Positions 1-64,000 of a stretch of 64,000 nt of DNA are shown here, piece by piece; position 1 is the stretch's first letter; each line of letters begins with the position of its first letter. The DNA is from Flavobacteriaceae bacterium (GTDB taxonomy: Bacteria; Bacteroidota; Bacteroidia; Flavobacteriales; Flavobacteriaceae): the NCBI GenBank assembly GCA_030683815.1, contig JAUXPJ010000019.1, positions 1 to 64,000 of the forward strand, given 5' to 3'. The translations under genes were made by a program, and so were the position numbers. The notes beneath the pieces are model-generated. The model made no database searches and was not told where the DNA came from. It saw only the letters and a list, made by a program, of their open reading frames with translations.

Positions 1-1
1 G

Positions 2-139
2 TTGAGCAATTTAGATTCCAATGAAATCCTTATTGAAATGTCATTGCCAAACAGAGCCGGTATTTTAACTCCAATTGATGGCGTTGAAGATGGAGAACAG
101 ATTACCATGTTAGTGATGCCTGTAATGTTAAATCATTAA
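2..139 (+). CDS. dnaN: DNA polymerase III sliding clamp, C-terminal end (5' truncated by window)
   Basis: Only the last 45 codons are in the window; the open frame runs from base 2 to a TAA at 137-139. The peptide includes MSLPNRAGILTPIDG and ends EQITMLVMPVMLNH. This fits the conserved C-terminal strand of the beta clamp, where the family ends in a ML-MPV/MR-type motif. The clamp tethers DNA polymerase III to DNA in the cytoplasm. The call rests on a short tail, so it is good but not certain. A terminator follows 57 bases later. Confidence 0.72.
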   Translation: MSNLDSNEILIEMSLPNRAGILTPIDGVEDGEQITMLVMPVMLNH

Positions 140-195
140 TAACACTGAAAATAAACTATAATACAATTGGAATAATTTATATTAAGTAATGGTAT

Positions 196-222
196 AAAAT
201 CCGCTTTTTGCGGATTTTTTTT
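196..222 (+). terminator. Rho-independent terminator after dnaN
   Basis: AAAATCCGC at 196-204 pairs with GCGGATTTT at 210-218 around a TTTTT loop, followed by a T run. It separates the clamp gene from the next gene. Confidence 0.85.
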
Positions 223-234
223 TATATTCACTTC

Positions 235-816
235 ATGAATTTTTTAGCACATTTATATCTCTCTGGAAACAATCCCAATTTAATAGTGGGTAATTTTATG
301 GCAGATGCTGTCAAAGGAAATTCCTACTTAAAGTTTGAAGACGAAATTCAACAGGGTATTTTATTGCACAGAGAAATAGATACATTTACAGATCAACATC
401 CCATTGTAAAACAAAGTAAAAGAAGATTAAATAAACGATACAATCACTTTGGTGGAATCATTATCGATATATTTTACGATCATTTCTTAGCCAAAAATTG
501 GACTCAATTCTCCAATATTCCGCTTGAGCTTTACGTTTCAGAAGTATATAAAATTTTACAGAAATCGGCTAAAATATATCCATCCAACGTAAATCGATTG
601 CTTTATTTTATGGTTTATGAAAATTGGTTGCTGAGTTATCAACACACCGATGAAATTAAAAAAGTATTGACAAGGATGAGTTACAGAACTAAACATCAAT
701 CCTATATGGAATTAGCTATCGAAGATCTTTTACTTCATTATGGCGATTTTGAAAAAGATTTTATGCTGTTTTTTAAGGAAATGATTTTATTTGCCCAATC
801 AAAAATTAAAACATAA
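235..816 (+). CDS. Acyl carrier protein phosphodiesterase-like protein (AcpH/DUF479)
   Basis: A 193-residue protein of the AcpH/DUF479 family, whose E. coli member removes the 4'-phosphopantetheine arm from holo-ACP. The start is taken at the ATG of MNFLAHLYLSGNN, the typical family N-terminus. An in-frame ATG nine codons upstream (208) lies inside the terminator T run and is unlikely. Visible family features are NFMADAVKG near residues 29-37, an HREIDTFTDQHP segment with the His/Asp residues expected for a metal site, and FYDHFLAKNW. It lies four bases upstream of the gamma-glutamyltransferase gene, so the two are probably co-transcribed. ACP hydrolysis is inferred from the family. Confidence 0.85.
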   Translation: MNFLAHLYLSGNNPNLIVGNFMADAVKGNSYLKFEDEIQQGILLHREIDTFTDQHPIVKQSKRRLNKRYNHFGGIIIDIFYDHFLAKNWTQFSNIPLELYVSEVYKILQKSAKIYPSNVNRLLYFMVYENWLLSYQHTDEIKKVLTRMSYRTKHQSYMELAIEDLLLHYGDFEKDFMLFFKEMILFAQSKIKT

Positions 817-819
817 TTC

Positions 820-2511
820 ATGCAAAAAATTACATTTTTATTGATAACTCTTTTGATGATGAGTTGTCAAACTCAAAAAATTAACAAAAAAACGCCACAA
901 GGATTCATAGCCGATAAAGCGATGGTGGTCTCGGCTCGTCAGGAAGCTTCAAAAATTGGTGTAGAAATCATGAAGCATGGCGGTAATGCTTTTGATGCGA
1001 TGATTGCTACCGATTTAGCGCTGGCTGTTGCTTATCCTTTTGCCGGAAATATTGGCGGTGGCGGATTTATGGTTTACAGAACCGCTAACGGAGAAGTTGG
1101 CGCGCTGGATTACAGAGAGAAAGCTCCGATGGCCGCTTTTAAAGAAATGTATTTGGACAGTGAAGGCAATATTATTCAGGATAAAAGTACTCTAGGCGCT
1201 TTATCTGTTGGCGTTCCCGGAACCATTGCCGGTTTATTTGCCGTTCATCAAAAATTTGGTTCCTTGCCATTTCATCAACTTATTCAACCGGCCATTGATT
1301 TGGCTAAAAAAGGTGTTGTCGTAACTGAAAATCAAGCTGTAAGTTTCCGAAACGCCATGGCAGATTTTGAAAAAGCCAATCAGAAAACAATTGAGTTAGA
1401 TCGTTTATGGAACGTTGGCGATACTATTAAATACCCAAAGCTTGCCGCGACTTTAGAACGCATTCGCGATAATGGTAGGGATGAATTTTATAAAGGAAAA
1501 ACTGCTGATATTTTAGTGGATTATCTCAACAATTTAGGCGGAATTATCACCAAAGAAGATTTAGCCCAATATGAAGCCAAATGGAGAAAACCCATCGTTT
1601 TTGATTATAAAAATCATAAAATAATATCCATGACACTTCCTTCCAGCGGCGGAATCTGTTTGGCACAAATATTAAAATCTGTTGAACCTTTTGATTTAAA
1701 CAAATTAGGCCATAATTCTACTGAATATATTCAATTACTGACCGAAGCTGAACGAAGAGCTTACGCTGACAGAGCTTATTTTTTAGGTGATATGGATTTT
1801 GTGGATGTTCCTATCAATAAATTATTAGATGATCATTATATTAAAAATCGCATGAGTGATTTCAGTTGGGAAAAAGCGACCAAATCATCCGACGTTTCGC
1901 ATGGCAACATCGACCTGATTGAAAGTGATGAAACCACCCACTACTCTATTGTTGATGCTTTTGGCAATGCAATTGCTGTTACCACAACTTTAAATGGCGC
2001 TTATGGCTCTAAAGTTTATGTAGAAGAAGGCGGATTTTTCCTGAATAATGAAATGGATGATTTTAGTGTAAAACCGGGCGTTGCCAATATGTTTGGATTG
2101 GTTGGTGCTGAAGCCAATTCAATTGCCCCCGAAAAGCGAATGTTAAGCTCAATGACTCCGACCATTGTTGAAAAAAACGGAAAATTACTGATGGTTCTCG
2201 GTTCTCCCGGTGGCTCTACTATTATTACATCGGTTTTACAAAATATTTTAAATGTGGTCGATTTTAAAATGAACATGCAAGAAAGTGTTTCAAAACCAAG
2301 ATTTCACCATCAATGGTTACCCGATCATATCAAAATGGAACCTAACGGATTTAATCATCAAATTAAAATATCTTTGCAACAAAAAGGATATTTACTCGAT
2401 GAATCCGCCAATATTATTATAGGTAAAGTAGATGCTATTTTAGTGCTTAAAAACGGAAAACTGGAAGCAGGAGCAGACCCAAGAGGGGATGATAAAGCCG
2501 CGGGATTCTAA
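820..2511 (+). CDS. ggt: Gamma-glutamyltransferase, lipoprotein form
   Basis: Gamma-glutamyltransferase/glutathione hydrolase of 563 residues. It cleaves and transfers the gamma-glutamyl group of glutathione and related peptides in the periplasm. The N-terminus is a lipoprotein signal with lipobox LMMSC (Cys at about residue 16), so the enzyme is probably membrane tethered. The precursor normally self-cleaves before a Thr, and the segment DETTHYSIVDAFGNAIAVT contains this catalytic Thr (T373). The downstream GSPGGSTI glycine loop of the small subunit is also present. The length matches the family. It probably shares a transcript with the AcpH-like gene four bases upstream. Confidence 0.93.
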   Translation: MQKITFLLITLLMMSCQTQKINKKTPQGFIADKAMVVSARQEASKIGVEIMKHGGNAFDAMIATDLALAVAYPFAGNIGGGGFMVYRTANGEVGALDYREKAPMAAFKEMYLDSEGNIIQDKSTLGALSVGVPGTIAGLFAVHQKFGSLPFHQLIQPAIDLAKKGVVVTENQAVSFRNAMADFEKANQKTIELDRLWNVGDTIKYPKLAATLERIRDNGRDEFYKGKTADILVDYLNNLGGIITKEDLAQYEAKWRKPIVFDYKNHKIISMTLPSSGGICLAQILKSVEPFDLNKLGHNSTEYIQLLTEAERRAYADRAYFLGDMDFVDVPINKLLDDHYIKNRMSDFSWEKATKSSDVSHGNIDLIESDETTHYSIVDAFGNAIAVTTTLNGAYGSKVYVEEGGFFLNNEMDDFSVKPGVANMFGLVGAEANSIAPEKRMLSSMTPTIVEKNGKLLMVLGSPGGSTIITSVLQNILNVVDFKMNMQESVSKPRFHHQWLPDHIKMEPNGFNHQIKISLQQKGYLLDESANIIIGKVDAILVLKNGKLEAGADPRGDDKAAGF

Positions 2512-2558
2512 TTGTTAGTTAAAATGTTTGTAATGATTGTAATCTTTGTAATTTTATA

Positions 2559-2607
2559 TAACTTTTAAACTTTTAACATTTAAACTTTAAACTTTAAACT
2601 TTAAACT
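2559..2607. repeat. Heptanucleotide tandem repeat (TAAACTT)
   Basis: About seven imperfect copies of TAAACTT/TAACATT lie between ggt and the next gene. A similar 7-bp array lies at 29860-29936. Confidence 0.8.
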
Positions 2608-2616
2608 GCAATTTTC

Positions 2617-3795
2617 TTGAATCAATCAATTTTAACAAAAGAAGTGCAAGATTTTATCAATGCACATTTAAAGTCTGATATTTCCAAATTAGCTTTTAAA
2701 GGAAGTCCGTTTAACGGTATTTCTATTCAGGAATTGATGCATCAAATTATTTCTAAAAATAAATGCCAGGAAAAGCTTCCTGCATGGTTTGCTGCACCTT
2801 ATATATATTATCCGCCAAAACTGAATATTGAACAAACTTCATCCGAAAAAACTGCTCAATACAAATCATCCTTAATAAGTGGCAATTCTATTGTTGATTT
2901 AACGGGCGGTTTAGGGGTAGATTGTTTTTACTTTTCTAAAGTGTTTAAAAAAGTCACCCATTGCGAAATTGATCAAGAACTATCTGAAATTGCCGCTTAT
3001 AACTTTAAACAACTCAATGCCGCTCCTATTAATTGTATTAACAATGACGGAATTTCATATCTCACTGATTCAAATGAAATTTTTGATTGGATTTATATTG
3101 ATCCTTCTCGCAGAGATGAATTAAAAGGAAAAGTTTTTCGATTGGCTGATTGTTTACCTAATGTTCCAATGCATTTAGAGTTACTTTTTAAACATACTGA
3201 TGCTGTTCTGGTTAAAGTCTCTCCTTTTTTGGATTTAACTGTTGGAATTGAAGAATTACAATTTGTAAAAGAAGTTCATATTGTAGCAATCAATAATGAA
3301 GTGAAAGAATTGCTCTTTATTCTGAAGAAAAATTATAATGATGCAATTGTTATTAAAACTATTAATTATATAGGATCTTCTTTTCACACTTTTGATTTTG
3401 AATTTAATAACGAAAAAAGTATTGTTCAGTATTCTGTTCCTTTTAACTATTTATATGAACCCAACAAAGCAATATTCAAATCTGGAGCCTTTAACTTGAT
3501 TGCAGAAAAATTCAATCTTTTTAAAATAGCGGCTAATTCACATTTATATACTTCAGATGAATTAATTGATTTTCCAGGCACTTGTTATAAGATTTTAGAT
3601 CAACTTCCTTATAACTCAAAAAAATTGAAAGCCATTTTACCCGATTTAAAAGCAAATATTAAGATACGAAACTTCCCAGATTCGATTTCTTCCATTAAAA
3701 AAAAGCTAAAAATAAAGGACGGTGGAGCTTATTATGTGTTTTTCACTACTAATTACGAGGAAAAACCAATCATTTTAGTGACTAAAAAAGTTTAA
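2617..3795 (+). CDS. Class I SAM-dependent methyltransferase (THUMP-like family)
   Basis: A 392-residue methyltransferase with an N-terminal region of about 85 residues before the Rossmann core. SAM-binding motif I is visible as VDLTGGLGVDCFYFS (about residues 93-107), followed by an acidic residue in THCEIDQE. The catalytic-loop equivalent is WIYIDPSRRDE. The fold resembles RNA-modifying methyltransferases annotated with a THUMP-like C-terminal domain in Flavobacteriia. The substrate is not known. The start is TTG at 2617; no ATG gives the typical NTKEVQDFI-like N-terminus, so the TTG is accepted with some reserve. Confidence 0.75.
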   Translation: MNQSILTKEVQDFINAHLKSDISKLAFKGSPFNGISIQELMHQIISKNKCQEKLPAWFAAPYIYYPPKLNIEQTSSEKTAQYKSSLISGNSIVDLTGGLGVDCFYFSKVFKKVTHCEIDQELSEIAAYNFKQLNAAPINCINNDGISYLTDSNEIFDWIYIDPSRRDELKGKVFRLADCLPNVPMHLELLFKHTDAVLVKVSPFLDLTVGIEELQFVKEVHIVAINNEVKELLFILKKNYNDAIVIKTINYIGSSFHTFDFEFNNEKSIVQYSVPFNYLYEPNKAIFKSGAFNLIAEKFNLFKIAANSHLYTSDELIDFPGTCYKILDQLPYNSKKLKAILPDLKANIKIRNFPDSISSIKKKLKIKDGGAYYVFFTTNYEEKPIILVTKKV

Positions 3796-4023
3796 TTTGA
3801 AAAAAAATATCTTAAAAAACATACTATTTTGCAATAAATACACTGAAAACACCTTATATTGCAAGAAATATATGTTATATTTTTTCTTGTAAATTAAAAA
3901 ATATCCTTTTAAATTTACTGCAAATATGAAATTTAAGATATATATTTACCATAAATGAAGGTAAGATCAGTAACTTAATGAAACCAGTTGACCTGATGCT
4001 CTTTTTTTAGAAAACATAATTTT

Positions 4024-4031
4024 TAACTTTG
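4024..4031 (+). promoter_or_regulatory. Bacteroidota-type -7 element
   Basis: TAACTTTG matches the TAnnTTTG -7 consensus and lies 27 bases before the start of the small peptide gene at 4059. No convincing -33 TTG is seen. The rest of the 263-base gap before it shows no gene. Confidence 0.55.
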
Positions 4032-4058
4032 ACCCACTAACCTTTAAAAATAAAAATT

Positions 4059-4220
4059 ATGAAAACTATTAAACTAGCCTTGGGATTATTTATATTTGCT
4101 GCAGTTTTGTTTACAGTTACTTCTTTTGCCGCTTTAAATAACAATGATGAGCAAAACAATGCCCCGATCCAAAAGCAAGCTATCGAGAAAGCAAGGTACC
4201 AAATCCCTACTAACGGGTAG
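4059..4220 (+). CDS. Small secreted peptide, 53 residues
   Basis: The frame encodes 53 residues: an almost perfect signal peptide (MKTIKLALGLFIFAAVLF, then TVTSFA and a cleavage site), followed by a short hydrophilic tail ending YQIPTNG. A TAnnTTTG promoter element lies just upstream, and the coding sequence begins after an AT-rich leader as is usual in this phylum. Its last 77 bases overlap the next gene in another frame. The mature peptide would be only about 28 residues. The function is unknown; the clean signal peptide and promoter are the reasons for calling it real. Confidence 0.62.
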   Translation: MKTIKLALGLFIFAAVLFTVTSFAALNNNDEQNNAPIQKQAIEKARYQIPTNG

Positions 4221-4686
4221 TATAATACTTGTAATTATAATCTTATCACCGTATTTGTTGTACGTATATCAGTATTTACCGGATGCTACAATATGGGAAA
4301 CTCCACTCTTTACTATAAAGAGTGGTACTTTTTATAGTATGGTATTTTATGGGCATGCCTTCTTTTCTAAATTAGTTCCTTTAATTCTTTTAATTATCTG
4401 GTTTATAGACAGCAAAAGCTGGTGGTTCCATGCCATTGCGGTACCCATCTCCACTTATATATTTCAGTTGGTAAGTGTCATTAATGATCAAGCACAATAT
4501 TTTGATCAGGTAGAATTTGCCTATTCTATACCGGTAACTGCCGTGGTTTTAACCATACTTTACCTAATTCGTTCTAAAATGGGTGTTTATGTTTCTGCAT
4601 TGCATCTTCAGGAAGAGATAAAACTCAAAGAAGAAGAACTTGAGCGCAAACAAAAGAATTTTCAAGAATATTTAAAATATAAGTAA
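4144..4686 (+). CDS. Hypothetical membrane protein with C-terminal coiled coil
   Basis: A protein of up to 180 residues with a Lys/Arg-rich N-terminus, four predicted membrane spans (about residues 22-44, 63-86, 92-112 and 126-142), and a charged, probably coiled-coil tail (LQEEIKLKEEELERKQKNFQEY). It has no recognised domain; similar four-span proteins occur in Flavobacteriia, but no function is known. Several Met codons (4144, 4147, 4159) are possible starts. The first two overlap the upstream peptide gene, which suggests translational coupling. The stop codon lies at the edge of the MITE-like insertion: the T comes from the target duplication and the AA from the element. Confidence 0.6.
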   Translation: MMSKTMPRSKSKLSRKQGTKSLLTGSIILVIIILSPYLLYVYQYLPDATIWETPLFTIKSGTFYSMVFYGHAFFSKLVPLILLIIWFIDSKSWWFHAIAVPISTYIFQLVSVINDQAQYFDQVEFAYSIPVTAVVLTILYLIRSKMGVYVSALHLQEEIKLKEEELERKQKNFQEYLKYK

Positions 4687-4854
4687 CCCGTTGGGTACAA
4701 TTAATTTTTGACGATAATTTTTCGTCAGTTCGAGTGATTTTCGACAGAAAATCGTATCGGGGACAGAAGAATTATTGTTAAAAACGATTCTCGATACATT
4801 CCGATAAATCGGAACACCCGAACGGACGTTTTTAATAATTGCACCCAACGGGTT
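4685..4854. mobile_element. MITE-like element with terminal inverted repeats and target duplication
   Basis: A 170-bp non-coding element. The left end AACCCGTTGGGT(A)CAATTA and the right end are inverted repeats of about 19 bp with one mismatch. Inside is a second inverted pair, CGTCAGTTCGAGTG (4723-4736) against CACCCGAACGGACG (4815-4828), and the palindrome TTCCGATAAATCGGAA (4799-4814). ATAAGT flanks it on both sides (4679-4684 and 4855-4860), as expected for a target-site duplication. No transposase is encoded, so it would have been moved in trans. A partial end copy lies at 27759 and a diverged relative at 62957. Confidence 0.78.
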
Positions 4855-4860
4855 ATAAGT

Positions 4861-5138
4861 AATTTATTTTATCCCATCCTAAATCCTTCCCTTCGGGAAG
4901 GCCTTTTTGTTAAAGGCAGTAAGCAATAAATTTAAAGTTTTCTCAATACTCTTTACTCTTTAACTCATTTTTAATCTGCATGAGCAAAGCCAAAGGGTCA
5001 ATCATTCAATTTTCAATCTTTCAATCTATTTTTCATTTTGTCATGCTGAATTCCGATGTGCCGGAAGAAATATCTCTCTACTTTCTTTAGGCAACAGGCA
5101 CAAGAGAAGATAGATAAGTTTAAGGTTTTTCAAATACC
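4861..5138. other. Intergenic remainder with REP-like fragments, no gene
   Basis: There is no open frame of note. It contains a short AAATCCTTCCCTTCGGGAAGG hairpin-like stretch near 4880-4901 and a GTCATGCTGAATTCCG-type segment near 5040, which resembles fragments of dispersed repeats common in these genomes. Confidence 0.4.
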
Positions 5139-5176
5139 AAGAGGTCGTCTAAAAATTACTTTTTAGACGACCTCTT
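5139..5176 (-). terminator. Strong hairpin ending the maltodextrin catabolic operon
   Basis: A perfect 17-bp stem: AAGAGGTCGTCTAAAAA (5139-5155) pairs with its complement at 5160-5176 around a TTAC loop. It lies 25 bases past the stop of the leftward amylase gene. The A/T-rich base of the stem may allow action in both directions. Confidence 0.8.
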
Positions 5177-5200
5177 GCTTTTCGCCAATTCCTATTAGCT

Positions 5201-6532
5201 TTATTTAACCAAAATTTTATACTCCCAAGGTTTTAATCTGATGGACAAAGTCTTACTTAAATTTTCATCTTTGGCTGTAAAATAGTTTTTAAAATTGCCT
5301 TCAGCATCTACTAAAACATCCATTTCCTGAGCTGTAAAATTACCGATAAATATCAGTTTGTCGCCTTCTTTTTCACGGGAAAATGCTAAGATATTTTCGT
5401 TATGATTGGTTTTGATACGTGTATAATCAGCCGGATTTTTACCGGTATGTAATGCTTTGGTACTTTTCTTCAACGTATTTAATTGTTTGTATACATCGTA
5501 GAATTTCCCTTTTTCCTTTATAATGGTGTCTTTTTCAAAGAAGCGCAATCTTTTATCCATATCATATTCTTCGCCGTTATAAATCAAAGGCATTCCGGGA
5601 ACGGTATATGACAGTGCCATAAATAATTCTACAGATTCTCCCATACGCTCTTTAACCGTTCCGTTCCAAGAATTTTCATCATGGTTAGAAACAAAGTGCA
5701 TCATGATATCATCTTTTTCCAGAGCGGTATCCATTTTATCCATATAAGCGTCAAATTCTGTTACTTTTTTCTTTCCTTGTGCTAACTGATTAAAAATATG
5801 ATGTCCTTCCCAAGCATATTGCATGTGAAATGCTTTTTTCAATAATTCCGGTTTTTCAGCTTCGGCCAACATCAATAAAGGTTTTGTTTTTTGCAATTCT
5901 GCGGATGCTTTTTCCCAAAAATCGGTTGGCACTTCAGCGGCAACATCGCATCTGAATCCGTCAACATTCAATTCAGTAACCCAGTATTTCATATCTTCAA
6001 TCATAGCAGTACGCAAACCTTCATTGGTAAAATCGAGTTCCGCTACATCAGTCCAATCAAAAGGAGCAATCATATTTCCTTTCTCATCTTTGGTATAATA
6101 TTCAGGGTGATTGGTAACCCAAGCATGATCCCAAGCAGTGTGGTTTGCTACCCAATCCAGAATAACGTACATGCCGTTTTCATGAGCGGTTTTTACCAAT
6201 GTTTTAAAATCTTCAACAGTTCCAAATTCATGATTGACACTTCTATAATCTTTAATAGAATAGTAACTTCCTAAACTTCCTTTTCTGTTTTTAATTCCGA
6301 TTTCGTGTATGGGCATCAGCCAAATAATATCTACACCCATTTCTTTTAATTTGGGGATGTCTTTAGTAAATGCATCGAAAGTTCCTTCCGGTGAATATTG
6401 ACGAATATTGGCTTCATAAATTACAGCTGATGCCATCATTTCATCAGTAACTACCGGAATATTTTGCGCCACTTCTTGTTTGCAAGCCATAAAAATGAGC
6501 GCCATGGTAAAAAAGAAAAATATTTTTTTCAT
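5201..6532 (-). CDS. GH13 alpha-amylase family lipoprotein
   Basis: A 443-residue GH13 enzyme with a lipoprotein signal (lipobox MACK, Cys at about residue 17). It would act on alpha-glucans or maltodextrins in the periplasm or at a membrane face. The four GH13 signature regions are visible: LDWVANH (region I), GFRCDVA with the nucleophile Asp (II), LMLAEAEKP with the acid/base Glu (III) and FVSNHDENSW with the transition-state Asp (IV). A short all-beta C-domain follows. It is the last gene of the leftward operon, 11 bases from the GH31 gene. Exact specificity (maltogenic, alpha-amylase or transglycosylase) cannot be read from sequence. Confidence 0.9.
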   Translation of the reverse strand: MKKIFFFFTMALIFMACKQEVAQNIPVVTDEMMASAVIYEANIRQYSPEGTFDAFTKDIPKLKEMGVDIIWLMPIHEIGIKNRKGSLGSYYSIKDYRSVNHEFGTVEDFKTLVKTAHENGMYVILDWVANHTAWDHAWVTNHPEYYTKDEKGNMIAPFDWTDVAELDFTNEGLRTAMIEDMKYWVTELNVDGFRCDVAAEVPTDFWEKASAELQKTKPLLMLAEAEKPELLKKAFHMQYAWEGHHIFNQLAQGKKKVTEFDAYMDKMDTALEKDDIMMHFVSNHDENSWNGTVKERMGESVELFMALSYTVPGMPLIYNGEEYDMDKRLRFFEKDTIIKEKGKFYDVYKQLNTLKKSTKALHTGKNPADYTRIKTNHNENILAFSREKEGDKLIFIGNFTAQEMDVLVDAEGNFKNYFTAKDENLSKTLSIRLKPWEYKILVK

Positions 6533-6543
6533 ATGTAAGTTAT

Positions 6544-8961
6544 TTAGTTGATTAATTTTATTTTTATGGGTTTTGATTGATTGGTTGATAAAGAAACTTT
6601 AACTGTCAGTTCTTTTGTTTGTTCATTCCACTCAAAAGACATACGCTTTTTATCGATATATACCCGTTTTGGTTTAGCGTTTAATTGGTGGAGTTTTACT
6701 GTTATTAATTTTGCTTCTGAATTAAAATCAGCACCTTGTTTTTGATGAATCGAAAGTTCCAGCTTCTTTTTATCGACTGAACTTTCAAAAGAAATAAGTT
6801 CATATTGACCTTTTTCAAAAGCCTTGGGTGTTTTCCCATCATCGTTGTACAAATGACCTTTACTTTTCTTTACACTTTCGTCAACATAAAAATGTAAATC
6901 GAATTGATTCAGTGAGTAATCATCCGTAGTTTGAATTGTTTTTATCATCGGAATAAAAGAACCTCCACGCACAAATGTTGGAATGTAACCTTCTTTTACA
7001 TCCACTTTTTGTGTAGTTCCTGCCTCATATTTTTGTCCGGTATAAAAATCAAACCAACGGTGATTTTTAGGAAAATAGACTTCTATTTCCTTCATTCCGG
7101 GTTTTTTTATGGGAGTTACTAAAAAGGAATCACCCCATAAATAACTGTCGGAAGTTTCTAACAGCAGTTTATTTTCAGGTTCTTCAAAAAATAACGGACG
7201 CATCAATGGTTTTCCCGTTTGATTGTTTTCAAATGCCAAAGTGTAATTATAGGGCAGTAAACGATAACGCAATTCAATCGATTTTTTGGCCAATATTTTG
7301 GTTTTTTCATCGTGAAAAACCGGTTCGGGAGCGATATGTTCTTGTGCGTGTGGTCGGTAAATGGGCTGAAAGACACCGTATTGCAACCAGCGCGTATAAA
7401 GTTCTGCAACAAATTGTTCTCCACCCGCAAATCCGCCTAAATCAGAGTGCATAAACGCCAATCCTTGCATTCCCATTTGTAAGGCAATTTCGGGTTGTGG
7501 TTGCAGTCCGCCCCAACTTCTGCTGACATCTCCAGACCACGGAATCATTCCTAATCGCTGTGAGCCCGAATATCCGGAACGCATCAAAATAAAAGGGCGT
7601 TGGTCTGAGAAATCTTTTTGATATCCTTCTTGAATTAAGCGTGCCCAATCGTGTCCGTAAATATTGTGAACTTCATCGGCACTTCCGGTTTCATGTTGTA
7701 AATCGGATGGATGTACTTCAGGTTCGCCTAAATCGCCCCACCAACCGCTGACTCCTTTTTGGGTAAATTCTTTGTAGATGTTCCAAAACCATTCTTTTGC
7801 TTTTGGATTATAGATGTCTATAATTCCTGTATTTCCGAAATAAAAATCATAGCGATACGGATTTCCATTTTTATCTTTTCCCAAGTAATTATTGCCGGCG
7901 GCTTCCTCCCACTTTTTAGAAGTCGTTAAAATAAACGGTTCTGAAACCAAAATGGTTTTTACCCCTTTCAGTTTAAAATCTGACATCATTTTTTCGGGAG
8001 TGGGAAAGGAATCTTTCAGAAATTCAAAATTTCCCATATGTCCTTTGATATCTTTACCAAACCAATAAATATCAATAATTACAGCATCTAACGGAATGTT
8101 GTCATCTTTGAATTTCTGCACCGTTTCACGTGTTTCTTTTTCGCTGTGATAGCCAAAACGACTGGAAAAATTACCCAACGCCCATCGAGGCAAGATCGGT
8201 TGTTTTCCTGTTAAATTAGTATATTGATCGATTAAATCATACCAATCATTGCCGGCAATTACCTGATAGGTCTTTCTTCCACTAATCGATTCATAACCTA
8301 AGGTATTGTCTTTCTGACTGTCTAAATCTAAAAATCCAATGGGTGCATTGTCAAAATGGACAGCATAAATTTTAGATGATAATACCAATGGCATCGTATA
8401 ATTCATCAATTCAGAGCGGGTTTCATAACCGTAATGCGCTCTATTGTACAGCTGTAACTTATTTCCTCTGCGGTTCATTCCCAAAACTCTGGCGCCTCCA
8501 CCGTATAAAATTTCTTCACTGTCCAAGTTAAACTCCATTTGAAAGGAATTTTCATTTTTTTGATAGCCGATTTTTTCAGAAATCAACTCATTATCTTTAA
8601 AATAATAAGCAATTTTGAAAGGTGATTTTTCAATTTTTACTGAAATACCTGATGAAATAAACTCCAATTTTACAGGATTATCTTTAAGCATAAATTCACT
8701 TTTCTCCGGAATTAAAACCACTGCATGCGAATTTGAATTGAATTGTTCACCGTTTGGGATGAAGGAAGTTTCAATAATTTTAGTGCTGTATGGTTTTAAA
8801 AGATAGGTTCCATCGCTCGTAAAGACTTCTAACTGTTGTTGATTAAGATTAAATCCTTTATAAATTCTTTGAGGATTTTGAGCAAAAATAATCAGTGTTA
8901 ATGAAAATAAAACGAGTGTTAAATAGTTCTTTAAACGGATATTATTTTGAAGTAGTTGCAT
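6544..8961 (-). CDS. GH31 alpha-glucosidase
   Basis: An 805-residue glycoside hydrolase family 31 enzyme with an N-terminal signal peptide (hydrophobic stretch ending IIFAQ), probably periplasmic. It is expected to release glucose from the non-reducing ends of maltodextrins and branched limit dextrins. The catalytic nucleophile lies in GWWGDLGEPE, the GH31 region A motif, and the acid/base Asp in the WSGDVSRSW segment. An N-terminal beta-sandwich (about residues 30-220) precedes the barrel. It is packed between two GH13 genes with 10-11 base gaps. Alpha-xylosidase and other GH31 activities are possible, but the locus argues for alpha-glucosidase. Confidence 0.9.
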   Translation of the reverse strand: MQLLQNNIRLKNYLTLVLFSLTLIIFAQNPQRIYKGFNLNQQQLEVFTSDGTYLLKPYSTKIIETSFIPNGEQFNSNSHAVVLIPEKSEFMLKDNPVKLEFISSGISVKIEKSPFKIAYYFKDNELISEKIGYQKNENSFQMEFNLDSEEILYGGGARVLGMNRRGNKLQLYNRAHYGYETRSELMNYTMPLVLSSKIYAVHFDNAPIGFLDLDSQKDNTLGYESISGRKTYQVIAGNDWYDLIDQYTNLTGKQPILPRWALGNFSSRFGYHSEKETRETVQKFKDDNIPLDAVIIDIYWFGKDIKGHMGNFEFLKDSFPTPEKMMSDFKLKGVKTILVSEPFILTTSKKWEEAAGNNYLGKDKNGNPYRYDFYFGNTGIIDIYNPKAKEWFWNIYKEFTQKGVSGWWGDLGEPEVHPSDLQHETGSADEVHNIYGHDWARLIQEGYQKDFSDQRPFILMRSGYSGSQRLGMIPWSGDVSRSWGGLQPQPEIALQMGMQGLAFMHSDLGGFAGGEQFVAELYTRWLQYGVFQPIYRPHAQEHIAPEPVFHDEKTKILAKKSIELRYRLLPYNYTLAFENNQTGKPLMRPLFFEEPENKLLLETSDSYLWGDSFLVTPIKKPGMKEIEVYFPKNHRWFDFYTGQKYEAGTTQKVDVKEGYIPTFVRGGSFIPMIKTIQTTDDYSLNQFDLHFYVDESVKKSKGHLYNDDGKTPKAFEKGQYELISFESSVDKKKLELSIHQKQGADFNSEAKLITVKLHQLNAKPKRVYIDKKRMSFEWNEQTKELTVKVSLSTNQSKPIKIKLIN

Positions 8962-8971
8962 ATTTATTTCA

Positions 8972-10819
8972 TTATTTTAATTCAATAATCATAGGCGATT
9001 TTGCCGGAATCACAAGAGTTCCTTTTGATAAATCAATTTGTTGTTCACTGAATAGTTCAAATCCTTTTGTATGTGGTTGGATACTTTCCTTAAATCGGTC
9101 TAATGAAATAGTCTGCTCTTTCTGACTGTTATTTAATACAATCATCACTTTTTCACTTTCATTGTATCTGAAATATACATACACATTATTTTCCGGAATG
9201 TAATGAGTTGTTTTTCCGTAGTGAATTACCGATTTTTCTTTTCTCCAATTGAACAGTTTGCCGGTAAAATTGAACAGTTCATTTTGCTTTGCCGTTCTTC
9301 CTTCTTGGGTAAATGCATTGATTGCATCACCTTCCCAGCCACCCGGAAAATCGCGTCTGATATCGCCATCGCCTAGATTTTTATCGCCGGTCATACCGAT
9401 TTCTGAACCGTAATAAATTTGTGGAATTCCTCTAATTGTAGTCAATAAAGTCATCGCCAATTGATATTTTTTAACATCACCGTTATACAGATGATGAATT
9501 CTTGGCGTATCATGATTTTCTGCAAATACCATGATGTTGTTAATATCAGGATACAAAAAATCGTTCACAAAATTTTCATAGACTTTTATCATTCCGTCAT
9601 TCCAATTCGGATTTTCTTCATTGAACACGGTCATGATAGCGTTATGTAAGGTAAAATCCATCACACTTGGTAAATTAGAATTATAACTTTGAATAGCGCC
9701 AATTTTACTGTCCTTTTGCCAATACGAAATTTGTGCTTGATCATACATCCATACTTCGCCGACAATGTTAAAGTTTGGATATTCTTCCATAATCGATTTT
9801 GTCCATTTGGCAATGGCTTCTTTATCATTGTAGGAATAAGTATCCACTCTCAATCCGTTTAAACCGGCAAATTCTATCCACCAAATGGCGTTCTGCGTTA
9901 AATAATTTAGCATCAATGGATTGCTCTGATTTAAATCGGGCATGGTAGAAACAAACCAACCATCCATACAATATTTTGCATCAATTTTAGAAGCATTTGG
10001 ATCGTATTGTGTCGTCATCCGATAATTGGAATTTGCATACCCCGGAAATTGATGAATCCATGTGTATGTAGGTAAATCATTCATCATCCAATGTTTTAAA
10101 CCCCAATGATTGGTTACATAATCCATGATGAGTTTCATGCCTCGTTGATGCATTTCATCGGCCAATCGTTTATAATCATCATTCGTCCCGTACCGAGGAT
10201 CTATTTTATACACATCCGATTGTGCATAAGTATGATACGAATATTTGTCATCGTTATCTTCTAACAACGGTGTGCTCCAAACGGCAGTGGCACCTAAAGA
10301 ATTGATATAATCTAAATTATTGATAATCCCTTGAATATCACCACCATGACGACCGCCAAGATATGCTCTATTCAATTTCTCCGTCAATTTTGGATGTGAA
10401 TCGTTAGCAGGATTTCCATTAGCAAAACGATCGGGCATCAATAAATAAACAACATCAGAACTGTCAAAACCTTTTCTTTTGGCTGAATTTGGCTCACGTT
10501 GTTTTAATTCATAGGTGTATTTCAATTCCTTTTTTCCTTTTTTGAGAAGGATATCAAAAGTGCCGGCAGTTGATTTTTCAAAATTTAAATCGATAAACAA
10601 ATAATTGGGATTTTCTGTTTTGATAATCCCTGTAATTTCAATTGATTTATTGGAAATTGAGGGCTGAAATGATGCGATGTCTTTCCCGTAAATCATTAAT
10701 TGAAGTTTAGGATTGTGCATTTCTGCCCACCAAAAAGGAGGTTCTATCCGTTCAATTTTCTGACTAAACATTAAAATGCTTGTTAAAAACAACACCATTA
10801 TTAATCCATTTTTTTTCAT
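8972..10819 (-). CDS. Neopullulanase/cyclomaltodextrinase-like GH13 (SusA-like)
   Basis: A 615-residue periplasmic GH13 enzyme. A signal peptide (ending LMFSQ) leads into an Ig-like N-domain beginning IERIEPPFWWAEMHNPKLQLMIYG, typical of the cyclomaltodextrinase N-domain, then the catalytic barrel. GH13 regions: MDYVTNH (I), GLRVDTYSYND with the nucleophile Asp (II), NIVGEVWM with the acid/base Glu (III) and FAENHDTPRI (IV). A C-terminal beta-domain ends the protein. This layout matches SusA-like neopullulanases that cut imported maltodextrins in the periplasm. It lies three bases from the GH65 gene and 11 from GH31, in one operon. Confidence 0.92.
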   Translation of the reverse strand: MKKNGLIMVLFLTSILMFSQKIERIEPPFWWAEMHNPKLQLMIYGKDIASFQPSISNKSIEITGIIKTENPNYLFIDLNFEKSTAGTFDILLKKGKKELKYTYELKQREPNSAKRKGFDSSDVVYLLMPDRFANGNPANDSHPKLTEKLNRAYLGGRHGGDIQGIINNLDYINSLGATAVWSTPLLEDNDDKYSYHTYAQSDVYKIDPRYGTNDDYKRLADEMHQRGMKLIMDYVTNHWGLKHWMMNDLPTYTWIHQFPGYANSNYRMTTQYDPNASKIDAKYCMDGWFVSTMPDLNQSNPLMLNYLTQNAIWWIEFAGLNGLRVDTYSYNDKEAIAKWTKSIMEEYPNFNIVGEVWMYDQAQISYWQKDSKIGAIQSYNSNLPSVMDFTLHNAIMTVFNEENPNWNDGMIKVYENFVNDFLYPDINNIMVFAENHDTPRIHHLYNGDVKKYQLAMTLLTTIRGIPQIYYGSEIGMTGDKNLGDGDIRRDFPGGWEGDAINAFTQEGRTAKQNELFNFTGKLFNWRKEKSVIHYGKTTHYIPENNVYVYFRYNESEKVMIVLNNSQKEQTISLDRFKESIQPHTKGFELFSEQQIDLSKGTLVIPAKSPMIIELK

Positions 10820-10821
10820 CT

Positions 10822-13119
10822 TTATAATGTTAATTCGTTAACTAATTCATATGATTTTCCATACACTTCAATAGTTACCGGAGTTCCAGTTTCATTAAAG
10901 AAGCTTGTTATATCTTGGTTTTTGTATATTTTCAATACAATTCCGTTATAATTAATTTTAAATGAATATGATTTCCATTCTTTTGGAATTTGAGGATTAA
11001 AAGTCAATTTCTTTTTAAACGTTCGCATTCCGCCAAAACCTTGCACTATAGACAACCAAGTGCCGGCCATACTGGTAATGTGTAAGCCCTCATGAACTTC
11101 ATTGTTGTAATCGTCTAAATCCAAACGAGCGGTGCGTAAATACATTTCGTATGCCTTATCCATTTTATTGATTTTAGCCGCTAAAATGGCATGAACACAA
11201 GGAGAAAGCGAGGATTCGTGAACAGTTATTGGTTCGTAAAAATCAAAATGACGGATAATTTCATCCGTAGAAAACTTATTTTCGAAGAAATAAATTCCTT
11301 GTAATACATCAGCTTGTTTGATATAACAAGAACGCAAAATTCTGTCCCAAGACCATTTTTGATTGATCGGGCGTTCTTCTTTTGGCAATTGATCAACCGG
11401 AATAATGTCTTTATCTAAAAATCCGCCTTGTTGTAAATAAACATTGTGTTTCTGACTGTACGGGAAATACATCAATTCAGCCACTTGCAGCCAAGCCGAA
11501 ACTTCGGTTTCCTCTAAGTTAGTTTTATCAATAATCCGTTTGTAATCTTCAGGGAATTTTTTCTTTACTTTCTTCAGATTTTTAACGGCATATTCTATAC
11601 ACCATTGTGCTAAATAATTGGTATAGAAGTTATTATTTACGTTATTCTCATATTCATTGGGACCGGTAACACCTAAAATAACATACTTATTTTTTTCAAC
11701 AGAAAAATTAGCACGTTGATGCCAGAAACGAGCCACTCCAATCATTACTTCTAAACCATATTCCGCTACATATTCTAAATCATTAGTATAATTAAGATAA
11801 TTGTAAATGGCATAAATTATGGCTCCGTTTCGGTGGATTTCTTCAAAGGTAATTTCCCATTCATTATGACATTCCTCACCATTCATGGTGACCATTGGAT
11901 ACAATGCAGCTCCGTTTTTAAAACCTAATTTTTCAGCATTTTCAATGGCTTTTTCTAAATGATTGAATCGATATTTTAATAAATTTCTGGCTACACTTTT
12001 ATCTTTGGTACTCATAAAAAATGGGATGCAATACGCTTCTGTATCCCAATAAGTGCTTCCGCCGTATTTTTCGCCGGTGAAGCCCTTTGGACCGATATTT
12101 AATCGGGTATCTTCTCCGGAATAGGTTTGATTGAGCTGAAAAATATTAAATCGGATGGCTTGTTGCGCTTTTAAATCACCTTCAATTACAATATCAGAAG
12201 TTTTCCAGATTTTTGTCCAATCTTCTTTTTGAAATTCCAATAACTGCTGAAAACCAATGCTGTTAATTACTTTAAAAAGCGATATGTTGTGGTTAACTAA
12301 CTCTTTTATTTCATGATTCATCGACTGAACATAACTCCCCAATTTACAAATAGTTATTTCTTCATTTTGTTGAACTGATGATTGATACGTAAACGTTATT
12401 TTTTTGGCTTCTATTTTTTTGATATAAGGAAGCAAAATTTCTTGTTGATTTTTTTCGAAAGAAATTCGCATTCCGGTGGCTACCTGAAATTCCGTTTTTA
12501 AGGTTTTAGAAACGATAAACGCCTGATTATCTTCCGCAACTGTTTCTAAAATTTTCCAAAATAATTCGTCGTAATTAGCATCTTCATTTTTGATACCTGC
12601 ATCTATATATGGGCTAAATTCAATTTCAGCACCGGCATTTAAAGGAGTAATCCTGTATTTTACGGCACCGATTTCATTGAACCGCAAACTTAAAAACCGT
12701 AAAGAATTTACTTTTACTTCCACTCCATTTTTCAATTCCGCAATGAAAGTACGTTGTAGCCAACCTTCTTTCATGTTGAGTTCGCGTTTAAATTCTGAAA
12801 CTTTACAATTGTTTAAATCGAGTTCTTCACCATTAATCTTGATGTTGATTCCAATCCAATTGGGCGCATTCAATACTTTGGCAAAATATTCGGGATAGCC
12901 GTTTTTCCACCATCCTACACGAGTTTTATCGGGATAATAAATCCCCGCAATATAACTTCCTTGAAAGGTATTTCCGCTGTATTTTTCTTCAAAATTGGCG
13001 CGTTGTCCCATGGCTCCATTTCCAATACTGAAGATACTTTCTGATGCAGTTAAAGTTGATGGATTAAAACCTTCTTCAATAATTGACCACGCGTTGGGCA
13101 CTATATAATCTTGATTCAT
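10822..13119 (-). CDS. GH65 maltose phosphorylase-like enzyme
   Basis: A 765-residue family 65 glycoside phosphorylase/hydrolase, without a signal peptide and so cytoplasmic. The catalytic acid Glu lies in GVTGPNEYENNVNNNFYTN, and the N-domain opening (SIFSIGNGAMGQRANFEE) is typical of the family. With phosphate it would convert maltose to glucose and beta-glucose 1-phosphate. The beta-phosphoglucomutase next door would take the second product, which makes maltose the most likely substrate. Kojibiose, trehalose or nigerose phosphorylases share this fold, so the specificity is an inference from the locus. Confidence 0.88.
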   Translation of the reverse strand: MNQDYIVPNAWSIIEEGFNPSTLTASESIFSIGNGAMGQRANFEEKYSGNTFQGSYIAGIYYPDKTRVGWWKNGYPEYFAKVLNAPNWIGINIKINGEELDLNNCKVSEFKRELNMKEGWLQRTFIAELKNGVEVKVNSLRFLSLRFNEIGAVKYRITPLNAGAEIEFSPYIDAGIKNEDANYDELFWKILETVAEDNQAFIVSKTLKTEFQVATGMRISFEKNQQEILLPYIKKIEAKKITFTYQSSVQQNEEITICKLGSYVQSMNHEIKELVNHNISLFKVINSIGFQQLLEFQKEDWTKIWKTSDIVIEGDLKAQQAIRFNIFQLNQTYSGEDTRLNIGPKGFTGEKYGGSTYWDTEAYCIPFFMSTKDKSVARNLLKYRFNHLEKAIENAEKLGFKNGAALYPMVTMNGEECHNEWEITFEEIHRNGAIIYAIYNYLNYTNDLEYVAEYGLEVMIGVARFWHQRANFSVEKNKYVILGVTGPNEYENNVNNNFYTNYLAQWCIEYAVKNLKKVKKKFPEDYKRIIDKTNLEETEVSAWLQVAELMYFPYSQKHNVYLQQGGFLDKDIIPVDQLPKEERPINQKWSWDRILRSCYIKQADVLQGIYFFENKFSTDEIIRHFDFYEPITVHESSLSPCVHAILAAKINKMDKAYEMYLRTARLDLDDYNNEVHEGLHITSMAGTWLSIVQGFGGMRTFKKKLTFNPQIPKEWKSYSFKINYNGIVLKIYKNQDITSFFNETGTPVTIEVYGKSYELVNELTL

Positions 13120-13149
13120 ATGTAGATTTTCATTTTTTTAATTGGCCAT

Positions 13150-13163
13150 CCCGATATATCGGG
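13150..13163. repeat. Perfect 14-bp palindrome in an operon gap
   Basis: CCCGATATATCGGG lies in the 125-base gap between pgmB and the GH65 gene. It may be an RNA processing hairpin or a remnant of a dispersed repeat. Confidence 0.5.
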
Positions 13164-13179
13164 ACAAGTCATGGAATAC

Positions 13180-13252
13180 GCCGGTTTGATTATAATTTAT
13201 TCAACAATTGTTTGTTTTTTTTCAAATATGGCTATTTCATCTTCTTAATTTC
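13180..13252. repeat. Intergenic repeat, copy A
   Basis: The segment begins GCCGGTTTGATTATAATTT and ends around GGCTATTTCATCTTCTTAA. It is related to copy B at 15481-15606, which begins GCCAGTTTGATTAAAATTT and has ATGGCCGTTTCATCTGTTA near its end. Copy B is longer by an internal stretch. Confidence 0.5.
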
Positions 13253-13901
13253 CAATCAATTTGTCCATAAATTCATTCGTCAAAAGCGAGGTACTTTCTA
13301 ACACAAAAGCGGCCTCATTTAAAATTTCTTTTTTCCCGATTCCGATGCTGAGCATTTTTGCGGTATTCGCTGCTTCAATTCCGGCGGCGGCATCTTCAAC
13401 AACAATACATTCATCGGGATTTCTTTTTAATAGTTTTGCCGCCAATAAAAAAACTTCCGGGTCTGGTTTGGCAGCAGAAACTTCATTTCCATCAACAACA
13501 GCATCAAAATAAAAAGTGATTTTTAATGTATCTAAGATTTGTTTTGCATTTTTACTGGCTGAACCTAAAGCAATTAATACGCCCTGTTTTTTTAAATGTT
13601 GAATCAGTGATTTAATATTAGGAAGAATATCATTTTCATCCATTTTTGTGATATACGAAAGATAATTTTCATTTTTTTCAATCATATATCGTTCTTTTTC
13701 ACTTTCGGAAAGAGAAACTCCACCAATTTCTAATAATATTTCAAGAGATTTGACTCTACTTACACCTTTCAACCGTTCATTTTGATCCGGTGTAAAATCA
13801 AATCCCAATTGATTGGCCAATTTTTTCCACGCCAAATAATGATATTTAGCGGTATCAACGATTACTCCATCCAAATCAAATATCACGGCTTTTTTAGGCA
13901 T
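13245..13901 (-). CDS. pgmB: Beta-phosphoglucomutase
   Basis: A 218-residue HAD-superfamily enzyme that interconverts beta-glucose 1-phosphate and glucose 6-phosphate in the cytoplasm. Motif I FDLDGVIVDT has the nucleophile Asp9 and the acid/base Asp11. A helical cap with LKGVSRVKSLE follows, then the LGSASKN motif (about residue 116) and the late acidic motif VVEDAAAGIEAA. These match beta-phosphoglucomutase rather than a generic phosphatase. Its start overlaps the end of the permease gene by eight bases, so the two are translationally coupled. It joins the GH65 phosphorylase to glycolysis. Confidence 0.92.
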   Translation of the reverse strand: MPKKAVIFDLDGVIVDTAKYHYLAWKKLANQLGFDFTPDQNERLKGVSRVKSLEILLEIGGVSLSESEKERYMIEKNENYLSYITKMDENDILPNIKSLIQHLKKQGVLIALGSASKNAKQILDTLKITFYFDAVVDGNEVSAAKPDPEVFLLAAKLLKRNPDECIVVEDAAAGIEAANTAKMLSIGIGKKEILNEAAFVLESTSLLTNEFMDKLIGN

Positions 13902-15387
13902 CTAAGGTATCTTTAACTCTCAGGGTTAATAATCCGGATAAAATCATAGCAAAACCACCGATAATCAGTGCGTAAACGGGTTCGCCGTTAAAAAATTGTT
14001 TTACAATAAAACCTAAAATGGTGGCAGCCACTAATTGAGGAATTACAATAAAAAAGTTAAAAACTCCCATAAAATAACCCATTTTACGAGCAGGTAATGC
14101 TCCGGCTAACATGGCGTACGGCATGGATAAAATACTGGCCCAAGCAATACCAACTCCTACCATTGACAGTAATAACATATTTGGATCTTTAATAAAATAG
14201 ATAGATATCAAACCCAATCCACCCAGCACTAAAGCTGCCAAATGGGTCATTTTTCTATTGGTTAATTTTGCAAATACCGGAAGTAAAAAAGCTACTAAAG
14301 CCGCTACTCCATTATAAACTGTAAAAAGTACTCCAACCCAATCAGCTCCTTCATTATACAATTTTGAAGTCGTATCATGTGTTCCATAAACATGACCTGT
14401 TACGGCTTGTGTGGTGTAAATCCACATTGAAAACAACGCAAACCACGAAAAAAACTGAACCCAAGCCAGTTGTTTCATCGTTGTGGGCATATTTAACAAA
14501 TCGGTGGTGATAGTAACAAAACTATTTTCAACAGTTCTTTTTCGAAGGATAGAAGCCAGCACAAACATAAGTCCTGCAACCACGATCCCTACAACCAAAA
14601 TATATAATTTATTATCGAGTTCTTCTTGGCTGATGAATAAAATTCCCAACAAACCAATTAAAATCATTCCAAAACCGACTCTTTGTTGTTTTTTTTCATC
14701 AATTGATATTCCTTCTACTTCTTTTACCGATTCTTTTTCTGAATCTTCAAAAGCATTTAATTCTTCAGGCGTATATTCTTTAGATTTAAAAACAGTCCAC
14801 ATGACAGCTGTAAAAAAGACGAATGCGCCTATATAAAATGACCATTTAACAGAATCAGGTATGATTCCCTCCGGTGCTGTATTGCTGATTTCAAAAACAT
14901 TCGTCAATACATACGGAAGTGCAGAGCCAACAACAGCGCCTATTCCAATGAAAAAACTTTGCATCGAAAATCCTAAAGTACGTTGTTCAGAAGAAAGATT
15001 ATCTCCAACAAAAGCACGAAATGGTTCCATAGTGATGTTGATAGAAGCATCCATCATCCACAACATTCCGGCCGCCACCCACAAGGAAGGAGAGTTGGGC
15101 ATAAAAATTAAAGCGATAGAAGACAAAATGGCTCCAATCAGAAAGAATGGTCTTCTTCTGCCAAGACGTGTCCATGTTCTATCACTTAAATATCCAATAA
15201 TGGGTTGAACTATAAGTCCGGTAACGGGAGCCGCAATCCATAAAATGGGTATATCTTCAACATTAGCTCCCAATGTTTCAAATATTCTGGAAGTATTGGC
15301 ATTTTGTAATGCAAATCCGAATTGAATTCCTAAGAAACCGAAACTCATGTTCCATATTTCCCAAAAACTTAGTTTCCTTTTTTTCAT
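13894..15387 (-). CDS. Maltose/maltodextrin permease, MFS (SLC45/GPH-like)
   Basis: A 497-residue inner-membrane major facilitator with about 12 spans and a soluble, acidic loop in the middle (about residues 205-240). The signature loop LSDRTWTRLGRRRPF after the second span is typical of the sugar:cation symporters placed beside SusC/D maltose loci in Flavobacteriia. It would bring maltose made in the periplasm into the cell. It is the first gene of the leftward operon and overlaps pgmB. Substrate assignment is by locus and family, not by binding residues. Confidence 0.85.
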   Translation of the reverse strand: MKKRKLSFWEIWNMSFGFLGIQFGFALQNANTSRIFETLGANVEDIPILWIAAPVTGLIVQPIIGYLSDRTWTRLGRRRPFFLIGAILSSIALIFMPNSPSLWVAAGMLWMMDASINITMEPFRAFVGDNLSSEQRTLGFSMQSFFIGIGAVVGSALPYVLTNVFEISNTAPEGIIPDSVKWSFYIGAFVFFTAVMWTVFKSKEYTPEELNAFEDSEKESVKEVEGISIDEKKQQRVGFGMILIGLLGILFISQEELDNKLYILVVGIVVAGLMFVLASILRKRTVENSFVTITTDLLNMPTTMKQLAWVQFFSWFALFSMWIYTTQAVTGHVYGTHDTTSKLYNEGADWVGVLFTVYNGVAALVAFLLPVFAKLTNRKMTHLAALVLGGLGLISIYFIKDPNMLLLSMVGVGIAWASILSMPYAMLAGALPARKMGYFMGVFNFFIVIPQLVAATILGFIVKQFFNGEPVYALIIGGFAMILSGLLTLRVKDTLDA

Positions 15388-15480
15388 CTAAAGATTTTTA
15401 ATGTTTAGTCCTACTTCGCCTCGGCTACACAGCACAGGCACTTACTATAAATTTTATTTATCATCCGTCAGCTGACGGAC

Positions 15481-15606
15481 GCCAGTTTGATTAAAATTTT
15501 TTCATCAATGTTTACTTCACCGAATTTTATTTGTTTTGGTGTTCAGTGATTGCTTCGCAATTGTGTTTTAGCAAACATGGCCGTTTCATCTGTTATTTTT
15601 TAATTT
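15481..15606. repeat. Intergenic repeat, copy B
   Basis: This is the longer relative of the repeat at 13180-13252. Both ends of copy A can be recognised, separated by an extra stretch rich in GTTTT. Confidence 0.5.
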
Positions 15607-15880
15607 CTTTAATAAATCTGATGAAAGAAACCTACACCTCCTTTCGAATAAAATTCGAAAATTTAGACGTTCCAATTCATCTTAAAAATTTTAATATTTA
15701 TCCGAATCAACTATAAAAAAGACAACTTTAATAAAAATTCATCTGACAAAGATTATAAATAGCCTAACTTGACTATGCTGTAAAAACAAATAAATAAGGA
15801 TACGAAACACCTGACAGCTCTTTAAAGCCGAACAGTTTATTTAAGTGAAGTGTACTTTTGTGAAAGTATTAATTACAATG

Positions 15881-15888
15881 CAAATATA
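15881..15888 (-). promoter_or_regulatory. Probable -7 element for the catabolic operon
   Basis: On the minus strand this reads TATATTTG, a full match to TAnnTTTG. The inverted repeat TACTTT-N4-AAAGTA at 15853-15868 would lie just past the transcription start and could be an operator or part of the leader. Confidence 0.55.
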
Positions 15889-15911
15889 GTATTTTTTTAA
15901 TTCTGAAATAA

Positions 15912-16937
15912 CTAGAATGTTTTTTTTGTTGAATTTCTAATTTTTAAATCGACGTCAATTACTTTAGTTTGGAATGGAAAATCAGAATCTTTAGATTCAA
16001 TTCTGTTTATTAAGAGCTCAATGGCTTTTTCACCCATTTCATGTCCATGCTGTGCTAATGTTGACAATGATGGATTTGAAAATTGAGATATATATCCATC
16101 AGTAAAGCCGATAAATGACATTTCTTCCGGTATTTTAATTCCTTTATCTTGAGCTAATTTCATGGCAGTTGCCGCATAAATCTCATTCACAGCAAAAATA
16201 CCGTCGGGTCTATCCGGAAGATTGATTACTTTTTGGATTTGAGCCGTAATATCATTTTTTTCATTTACCTGAATGATGTATTCTGATGGTACAGCGATAT
16301 TATAATCATTGATCGCTTTTAAAAATCCTTTTTTACGTTCCAATCCAACGGATACAAAATCGGGGGTTGTAATAATAGCTAATTTCTTACAGCCTGTTTT
16401 AATAAGGTATTCCGTGGCTTTGTATCCACCTCCAAAATCATCAACTACTACTTTATCACAATTAATTTTTGGATGAACGCGATCAAAAAGGACTAATGGA
16501 ACTTCTTCTTTTAAATCTTCAAAATGTCTAAAATCGGATAATTCCTGAGTTTCTTTGGCAATAGAAACCAGAAAACCATCCACACTTCCGCCCGCTAACA
16601 TTTCAATATTCAACACTTCTTTTTGGTAGGATTCATCAGAAAAACACACCATTACATTATATCCTCTTTCATTAGCCCCGTGTTCTATACCGCTGATGAC
16701 TGTTGAAAAAAAATGATGCACAATTTCAGGAATAATCACGCCAATAACCATACTTCGCTGATTTCTCAATCGCAAAGCCAAACTATTGGGTTTGTAATTG
16801 TACATTTTTGCAAAAGCTTTTACCTTTTCACGTGTTTCTACGCTAATTTCATGACTGTCACTTAACGCTTTTGAAACGGTTGAAGTAGATACTCCTAATT
16901 CTTTGGCTATTTTTTTAAGGGTAATTTTTGCTCCCAT
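15912..16937 (-). CDS. LacI-family transcriptional regulator of the maltodextrin locus
   Basis: A LacI/PurR-type regulator of 341 residues from the chosen start. The N-terminal helix-turn-helix is ITLKKIAKELGVSTSTVSKALS with the hinge helix region NSLALRLR, followed by a periplasmic-binding-like effector domain (MVIGVIIPEIVHHFF and onward). An open frame 13 codons longer exists (ATG at 16974-16976), but a TATATTTG promoter element lies inside that extension (16957-16964), so MGAKITLKK at 16937 is preferred. It sits divergent to susC and beside the catabolic operon, so it probably responds to maltose or a glucose derivative and controls both arms. Confidence 0.9.
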   Translation of the reverse strand: MGAKITLKKIAKELGVSTSTVSKALSDSHEISVETREKVKAFAKMYNYKPNSLALRLRNQRSMVIGVIIPEIVHHFFSTVISGIEHGANERGYNVMVCFSDESYQKEVLNIEMLAGGSVDGFLVSIAKETQELSDFRHFEDLKEEVPLVLFDRVHPKINCDKVVVDDFGGGYKATEYLIKTGCKKLAIITTPDFVSVGLERKKGFLKAINDYNIAVPSEYIIQVNEKNDITAQIQKVINLPDRPDGIFAVNEIYAATAMKLAQDKGIKIPEEMSFIGFTDGYISQFSNPSLSTLAQHGHEMGEKAIELLINRIESKDSDFPFQTKVIDVDLKIRNSTKKTF

Positions 16938-16956
16938 ATTTTTCTGTTGACTTTTA

Positions 16957-16964
16957 CAAATATA
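16957..16964 (-). promoter_or_regulatory. -7 element of the lacI-type gene
   Basis: It reads TATATTTG on the minus strand, 20 bases before the preferred start codon. Its position decides the start of the regulator gene. Confidence 0.6.
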
Positions 16965-16984
16965 GAAGATTTTCATAAAGTTAT

Positions 16985-17008
16985 TAACACGAAATCGTTT
17001 TAGTGTTA
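16985..17008. promoter_or_regulatory. Probable LacI-type operator O1
   Basis: A 24-bp palindrome with the core CACnAAAnCGnTTTnGTG, extended by TAA and TTA at the outer ends. It has the central CG step usual for LacI-family operators. It lies upstream of the regulator's own promoter, so autoregulation is likely. Confidence 0.7.
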
Positions 17009-17059
17009 CACTTTTTATGAATCTGATAATATTTACACTTATTTGTTTCGTATATTTAA

Positions 17060-17081
17060 CAATGTGAAACGTGATACATTG
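17060..17081. promoter_or_regulatory. Probable LacI-type operator O2
   Basis: An imperfect palindrome with arms CAATGT and ACATTG around a central ACGT, 50 bases before the susC start. Its centre is 74 bases from the centre of O1, about seven helical turns. It lies just after a near-consensus TATATTTA (17051-17058), where it could block susC transcription. Confidence 0.6.
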
Positions 17082-17130
17082 AAAACGTATTAATTACAAA
17101 TTACAACATTTATTAATTAACCAAATATTC

Positions 17131-20094
17131 ATGAGAAATTTTAGAACATTTTTATTGAGCATGCTATTATTAGTACCGCTTAGTTTGTTTGCACAACGAA
17201 CCATTACGGGAAAAGTAATAGATAAAACTTCAGGAGCTGAACTTCCGGGAGTTAATGTAATTATTAAGGGGACTAAAAAAGGAACCGTGACTGATTTTGA
17301 TGGAAAATTTTCATTAGGTGATGTTAAAAACGGTGATGTTTTAGTGATCTCTTATGTAGGATATACAGCTACAGAAATTGCTGTTACCAATAACCAGAAT
17401 TATACCGTTTCTTTATCCGAAAGCACGCTTGCTTTAGACGAAGTGGTAATTATTGGTTATGGACAAGTACGTAAAAAAGATGCAACCGGTTCTGTAACCA
17501 CTATTGGTTCAGAAGATCTTAACAAAGGGCCTATTGTATCTGCCCAACAATTACTAACGGGTAAATCTGCCGGGGTACAAATCACATCAGGCGGTGGTTC
17601 TCCCGGAGCTAACAGCACCATTAGAATTAGAGGAGGTTCTTCTTTAATTGCTACTAATGATCCTTTGATTGTAATTGATGGAATTCCGGTAAATAATGAA
17701 GGTGTAGCTGGTTTAAGCAACCCATTAAGTGTTGTTAATCCAAATGATATTGAAAGTTTTACCGTTTTAAAAGATGCTTCTGCTGCCGCTATTTACGGTT
17801 CAAGAGCATCCAACGGAGTTATTATCATCACCACTAAAAAAGGAAAAGCTACCGATGGGTTAAAAGTTAACTACAATGGTAACTTTACGGTGGGTACTGT
17901 AGTTGATAAAATAGATGTCTTAAGTCCAGATGCTTACAGACAATTGGTGAATGATAAAGGCACTGCTGCTCAAAAACTTTTATTAGGCGCAGAAAATACT
18001 GATTGGCAAGATGAAATATACCAAACGGCTTTAGGAACTGACCATAACGTTACTATGAATGGAAGTGAAGTTGGATTAAACTATAGGGCTTCTTTAGGCT
18101 ATTCTAACCAAAATGGTATTTTATTGACAGACAATCTTCAAAGAACATCCTATTCAGTTTCATTGAATAAATTATTTTTTGATAACCATTTAAAAATTGA
18201 TTTAAACTCAAAAACTGCCGTTATCAAAAATCGTTTTGCAGACAATGGTGCTATTGGTTCTGCTGTAGCTATGGATCCAACCCAAGCGGTGAGAATAGAT
18301 GATCAGCGTTATGGTGGATATTTCCAATGGTTACAAACCAATAACTTACCGATTGCTATTGGAGCCACCAAGAACCCCGTAGCGTTGTTAGAGCAACAAT
18401 TGAATAAATCATCAGTTACCAGAACTATTTCTAATATTCAATTGGATTATAAATTCCACTTCTTACCTGATCTAAGAGCTAATTTGAATTTAGGGCTTGA
18501 CAAGTCTCAAAGTAACGGAAGTAATTTAGTTTCTGACAAATCTGCCAATACTGTTTTAACTGATGGCACTAACTTAGGAAACTATCGCACTTACGGAGAA
18601 AAAAGAGAAGATAAATTATTGGATTTCTATTTAAATTATGTAAAAGAAATTGAAAGTTTAAAAACTAAAGTAGATATCATGGGAGGTTATTCTTATCAAG
18701 ATTTTTCAGGAAATGGTTTCAATGTAAATGACATTCAGAATCCGGTCTTAACTTTAGAAAACAACTATGCTATTGATCCTGAGAACTTACAATCTTATTT
18801 TGGACGTGTGAATTTAACCTTTGCTCAAAAATACTTATTGACACTTACCTACAGAACTGACGGAACATCGCGTTTCTATTATTCCGGTGAGTCTTGGGGT
18901 AAATTCCCTTCTGCAGCATTTGCATGGAAAATTAATGAAGAAAACTTTATGGCAAATTCTAAAGTTATTTCAGATTTAAAAATGCGTTTAGGCTGGGGTA
19001 TTACCGGTCAACAAGCCATTCCTGTAGCATTTCCGGCTTTACCTCTTTATAACATCAGTACTTTAACGGCACAATACCAATTTGGAAATACGTTTTTACA
19101 AACGGCAAGACCTCAACCCTATAATAATTTAATTAAATGGGAAGAAACAACTACCTATAATGCCGGAGTAGATTTCGGATTCTTTAACAATAGATTGAAT
19201 GGAACTGTTGACGTATATTACAGAGAAACCAAAGATTTATTAAACTTCGTCCCTTATCCGGGTGGTTCTAATTTATCAAACGCCGGTTATGCCAACATTG
19301 GAAATTTAGTAAATCAAGGTATTGAATTGACTATGGATGCAACTCCTGTAAAAACAGATAACTTAACTTGGAATATTGGATTTAATGTAACCTATAATGA
19401 TTCTGAAATTACCAAGCTTACGCTCAATGATGCTTCAACCTATGAAGGAATTGAAACAGGCGGAATACAAGGTGGCGTTGGAAATACCATTCAAAGACAT
19501 TCCGTAGGTTACGCGCCAAGCACTTTCTTCTTGTACCAACAGGTTTACAATGCTGATGGAACACCCGCTGAAGGCGTTTATGTTGATAGAGATGGAGATG
19601 GAGCCATTACCAACGCCGATAAATACAGAAGTGAAAAACCTGCAGCCGATTATTTCTTCGGATTCAACTCCAGCTTAAATTATAAAAATTTCGATTTTAG
19701 CATGGCGTGGAGAGGAAGTATCGGTAACTTTATGTACAATAACGTAGATTCGGATCGTGGTTATTTAAAAAACACTTTACGTTACGAAAACGTCATTAAC
19801 AACAGCGTTCAAAATCTGTTAGAATCTAATTTTGTTGATGGTGGAACTAACAGATATTTATCTGATTATTACTTACAAGATGCTTCTTTTGTTAAATTAG
19901 ATAATGTAACAGTAGGTTATACTTTTAACAATGCTTTCAAAGGTGTTAAAAACATGAAAGTATACGGTTCTGTTCAAAACGTGTTAACCATTACCAAATA
20001 TGACGGATTAGATCCTGAAATTTATGGTGGTATAGACTATAATTTATATCCTAGACCAAGAACATTCTTATTAGGAGTTAATCTTGATTTTTAA
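17131..20094 (+). CDS. susC: SusC-like TonB-dependent maltodextrin receptor
   Basis: A 987-residue SusC/RagA-family outer-membrane transporter. It has a signal peptide ending LFAQ and a carboxypeptidase-D-like regulatory domain (ITGKVIDKTSGAELPGVNV, about residues 24-95). Then come a TonB-box-like DEVVIIGYG (about residues 104-112), a plug with RIRGGSSLIATNDPLIVIDG, and a 22-strand-type barrel ending in aromatic LGVNLDF. It imports maltodextrins through the outer membrane with energy from TonB-ExbBD, capped by the SusD partner encoded 18 bases downstream. Its position behind two LacI-type operators indicates sugar induction. Confidence 0.93.
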   Translation: MRNFRTFLLSMLLLVPLSLFAQRTITGKVIDKTSGAELPGVNVIIKGTKKGTVTDFDGKFSLGDVKNGDVLVISYVGYTATEIAVTNNQNYTVSLSESTLALDEVVIIGYGQVRKKDATGSVTTIGSEDLNKGPIVSAQQLLTGKSAGVQITSGGGSPGANSTIRIRGGSSLIATNDPLIVIDGIPVNNEGVAGLSNPLSVVNPNDIESFTVLKDASAAAIYGSRASNGVIIITTKKGKATDGLKVNYNGNFTVGTVVDKIDVLSPDAYRQLVNDKGTAAQKLLLGAENTDWQDEIYQTALGTDHNVTMNGSEVGLNYRASLGYSNQNGILLTDNLQRTSYSVSLNKLFFDNHLKIDLNSKTAVIKNRFADNGAIGSAVAMDPTQAVRIDDQRYGGYFQWLQTNNLPIAIGATKNPVALLEQQLNKSSVTRTISNIQLDYKFHFLPDLRANLNLGLDKSQSNGSNLVSDKSANTVLTDGTNLGNYRTYGEKREDKLLDFYLNYVKEIESLKTKVDIMGGYSYQDFSGNGFNVNDIQNPVLTLENNYAIDPENLQSYFGRVNLTFAQKYLLTLTYRTDGTSRFYYSGESWGKFPSAAFAWKINEENFMANSKVISDLKMRLGWGITGQQAIPVAFPALPLYNISTLTAQYQFGNTFLQTARPQPYNNLIKWEETTTYNAGVDFGFFNNRLNGTVDVYYRETKDLLNFVPYPGGSNLSNAGYANIGNLVNQGIELTMDATPVKTDNLTWNIGFNVTYNDSEITKLTLNDASTYEGIETGGIQGGVGNTIQRHSVGYAPSTFFLYQQVYNADGTPAEGVYVDRDGDGAITNADKYRSEKPAADYFFGFNSSLNYKNFDFSMAWRGSIGNFMYNNVDSDRGYLKNTLRYENVINNSVQNLLESNFVDGGTNRYLSDYYLQDASFVKLDNVTVGYTFNNAFKGVKNMKVYGSVQNVLTITKYDGLDPEIYGGIDYNLYPRPRTFLLGVNLDF

Positions 20095-20112
20095 TTATTA
20101 AAACACTGAATT

Positions 20113-22023
20113 ATGAAAAATAATTGGAAAAATATTTTCTTCATAAGTACTTTGGTAGGTTTATTTACATTTACCTCATGTACAGATGATTTAAAAATAA
20201 CTCCGGATGATGTCAATAACATTGCCTCTGAAGAGTTTTACAAAGACCCTAATTCCTACAAGCAAGTCCTTGCAAAATTATATGCAGGATTGGCGATTAG
20301 CGGACAAGAAGGTCCCGCAGGAAGACCTGATATTACCGGAATCGACGAAGGTTTCAGTCAATATTTAAGACAATATTGGTTAGCTCAAGAAGTTACAACT
20401 GATGAAGCTGTAATTGGATGGGCAGATGGCAGCTTACCTGATTACCACGAACATGACTGGAATGAAAACAATGAATTTGTAAGAGCTTTATACAATAGAA
20501 TTCTCTATCAAATAACGGTTGCCAATGAATTCTTACGGCAAACTTCGGATGCTAAATTAGACGGACGTGGAGTAACAGGTACATTACGTTCTGATATAGC
20601 AGTGTATAGAGCAGAAGCGCGATTCTTAAGAGCTTTAAGTTATTGGCATGCCATTGATTTATTTGGAAAATTCTCTTTTGTAACTGAAAAAGATGCTCCC
20701 GGATATTTCTTCCCGGAACAAAAAGACAGAACTTTCCTATTTAATTTTGTTGAAACTGAACTAAAAGATATTGATGCAACTTTATTAGCACCAAAATCTA
20801 ATGAATATGCAAGAGCCGATAAAGCTGCTGCTTGGATGATTTTAGCTAAATTGTATTTAAACGCAGAAGTTTATACCGGTACTCAAAGAAATACCGACGC
20901 CGTTACTTACAGCAAAAAGGTAATTGATGCAGGCTATACCGTTACTCCGCAGTATAAAAATTTATTTTTAGCTGATAACCATACCGCAAGTGGAGTAATT
21001 TTCCCAATTGCTTTTGACGGATTGAGAACACAAACCTGGGGCGGCACCACCTTCTTAATTCATGCTGCAGTAGGTGGAAACATGTCTCCCGCAGATTTTG
21101 GAATCAACGGAGGTTGGGGTGGTACCCGTACAACGAGTGCCTTAGTCAATAAATTTGATTTAAATCTAGACCTTGCTCCTGCAAACAATGCCATTGGAGC
21201 CGCAACTCTATGGGGACTTGTAGGAGATGCTACAGCTAATGGATGGGGAGGTCCGGATATGGTGATGCGTCAAACTGCAACTGCTAATGTTTTTGCTATT
21301 TTCGCTAAACTAAATGATGGAGAATTCAAATTCAGATATAACCATGATTGGGGTAATAATTATGGAGATGATGGTGCCAATGGAACCATTGAACCTGGAG
21401 GAGCCAATATCAAAATTAAAAAAGGAACCTATAAAATTACTTTAAACTTAACAAACAACACTTATTTGGTTGAAGTAATAAAAGACTTAAGAGCTGATTT
21501 CCATTCTGATGGTCAAAAATTAGAAATCGAAAGTATCAGTACTTTTACAGACGGTTATGCGGTACGTAAATTTAAAAATATAACTAAAACAGGAGTGGCA
21601 GGTTCTGATGCTTCCGGTAATTTTACAGATACTGATTTCCCCATGTTTAGAATTGAAGATGCTTATTTAATGTATGCTGAAGCTACTGTAAGAGGCGGTG
21701 CCGGTGGAAATATTGGTTTAGCTGTTGGTTATATCAATCAATTAAAACAAAGAGCTTTTGGTGATGCTAAAGGAAATATATCGTCATCAGATTTAACGTT
21801 GAACTTTATCTTAGATGAAAGAGCACGTGAATTGTATTGGGAATGTCACAGACGTACAGATTTAATTCGTTATGGCAGATTTACAACCGGTACCTACCAA
21901 TGGCCTTGGAAAGGTGGTATAGCTGCAGGAGTTGCTACTTCGGCACACAGAAATCTGTTTCCAATTCCATCATCTGATTTGAATGCAAATCCAAACCTAA
22001 CACAAAATCCAGGTTATAATTAA
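20113..22023 (+). CDS. susD: SusD-like starch-binding lipoprotein with inserted SusE-type module
   Basis: A 636-residue RagB/SusD surface lipoprotein (lipobox TFTSC). It has the helical SusD fold, with RAEARFLRALSYWHAIDLFG in the TPR-like part and DFPMFRIEDAYLMYAEA near the C-terminus. Residues about 358-458 do not belong to the SusD fold. They are a complete copy of the roughly 90-residue module repeated in SusE downstream, with WGLVGDATANGWGGPD, GEFKFRYNHDW and NYGDDGANGT. The module sits after the TTSALVNKF segment and before FHSDGQKLEIESI, where canonical SusD has a short loop. SusD closes the SusC pore and binds starch; the insertion should add a second glucan site. Confidence 0.92.
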   Translation: MKNNWKNIFFISTLVGLFTFTSCTDDLKITPDDVNNIASEEFYKDPNSYKQVLAKLYAGLAISGQEGPAGRPDITGIDEGFSQYLRQYWLAQEVTTDEAVIGWADGSLPDYHEHDWNENNEFVRALYNRILYQITVANEFLRQTSDAKLDGRGVTGTLRSDIAVYRAEARFLRALSYWHAIDLFGKFSFVTEKDAPGYFFPEQKDRTFLFNFVETELKDIDATLLAPKSNEYARADKAAAWMILAKLYLNAEVYTGTQRNTDAVTYSKKVIDAGYTVTPQYKNLFLADNHTASGVIFPIAFDGLRTQTWGGTTFLIHAAVGGNMSPADFGINGGWGGTRTTSALVNKFDLNLDLAPANNAIGAATLWGLVGDATANGWGGPDMVMRQTATANVFAIFAKLNDGEFKFRYNHDWGNNYGDDGANGTIEPGGANIKIKKGTYKITLNLTNNTYLVEVIKDLRADFHSDGQKLEIESISTFTDGYAVRKFKNITKTGVAGSDASGNFTDTDFPMFRIEDAYLMYAEATVRGGAGGNIGLAVGYINQLKQRAFGDAKGNISSSDLTLNFILDERARELYWECHRRTDLIRYGRFTTGTYQWPWKGGIAAGVATSAHRNLFPIPSSDLNANPNLTQNPGYN

Positions 22024-22037
22024 TAAAAATTAGAACG

Positions 22038-23351
22038 ATGAAAAATATATTCAACAAATTATTACTATTGGCAGGTCTTGCATTTTTTGTAGGAGCCTGC
22101 GAAAAAGATGATGATTTTGCAACATTAAATCCAGATGCAGTTTTAACTGCTACCGTTAATAAACCGACTGTAGTATTAGTTAAAGATGATTTAGGCAAAG
22201 ATGCTTTAACAATTACTTGGACAGCTCCGGAATATGGTTTTAGCGCTGCCCCGGTTTATAGAATTTTACTTGATGTAAAAGGAAATAACTTTAGCAAGGC
22301 TTATGCTGTAACGGTTGGTACCAATCTGCAAAAAACATTTAAAACTGAAGAACTCAATAAAATACTATTGAACTTAGGTATTAAAGCTAAAACAGCCACT
22401 GTACTTGATGTAAAAGTAGAATCTGTTTTAAGTCCATCAACCATTATCAGCTCAAGTATTTTAGCACTTAATGCTACTGCTTATACTGATATTTTAGACT
22501 TATCAACTCCTTGGGGTGTTGTAGGAAGTGCCACTCCAGGTAGCTGGAACGGTCCAGATATTCCTTTCTATCTGACATCGTCTGCCAACATTCTAGTTGC
22601 CTATGCAACTCTTATTGACGGAGAAATTAAATTCAGAATGAATAACAGTTGGGCTGTTAATTATGGTGATGATGGCGCTAATGGATCTTTAGAAGCAGGA
22701 GGAGCTAATATAGCCGTTACTGCCGGTACTTATAAAATAACCTTTAATACTACAGATCTAACCTATACAATTGAACCATTAACTTGGGGAATTGTAGGAA
22801 GTGCAACTACCAACGGATGGGACGGACCAGACATGAAGTTAACTTACGACCCATTTTCAGATACTTGGAGAGCTGTTGTTAAATTGAGTGAAGGAGAAAT
22901 TAAATTCCGTAAAAACAACAGTTGGGATGTAAACTATGGTGATACCGGAGCTGACGGAACTTTAGAAGCCGGAGGTGCTAATATTGCTGTAACTGCAGGG
23001 TGGTATTTAGCTACCGTTAATTTCACTAAACTTGAATACACCTTAGAAAGAACCAATGTTTGGGGTATTGTAGGTTCTGCAACGCCTAACGGTTGGGGTG
23101 GTCCAGATACTAAATTTACACCAGATTTTAGCAGAGATGGATATTTCTTATTAAAAGGAGTTACCATGATAGATGGAGAATTCAAATTCCGACAAAATGA
23201 TGATTGGGGTGTAAATTATGGAGATAACGGCAATGACGGCACTTTAGAAGCCGGCGGAGCCAATATTCCTATTACTGCCGGAGTATATGATTTTGAACTC
23301 GATTTCAGTACACCAGCGACTCCAAAATATACAAAAGTTAAAAAATCATAA
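22038..23351 (+). CDS. susE: SusE/SusF-like outer-membrane starch-binding lipoprotein
   Basis: A 437-residue surface lipoprotein (lipobox VGAC). It has an N-terminal Ig-like SusE domain (about residues 30-155) followed by three tandem starch-binding modules starting at Trp159, Trp250 and Trp342. Each shows WGxVGSATxxxWxGPD, GExKFRxNxxW and NYGDxGxxGxLEAGGANI. The modules are of the SusE/SusF type that hold alpha-glucans on the cell surface without cutting them. The start is 14 bases after the susD stop, and a terminator follows the stop. It has three such modules rather than the two of the best-known SusE. Confidence 0.9.
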   Translation: MKNIFNKLLLLAGLAFFVGACEKDDDFATLNPDAVLTATVNKPTVVLVKDDLGKDALTITWTAPEYGFSAAPVYRILLDVKGNNFSKAYAVTVGTNLQKTFKTEELNKILLNLGIKAKTATVLDVKVESVLSPSTIISSSILALNATAYTDILDLSTPWGVVGSATPGSWNGPDIPFYLTSSANILVAYATLIDGEIKFRMNNSWAVNYGDDGANGSLEAGGANIAVTAGTYKITFNTTDLTYTIEPLTWGIVGSATTNGWDGPDMKLTYDPFSDTWRAVVKLSEGEIKFRKNNSWDVNYGDTGADGTLEAGGANIAVTAGWYLATVNFTKLEYTLERTNVWGIVGSATPNGWGGPDTKFTPDFSRDGYFLLKGVTMIDGEFKFRQNDDWGVNYGDNGNDGTLEAGGANIPITAGVYDFELDFSTPATPKYTKVKKS

Positions 23352-23364
23352 ATAATTCTTAAAT

Positions 23365-23396
23365 AAAAAAAGGTCTGAAATTCAGACCTTTTTTTT
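23365..23396 (+). terminator. Terminator after susE
   Basis: GGTCTGAA pairs with TTCAGACC, flanked by A and T runs. It may reduce transcription into the large amylase gene, which starts 16 bases beyond. Confidence 0.85.
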
Positions 23397-23411
23397 CTTA
23401 AATTAGTACCT

Positions 23412-26400
23412 ATGAAGGCACTCATTCTCTTATTAATTTTATGTACGGTAAGCCTCTTAAATGCTCAGGTTACCACGACCCCAACCTTACCTACAACGCA
23501 AGATCTCATAACGGTAACCTTCAACGCAACCGGAACTCCCTTAGAAGGATATGCCGGAGATGTTTATGCTCATACCGGAGTTACCGTAAACGGCCTTAGA
23601 TGGCAAAATGTGATTGGAACTTGGGGAAATAATTTGGTTCAACCAAAATTAACCAGAACTGCTGCCAATACATACACCCTAATCATCAGCCCGAATGTCT
23701 ATACCTATTACAGCGTTCAAACCACATCAACCATTACTGAACTGAATTTTGTATTTAGAGCTTCTGCCGGAAGTCCGCAAACTGCTGATATATTTACTCC
23801 CATTTATCCTGCCGGATTAAATGTTTCTTTTACCAATCCACTTCAAAACAGTGTTTTCAATCTAAATCAATCGGTTACCATTACCGCAGAATCCTCTGCC
23901 AACGCCAATCTCGAGTTATTTATCAATGGCGTTTCACAACAAACTGCTGCGAATACCAAAACTATTTCAAAAAATTATACTTTTACCACATCAGGTACTC
24001 ACACCTTAAAAGTGACCGCCAATGACGGAACCTCAACCAAAGAGCAAACCATCAGCGTTTATGTAAAAACACCTACCCAAACAGCTGCAAAACCAATCGG
24101 CTTAAAATATGGCATCAATAAAAATCCTGACAACTCTGTAACATTTTTACTAAAAGCTCCCTTAAAAAATGATGTATTAATTATGGGTGATTTTAGCAAT
24201 TGGAATTTAAACTCCAATTATCAACTATTTAAAGATGGTGAAGATTTTTGGCTTACCATTCCGGGTTTAGATACCAATACAGAATATGCTTATCAATATT
24301 TGGTTGATTATACTGTAAAAATTGCCGATCCTTATTCAGAAAAAATATTGGATCCTTGGACTGATCAATACATCAAACCGGGAAATTATCCCAACTTAAA
24401 AGCATACCCAACCGATTTAACTGCCGGTTATGTTTCTACTTTCAAGATAAATGAAGAAACCTACACTTGGAATGTGAGCAATTTCATCAGACCAGCCCAA
24501 AACAATTTAGTGATTTATGAATTGTTCTTTCGCGATTTTACAGAAACAGATTCGTTTAATGAAGCCATCACCAAGTTAGATTATCTAAAAAAATTAGGTG
24601 TAAATGCCATCGAATTAATGCCGATCAACGAATTTGAAGGCGCCGACAGTTGGGGTTATAATCCCGCACTTTATATGGCTTTAGACAAATCTTATGGCAC
24701 CAAAAATGATTTTAAAAAATTTGTTGATGCTTGCCATCAACGCGGAATTGCTGTTTTAGCTGATGTTGTTTTTAATCATTCATACGGGCAATCGCCCTTG
24801 CTTCAAATGTATTGGGACAGCACACTCAATAAACCGGCAGCCAATAATCCGTGGTACAATCAAAATCATAATTTTGTCGATAATACAAACGCACAGTGGG
24901 GATACGATTTTAATCACGAATCGGCTTATACAAAAGCATTTTTTAAAGATGTTTTAAGCTATTGGATGACCGAATATAAAATTGATGGATTTCGATTTGA
25001 CTTTACCAAAGGCATGACAAACACCTTATATTATGGAACCGATAATTGGGCCAGTGCTTATGATGCTTCTAGGATTGTCATCTTAAAAAATTATGCAGAT
25101 CATGTTTGGAATCACAATACAACAAACAAACCTTATGTTATTTTTGAACATTTATCAGACAATCCCGAAGAAAAAGAATTAGCCGATTACGGTATTATGA
25201 TGTGGGGAAATCTCAATTATAGTTATGCTCAAAATACCATGGGATTTTCTTCCGGAGCTGATATTTCTTGGATTTCACACAAAACCAGAGGATGGAATTT
25301 TCCTCATGTGGCTGGATATATGGAAAGTCATGATGAAGAACGTTTGATGTATAAAAATTTAACTTCAGGCAATGCCACTCAAAGTCCGACTTACAGTGTA
25401 AAAGAGTTGAAAACCGCTTTAGCGCGTCAAGAATTGGCCGGTCTGTTTTTTCTGACGATTCCCGGACCTAAAATGATTTGGCAATTTGGCGAATTGGGCT
25501 ATGATTTCTCTATCAATCGATGTGAAGATGGCACCACCAATAATAATTGCAGATTATCAAGAAAACCCATCAAATGGGATTATTTTAATGATGTAAATCG
25601 CAAACATATTTACAGCACTTGGGCTACTTTAAATGCTTTCAGACAACAATTAGCCGTTTTTCAAACAACCGATTTTACTTTAAATGTATCCTCTTTAACC
25701 AAATCAATTCAGTTAAGACATACTTCTATGGATGTGGTGATAATCGGTAATTTTGATGTGGTAAATAAAGCCATCAATCCGCAGTTTACCAAAACCGGAA
25801 CTTGGTACGAATATTTTACCGGAGAAGTAAAAACGGTTACCAATACTACTGCTGCCATCGATTTAAAACCGGGAGAATACAGATTATATGCTACCGTAAA
25901 ATTAGCCGATCCATTCGGCGGAACTGCTGCTGATGACAGTGATGGTGATGGCGTAAATGACGCGATTGATTTATGTCCGAATACTTTATTGGGAACACCT
26001 GTAAATTCAAGCGGATGTCCTATTTTTAGCTTACCTTCAACCAACTTCAGATTGGAAGTTACCAATCCGACTTGTCAGGGAAAAAATAACGGAATCTTAA
26101 AAATTACCACAACTGAAAATCACAGCTATATTGCCACAGTTAACGGTGTAGATTATCCTTTTACCACAACATTAACGGTTTCTAATTTATCGCCAAAAAC
26201 CTATCCAATTTGCATCAAAATACCGGCACAGAACAATTATACCCAATGTTTTGAGTTTGTCGTTACAAATCCGCCCGGTTTAAGCGGCCGAACTTCTTTT
26301 GAATCCATAGGAAATAAACCAACTGCAAATATTATTATCGAGAGCGGAACGGCGCCATTTACGATAGAAATTAACGGAAAATCAATTTTTGAAACATATG

Positions 26401-26741
26401 ATACAAATATCAATGTAACTATCAAAAATGGCGATTTGGTAGAAGTAAAATCGAGTGTGAGTTGTGAAGGTAAATTGAGTCAGCAAATAGATTTATTAAA
26501 TGAAGTAACCATTTATCCAAATCCAACTACAGATTATGTCGAATTATTTATACCGGATTATATTGGAAAAAGTAGTGCGATAGTTCAATTGTTTAATCAT
26601 AATGGAAAAGTAGTTTTTAGTAATGAATTCTCAATTATTAATCAACATATTAAACTTCCAATGAAATATTTAGCAAGTGGTTTATATATTATCCGTGTTC
26701 AGCTGGTTAAATCTTTAACCTTTAAAGTGATAAAACAATGA
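23412..26741 (+). CDS. Large secreted GH13 alpha-amylase with T9SS sorting domain
   Basis: An 1109-residue secreted amylase. After a signal peptide (ending LLNAQ) come a beta-sandwich with VYAHTGVTVNG (about residues 20-125) and an Ig-like domain. A CBM48-like domain with VLIMGDFSNWNLN and the GH13 barrel (about residues 380-790) follow. GH13 motifs are LADVVFNH, GFRFDFTKG (nucleophile Asp), YVIFEHL (acid/base Glu) and MESHDEERL. A calcium-binding thrombospondin type 3-like repeat (DDSDGDGVNDAIDLCP) and a Por/type IX C-terminal domain (VTIYPNPTTDYVEL to the end) complete it. It should be exported through T9SS and attached to or released from the surface, playing the SusG role of cutting starch outside. 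Confidence 0.92.
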   Translation: MKALILLLILCTVSLLNAQVTTTPTLPTTQDLITVTFNATGTPLEGYAGDVYAHTGVTVNGLRWQNVIGTWGNNLVQPKLTRTAANTYTLIISPNVYTYYSVQTTSTITELNFVFRASAGSPQTADIFTPIYPAGLNVSFTNPLQNSVFNLNQSVTITAESSANANLELFINGVSQQTAANTKTISKNYTFTTSGTHTLKVTANDGTSTKEQTISVYVKTPTQTAAKPIGLKYGINKNPDNSVTFLLKAPLKNDVLIMGDFSNWNLNSNYQLFKDGEDFWLTIPGLDTNTEYAYQYLVDYTVKIADPYSEKILDPWTDQYIKPGNYPNLKAYPTDLTAGYVSTFKINEETYTWNVSNFIRPAQNNLVIYELFFRDFTETDSFNEAITKLDYLKKLGVNAIELMPINEFEGADSWGYNPALYMALDKSYGTKNDFKKFVDACHQRGIAVLADVVFNHSYGQSPLLQMYWDSTLNKPAANNPWYNQNHNFVDNTNAQWGYDFNHESAYTKAFFKDVLSYWMTEYKIDGFRFDFTKGMTNTLYYGTDNWASAYDASRIVILKNYADHVWNHNTTNKPYVIFEHLSDNPEEKELADYGIMMWGNLNYSYAQNTMGFSSGADISWISHKTRGWNFPHVAGYMESHDEERLMYKNLTSGNATQSPTYSVKELKTALARQELAGLFFLTIPGPKMIWQFGELGYDFSINRCEDGTTNNNCRLSRKPIKWDYFNDVNRKHIYSTWATLNAFRQQLAVFQTTDFTLNVSSLTKSIQLRHTSMDVVIIGNFDVVNKAINPQFTKTGTWYEYFTGEVKTVTNTTAAIDLKPGEYRLYATVKLADPFGGTAADDSDGDGVNDAIDLCPNTLLGTPVNSSGCPIFSLPSTNFRLEVTNPTCQGKNNGILKITTTENHSYIATVNGVDYPFTTTLTVSNLSPKTYPICIKIPAQNNYTQCFEFVVTNPPGLSGRTSFESIGNKPTANIIIESGTAPFTIEINGKSIFETYDTNINVTIKNGDLVEVKSSVSCEGKLSQQIDLLNEVTIYPNPTTDYVELFIPDYIGKSSAIVQLFNHNGKVVFSNEFSIINQHIKLPMKYLASGLYIIRVQLVKSLTFKVIKQ

Positions 26742-27424
26742 AAAAGTTACTGGTACTACTTATAGGATTAGGATTTATTTCATGTGGCGGCAGTGGCGGC
26801 GATGACCCTCCTCCACCAAAGGATAATAAAGCGCCGTCAATTCCATCTTTAGTGTATCCAACCAATAATTTGTTATGTGTTCAAAATACCCTTGAGTTTT
26901 CATGGACAAGTTCTGTAGATCCGGAAGGAGATAATATCACCTATGAAATTGTGATTGCAAAAGACAATTTATTTACTCAAATTATTGAACAAAAGACAAC
27001 TGCTGCACTTACTGCCGTAATTTCTCTAGACAAAGGGGTTGCATATTATTGGAAAGTAAAAGCAACTGACAGCAAAGGTAAATCCAGCGAATTCACTGCT
27101 AATTGGAATTTTTTTACGGAAGGAGTCGGGATTGTTAACTATGTACCTTTTGCTGCCGGAATTATAAAACCAACAATGAACAGTACGATAGCCGGAACAA
27201 CAACTATTTTAGAATGGACGGCTTCTGATGTAGATAACGACCCATTGACGTATGATATTTATTTTGGGACTGCGGCTTCTCCTCCACTTCTAATCAGCAA
27301 TCAAACACTTAAAACCTATACGGTTAATTTAACTGCCAATACTACGTATTATTGGCGTATCGATGTCAAAGATAATAAAGGAGGAAAAACGATTGGACAA
27401 GTGTGGAGTTTTAAAACTTCATAA
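26738..27424 (+). CDS. Lipoprotein with two fibronectin III-like domains
   Basis: A 228-residue lipoprotein (lipobox FISC followed by GGSGG and a Pro-rich linker). It has two Ig/FN3-like repeats, about residues 35-130 and 140-228, each ending in a YYWKVKATDSKG or YYWRIDVKDNKG strand. It overlaps the amylase gene by four bases (ATGA), so it is translationally coupled. No enzyme motif is visible; it probably helps hold the surface complex or binds glucans. The role is inferred from position only. Confidence 0.75.
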   Translation: MKKLLVLLIGLGFISCGGSGGDDPPPPKDNKAPSIPSLVYPTNNLLCVQNTLEFSWTSSVDPEGDNITYEIVIAKDNLFTQIIEQKTTAALTAVISLDKGVAYYWKVKATDSKGKSSEFTANWNFFTEGVGIVNYVPFAAGIIKPTMNSTIAGTTTILEWTASDVDNDPLTYDIYFGTAASPPLLISNQTLKTYTVNLTANTTYYWRIDVKDNKGGKTIGQVWSFKTS

Positions 27425-27758
27425 AAAGTTTAAATATATCGGGTGATTATTAACAATCAAGAGAATAATTCAACAATCATTTATAACCCGGATAAAGTTA
27501 TTATGATAAAGTTTTGTTTACTTCAGTCCTGCCCCCTTCCAGGAGTGTGATATCTTTCTGTTGAACAGTGTTTTCGAATTTATATACAGAGGCGATAATA
27601 TCTTATTCCAACTAAAATAATGTTTACCCATAAGATGAAATATACTTTAATCATCTCCTTTTTCTAAAAAAACAAGAAATCAATTCAATTTTCAAAATAA
27701 AATATTTTTAATTTTTTTCTGAAATATTTAAATTTAAATGATCTAAAATCAGTAAAAT
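27425..27758. other. Intergenic region between starch locus and ars cluster
   Basis: There are 334 bases without a gene, promoter or clear terminator. It marks the change from the starch locus to the arsenic and respiratory genes. Confidence 0.5.
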
Positions 27759-27796
27759 AACCCGTTGGGTGCAATTAATTTTTGACGATAATATTT
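27759..27796. mobile_element. Solo end of the MITE-like element
   Basis: It is 36 of 38 identical to the left end of the element at 4685 (AACCCGTTGGGTGCAATTAA and onward to GACGATAAT). There is no matching right end nearby, so it is a remnant. It stands at the left edge of the ars cluster. Confidence 0.7.
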
Positions 27797-27844
27797 CTGC
27801 AATACCAATTAATTTCTTATAAAATTGACTTTGTTTAAAATATT

Positions 27845-27860
27845 ATCGTAATATTGCGAT
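27845..27860. promoter_or_regulatory. ArsR-type operator before arsR
   Basis: ATCGTAATATTGCGAT is a palindrome with one mismatched pair, 16 bases before the arsR start. A near-consensus -7 element TGACTTTG lies at 27826-27833, so a bound repressor would cover the transcription start. Confidence 0.75.
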
Positions 27861-27876
27861 AAATTTTATCTAAATC

Positions 27877-28203
27877 ATGGTTAAAACTAAAGAATTTTCC
27901 AAAGAAGAACTGCAATTGGCCAAGTATTTAAAAGCCCTGGCACATCCTGCCAGAATTTCAATCATGAAACAATTAGCAAGTGCAAATACATGCTTTTGCG
28001 GTGAAATTGTAGAAGTACTTCCATTGTCGCAATCTACCGTTTCACAACATTTAAAAGAATTAAAAGAAGCCGGCTTGATAAAAGGTGAAATTGAAGGCGC
28101 TAAAGTATGCTATTGTATAGATGACGTCGAGTGGGAAAAAGCCATTTCTGCAATACAAGAATTTTTAAATGTTAATAAAAATAATGGAATTAAGTGTTGT
28201 TAA
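27877..28203 (+). CDS. arsR: ArsR-family arsenic-responsive repressor
   Basis: A 108-residue winged-helix repressor. The metal-binding helix has C39-F-C41 (ANTCFCGEIVEVL), equivalent to the CxC arsenite site of ArsR, and the recognition helix is LSQSTVSQHLKELKEAGLI. Extra thiols occur at VCYC (about residues 88-91) and at the C-terminal KCC. Arsenite binding should release it from the palindromes at 27845-27860 and 28223-28238. It is the first gene of the arsR-arsM-arsC-acr3 cluster, all on one strand. Confidence 0.93.
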   Translation: MVKTKEFSKEELQLAKYLKALAHPARISIMKQLASANTCFCGEIVEVLPLSQSTVSQHLKELKEAGLIKGEIEGAKVCYCIDDVEWEKAISAIQEFLNVNKNNGIKCC

Positions 28204-28222
28204 AAAAAATTTGTATCAAATC

Positions 28223-28238
28223 ATCGTAATATTACGAT
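28223..28238. promoter_or_regulatory. ArsR-type operator before arsM
   Basis: ATCGTAATATTACGAT is a perfect 16-bp palindrome, nearly identical to the site before arsR, in the 90-base gap between arsR and arsM. It suggests a second regulated promoter inside the cluster. Confidence 0.8.
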
Positions 28239-28293
28239 ATTATTATAAACAGAAATATTTCAATCATTAAATTTTTAAATCTTTCAATAACAT

Positions 28294-29130
28294 ATGAAAA
28301 CAGATCTAGAATTAAAAGAATTGGTAAAACAAAAATACAGTGAGATTGCCTTACAAGATAAAAGTGAAAACAGTGCTTCATGCTGCGGTGCCGGTGAATG
28401 CTCAACCGAAGTGTACAATATTATGAGCGATAGTTATGAAACGCTGGAAGGCTACAATCCGGAGGCCGATTTAGGTTTAGGGTGCGGACTTCCAACAGCA
28501 CACGCGATGATTAAAGAGGGAAATACCGTAATAGATTTAGGGAGCGGTGCCGGTAATGATTGCTTTGTTGCCAGAGCTCAAACCGGTGAAAAAGGAAAAG
28601 TAATTGGGATCGATTTTACACCCATTATGATAGAAAAAGCGCGTGAGAATGCTGAAAAAATGGGCTTTAATAATGTAGAATTTAGGTTGGGTGATATAGA
28701 AAAACTACCCATTACTTCTAATGTGGCAGATGTAATTGTCAGTAATTGCGTACTTAATTTAGTGCCTAATAAAAAAGGGGTATTTCAAGAAATATTCAGA
28801 GTACTGAAACCTGATGGACATTTTAGTATTTCGGATGTAGTGTTAATCGGTGATTTACCACCGGAACTCACCCAACAAGCTGAAATGTACGCCGGTTGTG
28901 TATCTGGTGCCATTCAGAAAGAAACCTACTTAGAGTTGATTCATGAAAGCGGATTTGTCGATATCAAAATCCAAAAAGAAAAACCAATACATCTTCCCGA
29001 TGATATTCTAAAAAACTATCTGAATACAGCAGCGCTTGCCTTATTTAAAACTTCCAATATCGGAATTTTCAGTATCACGGTATTTGCCAAAAAACCATCG
29101 AACTGTATCCCAGGCAATGGTTGTTGTTAA
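28294..29130 (+). CDS. arsM: Arsenite S-adenosylmethionine methyltransferase
   Basis: A 278-residue ArsM-type enzyme that methylates As(III) in the cytoplasm with SAM. Motif I is VIDLGSGAGNDCFVA. Cysteines in the conserved arsenic-binding positions are seen as C64 (LGLGCGLP), C152 (VSNCVLNLVPNK) and C202 (YAGCVSGA). An N-terminal SCCGAGEC cluster may supply the fourth, and the protein ends GNGCC. The length fits bacterial ArsM. Volatile or methylated products would leave the cell; methylation changes toxicity and mobility of arsenic. It lies 28 bases upstream of the arsenate reductase gene. Confidence 0.93.
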   Translation: MKTDLELKELVKQKYSEIALQDKSENSASCCGAGECSTEVYNIMSDSYETLEGYNPEADLGLGCGLPTAHAMIKEGNTVIDLGSGAGNDCFVARAQTGEKGKVIGIDFTPIMIEKARENAEKMGFNNVEFRLGDIEKLPITSNVADVIVSNCVLNLVPNKKGVFQEIFRVLKPDGHFSISDVVLIGDLPPELTQQAEMYAGCVSGAIQKETYLELIHESGFVDIKIQKEKPIHLPDDILKNYLNTAALALFKTSNIGIFSITVFAKKPSNCIPGNGCC

Positions 29131-29158
29131 TCAATAAAGTAATTAAAAAAAGCAAACT

Positions 29159-29767
29159 ATGTTATTCCAACAAATTGAAAGCACCATTACCTCATCAAAG
29201 GCGACTATTACCAATGAACGTAAACAAATCTTACAAGCTTTAATCGATTATATCCAATCTAAGGTAACAGAAAACAAAAATGTAAATCTAAATTTTATTT
29301 GTACTCACAATTCGCGAAGAAGTCATTTATCACAAGTTTGGGCACAAGCAGCCGCACATTATTACAAGATAAAAAATGTATATTGCTATTCTGGTGGTAC
29401 AGAAGCTACTGCCTTATTTCCGATGGCTGCAAAAACGTTGGAGCTGGCGGGTTTTGAAATCAATACCTTATCAGAAGGCAAGAACCCTGTATATAGTATT
29501 AAATATGCTGAAAATGAACCCCCTATTATCGGTTTTTCTAAAACTTTTGATAATCCATTTAATCCACAAAGTGAATTTGCCACTATAATGACTTGCTCAC
29601 AAGCCGATGCCGGTTGTCCATTTATACCGGGAGCTGAAAAACGTATTCCTGTAAAATACGACGATCCAAAATCATTTGACAACACACCTCAACAAGCTGA
29701 AAAATACCAAGAACGCAGTAACCAAATTGCAACTGAAATGCTTTTTGTGTTCTCGCAAATAAAATAA
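29159..29767 (+). CDS. arsC: Arsenate reductase, LMW protein-tyrosine-phosphatase type
   Basis: A 202-residue protein with the phosphatase-like P-loop C48-THNSRRS in NLNFICTHNSRRSHLSQ, and a Cys pair spaced by six residues in MTCSQADAGCPFIPG. This is the layout of thioredoxin-coupled arsenate reductases, in which three Cys residues relay electrons. It would reduce As(V) to As(III) for export by ACR3 or methylation by ArsM. It is longer than the 130-residue Gram-positive form but usual for Bacteroidota. A phosphatase role is possible but unlikely in this cluster. Confidence 0.9.
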   Translation: MLFQQIESTITSSKATITNERKQILQALIDYIQSKVTENKNVNLNFICTHNSRRSHLSQVWAQAAAHYYKIKNVYCYSGGTEATALFPMAAKTLELAGFEINTLSEGKNPVYSIKYAENEPPIIGFSKTFDNPFNPQSEFATIMTCSQADAGCPFIPGAEKRIPVKYDDPKSFDNTPQQAEKYQERSNQIATEMLFVFSQIK

Positions 29768-29850
29768 ATAATTGTGAATTATGGATTTTGAATTGTGAAT
29801 TATGGATTTTGAATTGTGAATTGTGAATTATAAATTTTGAATTATGAATT
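29768..29850. repeat. 21-bp tandem repeat after arsC
   Basis: About four imperfect copies of a GAATTGTGAATTATGGATTTT-like unit. The period of 21 is three times the 7-bp unit of the array just downstream. Confidence 0.75.
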
Positions 29851-29859
29851 AAAAAAAAT

Positions 29860-29936
29860 CAACATTCAACATCCAACATTCAACATCCAACATCCAACAT
29901 CCAACATCCAACATTCAACATTTAACATTTAACATT
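29860..29936. repeat. Heptanucleotide tandem array (CAACATY)11
   Basis: Eleven consecutive 7-bp units, CAACATT or CAACATC and finally TAACATT, end 13 bases before the acr3 start. The array forms the leader of acr3. Confidence 0.92.
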
Positions 29937-29949
29937 TAAAAGATAAACA

Positions 29950-30975
29950 ATGAAAAAATTAAGTTTTCTCGACAGTTATTTAACACTATGGATATTTACG
30001 GCAATGGCATTAGGGATAGGTATAGGATATTTTGTCCCTTCATTTCCTTCACTGATTGATTCATTGAGCAGCGGTACAACCAACATTCCTATAGCAATAG
30101 GTTTAATTGTAATGATGTACCCGCCCTTGGCAAAAGTAAATTATGCGTTGCTTCCAAAGGTATTTAAGAATGTGAAAATATTATCAATTTCATTGGTGCT
30201 TAACTGGATCATCGGGCCATTATTAATGTTTGTGTTGGCACTTACTTTTTTACAAGACTACCCTGAATATATGGTGGGTTTAATTTTAATAGGATTAGCA
30301 CGTTGTATCGCAATGGTATTGGTTTGGAATGACCTTGCCGAAGGCAGCAGCGAATACGGTGCCGGATTGGTGGCATTAAACAGCATTTTTCAAGTATTTG
30401 CCTATAGCTTTTATGCATGGTTATTTATTACCATACTACCGCCTTATTTTGGTTTTGAAGGTGCTATTGTTGATATTTCTATTGCAACCATTGCTGAAAG
30501 TGTGGCCATCTATTTAGGAATACCATTTGTTTTAGGTATTTTAAGCAGATTGATTTTAGTAAAATTAAAAGGAGAAGAATGGTACACAACAAAATTTATT
30601 GCAACCATTTCTCCGTTAACTTTGATTGCTTTACTATTTACAATAGTAGTGATGTTTTCATTGAAAGGTGAATTAATAGTTGAAATACCAATGGATGTAT
30701 TGGTAATTGCAGTTCCGCTGCTCATTTATTTCGCCCTGATGTTTCTTATAGGTTTTTTTATCAGCAAAGCAATGGGAGCCACCTATGACAAGAATATGGC
30801 AATTTCATTTACAGCAGCAGGTAATAATTTTGAATTGGCGATTGCAGTGGCCATTGCTGTTTTCGGTTTAAACTCAGGGCAGGCATTTGCAGGTGTTATA
30901 GGCCCTTTAGTTGAGGTGCCTGCACTCATTTTATTAGTGAGAGTGGCTTTTTGGTTAAGGAAGAAGTATTATTAA
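29950..30975 (+). CDS. acr3: Arsenite efflux transporter ACR3
   Basis: A 341-residue integral membrane protein with about ten spans, of the ACR3 family of the bile/arsenite/riboflavin transporter superfamily. It exports As(III) across the inner membrane. Conserved features are [11 protein letters not shown] (about residues 55-65), the essential-type Cys in [18 protein letters not shown] (C119), and the late [18 protein letters not shown] segment. It lies downstream of arsC behind two tandem repeat arrays, and is the last ars gene before the sensory trio. Confidence 0.94.
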
Positions 30976-31087
30976 AATAAATGGTATGGTATTAAACTAC
31001 TACTTAAATAAGCTTTATTATAAAAGTAAATTTAAGTAATGTTTCGATGAACTAAATTATTATTACTTTTAATTAAAAAATAATTTC

Positions 31088-31118
31088 AAAGAGTTGTAAG
31101 ATTTCGCAACTCTTTTTT
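31088..31118 (+). terminator. Terminator between ars cluster and sensory trio
   Basis: AAAGAGTTG pairs with CAACTCTTT and is followed by a T run. It isolates the next operon from acr3 transcription. Confidence 0.8.
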
Positions 31119-31123
31119 ATAAC

Positions 31124-31131
31124 TATATTTG
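31124..31131 (+). promoter_or_regulatory. -7 element of the sensory operon
   Basis: TATATTTG fully matches TAnnTTTG and ends 13 bases before the first ATG at 31145. With a transcription start about seven bases past the element, that ATG would have almost no leader, so the in-frame ATG at 31163 may be the real start. Confidence 0.6.
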
Positions 31132-31144
31132 TAACATTGAATAT

Positions 31145-32077
31145 ATGAAGAATTATTTTATAATGAAATCGATAATCCTCCCGTTTTGCGCACTGGTTTT
31201 GGTGAGTTGTAATTTTTCAAACCAAAACCAAAAAGACACCACTGTTGTAGATTTTTCTGAACAAAGTTTAGAGAATATCAATTCAACCAAAAGTGAATCA
31301 AATCAAAAACTAAGAGTGGCAGTTTCTGCCATAATAACACCACGTGAAACCTTTATTTATTATGAAGATTTATTAAATTATATCACAGAAAAGTTGCATT
31401 ATCATATAGAATTTAAACAAAGAAAAACTTATGAAGAGGTTAATAAATTACTGGCAAATAATGAAGTTGATTTAGCTTTTATTTGTTCAGGTGCTTACGT
31501 TATTGAAAAAGATAAAAATAACATAGAGCTTTTGGCAGTACCTGTAACCAATGGCAGGCCATTTTACCAGGCCTATATTATTGTTCATAAATCTTCAAAC
31601 ATTGAAAATTTTGAACAGTTAAAAGGAAAGAAATTCACCTATACAGATCCGCTCTCCAATACAGGTAAATTATATGCAGAAATAAGGATTAAAGAATTGG
31701 GTTATGATTTGGATACTTATTTTGATAAAACAATATACTCATATGCACACGATGCATCCATTCAATTAGTGGCTAAAAAAATGGTTGACGGAGCAACTAT
31801 TGACGGTTTAATATTTGAATATTTAGCTAAATTTTATCCCGAAAAGGTAAAAAATATTAAAATTATTGAAAAGTCTGAAGATTATGGTATACCTCCAATT
31901 GTGGTACCCACGAATATTGACCCTAAAATCAAATTAAAACTTAAAAACATTTTGTTAAACCTTCATAATGATTCCATTGGCAAAAAAATATTAAACAAGC
32001 TATTGATTGATAAATTTATTGAAGGGGATGATGAAAACTACAACAGTATTAGAAAAAATTTAGGTTATATTAAGTAA
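31145..32077 (+). CDS. PhnD-like substrate-sensing periplasmic lipoprotein
   Basis: A protein of 310 residues (304 from the ATG at 31163) with a lipoprotein signal (lipobox VLVSC) and a PhnD/phosphonate-binding-like fold. Visible family landmarks are LRVAVSAIITPRETF, NNEVDLAFICSGAYV, NIENFEQLKGKKFTYTDPLSNTGKLY and a hinge region with VDGATIDGLIFEY. It starts an operon with a histidine kinase (no gap) and an NtrC-type regulator. In AioXSR and ArxXSR modules a protein of this class senses arsenite for the kinase. A Cys in AFICSG (C114, or C108 from the second start) is a candidate arsenite ligand. TtrS-type tetrathionate sensors also use this fold, so the ligand is open. Confidence 0.8.
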   Translation: MKNYFIMKSIILPFCALVLVSCNFSNQNQKDTTVVDFSEQSLENINSTKSESNQKLRVAVSAIITPRETFIYYEDLLNYITEKLHYHIEFKQRKTYEEVNKLLANNEVDLAFICSGAYVIEKDKNNIELLAVPVTNGRPFYQAYIIVHKSSNIENFEQLKGKKFTYTDPLSNTGKLYAEIRIKELGYDLDTYFDKTIYSYAHDASIQLVAKKMVDGATIDGLIFEYLAKFYPEKVKNIKIIEKSEDYGIPPIVVPTNIDPKIKLKLKNILLNLHNDSIGKKILNKLLIDKFIEGDDENYNSIRKNLGYIK

Positions 32078-33595
32078 ATGAAAAAACCTTCTTCTATTTC
32101 ATTATTCTGGAAATTTACGATTGCTATTGTTACTATTGTAGCTTTGTTCGGAACTATAAACCTTTATTTCATCAGTTATTCAGTTTATGACTTATTTGAA
32201 AAAGAAATAAACAGACACGGTATAACCACTGCAAAAGGGGTTGCTGAAAGAAGTGTGGATGATATTTTATATAAAGATATTTCAAACTTAAACCGATTGG
32301 TTTCAGATAAAATGCGTATTGATTCAAGTATTGCATATATTGTCATTGTAGATGAAAATAACAATGTGTTGGCTCATACTTTTAATGATGAAGTACCTCA
32401 AAAACTATTAAGTGTAAATAACCAAATATCAGCTAAGGAAAGTATTATTAAAATCAGTGAAAAGAATGCACCGGAAAATGTTATAAGAGATATGGCAATC
32501 CCAATTTTACAAGGAAATTTAGGAATGGTAAGAGTTGGAATTTATGAAGAGAATTTTATCAAAAGCATTAACGCCATTAACAAATTTTTTCTTTTATTGG
32601 TGCTGGTATTTTTAACCATAGGAGTAATTGGGGCTTTTATATTTTCGTATATCATTACATATCCGCTTAAAAAAATGAGTGAAAAGGCGGATAATCTCAA
32701 TTTAAATGCCTTACAATTATCAGAGATTATTGTAGAAAAGGAAAATACATTGATTAAAATTCTGAATTTAAAAAATATATTGAATGTTGAGGATGAGATA
32801 GATGTGCTTACCAATAAATTTAATGAGATGGTTGATCGTCTCCAAACTACTTATGGCGATTTACAGGAGGCACAATCATCGCTTATCCAATCTGAAAAAA
32901 TGGCCTCTTTAGGCACACTTTCTGCCGGTCTGGCACATGAAATCAACAACCCGATAGCCGGTATAAAAAATTGTATGCGCAGAATTTCTGAAGCTCCTGA
33001 AAACATCAAACAAAATATTGTATATATTGAAATGATGGAAGAAGCTGTGTTGAAAATTGAAAAAGTAGTGGGTGGTCTACTGAATTTTACACGAAAACCA
33101 AAAATGGAATTTGCAGAAATCCAACTAAAAGACATCATCGAAAATGTATTGTTACTTTCGGCGTTCCAATTAGAAAAATCAAGAATTACGCTCATTAAAA
33201 AATATTCAGAGGCAAATCCATTTATTTTAGCGAGCTCCAATCATATAGAACAAGTTATTTTAAATTTATTATTAAATAGTATTGATTCTATTAATGAGAA
33301 AAAAGAAGAAAATCCTGATTTTACAGGTGAGATTTATTTTAATCTGCATCACAATAGTCAATATGTAGAATTCGAAATTTCTGACAATGGCATAGGAGTT
33401 CCTAAAGAAAATCTACAAACTATTTTTGATCCTTTTTTTACTATGAAAAAAATACGTCAAGGTACCGGATTGGGACTTTCGGTTTGTTATAATATTATTG
33501 AACAACATCAAGGAAAGATTGTTGCAAAATTAAACTCAAAAGGGGGAATGAAATTTATAATTTCGTTACCCATTAATGAAACTTCAACAGTATGA
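32078..33595 (+). CDS. Membrane sensor histidine kinase of the trio
   Basis: A 505-residue kinase. Two membrane spans (about residues 10-32 and 167-192) frame a periplasmic sensor domain of about 130 residues. A HAMP-like region, a coiled-coil linker, the HisKA domain with phospho-acceptor H287 in LAHEINNPIAG, and an HATPase with N box (LLNSIDSI), DNGIGV and GTGLGLSV follow. It begins directly after the stop of the PhnD-like gene, and its end overlaps the regulator start by four bases. It should pass a signal from the lipoprotein to the sigma-54 activator downstream. Confidence 0.92.
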   Translation: MKKPSSISLFWKFTIAIVTIVALFGTINLYFISYSVYDLFEKEINRHGITTAKGVAERSVDDILYKDISNLNRLVSDKMRIDSSIAYIVIVDENNNVLAHTFNDEVPQKLLSVNNQISAKESIIKISEKNAPENVIRDMAIPILQGNLGMVRVGIYEENFIKSINAINKFFLLLVLVFLTIGVIGAFIFSYIITYPLKKMSEKADNLNLNALQLSEIIVEKENTLIKILNLKNILNVEDEIDVLTNKFNEMVDRLQTTYGDLQEAQSSLIQSEKMASLGTLSAGLAHEINNPIAGIKNCMRRISEAPENIKQNIVYIEMMEEAVLKIEKVVGGLLNFTRKPKMEFAEIQLKDIIENVLLLSAFQLEKSRITLIKKYSEANPFILASSNHIEQVILNLLLNSIDSINEKKEENPDFTGEIYFNLHHNSQYVEFEISDNGIGVPKENLQTIFDPFFTMKKIRQGTGLGLSVCYNIIEQHQGKIVAKLNSKGGMKFIISLPINETSTV

Positions 33596-34950
33596 AGAAA
33601 AAACTCAAAATAATGGTGGTAGATGATGAACGCATTTTGCGTGTCACCATCGCTGATGATTTAAAAGATGCCGGATATACAGTCCGTGAATTTGCAGATG
33701 CACATGGTGCTTTAGCCGGATTACGGGAATTCGAGCCAAATATTGTCATTACTGATGTTAAAATGCCTGGAATGACGGGCATCGAGTTATTGTCAAAAAT
33801 AAAAAGTTTTAATGCGGAGATTGCTGTAATAGTGATGACGGCACATGGTACCATAGAAACGGCAGTTCAAACCATGAAATTAGGCGCATATGATTACCTC
33901 TTAAAACCTTTCGTAAAAGATGAAATTCTATTAATGATTGATCGCATTTGTGAATTATATACCGTTAAAAGCGAGAACAAAATATTAAGGCAAAATATTG
34001 AGCAAAAATTTGATTTATCTACGTATATCGGTGAAACAGAAACAAATCAAGAACTATTTAACCTAATTAAGCTAGTTGCCGAAAAAGAGAGCACCGTTTT
34101 AATAAACGGTGAAACCGGTACGGGAAAAGAACATATCACTAATATTATACATTATAACAGTAAACGTAAAAACAAACCCTTAATAAAAGTGAGTTGTGCC
34201 ATTTTATCCCGCGAAATTTTTGAAAGCGAACTTTTCGGACATGTAAAAGGTGCTTTTACAGGGGCAGATCAAGATAAAAAAGGACGTTTTGAATTGGCAG
34301 ATGGAGGAACGCTGTATTTAGATGATATTGATGATATTCCATTAGACTTACAAGTAAAATTGTTAAGAGTATTACAAGAAAGTGAAATTGAAAAAGTAGG
34401 GAGTTCAACCACCATTAAAATTGATATTCGCTTAATTGCTTCTACCAAAAAAAATCTCCGCCAGATGGTAAATGAAGGAAAATTTAGAGAAGATCTTTAT
34501 TACCGTTTAAATATTTTCCCAATTAATTTAGTACCACTTAGAGAACGCAAAAAAGATATCAAAAGAATATTCAATCATTATGTCCAAAAATATTTAAATA
34601 ACCCAAACATTTCAATTGATAACGAAGTGTATCATATATTAGAAAAGTACCGTTGGCCTGGTAATATCCGCGAATTAAAAAATATTGCTGAAAGGATGGT
34701 TATTCTGTCATCAAATGATGACACCATTGAAGTTAAACACGTTCCTATAGGTATTAAAAACCCCACTGAAGTTGATGTTAAAAAAATGATTGGCAGTAAA
34801 ACGCTGGAGGAAACCTTGTCAGAAATTGAAATTGCATCCATCAAATCAGCTTTGGAAAAAGCGAAACAAAATAAAACCAAAGCAGCAGAAATATTAGGGA
34901 TTCCTCCTTCTACCTTACGTACTAAAATGGACAAATATAAAATTGAATAG
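33592..34950 (+). CDS. NtrC-type sigma-54-dependent response regulator
   Basis: A 452-residue regulator. It has a receiver domain with phospho-acceptor D55 (VITDVKMPG), a sigma-54 AAA+ domain with Walker A GETGTGKE, the sigma-54 contact loop GAFTGAD, Walker B GGTLYLDDID and RWPGNIRELKN, and a Fis-type helix-turn-helix near the end (NKTKAAEILGIPPSTLRTKM). It would activate sigma-54 promoters, and one is found directly downstream at 35161-35176. The kinase gene overlaps its start. AioR, which controls arsenite oxidase genes, is of this class, while TtrR is not, so the wiring is closer to Aio/Arx than to Ttr. Confidence 0.94.
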   Translation: MKKKLKIMVVDDERILRVTIADDLKDAGYTVREFADAHGALAGLREFEPNIVITDVKMPGMTGIELLSKIKSFNAEIAVIVMTAHGTIETAVQTMKLGAYDYLLKPFVKDEILLMIDRICELYTVKSENKILRQNIEQKFDLSTYIGETETNQELFNLIKLVAEKESTVLINGETGTGKEHITNIIHYNSKRKNKPLIKVSCAILSREIFESELFGHVKGAFTGADQDKKGRFELADGGTLYLDDIDDIPLDLQVKLLRVLQESEIEKVGSSTTIKIDIRLIASTKKNLRQMVNEGKFREDLYYRLNIFPINLVPLRERKKDIKRIFNHYVQKYLNNPNISIDNEVYHILEKYRWPGNIRELKNIAERMVILSSNDDTIEVKHVPIGIKNPTEVDVKKMIGSKTLEETLSEIEIASIKSALEKAKQNKTKAAEILGIPPSTLRTKMDKYKIE

Positions 34951-35012
34951 TTTTACTTTATAGAATATAAATATCCCTGTTTTTTTAATAAAAATCGACG
35001 GTTTTCCGCCTA

Positions 35013-35041
35013 AATCAACGAAATTCCGTTGATTTTTTTTA
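35013..35041 (+). terminator. Terminator after the regulatory trio
   Basis: AATCAACG (35013-35020) pairs with CGTTGATT (35027-35034) around AAATTC, followed by a T run. Confidence 0.85.
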
Positions 35042-35102
35042 TTTGCTTATTTAGAAGAATTCTAAATATCAACTAGGTTAAGTATTTAATCTATTGTAAT
35101 TC

Positions 35103-35118
35103 TGTAACATATGTGTCA
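35103..35118. promoter_or_regulatory. Candidate enhancer site 1 for the NtrC-type activator
   Basis: Imperfect palindrome TGtaACATATGTgtCA (12 of 16 positions symmetric), centred about 75 bases before the predicted transcription start. This is a usual place for an upstream activator site. Confidence 0.5.
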
Positions 35119-35132
35119 TATATAAGTAGGTA

Positions 35133-35148
35133 ATCTGATATGTAAGAT
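35133..35148. promoter_or_regulatory. Candidate enhancer site 2
   Basis: Imperfect palindrome ATCTgAtATgTaAGAT, centred 30 bases after site 1 and 28 bases before the sigma-54 promoter core. The 30-base spacing is close to three helical turns. Confidence 0.4.
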
Positions 35149-35160
35149 TTTATTTATACG

Positions 35161-35176
35161 CGGTACACAACTTGCC
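35161..35176 (+). promoter_or_regulatory. Sigma-54 (RpoN) -24/-12 promoter
   Basis: CGGTACACAACTTGCC has GG at 35162-35163 and GC at 35174-35175 with the exact 10-base spacing, the internal AC, and the TTGC of the consensus TGGCAC-N5-TTGC. The transcription start should be near 35187, 70 bases before the porin gene. It lies directly after the gene for a sigma-54 activator. Confidence 0.72.
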
Positions 35177-35256
35177 TCTGTCATAAGAGTTAGATTAATT
35201 AAAATCAACTTTTAAAACAGTTAAAAAAAACAAATCAATTTAAAAAATCAAAAAAA

Positions 35257-36264
35257 ATGAGAAAATTAATTATCCTATTCGCATTATTCAGCACTTTAGC
35301 CGTTGTCGCCCAAACTAAGGGAAAAGTTACGGGTTCATTATTTTTTAACTATCACTTAGATATGACAGAAGGAGCACTTCAAAAAAGTGCTTTCGAACTT
35401 GATCGTTCTTATTTAGGTTATGATCAAACTTTTAGTGATAAATTCTCTGCAAAAATAACATTAGATGTAGGAAAAGACAACGTAAGTGATTTTACCTATT
35501 ATTTAAAAGCAGCTCAATTAGATTATAAAGCCGCAAATTGGGCAAAAATTTCTACCGGTATGATTGGGTTGAACCAATTTAGTGACCAAGAAAAATTTTG
35601 GGGATATCGTTATATCTACAAATCATTCCAAGATCAGCACAGTTTTGGTACCAGCGCTGATTTAGGTTTAAATTCAGAATTCACGATTAACAAAACATTA
35701 AAAATGAATGTATTTGTTTTAAATGGTGAAGGATATAAAAAAGTACAGGATTTATATGGTAAACACAAAGTAGGTGGCAATTTAGTGTACTCCCCAACAG
35801 ATAAATATACATTTAAAGTGTATTATGCTGAACAAAACAGTAAGAAATTAGCAGGTACCACAGTGGTAGAAAACCCGACCGTTAAAAATGTTTCCTTTTT
35901 CGCCGGTTATGATAACAAAAATATCTTTAGAATTGGAGCTGAATATAATATGATGAACGACGGGAAGAAATTCACAGATCCTGTATTAGATGCTAATTTA
36001 GGAGGGTTCTCTATTTACTCTGCTTACATTGTAAATAAGAAAACAGAATTTTTTGCACGTTATGATCAATTAGAATCAAACAAAATAGGGACTGCAACTG
36101 CTAATTGGAATGCAACTAAAGATGGTTCTGCGATAATTGCGGGTGTTCAGTACGCTCCGGTTAAAGGAATCAAAACGTCATTAAATTACCGTACTTGGAA
36201 CTATGACCTCGCTACTGTTAATGATAATTCATTTGTATATCTAAATTTAGAATACAAATTCTAA
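35257..36264 (+). CDS. Outer-membrane beta-barrel porin-like protein
   Basis: A 335-residue protein with a signal peptide (ending AVVAQ). It has alternating amphipathic strands throughout and a C-terminal aromatic strand YLNLEYKF, the signature of an outer-membrane barrel. It is the first gene after the sigma-54 promoter and is followed 12 bases later by the Fe-S subunit gene. A role in letting the respiratory substrate oxyanion cross the outer membrane is likely from position; no specificity residues can be read. It belongs to the general group of porins of unknown specificity. Confidence 0.8.
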   Translation: MRKLIILFALFSTLAVVAQTKGKVTGSLFFNYHLDMTEGALQKSAFELDRSYLGYDQTFSDKFSAKITLDVGKDNVSDFTYYLKAAQLDYKAANWAKISTGMIGLNQFSDQEKFWGYRYIYKSFQDQHSFGTSADLGLNSEFTINKTLKMNVFVLNGEGYKKVQDLYGKHKVGGNLVYSPTDKYTFKVYYAEQNSKKLAGTTVVENPTVKNVSFFAGYDNKNIFRIGAEYNMMNDGKKFTDPVLDANLGGFSIYSAYIVNKKTEFFARYDQLESNKIGTATANWNATKDGSAIIAGVQYAPVKGIKTSLNYRTWNYDLATVNDNSFVYLNLEYKF

Positions 36265-36276
36265 AAAACGCGACTC

Positions 36277-37188
36277 ATGGATAAAAACAAAAAAGAAGAA
36301 ACCTTGTTAACTAAAAATCTTTCCCGAAAAAGTTTTTTGGTAACTGCAGGTGTAGCCGGGATAGGTGTTTTAGTTGCGGCAGAAGCAGCAACTAAATCAC
36401 GTCTGGTTCCCCCGGTGGAAATTCCTACAGGCGAAACTACAATTATAAAAATTGATGATTTCAAAACAGTAAAAATTGACAGCAAATCAGATATTTTAAT
36501 TCGTATGCAAGTAGAACTTAAAAAAGCGCTTACCAAACCTGTAGAACAACGTAAATGGAAAATGATGATTGACACACGTAAGTGTGTGGGTTGTCACGCA
36601 TGTACTGTTTCGTGTATTGCTGAAAATAAATTACCTCAAGGCGTAATTTACAGACCGGTAACCACCATTGAAATGGGAACTTACCCTAATTTAAAAATGA
36701 AGTTCCTTCCGCAACCATGTATGCAATGTGATACACCATCATGCGTACCGGTTTGTCCGGTGAATGCAACCGGGAAAAGACCAGACGGTATTATAAATAT
36801 AGATTATGATGTGTGTATTGGTTGTGGTAACTGTATTGAAGCGTGTCCTTACAAGCATCGCTCTATGGATACAGGCACTAACTACTGTGATGAAACTCCA
36901 TCGGTACAACCGTACGAATTGTTGCCAAATCACGAATATGGAAAAGATTGGACAAGAGAGGGTGAATTTTCGGCTACTGAAGGAAGCGCGCGTAAATGTA
37001 CCTTCTGTCTACATCGTTTAGAAGTAGGTGAATTACCACAATGCGTCACTACTTGTATTGGTCGTGCTACTTATTTTGGTGATATAAATGACCCTAATTC
37101 ACTGATTGCAGAAATGGCAGCAAAACCAAATCAGATGAAGTTATTAGAAGATAAAGGTACTAACCCAACTGTAACATATTTAATGTAA
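36277..37188 (+). CDS. Four-cluster Fe-S electron transfer subunit (TtrB/ArrB/SrrB-like)
   Basis: A 303-residue ferredoxin subunit of the DmsB/TtrB/PsrB group. Four Cys clusters are visible: [35 protein letters not shown] and [16 protein letters not shown] plus VTTC, matching four [4Fe-4S] centres. The N-terminus [16 protein letters not shown] is a Tat-like leader with RK in place of RR, followed by a linker of about 75 residues before the first cluster. It would pass electrons to or from the catalytic subunit, whose gene starts two bases after its stop. A Tat-type leader on the B subunit is seen in tetrathionate reductase-type enzymes and is less usual in others of the superfamily. Confidence 0.9.
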
Positions 37189-37190
37189 TT

Positions 37191-40100
37191 ATGAAAAATT
37201 CAGATAAAATAAATATAAAACGCAGAAATTTCCTTGGAAAAGGCGCACTTCTTGGAGGTGTTTCATTAGCAGGAATGTTTTTTGGAGGCACGGCATCTGC
37301 TAAAGCTCAAACCGCTATCTTAAAAAAGAAAAGGGGTGAAAAACCGTATGAATTAAACAACGCTGAGAATATTATTTACTCTTCATGTTTAAATTGCAAT
37401 ACCGGTTGCGGTATGAAAGTAAAAATTCAGGATGGAGTGCTTTCTAAAATTGATGGAAATCCATATAGTCCATTTACAATGGTACCTCATATTGATTATA
37501 AAAACAGTATTGATGATGCTGCCAAAATTGATGGGGGCCTTTGTCCGAAAGGGCAAGCAGGAGTACAAATTGCATATGACCCATATCGTATCCGTCAAGT
37601 ATTGAAAAGAGACGGAAAAAGAGGGGAAAACAAATGGAAATCAGTTCCTTTTGATCAAGCAATTACTGAAATAACAGAAGGTGGTAACTTATTTGCTCAT
37701 GTACCCGGTGAAGAAAACCGTTATGTTGAAGGTTTACGTTCTATTAGAGCACTTAAGGACAATGATGTTGCTTCTGCAATGGCTAAAGATGTAGATGGTA
37801 TTTTTAATGAAAAAGACAAAACCAAGAAAAAAGAATTGGTAGAAGCGTTTAAAGTTACCTATGCAGCAGATTTAGATAAGTTAATTGATCCAAATCATCC
37901 AGATTTAGGTCCCAAAAACAACCAATTTGTAATGGCTTGGGGACGTTTAAAAAATGGTCGAAAAGATTTCTTCAATAGATTAGGTGCAGCTTTTGGAACT
38001 ACCAATTTACATGGGCACACAACGGTATGTCAAGGTTCATTGTATTTTACCTGTAAAGGAATAAGCGAGCAATACATTGGTGCCAAATTTACCGAGGGTC
38101 AAAAATTCTATTGGCAAACTGATATTGAAAGTGCCGAATATATTCTTTTTGTTGGATCCAATGTGTTAGAAGCAAATTACGGTCCAACGAATCGCACAGT
38201 TAGATTGATGAATAATCTTGAAAAAGGAACTACCAAAATTGGTGTTGTTGATCCACGTTTTTCAAAAGCAGCTAGTAAAGCGAAGACTTGGTTACCAATT
38301 AAACCGGGTGAAGATGGAGCTTTAGCATTAGCTATTGTTCAATGGATGATTGATAACAACCGTTACGATAGTAAATTCTTGAAATCAGCCAACAAAGCAG
38401 CTGCAAAAGAAGCTGGTGAAGCAAGCTGGTCAAATGCTACTTGGTTAGTGGAAATAACTGAAAAAGGTCCCGGAAAATTAGTGCGTGCTACTGATTTAGG
38501 AATCAAAGCTGCTGAAAAACGAGTAGTAGATGATCCTAAGGATAAAACAAAAGAGATAAACTATACAGAAGATTTTTTCACTGTGATGGTAAACGGAAAA
38601 CCTATGTGGGTAGATCCAAATGATGAAGATGAAGCTGTTTATGGTGATTTATTTATAGATACGACCATCAAAAATAAAGATGGTAAAGATGTACGAGTAA
38701 AATCTGGGATGCAAATACTGAAAGAATCGGCTAATGAAAAATCATTTGCAGAGTGGTGTAATTTAGCAGGGATCTCTCAAGATGCTGCAGTTGAAGTAGC
38801 GACAGACTTAACAAGCCATGGTAAAAAGGCATCTGTAGATTTACATAGAGGAGTTGCTCAACATACCAATGGTTTCTACAATGTATATTGTTGGATGGCT
38901 GTCAATATGTTAATAGGTAGCTTTGACTGGGCAGGTGGACTATCTGCAGGGGCAACTTATAAATATGATGGTTCTAATGATGGAGTTTTTGATTTGAAAA
39001 AACAAAGCGGTAAAGTCAAAGCTTTTGGTATCAGTTCTATTCGTCATGAAGTAGATTATGAAAAATCAACATTGTTTGCAGGATACCCTGCTAAACGTAA
39101 TTGGTATCCACTTTCTTCGGATATGTACCAGGAAATTATTCCAAGTATTGGAGATGCGTACCCTTATGGCGTAAAAGCATTATTTATGTACATGGGTGCA
39201 CCAACATATGCGCTACCAGCCGGTCAAACCAATATTGAAGTGCTTTCAGATGTCAACAAATTACCCTTATTCTTTACCAGTGATATTTTGGTTGGAACTA
39301 CGTCTATGTATTCCGATTATATCTTCCCGGATTTATCATATTTAGAAAGATGGGAATTCCAAGGAAATCACTTTAATAATATCTATAAAATTGAAACGGT
39401 TCGTCAACCTGCCATTTCACCAATACCAGAAACCGTAAAAATTTATGGTGAAGAAATGCCTATAAGTTTAGAAGCGCTGTTTATGGGTATCAATGAAAAA
39501 CTAGGTTTAAAAGCGTTTGGTAAAGATGCCTTAGGAAGTGGTTTGCATATAAACAGACCGGAAGATTTATACTTAAGAGGAGTAGCTAATTTAGGTACAT
39601 CAGAAAATGGAGGTGTTCCAATGGCAAGTAAAGCTGAACAAGAAGCCTTCTCTAAAGCAAGAAGACACCTAGATAAATCGGTGTTTGATGAAGATAAATG
39701 GAAGAAAATTGTAGGGAAAGAAAATTGGGCACAAGTAGTATATGTGCTTAATAGAGGCGGAAGATTCCAAGAACATTCAAAAGGTTTAAGCGGTAAAATG
39801 TTAGCCAACAAATATGGCAAATTGTTAAACTTATACCAAGAAAAAACAGCGAGTAAGAAATATTCAGGAACCGGTAAAAGCTATTATGGGTATCCTAAAT
39901 ATGTTCCTTTAGCTCAATTTGATGGAAAACCACTTGATAAACTTGCTGATGGTTATGATCTGACATTAATTACTCATAGAACCATCACCCAAACTAAATC
40001 GAGAACAAATGGGGCTTATTGGTTAACTGCAATAGAACCGGATAATGGTATTATCATTAGCAATCAAGATGCGTATAGATTAGGTTTAAAAGCCGGTGAT

Positions 40101-40433
40101 ATGGTAAAAGTAGTGAGCGCTACCAATAAAGAAGGTATCTATGATTTAAAACATGGCAACACAAAAGAAATGATTGGAAAAGTAATTCCTACTGAAGGAA
40201 TCAGACCGGGGGTTATTTCGTTTACTTTAGGTTTTGGTAATTGGGCATCCGGTGCAGCCGATATGTTAATTAACGGTGAAGTTGTAGTAGGCGACGAAAG
40301 AAGAGGAAAAGGAATAATGGCCAATGCAGCTATGTGGACAGATCCTTCTTTAAACAACAATACCTGTTTGGTAGATCCGGTTGGAGGAAGTGTTTCTTTC
40401 TATGACACTAAAGTAAATTTAGTTAAAGTTTAG
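37191..40433 (+). CDS. Molybdopterin oxidoreductase catalytic subunit, TtrA/SrrA/ArrA superfamily
   Basis: A 1080-residue catalytic subunit of the complex iron-sulfur molybdoenzyme group. It has a Tat leader (KRRNFLGKGALL, then a hydrophobic run to ASAKA) and a [4Fe-4S] site C66-x2-C69-x3-C73 with C118 (GGLCPKG). The Mo-binding region is GHTTVCQGSLYFTC, where C280 is the likely Mo ligand. GSNVLEANYGPTNR and the C-terminal dinucleotide-binding domain (LITHRTITQTKSRTNGAYWL) follow. At 1080 residues it is longer than ArrA and ArxA (about 830-860) and close to TtrA-like and SrrA-like enzymes. The nearby ars genes favour arsenate, but selenite and tetrathionate stay open. No membrane subunit gene follows. 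Confidence 0.88.
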   Translation: MKNSDKINIKRRNFLGKGALLGGVSLAGMFFGGTASAKAQTAILKKKRGEKPYELNNAENIIYSSCLNCNTGCGMKVKIQDGVLSKIDGNPYSPFTMVPHIDYKNSIDDAAKIDGGLCPKGQAGVQIAYDPYRIRQVLKRDGKRGENKWKSVPFDQAITEITEGGNLFAHVPGEENRYVEGLRSIRALKDNDVASAMAKDVDGIFNEKDKTKKKELVEAFKVTYAADLDKLIDPNHPDLGPKNNQFVMAWGRLKNGRKDFFNRLGAAFGTTNLHGHTTVCQGSLYFTCKGISEQYIGAKFTEGQKFYWQTDIESAEYILFVGSNVLEANYGPTNRTVRLMNNLEKGTTKIGVVDPRFSKAASKAKTWLPIKPGEDGALALAIVQWMIDNNRYDSKFLKSANKAAAKEAGEASWSNATWLVEITEKGPGKLVRATDLGIKAAEKRVVDDPKDKTKEINYTEDFFTVMVNGKPMWVDPNDEDEAVYGDLFIDTTIKNKDGKDVRVKSGMQILKESANEKSFAEWCNLAGISQDAAVEVATDLTSHGKKASVDLHRGVAQHTNGFYNVYCWMAVNMLIGSFDWAGGLSAGATYKYDGSNDGVFDLKKQSGKVKAFGISSIRHEVDYEKSTLFAGYPAKRNWYPLSSDMYQEIIPSIGDAYPYGVKALFMYMGAPTYALPAGQTNIEVLSDVNKLPLFFTSDILVGTTSMYSDYIFPDLSYLERWEFQGNHFNNIYKIETVRQPAISPIPETVKIYGEEMPISLEALFMGINEKLGLKAFGKDALGSGLHINRPEDLYLRGVANLGTSENGGVPMASKAEQEAFSKARRHLDKSVFDEDKWKKIVGKENWAQVVYVLNRGGRFQEHSKGLSGKMLANKYGKLLNLYQEKTASKKYSGTGKSYYGYPKYVPLAQFDGKPLDKLADGYDLTLITHRTITQTKSRTNGAYWLTAIEPDNGIIISNQDAYRLGLKAGDMVKVVSATNKEGIYDLKHGNTKEMIGKVIPTEGIRPGVISFTLGFGNWASGAADMLINGEVVVGDERRGKGIMANAAMWTDPSLNNNTCLVDPVGGSVSFYDTKVNLVKV

Positions 40434-40460
40434 AATTGTATTAGGTTTTGATTTTAATAA

Positions 40461-40492
40461 GAAAGGTCGTTTTGCTTTTAAAACGGCCTTTT
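40461..40492 (+). terminator. Hairpin between catalytic subunit and tatA
   Basis: AAAGGTCGTTTT pairs (one G-T) with AAAACGGCCTTT, flanked by a T. It could lower expression of tatA and the genes after it relative to the structural genes. Confidence 0.7.
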
Positions 40493-40505
40493 AAAAAACA
40501 AAAAA

Positions 40506-40700
40506 ATGATAATTATGTATGTGCAAAATATTTTTTTAGGAATGGTGGGGGTACCACAAATTGTTATTATTCTGGTGGTGGTTTTATTGCTTTTTGGCGG
40601 TAAAAAAATACCTGAATTAATGAAAGGGATTGGACAAGGGATTAAAGAGTTTAAAAATGCTGCCAAAGACATAACTGAGGTTGATAAAAAAGAATCCTAA
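40506..40700 (+). CDS. tatA: Twin-arginine translocase subunit TatA/TatE
   Basis: A 64-residue TatA-type protein with one N-terminal membrane span ([17 protein letters not shown]), the [21 protein letters not shown] amphipathic helix with its FG hinge, and a charged tail. It forms the pore of the Tat export system with TatBC. The start may be the first ATG or the second at 40515. Its place directly after two Tat-dependent subunits suggests a copy meant for this enzyme. No tatC is in the window, so it must work with a TatC encoded elsewhere. Confidence 0.92.
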
Positions 40701-40775
40701 GTTTTTCTTTTCCCCCTAATTGTGTATGTGGATTTTTTTCAGTTTGAATAAATAGTTTAGTAAATCAATTGTAAA

Positions 40776-41354
40776 ATGTTTGATGAGTATTATTTCCCCA
40801 ATGTATTAACCCTTTGCGGTTCCGGACGAAATGTTGGTAAAACTTATTTGGGTTGCCAAATCATCAAACATTTTTCAAAAGAAAATCTAATTATTGCAGT
40901 TAAAATTTCAAAATTCAATCATCAACAACCAGAAGATGGAGCCATGTTATTAGTCAACCAATCCATTGGATTTCAAATTTGGAGACAAATTAAAGCAACA
41001 GAAAAAGACAGTGGCCGTTATCTAAACGCAGGAGCGAATGCTTCTTATTATATTGAGTGTGATGATACACATCTTTTAGAAGCTTTTTTGGTTATTTATA
41101 AAATTTATGGCAATTCTTGCTCAATAGTTTGCGAATCTGCAAGTATCACGAAATACATAAATCCGGCTATTTCTATTTTTGTTGAATCAGCTGCTTATCC
41201 AACTGAGCAAAACAAATTACACTTTTTAAATCAAAGCACTTTAGTCTTAAAAGAAAGAAGTATTGAAATTTCAATACCTCAATTATTTCTTAGTGCAGAA
41301 AAGAACAAATGGTTAGTGAGTCAACACTCTAATAATATTAGCTGTTATGTTTAA
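40776..41354 (+). CDS. P-loop NTPase, MobB-like (possible molybdopterin cofactor helper)
   Basis: A 192-residue cytoplasmic protein with an N-terminal P-loop-like GSGRNVGKT (residues 15-23). The later KDSGRYLNAGA segment resembles the KD-x-R-x-x-AGA motif of MobB, a GTPase that helps make the guanine dinucleotide form of the molybdenum cofactor. The Walker motif has an extra residue compared with GxxxxGKT. Its stop overlaps the Crp/Fnr gene by eight bases. The assignment rests on motif likeness plus position beside a molybdoenzyme and moa genes; it could be another P-loop helper. Confidence 0.5.
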   Translation: MFDEYYFPNVLTLCGSGRNVGKTYLGCQIIKHFSKENLIIAVKISKFNHQQPEDGAMLLVNQSIGFQIWRQIKATEKDSGRYLNAGANASYYIECDDTHLLEAFLVIYKIYGNSCSIVCESASITKYINPAISIFVESAAYPTEQNKLHFLNQSTLVLKERSIEISIPQLFLSAEKNKWLVSQHSNNISCYV

Positions 41355-42114
41355 TTCATTAAATCAAGATTTAAATAATATAGGTTTAAAACAAAGCAGT
41401 AGATTAAATAACCAATTAAAATTACTTGCTCAAAATAAAGACACCTCTTATTTGATTAGCATTAAAAATTTGGAAAATGGATCTTTTTTAGCAGAAGAAA
41501 ATAAAGCTGTAAACGGAATTTATTTTATTTTGAAGGGTAAGGTAAAAGTTTTTAATACTGAAATGAATCAAAAAACGAAGATTTTTAGGTTGGCTTCCAG
41601 TGGTGATATTGTCGGATTTTCAAGTTTAAATTCTGTGAATTATTGGTCTAGCGCGATTGCTATTGAAAACGTTGAGGCATACTTTATAAATCTTAAAAGT
41701 TTAAGATACATTTTAAAAAATAACAGTAAGCTTAGTTTTTTATTTATAAATGCGCTTGCTTTAAAACTTCACCATTATGAAATGCGTCAAAGATATTTAA
41801 ATTTATTTCCTGCACAAGAACGTGTTATTGAAATATTATTATTGACAGCTAATAAGTTTGGAAACGCCAACCGGTACGGTATAGAGATTACAGATTGTAT
41901 TTCAAGAAAGGAAATTGCCTCATTTGCCAATACTTCTACAGAAAATGCAATACGTTCCCATAGGTCTTTAAATTCAAAAAACTACATTTCAATAGTAGGT
42001 AAAAAAATAATTATAAAAAATAAGGAGGCATTGATAAATCAACTGAAACAATATTGTTGCGCGAATAATTTGAAAGTTGGTGTCCATACGTGCTATCTGG
42101 ATTTATTTTATTAA
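41347..42114 (+). CDS. Crp/Fnr-family transcription regulator with Cys-rich tail
   Basis: A 255-residue regulator with an N-terminal cyclic-nucleotide-binding-like barrel (about residues 35-145), a dimer helix, and a Crp winged helix-turn-helix (ISRKEIASFANTSTENAIRSHRSLNSKNYI). The N-terminal Cys cluster of Fnr is absent. The C-terminal tail carries C237, C238 and C249 (QYCCANNLKVGVHTCYLDLF). Three thiols could bind a metal or metalloid, or sense redox state, but this is untested. It is the last gene of the respiratory block and overlaps the MobB-like gene, giving the module a second regulator besides the NtrC-type activator. Confidence 0.85.
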   Translation: MFNSLNQDLNNIGLKQSSRLNNQLKLLAQNKDTSYLISIKNLENGSFLAEENKAVNGIYFILKGKVKVFNTEMNQKTKIFRLASSGDIVGFSSLNSVNYWSSAIAIENVEAYFINLKSLRYILKNNSKLSFLFINALALKLHHYEMRQRYLNLFPAQERVIEILLLTANKFGNANRYGIEITDCISRKEIASFANTSTENAIRSHRSLNSKNYISIVGKKIIIKNKEALINQLKQYCCANNLKVGVHTCYLDLFY

Positions 42115-42196
42115 AGAATAACAAAATACATATATTGGCAAAATAACTTTCTCAAGTAGAACGATAATATAGAGGTAAATCAAAAGAATGATGTAA

Positions 42197-42344
42197 ATGA
42201 AAGAGCTTAAAGATAAATTTGGTCAAAAAAATTACCTACTTGAGATTGGCAATTACCGATCGTTATAATTTGTGTTGCCAATACTGTATGCCGCTTCACT
42301 GTAATAATTCCCAACAGCACTTGCATTTAATATTAAAGAAGGTA
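42197..42344 (+). pseudogene. moaA: moaA remnant, N-terminal stub, frameshifted and cut short
   Basis: Reading from ATG 42197 gives MKELKDKFGQKNYLL, then a +1 shift near 42239 restores LRLAITDRYNLCCQYCMPLH. This matches the start of GTP 3',8-cyclase MoaA (FGRxxxYLRxSxTDRCNxRCxYCMP). The first Cys of the radical-SAM CxxxCxxC motif is Tyr, and an Arg in the motif is Cys, so the stub has point changes as well as a frameshift. It stops after about 48 codons of some 320, where the facing moaE gene begins. It cannot make a working enzyme. Confidence 0.75.
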
Positions 42345-42354
42345 TAGACAATTA

Positions 42355-42780
42355 TTAAGGATGGGTATTTACCCACACCTGTCCATCGATAAAATGCTCT
42401 TTTTTCCAAATAGGTACAGTTTCTTTTAAGGTATCAATGGCATATTCACATGCTTTAAATGCCGCTCCTCGATGTGCTGATGATACTGCAATAATTACCG
42501 GAATATCGCCAATTTGTAAATCACCTGTGGCATGATGGATGGCAATTTTATAAATATCGAAGCTGGCAATAGCTTGCTCAGCAATTTTGGTCATTTCTTT
42601 TACCGCCATAGAACTATAAGAAGAAAAGTTAAGCAAAGTAACCTCTTTTTGATATGAATGATTTCTCACGGTGCCTACAAATAGAGCAATCCCCCCACAA
42701 CTTGGATCCTTAACAAAATCATAGCAGGTTTGTAAATTTAATTTTTCTGAAGTTACTATAATTGAAGTGTTATTGTTCAT
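42355..42780 (-). CDS. moaE: Molybdopterin synthase catalytic subunit
   Basis: A 141-residue MoaE, the large subunit of molybdopterin synthase, which converts precursor Z (cPMP) to molybdopterin using the thiocarboxylate of MoaD. The family features are GGIALFVGTVRNH, SSAHRGAAFKACEYAID and the catalytic-type lysines in PIWKKEHF. It lies 12 bases after the moaD stop on the same strand. Only the two synthase subunits are intact here; moaA is broken and moaC, moeA and mobA are absent from the window, so cofactor supply depends on genes elsewhere. Confidence 0.94.
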   Translation of the reverse strand: MNNNTSIIVTSEKLNLQTCYDFVKDPSCGGIALFVGTVRNHSYQKEVTLLNFSSYSSMAVKEMTKIAEQAIASFDIYKIAIHHATGDLQIGDIPVIIAVSSAHRGAAFKACEYAIDTLKETVPIWKKEHFIDGQVWVNTHP

Positions 42781-42792
42781 AATAATAAAAAT

Positions 42793-43032
42793 TTAACCTC
42801 CGCTTACGGGCGGAATTAAGGCAACAACCTGCTGTTCATGAATTCGGGCATTATCATCCGCATAAGTTTCACCCAGCGCCACTGCAAAATGGAGTGCAGT
42901 CGACTTGGGATTATTTTTTATAATAAAAGCCTTTAATTCCACAACATTTATGGGACTGGGAACTTCGAGCTCTATAGTTGTTTTCCCAAATATATCGGTA
43001 AAGATCCCGAAGAACAATACCTTAATTTTCAT
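42793..43032 (-). CDS. moaD: Molybdopterin synthase sulfur carrier subunit
   Basis: A 79-residue beta-grasp protein ending VALIPPVSGG. The terminal GG is the site of thiocarboxylation for sulfur transfer within MoaDE. A start near MKIKVLFFGIFTDI is typical of MoaD. It is the first gene of the short leftward moaD-moaE operon, with a TAnnTTTG element 16 bases upstream at 43049-43056. Confidence 0.94.
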   Translation of the reverse strand: MKIKVLFFGIFTDIFGKTTIELEVPSPINVVELKAFIIKNNPKSTALHFAVALGETYADDNARIHEQQVVALIPPVSGG

Positions 43033-43048
43033 GAATTAATATTTCCTG

Positions 43049-43056
43049 CAAATTTA
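43049..43056 (-). promoter_or_regulatory. -7 element of moaDE
   Basis: On the minus strand this reads TAAATTTG, a full TAnnTTTG match close before moaD. Confidence 0.55.
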
Positions 43057-43273
43057 CATATTTATCAGTTAATGGAACTGATAACAGACTCATTTACTGC
43101 CATATTATATTTTGAAATATTTAAATTTAAATAAAGTCATTTTTTAAATCAATGATTACCTATAAAGTGACACTAATTAACTTAAAAATGAATGTAAATA
43201 ATTATTATTTGAGATGAAATAAATCCGACAAAATCTGCTGTAAAATCAAAAACTTTACAAAAACCCTGCGCAT

Positions 43274-43308
43274 AAAAAAAGAGTTACAAATTTAGAACTT
43301 ATAACTCT
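43274..43308 (-). terminator. Terminator of the tRNA cluster
   Basis: On the minus strand AGAGTTA pairs with TAACTCT and is followed by a T run. It lies just past the tRNA-Arg 3' end. The bases 43057-43273 hold nothing recognisable. Confidence 0.7.
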
Positions 43309-43320
43309 TCAGCAATCAAG

Positions 43321-43394
43321 TGATCACGACAGGATTCGAACCTGTGACCGTCTGCTTAGAAGGCAGATGCTCTATCCAGCTGAGCTACGTGACC
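43321..43394 (-). tRNA. tRNA-Arg (anticodon TCT)
   Basis: The complement gives a full cloverleaf: acceptor GGTCACG/CGTGATC, D-arm AGCTCAGCTGGATAGAGC, anticodon loop CTTCTAA and T-arm GGTTCGAATCC. It reads AGA. Its 3' end faces the molybdoenzyme region. Confidence 0.95.
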
Positions 43395-43406
43395 ATTTAT
43401 ATTTTG

Positions 43407-43481
43407 TCGGGGTGGCAGGATTCGAACCTGCGACCTCCTGCTCCCAAAGCAGGCGCGATAACCGGGCTACGCTACACCCCG
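43407..43481 (-). tRNA. tRNA-Pro (anticodon TGG)
   Basis: Acceptor CGGGGTG/CACCCCG, anticodon stem CTGCT/AGCAG around loop TTGGG, and T-loop TTCGAAT. It reads CCA. Confidence 0.95.
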
Positions 43482-43487
43482 AAGGTG

Positions 43488-43572
43488 CGGAGAGTGTGGG
43501 ATTCGAACCCACGCGACAGTTACCCGTCGACAGTTTAGCAAACTGCTCCATTAACCACTCTGGCAACTCTCC
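43488..43572 (-). tRNA. tRNA-Ser (anticodon GCT)
   Basis: An 85-base class II tRNA with a long variable arm. Acceptor GGAGAGT/ACTCTCC, anticodon loop TTGCTAA between CAGT and ACTG. It reads AGC. Confidence 0.95.
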
Positions 43573-43674
43573 TATTTCTTATATAAAATGAACTTATTTT
43601 TGAGATTGCAAATGTAGCATTACAAATGAAATATAGCAACCTTTTTATTTATTTTTTTGACTGTATTTTTATTA

Positions 43675-45738
43675 TCATTCCGGATATTCTATTCGCAAAT
43701 GATAAATGTTCTTCAATTTCTTTTTAATCACTTTTTTAACAGTTTGAATTTCTTTAAAAGTGATATCCGCATTCATAAATTGACCTTCATCCATCTGTTT
43801 TTGAACAATTTTCTCAACCATATCATCAATTTTCTTTCCGGTTGGTTCTTTTAAACTTTTGGAAGCGGCTTCGCAAGAATCACACATCATTACAATGGCT
43901 GTTTCTTTTGAGAATGGAATTGAACCTTTGTATTTAAATAATGAAATATCTAGACCTTCAGGATTGATTTCTTCTTGCTCTTTATAAAAATAATAAACTA
44001 AACTTGAACCGTGATGTGTTCTAATAAAATCTACAATTCTTTCCGGTATTCTATTCTTCTTGGCTAATTTAATACCATCCTCCACATGCTTAATAATAAT
44101 AAATGCACTGTCTTTCGGTGATAATTCTAAATGTGGATTAAAATTAGTAGACTGATTTTCAATAAAATACATCGGGTTTTTTATTTTACCTATATCATGA
44201 TATAAAGCTCCTGTTCTTGCTAATAAAGCATTCGCGTTGATTTCATTCGCAGCTGCTTCAGATAAATTAGCTACTTGAATGGAGTGTTGAAAAGTGCCAG
44301 GCGCTTTTTCTGCCAAAAGTCTTAATACTTTAGAATTGGTATTTGATAATTCTTTCAATGATTCATCAGAAACCAATCCGAAAATCTTTTCAAAAACATA
44401 AATAAAAGGCAAAACAAACAGAATAAGCGTTCCGTTTAAAGCAAAATAAGCAAACTTTTCCCATTTTATTTGCTGGATATTTCCTTCCTGTAAAATTGAA
44501 AAGGCAAAATAGGTAATAAAATAAACCAGTGTAATCTGAGCAACTGAAATAAATAAATTGGCACGTTTATACATTTCTGAAACAGTTAAAATTGTTACAA
44601 TTCCCACAATTATCTGAAGAAAAGTAAACTCAAAACTATTTGGGACAATAAATCCTAGTAAAAGAATTGTTAAAACATGTGTATAAAGACCTAAACGTGG
44701 GTCAAAAAATGCTTTGATGATAATGGGTAAAATGCTGAGCGGAACAATATAAACATACTCTACATTGTACTTTACAATTAAAGTAGTTAAGAAAATAGCC
44801 AAAAAAACATTGAAATAGATAAAGGTAACTTTGGCGTTATTCTCATATATTTCAACGCGATACTTTTGGATAAACAACATCAGCATTAACAGCGAAAGAG
44901 CTACTAATATAGTATATCCAAGCACAATCCACTTGTAATTACTTTTAGTCCAAATTTGAGATTCAAACTCCTTTTTTAACGAATTTAAAATAGCTAATTT
45001 TCTTCCCTCAACAATATCCCCTTTTAATATTATTCGCTCTTTTTCAGCAATAAAATCTTTGGTTAGTGACAGCTGATTGATCGCTTCATCTAAAGATTTT
45101 TGCGTAAAATATTCATCGTAAAAAATATTTGGAGATATCGATTCTACTAAAATATCAACTAATTGATTGTTATATTTTCCAACTTTTTTAAGGTTTAATT
45201 GATGCTGAATCCAGACTTTAATATCAGTTATTTTTATTAAATCTTTAGGATTCAATTCCTTTACTTCATTACCTTTTCTGACAGTAATAAAATTGGAATT
45301 AGATATGATTTTCTGTTCAGTAGTATTATCAATAACACCAATTTGAAAAGCCGTTTCAAGAATTTTATTGCCATTTTTAACCAATCTAACTCTATCATTT
45401 TCTGCTATCTTAAGTTCATTTATTAAAATTTGAACTTTATTTTCAAAAGTGAGAAATGATGCTTTAACAACTGTAGTATCTGAATCAAAAAAGGGTTGAG
45501 CATTTGATTCAATTCGTTGTTTTTCTAATTCAATTTCATCGGCAGATTTTTGAATGGCAAAATCAAAAGGAGCATAATAATTTTCGTACTGCCAAGCTTT
45601 TCCTTTTTGAAATTCATATTTAAAATGACCTCCTTTTGGAAATAAATAAACTATTAAAGCAGTTGTTAAAATGTAAAGTAATACCTTATATATAACACCG
45701 TGTTTATCATAAATTAGGTTGATAAAATTCTTCATCAT
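43675..45738 (-). CDS. 7TM-HD phosphodiesterase, PgpH-like (cyclic di-AMP hydrolase)
   Basis: A 687-residue membrane enzyme. It has one N-terminal span, a large extracytoplasmic domain (about residues 45-270), seven spans (about 270-465), and a C-terminal HD domain with LLARTGALYHDIGKIKNP (metal-binding HD) and HHGSSLVYYF. This is the layout of PgpH, which breaks down cyclic di-AMP. The start is the first or second Met of MMKNF. A TACTTTTG promoter element lies at 45754-45761 on the same strand. Substrate is inferred from family. Confidence 0.88.
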   Translation of the reverse strand: MMKNFINLIYDKHGVIYKVLLYILTTALIVYLFPKGGHFKYEFQKGKAWQYENYYAPFDFAIQKSADEIELEKQRIESNAQPFFDSDTTVVKASFLTFENKVQILINELKIAENDRVRLVKNGNKILETAFQIGVIDNTTEQKIISNSNFITVRKGNEVKELNPKDLIKITDIKVWIQHQLNLKKVGKYNNQLVDILVESISPNIFYDEYFTQKSLDEAINQLSLTKDFIAEKERIILKGDIVEGRKLAILNSLKKEFESQIWTKSNYKWIVLGYTILVALSLLMLMLFIQKYRVEIYENNAKVTFIYFNVFLAIFLTTLIVKYNVEYVYIVPLSILPIIIKAFFDPRLGLYTHVLTILLLGFIVPNSFEFTFLQIIVGIVTILTVSEMYKRANLFISVAQITLVYFITYFAFSILQEGNIQQIKWEKFAYFALNGTLILFVLPFIYVFEKIFGLVSDESLKELSNTNSKVLRLLAEKAPGTFQHSIQVANLSEAAANEINANALLARTGALYHDIGKIKNPMYFIENQSTNFNPHLELSPKDSAFIIIKHVEDGIKLAKKNRIPERIVDFIRTHHGSSLVYYFYKEQEEINPEGLDISLFKYKGSIPFSKETAIVMMCDSCEAASKSLKEPTGKKIDDMVEKIVQKQMDEGQFMNADITFKEIQTVKKVIKKKLKNIYHLRIEYPE

Positions 45739-45753
45739 TTGAAATTAATTTGT

Positions 45754-45761
45754 CAAAAGTA
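45754..45761 (-). promoter_or_regulatory. -7 element of the pgpH-like gene
   Basis: It reads TACTTTTG on the minus strand, matching TAnnTTTG, 16 bases before the start codon. Confidence 0.55.
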
Positions 45762-45873
45762 CGATATTATACCATTATTTAATATGAATTAGTCCTATCT
45801 TATTTGGTATAATGCCGTTGTATATTTCATTTATTACAATTTTTATTGAACTAGTTTGAAATAACAAACAGTA

Positions 45874-47280
45874 TTACACCATATTTTCTAAACGAACCGG
45901 CAAATGATCTGTTATCCAACTTTCAAAATTGCTAAAACCTACTTTTTTTTGCAATTCAGCTATTTTTTGTTCCATCTGTAAAATGGATTCTTCAGAAGGA
46001 ATTTTAACATTTCCCAACTCCAACATAATAGAATCAACATTTTCCTTAACCTTATCTGTAATTTCATTATTATAAGCAACCAACCAATCTTCCAAAGCAT
46101 CTTCAGTTAAATGTTCGCTGATGATTTTCTCTGTCATTTGTTTACCATGTTGTTTAGAATCTTGAATATTTCCTTTACCTGTTACTGCATTTCCGATGGC
46201 AAAAACATTGGAGTATCCATAAACACTATATTCTGATTGCTCTTTAAGTTTAAGAGAATCACCTTGGTACGTTAAGTTTTCAATTTTTTCCGGAATACTT
46301 CCAATAGAAGAAATTAACAATTCAGATTTTATTTCAAATGTTTCATCAATTGTGATGAGTTTTTCGTTTTCCGTTTTCATTTTTTGAAAAACCATCCCTT
46401 TAAACTCTCCATTTTCTTCTATATATCCAATCGGAGTACTCGTCGGAATAAAATTAAACAAGTATTTTTCAACGTATTTTTCTAATAATTTTTTTGAAAC
46501 TGCTTTTGCTTTTTCGATATTTTCCGGCGTATCATCTTTGGGCGATTTTAACGGCATATCTTCAGCATTTCTGCGGTAAATAAGTGTTGGAGGTTGAATT
46601 CTCAACTCCTCTAAATTAGTATTGTATTCTGCTAAAATTGTATCAACACCCCATTTTTCAATCGTAAACATATCAACCAAAACACCTTTTTTCTCTTTTA
46701 AAGCAGATTGAACTAATTCAATCATAATTATTTTCATCACATCTAATGATGCCAATCCGCCACCAACAACAATGGTATTATTTTTCATGGAGTATTTTGG
46801 TCCATTATAAGTAGGTTCATGTTTGTGGTTGAACCAATATATCAATGAATTTTGATAGATTAATCCCTTATCAATGAATTGACTGATTTTATTTATCGAT
46901 AAACTGCGGTCTTTCCAGGCACCATTTGCTAAAATAACAGATGAAAATCCCCAATCATTTTTAATCTCATCAAAAGAAATATCTTTTCCAATTTTAGTTT
47001 TAGGTATAAAATATACATTTTCATGTTTTAATTTTTCATTAATAACACTCGTTTGTCTATCTCTTAAATTGTGATGCCAATTAGGCAATCCGTCTTCCAG
47101 TTTACCATAAGGTAACTCATTCATATCAAAAACCACCACTCTAAAGTTTTGCTCCGTCAACAAATTAACCGCTTCTGAACCTGATACAGACCCACCAATT
47201 ACAGCTATAAAATGTTTATTATTTAGTTCTTTTTTAGAGAAATTTATGTTGTTTCCCATCGATTTAAATATTTGATGCAA
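45874..47280 (-). CDS. FAD-dependent NAD(P) oxidoreductase, ferredoxin/adrenodoxin reductase-like
   Basis: A 468-residue flavoprotein (461 from the second Met). It has an FAD-binding start IAVIGGSVSGSEAVNLLTEQ, the LPNWHHNLRDRQ segment, a pyridine nucleotide site VVGGGLASLDVMKII (about residue 170) and a closing FAD motif NVFAIGNAVTGKGN. The overall order resembles ferredoxin-NADP+ reductases of the adrenodoxin reductase type. It stands alone, divergent from the thiolase gene. The electron partner is unknown. The start could be ATG 47280 or 47259 (MGNNINFSKK). Confidence 0.72.
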   Translation of the reverse strand: MHQIFKSMGNNINFSKKELNNKHFIAVIGGSVSGSEAVNLLTEQNFRVVVFDMNELPYGKLEDGLPNWHHNLRDRQTSVINEKLKHENVYFIPKTKIGKDISFDEIKNDWGFSSVILANGAWKDRSLSINKISQFIDKGLIYQNSLIYWFNHKHEPTYNGPKYSMKNNTIVVGGGLASLDVMKIIMIELVQSALKEKKGVLVDMFTIEKWGVDTILAEYNTNLEELRIQPPTLIYRRNAEDMPLKSPKDDTPENIEKAKAVSKKLLEKYVEKYLFNFIPTSTPIGYIEENGEFKGMVFQKMKTENEKLITIDETFEIKSELLISSIGSIPEKIENLTYQGDSLKLKEQSEYSVYGYSNVFAIGNAVTGKGNIQDSKQHGKQMTEKIISEHLTEDALEDWLVAYNNEITDKVKENVDSIMLELGNVKIPSEESILQMEQKIAELQKKVGFSNFESWITDHLPVRLENMV

Positions 47281-47361
47281 TTTATGTTTTTATCTACTGT
47301 TTCTACATCCTTTTTAATAATTAAAAAGAATAGTCCATAAATAATAATGATAAATTTTAAT

Positions 47362-47369
47362 TAACTTTG
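47362..47369 (+). promoter_or_regulatory. -7 element of the thiolase gene
   Basis: TAACTTTG matches TAnnTTTG, 29 bases before the start codon. Confidence 0.55.
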
Positions 47370-47398
47370 TTTACAGTCATAAATTTAAATTTTTTACA

Positions 47399-48574
47399 AT
47401 GAAAGAAGTAGTTATAGTTTCAGTTGCCAGAACACCAATTGGTAGTTTTATGGGAACTTTAGCCCAAATTCCTGCTCCAAAATTGGGAGCTATCGCCATT
47501 AAAGGTGCATTACAAAAAATCAATTTAGACCCTAAACTCGTAGATGAAGTTTTGATGGGAAATGTTGTTCAGGCGGGTTTAGGTCAGGCTCCGGCACGCC
47601 AAGCAGCTCTATTTGCCGGAATTCCGAATACAGTTTCATGTACCACTGTAAACAAAGTTTGTGCTTCTGGAATGAAAGCAATTATGCAGGCAGCTCAGGC
47701 TATTCAATGTGGTGATGCCGAAATAATTGTTGCCGGCGGAATGGAAAATATGAGTATGATACCACATTATATGGACGGAAGGAATGGCGTAAAATTGGGT
47801 AATATCAATGTAAAAGATGGATTGTTGGTTGATGGTTTAACTGATGTTTATGAACAACAACATATGGGAACATTTGCTGATTTATGTGCATCAGAATACC
47901 AAATTACAAGAGAAGCACAAGATGCATTTGCAATTGAATCCTACACTCGTTCGGCTAATGCTTGGAAAGCCAACCGATTTGAAAATGAAATAGTTCCGGT
48001 TATCATTCCGCAAAAAAAAGGAGAACCTATTTTATTTATAGAAGATGAAGAATTTAAAAATGTTTTTATCGATAAAATTCCAACTTTACGTGCTGTTTTT
48101 ACCAAAGAAGGAACGGTAACTGCCGCAAACGCCTCTACTATTAATGATGGCGCTGCTGCTTTGGTTTTAATGAGCGCAGATAAAGCAACAGAATTGGGCT
48201 TAAAACCGCTGGCAAAAATTGTGAGTTACGCCGATGCTGCACAAGAACCGAAATGGTTTACAACTGCACCGGCAAAAGCACTTCCAAAAGCCTTGGCAAA
48301 AGCTAAATTAACAAAAGAAAATATTGATTATTTTGAGTTTAATGAAGCGTTTAGTATTGTTGGTTTAGTTAATAATCAAATTTTAGGATTGGATGCCGCA
48401 AAAGTAAATGTTAACGGCGGAGCGGTATCTTTAGGTCATCCACTTGGGATGTCTGGTGCAAGAATCATCATCTCTCTCATCTCGGTTCTGCAACAAAATA
48501 ATGGAAAATTAGGAGCTGCTGCCATTTGTAACGGAGGTGGCGGTGCAAGCGCCATGGTGATTGAAAAGTTATAA
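47399..48574 (+). CDS. Acetyl-CoA acetyltransferase (thiolase)
   Basis: A 391-residue thiolase that joins or splits acetoacetyl-CoA-type compounds in the cytoplasm. It has the nucleophile Cys in [12 protein letters not shown] (about residue 88), the His in [16 protein letters not shown] and the second catalytic Cys in [12 protein letters not shown]. The length is typical. The NlpC/P60 gene begins two bases after its stop, so they share a transcript although the functions differ. Biosynthetic and degradative thiolases cannot be told apart here. Confidence 0.93.
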
Positions 48575-48576
48575 AA

Positions 48577-49353
48577 TTGATGCAATTCGGAATTTGCTTA
48601 TTGAATATTGCGCCACTTAGAAAAGAGGCCAACGACAGAAGTGAAATGGTTTCTCAAGTACTGTTTGGAGAGCATTTTGAAATTATCAATGTGCAAAAAA
48701 AATGGAGTTTTATTAAATTAGCTTATGACCATTACGAGGGCTGGATTGATAATAAACAAATCGAGCCAGTTTCTGAAAATGAATTTTGCAGTTTAAATTC
48801 ATCAATTCCCCACTACTCTGGGGAGTTGGTTGATTTTTTGAGTATCAACAACTCACAACCCGCCATTCTTTCATTAGGAGCTAAACTTCCTAATTATCAT
48901 CAAAAAAAGTTTTCCGTCAATCAACAAAAATTTTCTTTTGACGGCGCTGTTTTCAATATCCAATTAAATAAAAAATACCTGATTAACATCGCTTTTATGT
49001 ATCTTAATACCCCGTATTTATGGGGAGGAAAAACGCCTTTCGGAATTGATTGTTCCGGATTTACACAAATGGTTTATAAACTTTGCGGTTATTATTTGGA
49101 TCGCGATGCTTCGCAGCAAGCAAAACAAGGTGAAGTTCTGAACTTTTTAGAAGAAAGTGAACCGGGTGATTTGGCCTTTTTTGATAATGAGGAAGGAAAT
49201 ATAGTGCATGTTGGAATTTTAATAGGAAATGAACAAATTATCCACGCCTCCGGAAAAGTAAGAATTGATTTTATTGATCACAGTGGAATTTTTAATAAAG
49301 AAGCAAAAAATCACACTCATAAACTTAGATTGATTAAGCGAATTATATCATAA
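48577..49353 (+). CDS. NlpC/P60 cell-wall peptidase with N-terminal SH3 domains
   Basis: A 258-residue endopeptidase. It has an SH3-like region (LRKEANDRSEMVSQVLFGE to QKKWSFIKLAYDHYEGWID), a second SH3-like segment, and a C-terminal NlpC/P60 domain with catalytic Cys in GIDCSGFTQM and His in IVHVGILIG. It would cut peptide stems of peptidoglycan. No clear signal peptide is seen, so the site of action (cytoplasmic recycling or secretion by another route) is uncertain. A strong terminator follows. Confidence 0.88.
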   Translation: MMQFGICLLNIAPLRKEANDRSEMVSQVLFGEHFEIINVQKKWSFIKLAYDHYEGWIDNKQIEPVSENEFCSLNSSIPHYSGELVDFLSINNSQPAILSLGAKLPNYHQKKFSVNQQKFSFDGAVFNIQLNKKYLINIAFMYLNTPYLWGGKTPFGIDCSGFTQMVYKLCGYYLDRDASQQAKQGEVLNFLEESEPGDLAFFDNEEGNIVHVGILIGNEQIIHASGKVRIDFIDHSGIFNKEAKNHTHKLRLIKRIIS

Positions 49354-49386
49354 AAAAAGCTCCGAAAAAAATCGGAGCTTTTTTTA
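49352..49386 (+). terminator. Terminator after NlpC/P60, probably bidirectional
   Basis: AAAAAAAGCTCCGA pairs with TCGGAGCTTTTTTT around an A-rich loop. The converging TPR gene ends 15 bases beyond. Confidence 0.9.
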
Positions 49387-49400
49387 TTAATTCAATCTGA

Positions 49401-50660
49401 TTAATTTTTTATTCTGTCGTATAAATCTTTCAATGCTTTATACTTATCTCCCATTTCTAAGTTTTCATAAATTCCCATCAACGTTTGCATAGTGCTTATG
49501 TTAGATTTATTTAACTCATGCGCTTTTTCATAATGGGGTAATGCTTCTCTATAAATTTTTAGTTGTTTTGCTCTTAACTCATCATACTTTTTAAAGTTTG
49601 ATAAGTTTTTATTCATCTCATCTACTATTGCAATATTTTTTTCTAAAATAGCTGCTCCGATGTTATTATAAGCATCAGCGTAATCAGGTTTTAAATCAAT
49701 CGCTTTTTGGAAATATATGATGGCTTCTTCTGATTTCTTTTGCTCTAAAGTCAGCACGCCAATGTTATAAAATAAAGATGGATCTGTTGGATTAATTTTC
49801 ACCGCTTCTTCTAATTTTTCTTTAAACTTGGCATTATCACCTAAACTGTAATAAATATTGGCTTCATCAATTAAAAGATTATAATCATCCGGATATTGCG
49901 CTCTTGCTTTTCTTACTGCTTCTAGAGCTCCTTTATGATCGTCCATTGCTAAATAATTCATAACAATATTTTTAGAAATTGTGGCTTTTCTAGACTCTTG
50001 AACAATAGTCTGTGGATTTTCTACAATACCTAATTTTACTTGCTGATCCATTTCTTTTTTGGTAGCAAAATAAATATCTTGACCGTTAGTTTTACTGATA
50101 CCTTTATGTACGGTAAATATACCGGTATATCCCATTTTTAATAAATCTTGATAAAGTTCAATTGATTTATGATGGTCTTTTGCAAAGTATAGCGCTAATG
50201 CGGCATTCTCTAAATAGGAAGTGTCTCTTGGACTTAAAACATAAACTAAGTTAAAATCTCTGGCGGCTTTGCTAAATTCTTGACCTTCATAAGCTGCACT
50301 GGCATCTTTGGCAACTTTTTCAATCATTTTATTTAGCATTGTATTTGCATCATCGGTATATTTAAATGACTTTGTTCTTGCTTCTAATTTTATCACTTCA
50401 TTTAATGCTATACCAGATTTAGAATAGTTTTCAGTTACTGTTCCGTTTCCGAAGTATGCTTGACCTTTTAAGTAATAAAACTTTGCTTTTGTTTTATCAT
50501 CAACATTGGCAATTAATGATTCTGCTTGTTCTAATGCAGCAGCAGCCACCGGGAAATTTTGATTTTTAATCTCTTTTTCTGCCGTTTTTATTTCCTCTTT
50601 TTGAGCCATTGTTGTAAGGCCTATCAAAAGAGCGGTTAAGAATATAAGTTGTTTTCTCAT
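49401..50660 (-). CDS. Secreted TPR-repeat protein
   Basis: A 419-residue periplasmic protein. The signal peptide MRKQLIFLTALLIGLTTMAQ is the reason for taking the ATG at 50660 rather than eight codons earlier. Several TPR units follow; the clearest are NPTDPSLFYNIGVLTLEQKK and KPDYADAYNNIGAAILEK, and the last region is HYEKAHELNKS. No enzyme motif is seen. It lies 48 bases downstream of gyrA on the same strand, so it may be read through from gyrA. The partner is unknown. Confidence 0.85.
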   Translation of the reverse strand: MRKQLIFLTALLIGLTTMAQKEEIKTAEKEIKNQNFPVAAAALEQAESLIANVDDKTKAKFYYLKGQAYFGNGTVTENYSKSGIALNEVIKLEARTKSFKYTDDANTMLNKMIEKVAKDASAAYEGQEFSKAARDFNLVYVLSPRDTSYLENAALALYFAKDHHKSIELYQDLLKMGYTGIFTVHKGISKTNGQDIYFATKKEMDQQVKLGIVENPQTIVQESRKATISKNIVMNYLAMDDHKGALEAVRKARAQYPDDYNLLIDEANIYYSLGDNAKFKEKLEEAVKINPTDPSLFYNIGVLTLEQKKSEEAIIYFQKAIDLKPDYADAYNNIGAAILEKNIAIVDEMNKNLSNFKKYDELRAKQLKIYREALPHYEKAHELNKSNISTMQTLMGIYENLEMGDKYKALKDLYDRIKN

Positions 50661-50708
50661 TTTGATTTTAATTATTGTTAACAATTGTATTTAATTATTT
50701 ATTTAAAA

Positions 50709-53186
50709 TTACTCATTTTCGTTTTCAATTACTGTGCCATTATCTTCATCATCCGGCATCACTTTAGCAACCGCCGCAATTGAATCATTTTCTTTTATAT
50801 TGATGAGTTTCACACCTTGTGTAGCTCTACCCATCACTCTTAAATCTGCTACCGCTATTCTAATCGTCAAACCGGATTTATTGATAATCATTAAATCATC
50901 TTCATCCATTACATTTTTAAGCGCTACTAAATGACCCGTTTTTTCAGTAACATTGATGGTTTTTACTCCTTTTCCGCCTCTGTTTGTAATTCGATAATCA
51001 TCTAAGCTGGATTGTTTGCCATATCCTTTTTCTGAAACCACCAGAATATTACTGTTCATATCATCAACCGCTACCATTCCTACCACTTCATCGTTTTCAT
51101 CGGCTAGGGTAATTCCGCGAACACCGGAAGCGTTTCTACCCATCGGACGGGTTTTACTCTCTTCAAAACGGATACATTTACCCGATTTTAAAGCTAATAA
51201 TACCTGACTTTCACCTGTTGTTAATTTGGCTTCTAATAACTCATCATCTTCGCGAATCGTAATCGCATTAATTCCGTTTACTCTTGGTCTTGAGTACTGT
51301 TCTAAAGTTGTTTTTTTAACAATCCCTTTTTTAGTGGCCATGATAATATAATTGTTATTCACATATTCGGTATCCCGTAAATCTTCGGTCACTAAAAATG
51401 CTTTTACTTTATCATCCGGCTCAATATTAATTAAATTTTGAATGGCTCTGCCTTTGGATGTTTTACTTCCTTCCGGAATTTCAAAAACACGCATCCAAAA
51501 GACCTTTCCTTTTTGGGTAAAAAACAGCATATACTGATGATTGGTACCCACAAACATATGTTCTAAGAAGTCTTCACTGCGGGTAGCAACACCTTTTTGT
51601 CCAACTCCTCCTCTATGTTGTGTTTTATATTCAACAAGTGGAGTTCTCTTGATATAACCGGCATGTGAAACTGTTACCACAACACTAGAATCCGGAATCA
51701 TATCTTCGATGCTCATATCTCCACCGGAATATTCAATTTTTGAACGTCTTTCATCACCATATTTATCACGAATGGCGATTAATTCATCTTTAATAATCTC
51801 CATTCTTCGGATTTCATTAGCCAGAATATCTTTTAAATCTTCAATCAATTTAATGATTTCTTCATATTCCGCTCTCAGTTTATCTTGCTCTAAACCGGTT
51901 AACTGACGCAATCTCATTTCAACGATTGCTTTCGCTTGGAGTTCTGAAAATTTAAATCTTTCGATTAAATTATTTTTAGCGGCATCAGCATTTTCAGAAG
52001 CTCTGATTATTTTGATTACCTCATCAATATGATCACTGGCAATGATTAATCCTTCTAAAATATGAGCTCTTTCTTCTGCTTTTTTCAATTCAAATTGTGT
52101 TCGGCGAACCACCACCTCATGGCGATGTTCTACAAAATATTTGATCAATAATTTCAGATTCAACATTCTGGGACGTCCATTTACCAAGGCAATGTTATTG
52201 ACACTGAAAGATGTTTGTAAAGCCGTGTGTTTAAATAAATTATTCATCACAACATTTGGAACGGCATCTCTTTTTAAGATATAAACTATGCGCATTCCGT
52301 TACGGTCAGATTCATCTCTTATATTAGAAATCCCTTCCAATTTTTTTTCATTGACTAAATCAGCCGTTTTTTTAATCATATCGGCTTTATTAACCTGATA
52401 AGGAATTTCAGAAACGATGATACAATCACGTCCGTTTTCTTCTACAAATTGTGTTTTGGCACGCATTACAATACGGCCTCTACCGGTTTCAAATGCATCT
52501 TTCACTCCTTCATACCCGTAGATAATACCGCCGGTAGGAAAATCAGGCGCTTTAATGTGTTGCATTAATTCACTGATTTCTATATCATTATTCCCGATAT
52601 AAGCAATTGTACCATTGATGACTTCAGTTAAATTATGAGGTGCCATATTGGTAGCCATACCAACAGCAATACCGGATGCTCCATTCACTAATAAATTAGG
52701 AATTCTGGTTGGTAAAACGGTTGGCTCTTGTAAGGTATCATCAAAATTGAGTTTATGATCAACCGTATCTTTATCGATATCGGCCAACATCTCTTCCGAC
52801 ATTTTTTGCATTCTTACCTCTGTATAACGCATTGCAGCCGGACTGTCACCATCTACAGAACCAAAGTTTCCCTGACCGTCAACCATCATATAACGCATAC
52901 TCCAATTTTGAGCCATACGAACCATTGAATCATAAACAGAAGTATCTCCATGCGGATGGTATTTACCTAATACTTCCCCAACAATTCTTGCTGATTTTTT
53001 ATAAGAACCGGTCGCTTTTATACCTAACTCATGCATTCCAAAAAGCACCCTTCTGTGCACCGGTTTCAACCCATCTCTCACATCGGGTAAAGCCCTTGAA
53101 ACTATTACTGACATTGAATAATCAATGTAAGCTGATTTCATTTCATCTTCTATGTTGATAGGTATTAATTTTTCCCCTTCAGTCAT
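50709..53186 (-). CDS. gyrA: DNA gyrase subunit A
   Basis: An 825-residue GyrA, which cuts and rejoins DNA for supercoiling together with GyrB. The winged helix is present, with the catalytic Tyr121 in [10 protein letters not shown] and the quinolone-region sequence [19 protein letters not shown]. The beta-pinwheel C-terminal domain is there, with the GyrA-box-like [10 protein letters not shown] (about residue 525) and later TNRGGKGV repeats. The residue aligned with E. coli Ser83 is Thr82, and the Asp87 equivalent is kept. An acidic tail ends the protein. Confidence 0.97.
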
Positions 53187-53447
53187 ATCATTTTATATTA
53201 ATAAAAGTTCACTAAAAATAGGAAGGCAAGATACAATTTTTCATGTTTTTAACTAATATTTTAAACGAGGAATTTGACTTGAGTTATCAACAATTTTTTA
53301 ATATAAATTTAACCGTTAAATTCATTTAAAATCACTAATTTAGAATGATTTTAAACAAAAAATAAATTCGTTTATAAATCCTTGCGGAATAATTTTTGAG
53401 AGGATTAATAAAAAAATCTATTAAATTTACAGTAGAAAACTAAATAT

Positions 53448-55970
53448 ATGGATGATAATTTTTCACAAAAAGTAAAAGACGTCATTGCTTTAAGTAAAGA
53501 AGAAGCTATCAGATTAGGGCATGATTTTTTAGGAACTGAACACTTAGTTTTAGGAATTCTAAGAAAAAGTAAAGGGAAAGCTATTGATATACTTAACGGA
53601 TTATTGATTGACTTGGAGGCCATTAGAAAAAAATTGGAAGAACTCAATCCTTCTCAAACAATCATCAATAACAAAATCAATTTAAGACTCACCAAACAAG
53701 CTGATAAGGCTCTTAAAGCCACTTTTTTAGAAATAAAACTTTATAAGTCTGACCAAGTAAATACAGCTCATTTATTAATGTGTATTCTTCGCAATGAGAA
53801 TGATCCAACTGCTATTATTTTAAATAAAATGGGGATTAATTATGCAGAAGCACGCATACTTTACAAACGCTTATTTATAGATAATTCACTTGAACAAGAG
53901 AGCCCCAGGGCAGATTTTCCATCTGAAAGAAATTTTGATGATGACGAAAATCAATCATCTTTTGAACAAACAAAAAGAACGCCATCAAAAAAATCTAAAA
54001 CACCTGTTCTTGATAATTTTGGGAGAGATTTAACCAATTTAGCTGAAAATGGGAAACTGGATCCGGTTGTTGGCAGAAAAAAAGAAATTGAACGCGTTTC
54101 TCAAATTTTGAGTCGCCGAAAAAAGAATAATCCTATTTTAATCGGAGAACCCGGAGTTGGTAAATCTGCCATCGCAGAAGGTTTGGCATTGATGATTGTA
54201 CAACGAAAAGTATCACGTATTTTATTTGATAAACGTGTAGTTTCTATTGATTTGGCAAGTATGGTTGCCGGCACAAAATATCGAGGTCAGTTTGAAGAAC
54301 GCATGAAAGCGCTCATGAATGAATTGGAAAAAAACGATGATGTTATCTTATTTATTGATGAAATTCATACCATTGTCGGAGCTGGCGGTGCAACCGGTTC
54401 TTTAGACGCTTCCAATATGTTAAAACCTGCATTGGCACGAGGTGAAATTCAATGTATTGGCGCTACTACTTTAGATGAATATCGTCAACATATTGAAAAA
54501 GACGGCGCTTTAGAACGTCGTTTTCAAAAAGTTTTGGTTGAACCAACTTCTGTAGAAGAAACCATTCAAATTCTTCATAATATTAAAGATAAATACGAAG
54601 AACATCACAACGTTCAATATACTGATGAAGCTATTGTTGCCTGCGTAAAATTGACGCATCGCTATATAACAAGCCATTTTTTACCTGATAAAGCTATTGA
54701 TGCTTTGGATGAATCCGGTTCTAGAATACATATCACCAATATTGTGGTACCTCCAGAAATTTTAGAATTAGAAACTCAATTAGAGAAAATTAAGATCGAT
54801 AAAAACAGCGCAGTAAGCAGACAGAAATATGAAGAAGCAGCCAAATTACGAGATACAGAAAAGAATTTGGAAACGGCTTTAATGAAAGCTCAAACTAAAT
54901 GGGATGCAGATTCTAAACTTCATAAAGTAATTGTTACAGAAGATAATGTAGCCGAAGTAGTCTCCATGATGTCTGGAATTCCGATGCACAAAGTAGCTGA
55001 ATCTGAAAGTATTAAACTTTATGAGCTCCCTAATTTAATTAAAGGAAAAGTGATTGGACAAGATGAAGCGGTTAAAAAAGTGGTAAGAGCCATTCAGCGC
55101 AATCGGGTTGGATTAAAAGACCCTAACAAACCAATCGGATCTTTTATATTCCTTGGTCAAACCGGTGTAGGAAAAACCCAATTAGCTAAAGTTTTAGCCA
55201 AAGAATTATTTGATTCTGAAGATGCACTTGTTCGTATCGACATGAGTGAATATATGGAAAAATTTGCGATTTCCCGTTTGATTGGAGCTCCTCCGGGCTA
55301 TGTTGGCTATGAAGAAGGCGGTCAGCTCACCGAAAAAATCAGAAGAAAACCTTATGCGGTTATTTTATTGGATGAAATTGAAAAAGCGCATCCGGATGTA
55401 TTTAATATTTTACTTCAAATTTTGGATGATGGCCATATTACCGATAGCTTAGGCCGGAAAATTGATTTTAGAAATACGATTATTATTATGACTTCTAATA
55501 TTGGCTCGCGTCAGTTAAAAGATTTTGGACAGGGTGTTGGGTTCGGAACAGCTTCAAAAGCCGCTCAATCTGATAGTTATGCACGCGGTATTATTGAAAG
55601 TGCCCTAAAAAAATCTTTCGCACCGGAATTTATCAATAGAATTGATGATGTCATCATTTTTAATCCACTTGAATTGGAACACATCCACCAGATTATTGAT
55701 ATCGAACTTCAAAAATTGTTGGACAGAATTAAAGAAATCGGCTATACCCTTCAACTCACCGAAAAAGCAAAGAATTTCATCGCCGAAAAAGGATTTGATA
55801 AACAATACGGCGCCAGACCTTTAAAACGCGCTATCCAAAAGTATATCGAAGATACTTTGGCAGAAGAAATTGTGGCTTCTAAGTTGAGCGAAGGTGATAC
55901 CATTTTATTAGATTTAGAAGATGGTCAAGACCAATTAAAAATTCAGATTGACAAAAAAATTGCTCAATAA
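53448..55970 (+). CDS. clpC: ATP-dependent Clp protease ATPase, ClpC-type
   Basis: An 840-residue Hsp100 unfoldase. It has a double Clp N-domain (residues about 1-150), a first AAA+ with Walker A GEPGVGKSA (from G233) and Walker B LFIDEIHTIVG, a UVR-type/coiled M region with SRQKYEEAAKLRDTEKNLE (ClpC rather than ClpB), and a second AAA+ with GQTGVGKTQ (from G570) and LLDEIEKAHPDV. It feeds proteins to ClpP. The promoter region has a near-consensus TAAATTTA (about 30 bases before the start). It stands after a 261-base gap with no other gene. Confidence 0.95.
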   Translation: MDDNFSQKVKDVIALSKEEAIRLGHDFLGTEHLVLGILRKSKGKAIDILNGLLIDLEAIRKKLEELNPSQTIINNKINLRLTKQADKALKATFLEIKLYKSDQVNTAHLLMCILRNENDPTAIILNKMGINYAEARILYKRLFIDNSLEQESPRADFPSERNFDDDENQSSFEQTKRTPSKKSKTPVLDNFGRDLTNLAENGKLDPVVGRKKEIERVSQILSRRKKNNPILIGEPGVGKSAIAEGLALMIVQRKVSRILFDKRVVSIDLASMVAGTKYRGQFEERMKALMNELEKNDDVILFIDEIHTIVGAGGATGSLDASNMLKPALARGEIQCIGATTLDEYRQHIEKDGALERRFQKVLVEPTSVEETIQILHNIKDKYEEHHNVQYTDEAIVACVKLTHRYITSHFLPDKAIDALDESGSRIHITNIVVPPEILELETQLEKIKIDKNSAVSRQKYEEAAKLRDTEKNLETALMKAQTKWDADSKLHKVIVTEDNVAEVVSMMSGIPMHKVAESESIKLYELPNLIKGKVIGQDEAVKKVVRAIQRNRVGLKDPNKPIGSFIFLGQTGVGKTQLAKVLAKELFDSEDALVRIDMSEYMEKFAISRLIGAPPGYVGYEEGGQLTEKIRRKPYAVILLDEIEKAHPDVFNILLQILDDGHITDSLGRKIDFRNTIIIMTSNIGSRQLKDFGQGVGFGTASKAAQSDSYARGIIESALKKSFAPEFINRIDDVIIFNPLELEHIHQIIDIELQKLLDRIKEIGYTLQLTEKAKNFIAEKGFDKQYGARPLKRAIQKYIEDTLAEEIVASKLSEGDTILLDLEDGQDQLKIQIDKKIAQ

Positions 55971-55982
55971 ATAAACATAACA

Positions 55983-56741
55983 ATGAAAAAAATACTCGTT
56001 GCTTTTATCTTAATCATCAGTTTTTTAAAGGTGAATGCTCAATTTTCAGCGCCCGATTATATTAAAACCTCTAAAGGAAGTATTATCGTTCAACCTGTTT
56101 TACATTCTTCTTTAATTCTAAAATGGAATCAGAAAACAATTTATATAGATCCTTATAAAGAATTAGATATTTACAAAGAATATCCAAATCCTTCCTTAAT
56201 TTTAATTACTGATATTCATGGCGATCATCTAAATATAAAAACATTAGAATCTCTGATAGATGAAAAAACAATCATTGTAGCTCCGTTAGCGGTAAAAGAT
56301 AAATTACCAGATGAACTCAAGCTAAAAACAATTGTTATGAATAATGGTGAATTAAAAAATATTTTGGGAGTTTCAATTGAAGCTATCCCCATGTATAATT
56401 TGCCCGAAAGTGAGCAATCTCGTCATATTAAAGGCAGAGGAAATGGGTACGTTTTAAAAATGGATAATAAAAGAATTTATATTGCAGGAGATACTGCTGA
56501 TATACCGGAAATGAGAAGTCTTAAAAAAATTGACATCGCTTTTATTTGCATGAATTTACCTTATACGATGGATTTTGAAACTGCCGCAGATGCCGTGCTG
56601 GATTTTGAACCCGCTGTTGTTTATCCTTATCATTTTAGAGGAAAAGATGGTTTTAGTGATGTTGAAGCATTTAAATCATTGGTATTTGAAAAAAATCCTG
56701 ATATAGAAGTTCGATTACGGATCTGGTATCCAGAAAATTAA
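55983..56741 (+). CDS. Secreted metallo-beta-lactamase-fold hydrolase (UlaG-like)
   Basis: A 252-residue protein with a signal peptide (ending LKVNAQ) and the beta-lactamase-like metal fold. LILITDIHGDHLN holds a metal-binding His/Asp motif (HGDH), and YIAGDTADIPEM carries the later Asp. It is close to the UlaG/L-ascorbate 6-phosphate lactonase-type branch, but in the periplasm. The substrate is unknown. It lies 12 bases after clpC and may share its transcript. Confidence 0.82.
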   Translation: MKKILVAFILIISFLKVNAQFSAPDYIKTSKGSIIVQPVLHSSLILKWNQKTIYIDPYKELDIYKEYPNPSLILITDIHGDHLNIKTLESLIDEKTIIVAPLAVKDKLPDELKLKTIVMNNGELKNILGVSIEAIPMYNLPESEQSRHIKGRGNGYVLKMDNKRIYIAGDTADIPEMRSLKKIDIAFICMNLPYTMDFETAADAVLDFEPAVVYPYHFRGKDGFSDVEAFKSLVFEKNPDIEVRLRIWYPEN

Positions 56742-56743
56742 TC

Positions 56744-56772
56744 AAAAAAGCCACGCACTGCGTGGCTTTTTT
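56744..56772. terminator. Bidirectional terminator between converging genes
   Basis: AAAAAGCCACGCA pairs with TGCGTGGCTTTTT around CT. It serves the hydrolase gene and the facing lipoprotein gene. Confidence 0.9.
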
Positions 56773-56792
56773 GTTAAAAGTTATAAGGATAA

Positions 56793-57620
56793 TTAATTGC
56801 AATTAACTACGATGTTTGGCGTTAAAGTACTTTTCTTAGACACACCTCCAACTTTAAAATCAGTCCATACATTACTGGCACCTGAACTACCACTGCAATT
56901 TTTTACAAGTGTAACAGTCCAAGTATAAGTTTCACATGCTGCAAAATCCATATTTTTTTGCATTGTTTGACCATTGTTACTCCAAGTATTATCAAAACCA
57001 GAAATAGCAACAGCTTGAGCAAAAGTAAATACAACTAATTTATTAGTCAGACTTTCACTTGGAATATAAGTAAAGGTGTAAGTATCTACCCCAGTAGCTG
57101 GTGCATAACTAAAACTTTCATTACAAAAAGAGCAATTAATTACAGTAATAAAATACTCTTTCCATCCACTAGTTCCACCTTTATCAGCATTACCTGAAAC
57201 GTGTAATCCTAATTTATAAGTACCTACTGCACCAAATGTATGTACGCCAGTTAAAGGCCCAACATTTTGTCCAGTATTATTAGTAAATGGCACCCAATCA
57301 TTTATTGTTTCATTCCAAATAGCTATGTTAGCTTGTTTAGTTCCATCCCATCCTTGAAAAGTAAAAGTAATGGCTTCATCTTTACATACAGTGCCATTTG
57401 AAATAGGCCAACTTAAAACTGAAACAAAAGCATTTTGAGTAGTTACTCCACCAGAACCACCTTTAGCTGCAGTTCTTGAATCAGCTCCTTGAGCTACTAA
57501 TTCAGCGTCTAACCCGTTAAACTCAACTGAATTTAAATCATCTGTACATGATGATACCATAATTAACATCACTAAACCTAGTGCATACTTTAAAACCTTA
57601 AGTGTAATTTCTTTTTTCAT
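56793..57620 (-). CDS. Unknown secreted lipoprotein
   Basis: A 275-residue lipoprotein (signal ending VSSC, then TDD). A low-complexity linker (DSRTAAKGGSGG) leads into two all-beta segments, about residues 60-165 and 168-275, with six Cys residues including NCSFCNES. No family was recognised; the first part looks like an Ig/PKD-type domain with GVHTFGAVGTYKLGLHV. The G/T/N-rich composition and many aromatic strands point to a surface adhesive or binding role, but this is only inference. A TACATTTG promoter element lies 127 bases upstream. Confidence 0.6.
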   Translation of the reverse strand: MKKEITLKVLKYALGLVMLIMVSSCTDDLNSVEFNGLDAELVAQGADSRTAAKGGSGGVTTQNAFVSVLSWPISNGTVCKDEAITFTFQGWDGTKQANIAIWNETINDWVPFTNNTGQNVGPLTGVHTFGAVGTYKLGLHVSGNADKGGTSGWKEYFITVINCSFCNESFSYAPATGVDTYTFTYIPSESLTNKLVVFTFAQAVAISGFDNTWSNNGQTMQKNMDFAACETYTWTVTLVKNCSGSSGASNVWTDFKVGGVSKKSTLTPNIVVNCN

Positions 57621-57746
57621 CTTTTAAAATTTTTAGTTGATTAAATATTTCTTTGTTAATGCCTATAATGAAAATTAAAGGCACATCATTACATCAAATG
57701 AATAATAGGGACTTACAAGGTTAGAAATAAGCTTATCCACTCGGAA

Positions 57747-57754
57747 CAAATGTA
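57747..57754 (-). promoter_or_regulatory. -7 element of the lipoprotein gene
   Basis: It reads TACATTTG on the minus strand, a full match to TAnnTTTG, with a leader of about 120 bases. The rest of the gap to 57899 shows no gene. Confidence 0.5.
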
Positions 57755-57899
57755 TTACAAAAAGTAATTTGAAAAACACCTCCATATCTCAGAAACTCAA
57801 AAACTTAGCAAAATGCTCAAATTTAGACATCAATGGGGTATTTTAATTTGCGTATGGAAAAAATCAGTAATTTTATACCTGAGTAATAAATAGTGCTTT

Positions 57900-58685
57900 A
57901 TGAAACTTAAGCTTTATCATGTTGATGCCTTTACCAATCAGGTTTTTGGCGGTAATTCTGCTGCTGTCTGTATTTTAAACGAATGGATTTCTCCAACATT
58001 AATGCAACAAATTGCCGCTGAAAATAATTTAGCCGAAACCGTTTTTGCCGTAAAAAATGACAACTTTTATGAAATTCGCTGGTTTACACCCAAAGTGGAA
58101 GTCAATTTATGCGGTCATGCCACTTTAGCAACGGCTCATGTGTTGTTTAATTTTTATGAGTTCGATAAAAATCAAATATCCTTTCATTCCCATTTAAGCG
58201 GAATTTTATCTGTTTCAAAAGAAAATGGATTACTGACATTGGATTTTCCAACCGATACAATCTCCAAAATTGAAACTCCCGCAGTTTTAATAGAAAGCTT
58301 AGGAAAAACACCTTTAGAAACATGGAAAGGCAAAACTGATTTGATGTTAGTTTATGATACCCAAGAAACTATTGAAAGTCTTAAACCTGATTTTCAACTG
58401 CTCGAAAGTGTTGGCGGACGAGGAGTTATCGTTACTTCTAAAGGAAATGAAGTCGATTTTGTTTCCCGATTTTTTGGTCCGCAAGTAGGCATCAATGAAG
58501 ATCCTGTTACCGGTTCGGCACACACTACTTTGATTCCGTATTGGAGTCAGGTTTTGGGGAAAACAACGCTTACAGCACAACAACTTTCTGAAAGAAGGGG
58601 AACTTTATTCTGTGAGTTTAAAGGAGAAAGAGTGCTTATTGCAGGAAATGCGGTGACTTATTTAATTGGTGAAATTGAAGTATAA
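57900..58685 (+). CDS. PhzF-family isomerase/epimerase-like protein
   Basis: A 261-residue protein of the PhzF/DapF-like fold. The N-terminal motif VDAFTNQVFGGNSAAVC, the catalytic-type Glu in ENNLAETVFAV and the middle NLCGHATLATAHVLF with the GPQVGINEDPVTGSAH segment are all typical. Family members isomerise small acids or amino-acid-derived compounds; the substrate here is not known. It converges with hutH, six bases from its stop. Confidence 0.9.
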   Translation: MKLKLYHVDAFTNQVFGGNSAAVCILNEWISPTLMQQIAAENNLAETVFAVKNDNFYEIRWFTPKVEVNLCGHATLATAHVLFNFYEFDKNQISFHSHLSGILSVSKENGLLTLDFPTDTISKIETPAVLIESLGKTPLETWKGKTDLMLVYDTQETIESLKPDFQLLESVGGRGVIVTSKGNEVDFVSRFFGPQVGINEDPVTGSAHTTLIPYWSQVLGKTTLTAQQLSERRGTLFCEFKGERVLIAGNAVTYLIGEIEV

Positions 58686-58691
58686 ATAAAA

Positions 58692-60206
58692 TTATACTTC
58701 GAATAAATCTTCACTGTCAATCGTTAAGTTTCTCAAAAAATCAGTTGCATTGATAATATCATCGTGTAAAACTCTATCATTTTCAACAATTGGAACTTCA
58801 GTTCTAAACATATCAACAAACGACTCTATAAATGGAGAAGATTTTTTTGGCGCTCTGAAATAAAGCGCTTGCGATGCATTAAATAATTCTATCGCCAAAA
58901 TAGTTTCAATATTATCAACAATTTTTTTGGCTTTTGTAGCGGCATTGGCACCCATACTTACATGATCTTCTTGTCCGTTACTCGACACAATGGAGTCAAT
59001 AGAAGCCGGGCTTGCCCATTGTTTATTCTGACTTACAATACTGGCCGCGGTATATTGCGGAATCATCAATCCGCTGTTTAATCCCGGATTTGAAACTAAA
59101 AATGCGGGTAAATTGCGCAAGCCCGAAATAAGCTGATAAGTTCTTCTTTCTGAAATATTTCCCAATTCAGCCATGGCAATTCCCAAGAAATCCATCGCTA
59201 AAGCTAAGGGCTGACCATGAAAATTACCACCGGAAATGATTTTATTTTCTTCCGCAAAAATATTGGGATTATCGGTAACCGAATTTACTTCCGTTAAGAT
59301 AGTTTGCGTTACAAATTCCAAGGTATCCTTCGTTGCTCCATGCACTTGCGGCATACAACGAAATGAATACGGATCTTGTACGTGGTTTTTGGGCTGATTG
59401 ATGAGTTCACTGTTTTTAAGAAATTCGAGTATGGTTTGAGCCGTTTTTATCTGCCCTTTATGCGGACGAATCTCATGTATCAATTCATCAAACGGTTCTT
59501 TTCTTCCGTCGAATGCTTCCAAAGAAATCGTTCCGATTAAATCGGCCAAATATGATAATTTATGCGATTTCAAGACCAAATGCAATCCGTAAGCGTTCAT
59601 AAATTGCGTTCCATTTAACAAGGCCAAACCTTCTTTAGAACTCAGTTTTAAGGGTTTCCAACCAAATTTATGGAGCATTTTTTCACTTTTCATTCGTTTA
59701 CCCTCAACAATCACATCCCCTTTTCCAAGAAGCGGCAAACTTAAATGAGCCAAAGGTGCTAAATCACCGGATGCTCCTAATGAACCTTGTGTATAAATTA
59801 TTGGGAGAATATCATGATTATAAAAATCAATTAAACGTTCAACGGTTGATAATTGAACTCCGGAATAGCCATAACTCAATGATTGAATTTTTAGAAATAG
59901 CATCATTTTGACCAATTCTGCCGGAACTTCATCTCCCGTTCCGCAAGCGTGGCTCATTACTAAATTTTCTTGTAATTGTGAAAGTTGGTTTTTGTCAATC
60001 TTTACATTATATAAGGATCCAAAACCGGTGTTAATTCCGTAAATCGGATCTCCGGCATCAGCTAACTTTTCATCAAGAAACATCCTGCAAGTAGTAATTT
60101 TCATTTTCGCTTCTTCCGATAATTGCAATTTTTTATCGATGAAAAAGATTTCATTCAGCGTATTTAAATCTAAAAAATCTGTATTGATTATATGAAAATG
60201 GTTCAT
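58692..60206 (-). CDS. hutH: Histidine ammonia-lyase
   Basis: A lyase of 504 residues that removes ammonia from histidine to give urocanate. The self-made MIO cofactor comes from Ala-Ser-Gly in TQGSLGASGDLAPLAH (about residues 145-147). Other family landmarks are GINTGFGSL, QDPYSFRCMPQVHG and SNGQEDHVSMG. The start at 60206 (MNHFHIINTDF) is preferred to the ATG seven codons earlier, since it matches the usual N-terminus. No other hut genes are next to it. Aromatic amino acid lyases share the fold, so Phe or Tyr as substrate is a smaller possibility. Confidence 0.88.
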   Translation of the reverse strand: MNHFHIINTDFLDLNTLNEIFFIDKKLQLSEEAKMKITTCRMFLDEKLADAGDPIYGINTGFGSLYNVKIDKNQLSQLQENLVMSHACGTGDEVPAELVKMMLFLKIQSLSYGYSGVQLSTVERLIDFYNHDILPIIYTQGSLGASGDLAPLAHLSLPLLGKGDVIVEGKRMKSEKMLHKFGWKPLKLSSKEGLALLNGTQFMNAYGLHLVLKSHKLSYLADLIGTISLEAFDGRKEPFDELIHEIRPHKGQIKTAQTILEFLKNSELINQPKNHVQDPYSFRCMPQVHGATKDTLEFVTQTILTEVNSVTDNPNIFAEENKIISGGNFHGQPLALAMDFLGIAMAELGNISERRTYQLISGLRNLPAFLVSNPGLNSGLMIPQYTAASIVSQNKQWASPASIDSIVSSNGQEDHVSMGANAATKAKKIVDNIETILAIELFNASQALYFRAPKKSSPFIESFVDMFRTEVPIVENDRVLHDDIINATDFLRNLTIDSEDLFEV

Positions 60207-60326
60207 GTCTTTTATAATAAGTAGCAAAATTCAACAATCATGCTTATATACGCAAATTATTTGTTAAAGGAATTGTAAAATATTGATTTAATCGGTTCAA
60301 TTAATCTTAAATATCTGAATAAATAT

Positions 60327-60334
60327 TACATTTG
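60327..60334 (+). promoter_or_regulatory. -7 element of the thioredoxin-like gene
   Basis: TACATTTG matches TAnnTTTG, 29 bases before the start codon. Confidence 0.55.
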
Positions 60335-60363
60335 CACATCAAAATAAATATAAATATCTACAA

Positions 60364-61386
60364 ATGAAAAAACTACTTGTTTTATTATTGGCTGTTTCGC
60401 TTTTCAGCTGTAAAAAAGAACTAAAAGATTATGTTACCATTTCCGGTAAAATTGAAAATTCTGAAAGTAAAGTATTAATAATTGCATCGCAGGATATCAA
60501 CAAAGAAATCAAATTAAACGAAGATGGTACTTTTAGTGATACGCTTAAAGTATCTCAAAAAGGATTTTATTCATTTACTGAAGGAGAAAATCGCACTGCA
60601 TTATTTCTTGATAATGGCTATGAGTTAGAAATGACTGCTGATGCCAAAGACTTTTTAAATAAACTTGAATACAAAGGAATTGGTGCTGAAACCAACAATT
60701 ATATTGTTAAAAAAATCAAATTCAGTCAAAATGATTTAGGAACTCCAAAAGATTATTTCATGTTAGATAAAAAAGAATTTGATGAAAAAGTGACTAACCT
60801 AAAAACTAAATTAGCCGAAATGCTTTCCAATAAAGCAGATTTAGACTCTATGTTGGTTGCTCAGGAAGAAACCGGCAATCAGCAAATGTTTGAGTTTTTA
60901 AGTCAAAATTATGAAGCTCAACATCTCATTTTTGCTAAATTTAAAAAAGGAAGTCCATCTCCTAAATTTGTAAATTATGAAAATTTTAAAGGAGGAAAAA
61001 CATCTTTGGATGATTTAAAAGGCAAATATGTTTATATTGATGTTTGGGCTACATGGTGTACACCTTGTTTAAATGAAATTCCTGCATTACAAGCTCTTGA
61101 AAAAGAATTTCAAGGTAAAAACATTGAATTTGTAAGTATTTCTGTAGATAATGTTGATGGAACAAGAGGAAGTAAAAACGAATGGAAAACAATGGTTGCT
61201 GAGAAAAATTTAGGCGGAATGCAATTATATGCTGATAAAGATTTCCAATCAGATTTTATGACAGCTTATAATGTAAATTCTATTCCACGATTTATCATCA
61301 TTGATCCAAATGGAAATATTGTAGATTTTGATGCGCCAAGACCTTCAGATCCAAAACTAAAAGAACTTTTCAAAACATTTAAGTAA
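60364..61386 (+). CDS. TlpA-like thioredoxin lipoprotein
   Basis: A 340-residue envelope lipoprotein (lipobox LFSC). It has an N-terminal DUF4369-like beta domain (about residues 22-120), a helical linker, and a C-terminal TlpA/AhpC-TSA thioredoxin domain with active site W-C-T-P-C in YIDVWATWCTPCLNEIPAL and the cis-Pro region NSIPRFIIID. It would handle thiol-disulfide exchange in the periplasm. It has its own promoter and a terminator, so it is a single-gene unit. The partner protein is unknown. Confidence 0.9.
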   Translation: MKKLLVLLLAVSLFSCKKELKDYVTISGKIENSESKVLIIASQDINKEIKLNEDGTFSDTLKVSQKGFYSFTEGENRTALFLDNGYELEMTADAKDFLNKLEYKGIGAETNNYIVKKIKFSQNDLGTPKDYFMLDKKEFDEKVTNLKTKLAEMLSNKADLDSMLVAQEETGNQQMFEFLSQNYEAQHLIFAKFKKGSPSPKFVNYENFKGGKTSLDDLKGKYVYIDVWATWCTPCLNEIPALQALEKEFQGKNIEFVSISVDNVDGTRGSKNEWKTMVAEKNLGGMQLYADKDFQSDFMTAYNVNSIPRFIIIDPNGNIVDFDAPRPSDPKLKELFKTFK

Positions 61387-61410
61387 TATCATTTAAGCTT
61401 ATAAAAAATT

Positions 61411-61436
61411 AAATCCCGTTTGTACGGGATTTTTTT
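61411..61436 (+). terminator. Terminator after the thioredoxin-like gene
   Basis: AATCCCGT pairs with ACGGGATT around TTGT, followed by a T run. Confidence 0.88.
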
Positions 61437-62940
61437 ATGGGTAAAAAGTGTCCTTAACGGCTAAAGGAAGTAGATTTATTATTTCTGATGCCGTAAAAGT
61501 TTCATATGGAAATTCCATAGTATAAATGTCGGCAGTTTTTCCATGTATGTAAACACCAATTAAACTCGCCTCCAAAGGGGTGTAAGCTTGGGCTATCAAT
61601 CCGGTAATCATGCCGGTCAGCACATCTCCACTTCCGGCAGTTGCCAAAGCCGCATTTCCTGTTGAATTAAAATGTAATTTATTTTGATGTGCGACGATTG
61701 TATAAGCACCTTTTAACACCACAATTAACTGATATTTATTGGAGAATTCTCTTAGTTTTTCCAGCTTTTCGAAATCGTTTTTCCAAGTTCCTACCAATCT
61801 TTCAAATTCTTTTGGATGCGGGGTTAAGACAGAATTTTTGGGAATAAATTTTAAACTTGATTTGTTTTGAGCTAAAATATTGAGCGCATCAGCATCTATC
61901 ACCATTGGATTTTTTTGAAGTTTTAAAAAGGTTAAAAATCCGTCAATTGTTTTTTCGTGAAGTCCCAAACCCGGACCAATACCGGTTACATTTGCAATCG
62001 TTTTATAATTAAAATGGTGAATTTCCGATTCGTTATCAACCTCCACCATCACTTCAGGAATTGAAGTTTGCAAAATTTGATATCCGCATTTAGGGATATA
62101 AGCCGATACCAATCCGCTACCCATTTTTAGCGCCCCTTTTGCAGTTAAACTTATAGCTCCTATTTTACCGTAACTGCCGCCAATCAAGAGTGAATGTCCG
62201 AAATTACCTTTGTGAGAAAATTGATGCCTCGGTTTATACAATTGCTGCAAATCCAGTTTAGTGATAAAAAAATGATTTGTTTCTAAACTATTGATAAAAT
62301 CTTGGTTTAATCCGATATCTAAAACTTCAAAATCAGCGCAATACGATTGATTTTCCGGCAGCAGAAATGCCAATTTTGGAACTTGAAAAGTGAGTGTTTT
62401 ATTTGATTTGATAACCGCTTCTTGATCATCAACAGTTTTATCAGCCATCAATCCGGATGGCAAATCAATTGAAAGAATATAAGCACCGGAATTGTTTAAT
62501 TGTTGTATCAATTTTTTGGTGAATCCATAAGGAGATTTTTTTATACCGACGCCAAAAATGGCATCGATAACAATATCATTTGATTGAATTTCAGGCAACT
62601 CATTTTCATCATAAATATGGTGAATTTCAACTTTTAGAGATTTTAGTTTTTCTAAATTTGTTTTAAAATCATCCGACTGTTTATCTGAAAAATGAACAAT
62701 ATAACAAGTTATATCCGCATTAATTTCATTTAAATAACGGGCAATTACTAAGCCATCGCCACCGTTATTTCCAACACCGCTAATTATTTTGAAGGGCTGA
62801 TTTTTAACTTGATAATTTTTTTGAATAAAATCAAAACACTGAAAAGCTGCATTTTCCATTAAATCTATTGAATTTATTCCTTTTCGACCAATGGTAGCTT
62901 TGTCGGCCAGATGAATTTGTTCAGCAGCAAGTATTTTCAT
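61435..62940 (-). CDS. nnr: Bifunctional NAD(P)H-hydrate epimerase/dehydratase
   Basis: A 501-residue fusion that repairs damaged NAD(P)HX in the cytoplasm. The N-terminal epimerase (about residues 1-215) has ISGVGNNGGDGLVIARYL and DAIFGVGIKKSPYG. The C-terminal ADP/ATP-dependent dehydratase (about residues 235-501) has GHSLLIGGSYGKIGA, TGIGPGLG, NSVLTPHPKEFERL and NAALATAGSGDVLTGMITG. Both parts appear complete. The gene stands alone with a terminator of the neighbour overlapping its 3' end. Confidence 0.95.
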   Translation of the reverse strand: MKILAAEQIHLADKATIGRKGINSIDLMENAAFQCFDFIQKNYQVKNQPFKIISGVGNNGGDGLVIARYLNEINADITCYIVHFSDKQSDDFKTNLEKLKSLKVEIHHIYDENELPEIQSNDIVIDAIFGVGIKKSPYGFTKKLIQQLNNSGAYILSIDLPSGLMADKTVDDQEAVIKSNKTLTFQVPKLAFLLPENQSYCADFEVLDIGLNQDFINSLETNHFFITKLDLQQLYKPRHQFSHKGNFGHSLLIGGSYGKIGAISLTAKGALKMGSGLVSAYIPKCGYQILQTSIPEVMVEVDNESEIHHFNYKTIANVTGIGPGLGLHEKTIDGFLTFLKLQKNPMVIDADALNILAQNKSSLKFIPKNSVLTPHPKEFERLVGTWKNDFEKLEKLREFSNKYQLIVVLKGAYTIVAHQNKLHFNSTGNAALATAGSGDVLTGMITGLIAQAYTPLEASLIGVYIHGKTADIYTMEFPYETFTASEIINLLPLAVKDTFYP

Positions 62941-62956
62941 AAAATCATTTTAACAA

Positions 62957-63182
62957 TACTCAGTTGGTTCAATATTAAAAAAAACGTCAGTTCGAGTGTT
63001 TTTTGTGCAGTACTCCCCGATACTTTTCAAAATTAAAAATTATTCCTCGAAATGACATGGAACAAAAAATGTATTGAGAACGGCTTATAATAATAATTTC
63101 CTAATTCCCGACACGTTCCGATAAATCGGAACCATCGAACTGATGAAAATTATCATTAAAAAATAATTAAACCAAACGGATT
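62957..63182. mobile_element. Diverged relative of the MITE-like element
   Basis: It contains CGTCAGTTCGAGTG (62985-62998, identical to the inner repeat of the 4685 element), an inverted partner CCATCGAACTGATG (63132-63145), and the same TTCCGATAAATCGGAA palindrome (63116-63131). The outer ends (CAGTTGGTTCAAT and ACCAAACGGATT) resemble but do not match the terminal repeats. No gene lies in this gap. Confidence 0.55.
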
Positions 63183-63236
63183 AAATAATGTTTAAATTTA
63201 CTCAATAATTATTTAAAATACATTGATTTTGAGTAC

Positions 63237-63261
63237 AAAAAAACCTCTCGGCTGAGAGGTT
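63237..63261 (-). terminator. Terminator of accA
   Basis: AACCTCTC pairs with GAGAGGTT around GGCT. On the minus strand a T run follows. It lies five bases past the accA stop. Confidence 0.88.
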
Positions 63262-63266
63262 GATGA

Positions 63267-64000
63267 TTAATTTTCGTTGTATTCACCCATTTTGGAATAT
63301 TTTTCCATTCGTTTTTCTACGAGTTTCTGAGGTGATAATTTTTTTAAATCTTTATAAGCTTTTAAAATTGTTTTTTCAACTTCTTTATAAGCATTTTCTC
63401 TATCTAAATGGGCACCACCAATTGGTTCTTTAATAATACCATCTATTAACTTCAACTTCTTCATATCGATAGCTGTTAATTTAAGCGCTTCGGCAGCCTG
63501 TTCTTTAAACTCCCAACTTCTCCATAAAATAGAGGAACAAGATTCAGGAGAAATAACGGTGTACCAGGTATTTTCCATCATATAAACTCTATCACCGACG
63601 CCAATTCCCAAGGCACCGCCTGAAGCACCTTCACCAATAACAATGGAAATAATAGGCACTTTTAAAATGGTCATTTCATAAATATTTCTCGCAATCGCTT
63701 CTCCCTGTCCGCGTTCTTCAGCTTCCATTCCCGGATAAGCGCCCGGTGTATCTAATAAAGTAACTACAGGAATTCCAAATTTTTCAGCCATTCTCATTAA
63801 ACGAAGTGCTTTGCGATATCCTTCAGGATTTGACATTCCGAAATTACGATATTGTCTGGTTTTGGTATTATATCCTTTTTGCTGGCCAATAATCATAAAA
63901 GATTGATCACCAATTTTTCCTAATCCGCCAACCATCGCTTTATCATCACCAACAGAACGATCGCCATGAAGTTCCATAAAAGTATCTTTTGTCAGCGCTT
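63267..64000 (-). CDS. accA: Acetyl-CoA carboxylase carboxyltransferase subunit alpha (5' part outside window)
   Basis: The C-terminal 244 codons of AccA run off the right edge; the frame stays open through base 64000 ([14 protein letters not shown]). AccA transfers the carboxyl group from biotin to acetyl-CoA, the first step of fatty acid synthesis, with AccD. Family segments are [61 protein letters not shown] and [12 protein letters not shown]. An internal ATG at 63977 is not the start. Confidence 0.96.

Follow-up and report, generated by a model that had tools for sequence, protein, structure and literature searches.

Gene content of the locus

The window analysed here (the whole stretch of DNA, 64 kb in length) derives from a 2.5 Mb genome of Flavobacteriaceae type and carries an alpha-glucan utilisation locus. 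Consistent with membership of the SusD family, susD is located immediately downstream of susC and genes encoding alpha-glucan enzymes lie close by. The relevant features, in window positions, are as follows.

5201..15387, minus strand: remaining alpha-glucan genes, encoding GH13, GH31, cyclomaltodextrinase, GH65, HAD and MFS transporter proteins (Pfam)
15912..16976, minus strand: LacI-family regulator (PF00356, PF13377)
17131..20094, plus strand: susC, TonB-dependent transporter and partner of SusD (TIGR04056, 787 bits)
20113..22023, plus strand: susD, putative lipoprotein of the SusD/RagB family, 636 aa, with an internal module (open reading frame; PF07980, PF16411)
21163..21483, plus strand: inserted stretch of SusD, residues ~351-457, missing from insertless SusDs
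21211..21474, plus strand: SusE/SusF (X25-like) module proper, residues 367-454 (PF16411; BLAST against SusE; AlphaFold; Foldseek)
22038..23351, plus strand: susE, N-terminal SusE domain (PF14292 at residues 23-127) and three modules (module HMM)
22512-22775, 22782-23048 and 23058-23309, plus strand: the three susE modules (module HMM)
23412..26741, plus strand: large GH13 protein of the alpha-amylase family, with a sorting domain for type IX secretion at its C-terminus (PF00128, PF18962)

Judging from gene context, the HAD protein is probably of the beta-phosphoglucomutase type. The N-terminus of SusD is hydrophobic and ends in a cysteine (TSC-TDD), which reads as a candidate lipoprotein signal. 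The susCDE-GH13 run ends, also on the plus strand, with a small protein (26738-27424) that resembles a lipoprotein and has two domains of Ig/Fn3 type. Downstream of the locus, at 28294-30975, a methyltransferase whose start is rich in Cys is encoded together with a small phosphatase-like protein and a membrane transporter; the three look like a set for arsenic resistance (arsM, arsC-like and acr3).

A SusE/SusF-type module nested within SusD

SusD is encoded by a single open reading frame of 636 codons. The SusD_RagB family (PF07980) spans residues 295-635 with a score of 120 bits (cut-off 23.1) and is interrupted by a match to SusF_SusE (PF16411) at residues 369-446. The latter scores 28.9-32.8 bits against a cut-off of 27.5, with E-values of 1.7e-6 in the whole SusD and 1.1e-7 for the module by itself, and covers 88 of the 167 profile positions, corresponding to one module. 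The NCBIfam SusD model NF033071 scores 405 bits, under its cut-off of 725; this model is strict and fits close relatives of BtSusD, and the sequence places the protein in the SusD family, alpha-glucan type, an assignment that makes no claim of orthology to BtSusD. In BLAST comparisons the module is 49-54% identical to the three adjacent SusE modules (E 6e-33, 2e-26 and 2e-24; 49-56% in a codon alignment), and these modules and SusD itself are the only strong matches to the inserted stretch in the genome. The SusE-type module reported within SusD in a preliminary description of this DNA is therefore borne out by the profile match and by its similarity to SusE.

When 399 Flavobacteriaceae genomes were searched, most of the others with a match proved to have insertless SusDs, whose alignment covers residues 1-349, breaks off and resumes over 458-635; the crystal structures of BtSusD (3ck7) and its B. 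vulgatus homologue (3jys) likewise align as two blocks flanking the insert. The place of insertion is variable in length, being occupied by a turn of 3 residues in 3jys and a loop of ~50 residues in BtSusD. Two congener genomes contain the insert within intact reading frames. A frame error or assembly join is ruled out by these frames and by the occurrence of the insert in about 28 genera, so that the earlier reading of a loop insertion with SusD sequence on both sides stands. Its limits, given in that description as residues ~358-458, are revised: an insert is indeed present there, but it extends over residues ~351-457, with the folded module at 367-454.

Between congeners the insert evolves with an omega of 0.14-0.15, a rough estimate since dS is ~1.4 and near saturation, compared with 0.05-0.07 for the SusD core. 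The insert is thus under purifying selection, with weaker constraint than the core, and evolves 2-3 times faster. The profile and BLAST matches, the two-block alignments, the intact congener frames and this selection confirm that the insert is neither a chance match nor a frame error.

Predicted fold and ligand-site residues

When the module alone was modelled with AlphaFold, using 14 SusE modules as the alignment, pLDDT values were mostly 91-98. The model of the whole SusD has a mean pLDDT of 69.5, with 82-93 in the module and partly poor values elsewhere, the worst being in the C-terminal 60 residues; its top structural matches are 3jys and BtSusD (3ck9). In a Foldseek search of the PDB, the six best matches to the module (E 0.006-0.39, probability 0.77-1.00) were 7rpy, 2wan, 4fem, 5x5s, 9us4 and 9us6, representing the X25-2 domain of Ruminococcus bromii Sca5, a B. 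acidopullulyticus pullulanase, BtSusE with alpha-cyclodextrin, the AmyP starch-binding domain and a maltohexaose-forming amylase (two chains). All six agree in being starch- or pullulan-related proteins or binding domains; their E-values are modest, none being < 0.001, and matches beyond these six are noise. The module is accordingly predicted to adopt an X25-like beta-sandwich fold (7rpy, 2wan and 4fem; best E 0.006), and a failure to fold, which would have told against the preliminary description, is not what the models indicate.

The invariant positions among 36 one-module inserts are W367, K406, F407, R408, W413, G418, I433, G438 and Y440, with W378 conserved in 97%; the conserved W, K, R and N positions hold over about 28 genera. 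SusE/SusF modules have been termed X25, and in Sca5X25-2a the residues W509 and W555 are two of four platform tryptophans that bind maltooligosaccharide (PMC9112005). The W367-W413 spacing of 46 residues equals that of W509-W555, an equivalence based on spacing rather than on residue-level structural alignment. The conservation of Trp367, Trp378, Lys406, Arg408 and Trp413 (97-100%), aromatic and basic residues such as a glucan site would be expected to have, favours an extra alpha-glucan site on the lid.

In the body of the protein, D78, R86, W103, W309 and W335 align with D73, R81, W98, Y296 and W320 of BtSusD (an offset of 24 being applied to the BtSusD numbering), which we take to be ligand residues, with W320 the stacking residue. 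The insert begins ~16 residues, and the module 32 residues, past Trp335. Because the main-site residues align, the ordinary SusD glycan site seems to be kept, the module being an addition to it.

Distribution of one-module and tandem forms

The survey of SusD homologues that the preliminary description had proposed reveals a patchy distribution. Full-length one-module SusDs are found in 34 of the 178 Flavobacteriaceae genomes with a match (399 sampled), representing about 28 genera and including Lutibacter litoralis, and several of the genera with the insert also include insertless species. One genome encodes two starch-type SusDs, with the insert in one and absent from the other. A class-wide sample, followed by family samples around the matches, identified two other Bacteroidia families (coded f3 and f63) in which two tandem modules occupy the same site in SusD frames of ~725-770 aa; this form is present in 34 of 63 matching f63 genomes by our count. 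Loci from the other families sampled, among them named ones of Chitinophaga and Bacteroides, are insertless. Insert boundaries are nearly identical in all carriers.

In the tandem SusDs (L130-L132, L161-L173, L175-L178 and L180; ~730 aa) the C-terminal module is closer to the Flavobacteriaceae module, and the N-terminal one, which is diverged, is in many cases devoid of the tryptophans. Tryptophans are lost in several two-module SusDs (L173, L175, L176 and L180), and binding therefore need not apply to every member.

Among Flavobacteriaceae SusEs of either two or three modules, the three-module form is commoner alongside the insert (23/33 with versus 7/54 without; Fisher p 1e-7, with no correction for kinship). 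In Lutibacter litoralis (L018:8315-9127) all three SusE modules contain AYNDWGATPD in place of ATPNGWGGPD despite belonging to different positional groups, possibly as a result of concerted change. Other SusE/SusF-like layouts comprise one protein with four modules, or separate proteins of ~540-580 aa with three or four.

A possible second glucan site on the SusC lid

In the reading that we prefer, SusD would be a surface lipoprotein forming the lid over the SusC pore of the alpha-glucan locus, with the X25-like module in one of its surface loops providing a second alpha-1,4-glucan-binding site on the moving lid. Glucan binding, the placement of the module relative to SusC and any benefit are here proposed from sequence and models. 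Together with SusE and its three modules, and with the principal SusD site, the module may hold a chain of maltodextrin, starch or glycogen close to the transporter mouth, and a chain held beside the pore would be present at higher local concentration or bound with greater avidity. As a lid on SusC, SusD swings open and shut, and surface binding proteins keep long chains by the pore (PMC7618045). Since single SusF modules bind with a Kd of ~300 uM, any gain would have to arise from the module acting jointly with the main site and with SusE; counting against binding, lone X25 modules of Sas20/Sca5 showed none (PMC9112005). Also weighing against this reading are the faster evolution of the insert, the tryptophan losses in several two-module SusDs and the middling quality of the whole-SusD model.

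The principal rival, which we consider improbable but by no means negligible, is a mainly structural or protein-protein role, whereby the module docks SusE, a surface amylase or SusC, or limits movement of the lid, with glucan binding secondary. Utilisomes of surface lipoproteins do form on the SusC lip (PMC7618045). The loss of aromatic residues in some tandem-module SusDs and the co-occurrence of the insert with three-module SusE, uncorrected for kinship, are also compatible with such a role. B. thetaiotaomicron SusE reportedly aids uptake independently of starch binding (title of Foley 2018), in which case modules of this type may act via protein contacts. Against this, the one-module inserts show no variation at W367, W413, K406 and R408 and almost none at W378, and the fold matches are starch- or pullulan-related.

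Several known systems resemble this arrangement in part. BtSusD (PDB 3ck7-3ckc) and the B. vulgatus protein have the same fold, are homologous to the full length of SusD flanking the insert and share the aligned main-site residues, but have no module. The SusE/SusF modules (PF16411; BtSusE, 4fem) belong to the same family and share the predicted fold; they form a C-terminal tandem in a separate lipoprotein, whereas here the module is nested within SusD. The nearest precedent is CBM58 of the SusG amylase, also a starch-binding module nested in a Sus surface protein (PMC11267923), although its host is an enzyme. The tandem X25 modules of R. bromii Sas20/Sca5 (7rpy) provide the best fold match and share a four-Trp platform between modules (PMC9112005), which by analogy is a possible model for the two-module SusDs. 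In contrast to SusD, these are scaffold or amylosome proteins of a Gram-positive host and do not form a transporter lid. Alpha-glucan SusDs of marine Flavobacteriia come from the same type of locus, with SusE, GH13, GH31 and GH65, and are divided in the main text of Beidler 2024 (PMC11093988) into looped and open forms, with a loop of ~17 aa; that text gives no inserted module. We found no description of a SusD with a nested SusE/SusF module in the open-access literature that was searched.

Origin and history of the module

According to the reading preferred here, the module would have been gained in one or a few events from the SusE/SusF module family, long before the genus arose, and would afterwards have undergone frequent loss and/or exchange between SusD genes, with a tandem pair in two other families. 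Phylogenetic analysis of 41 modules with IQ-TREE converged from two seeds on one best tree (lnL -4118.28). Origins were tested by running complete, constrained IQ-TREE searches for smaller sets; one-clade tests with quick trees are unreliable, since the free search missed better trees. Placing the one-module SusD inserts in one clade costs only 0.4 log-likelihood units (p-AU 0.49-0.61), compatible with a single origin.

The SusD core gives a different picture. With the insert removed, a single clade of insert carriers is rejected (delta lnL 880), and in a larger core tree the starred branches require the state of the insert to have changed 8 times or more. The module data in turn reject the core topology (delta 65, p-AU 0.001), excluding the possibility that the insert simply shares the history of the core, although they do not reject keeping together the clade to which the window belongs (p 0.109). 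The core topology nonetheless suits them far better than trees with shuffled labels do (delta 137-184). The insert is old and patchy, and as the SusD cores that carry it are not one clade, recurrent loss of an ancient module, its exchange between genes, or both, is implied. We read this history as mostly vertical descent with many losses and some exchange among susD genes, components that the data do not separate cleanly.

The presence of insert-bearing cores in several clades could alternatively reflect several independent insertions of SusE/SusF modules into different SusD lineages at an insertion-tolerant loop, and both the excursion of BtSusD at the same place and the difference between one-module and two-module forms are in keeping with this. 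We regard it as unlikely, given the negligible cost of the one-module clade, the near-identical insert boundaries throughout and the failure to reject a grouping of all SusD-borne modules (p 0.67, from one of the less reliable quick trees).

That the module is a recent local copy from susE, as the preliminary description had supposed, is highly unlikely and for this genus refuted. In its favour are the resemblance of the SusD module to the SusE modules (49-56% identity) and the distance of 1 kb between them. Against it, a tree of the modules, the test then suggested, rejects joining the SusD modules of the genus to its SusE module 1, 2 or 3 (costs of 34, 52 and 67 units; p-AU 0.003-0.004, 0.0008 and ~0), congener SusD modules are closer (68-74% identity), third positions at identical residues are only 51-63% identical to those of the susE modules, and the insertion is shared by about 28 genera, with the tandem form in two further families. 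In relatives of Lutibacter, a grouping of the SusD module with SusE module 1 is not rejected (constraint lutE1, p-AU 0.38), and the module may derive anciently from an ancestor resembling SusE module 1 or have been converted later in these relatives.

Implications for SusCD import

Taken as a whole, the explanation that the module is a second alpha-1,4-glucan site on the SusC lid, gained anciently and subsequently lost or exchanged, has in our estimation a probability of about two in three. A broader and more speculative proposal, which we put forward tentatively and hold to be distinctly less probable, is that lids of this kind constitute an unrecognised class of SusD, old within the Bacteroidia, in which one or two X25 modules are nested at a constant position, the cassette having been moved or lost between SusD genes. 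The lid might then act as a multivalent starch clamp that partly replaces SusE, and two modules in tandem might close around helical alpha-glucan in the manner of Sas20/Sca5.

For annotation, trees and site comparisons of alpha-glucan SusDs from Flavobacteriia may mix module-bearing and module-free forms. SusD is usually seen as a single glycan site on a hinged lid, with separate lipoproteins adding binding. A lid bearing a SusE-type module of its own, which some SusDs have at this site and other, otherwise similar ones lack, and which is doubled in other families, represents a natural experiment on the contribution of surface modules to SusCD import.
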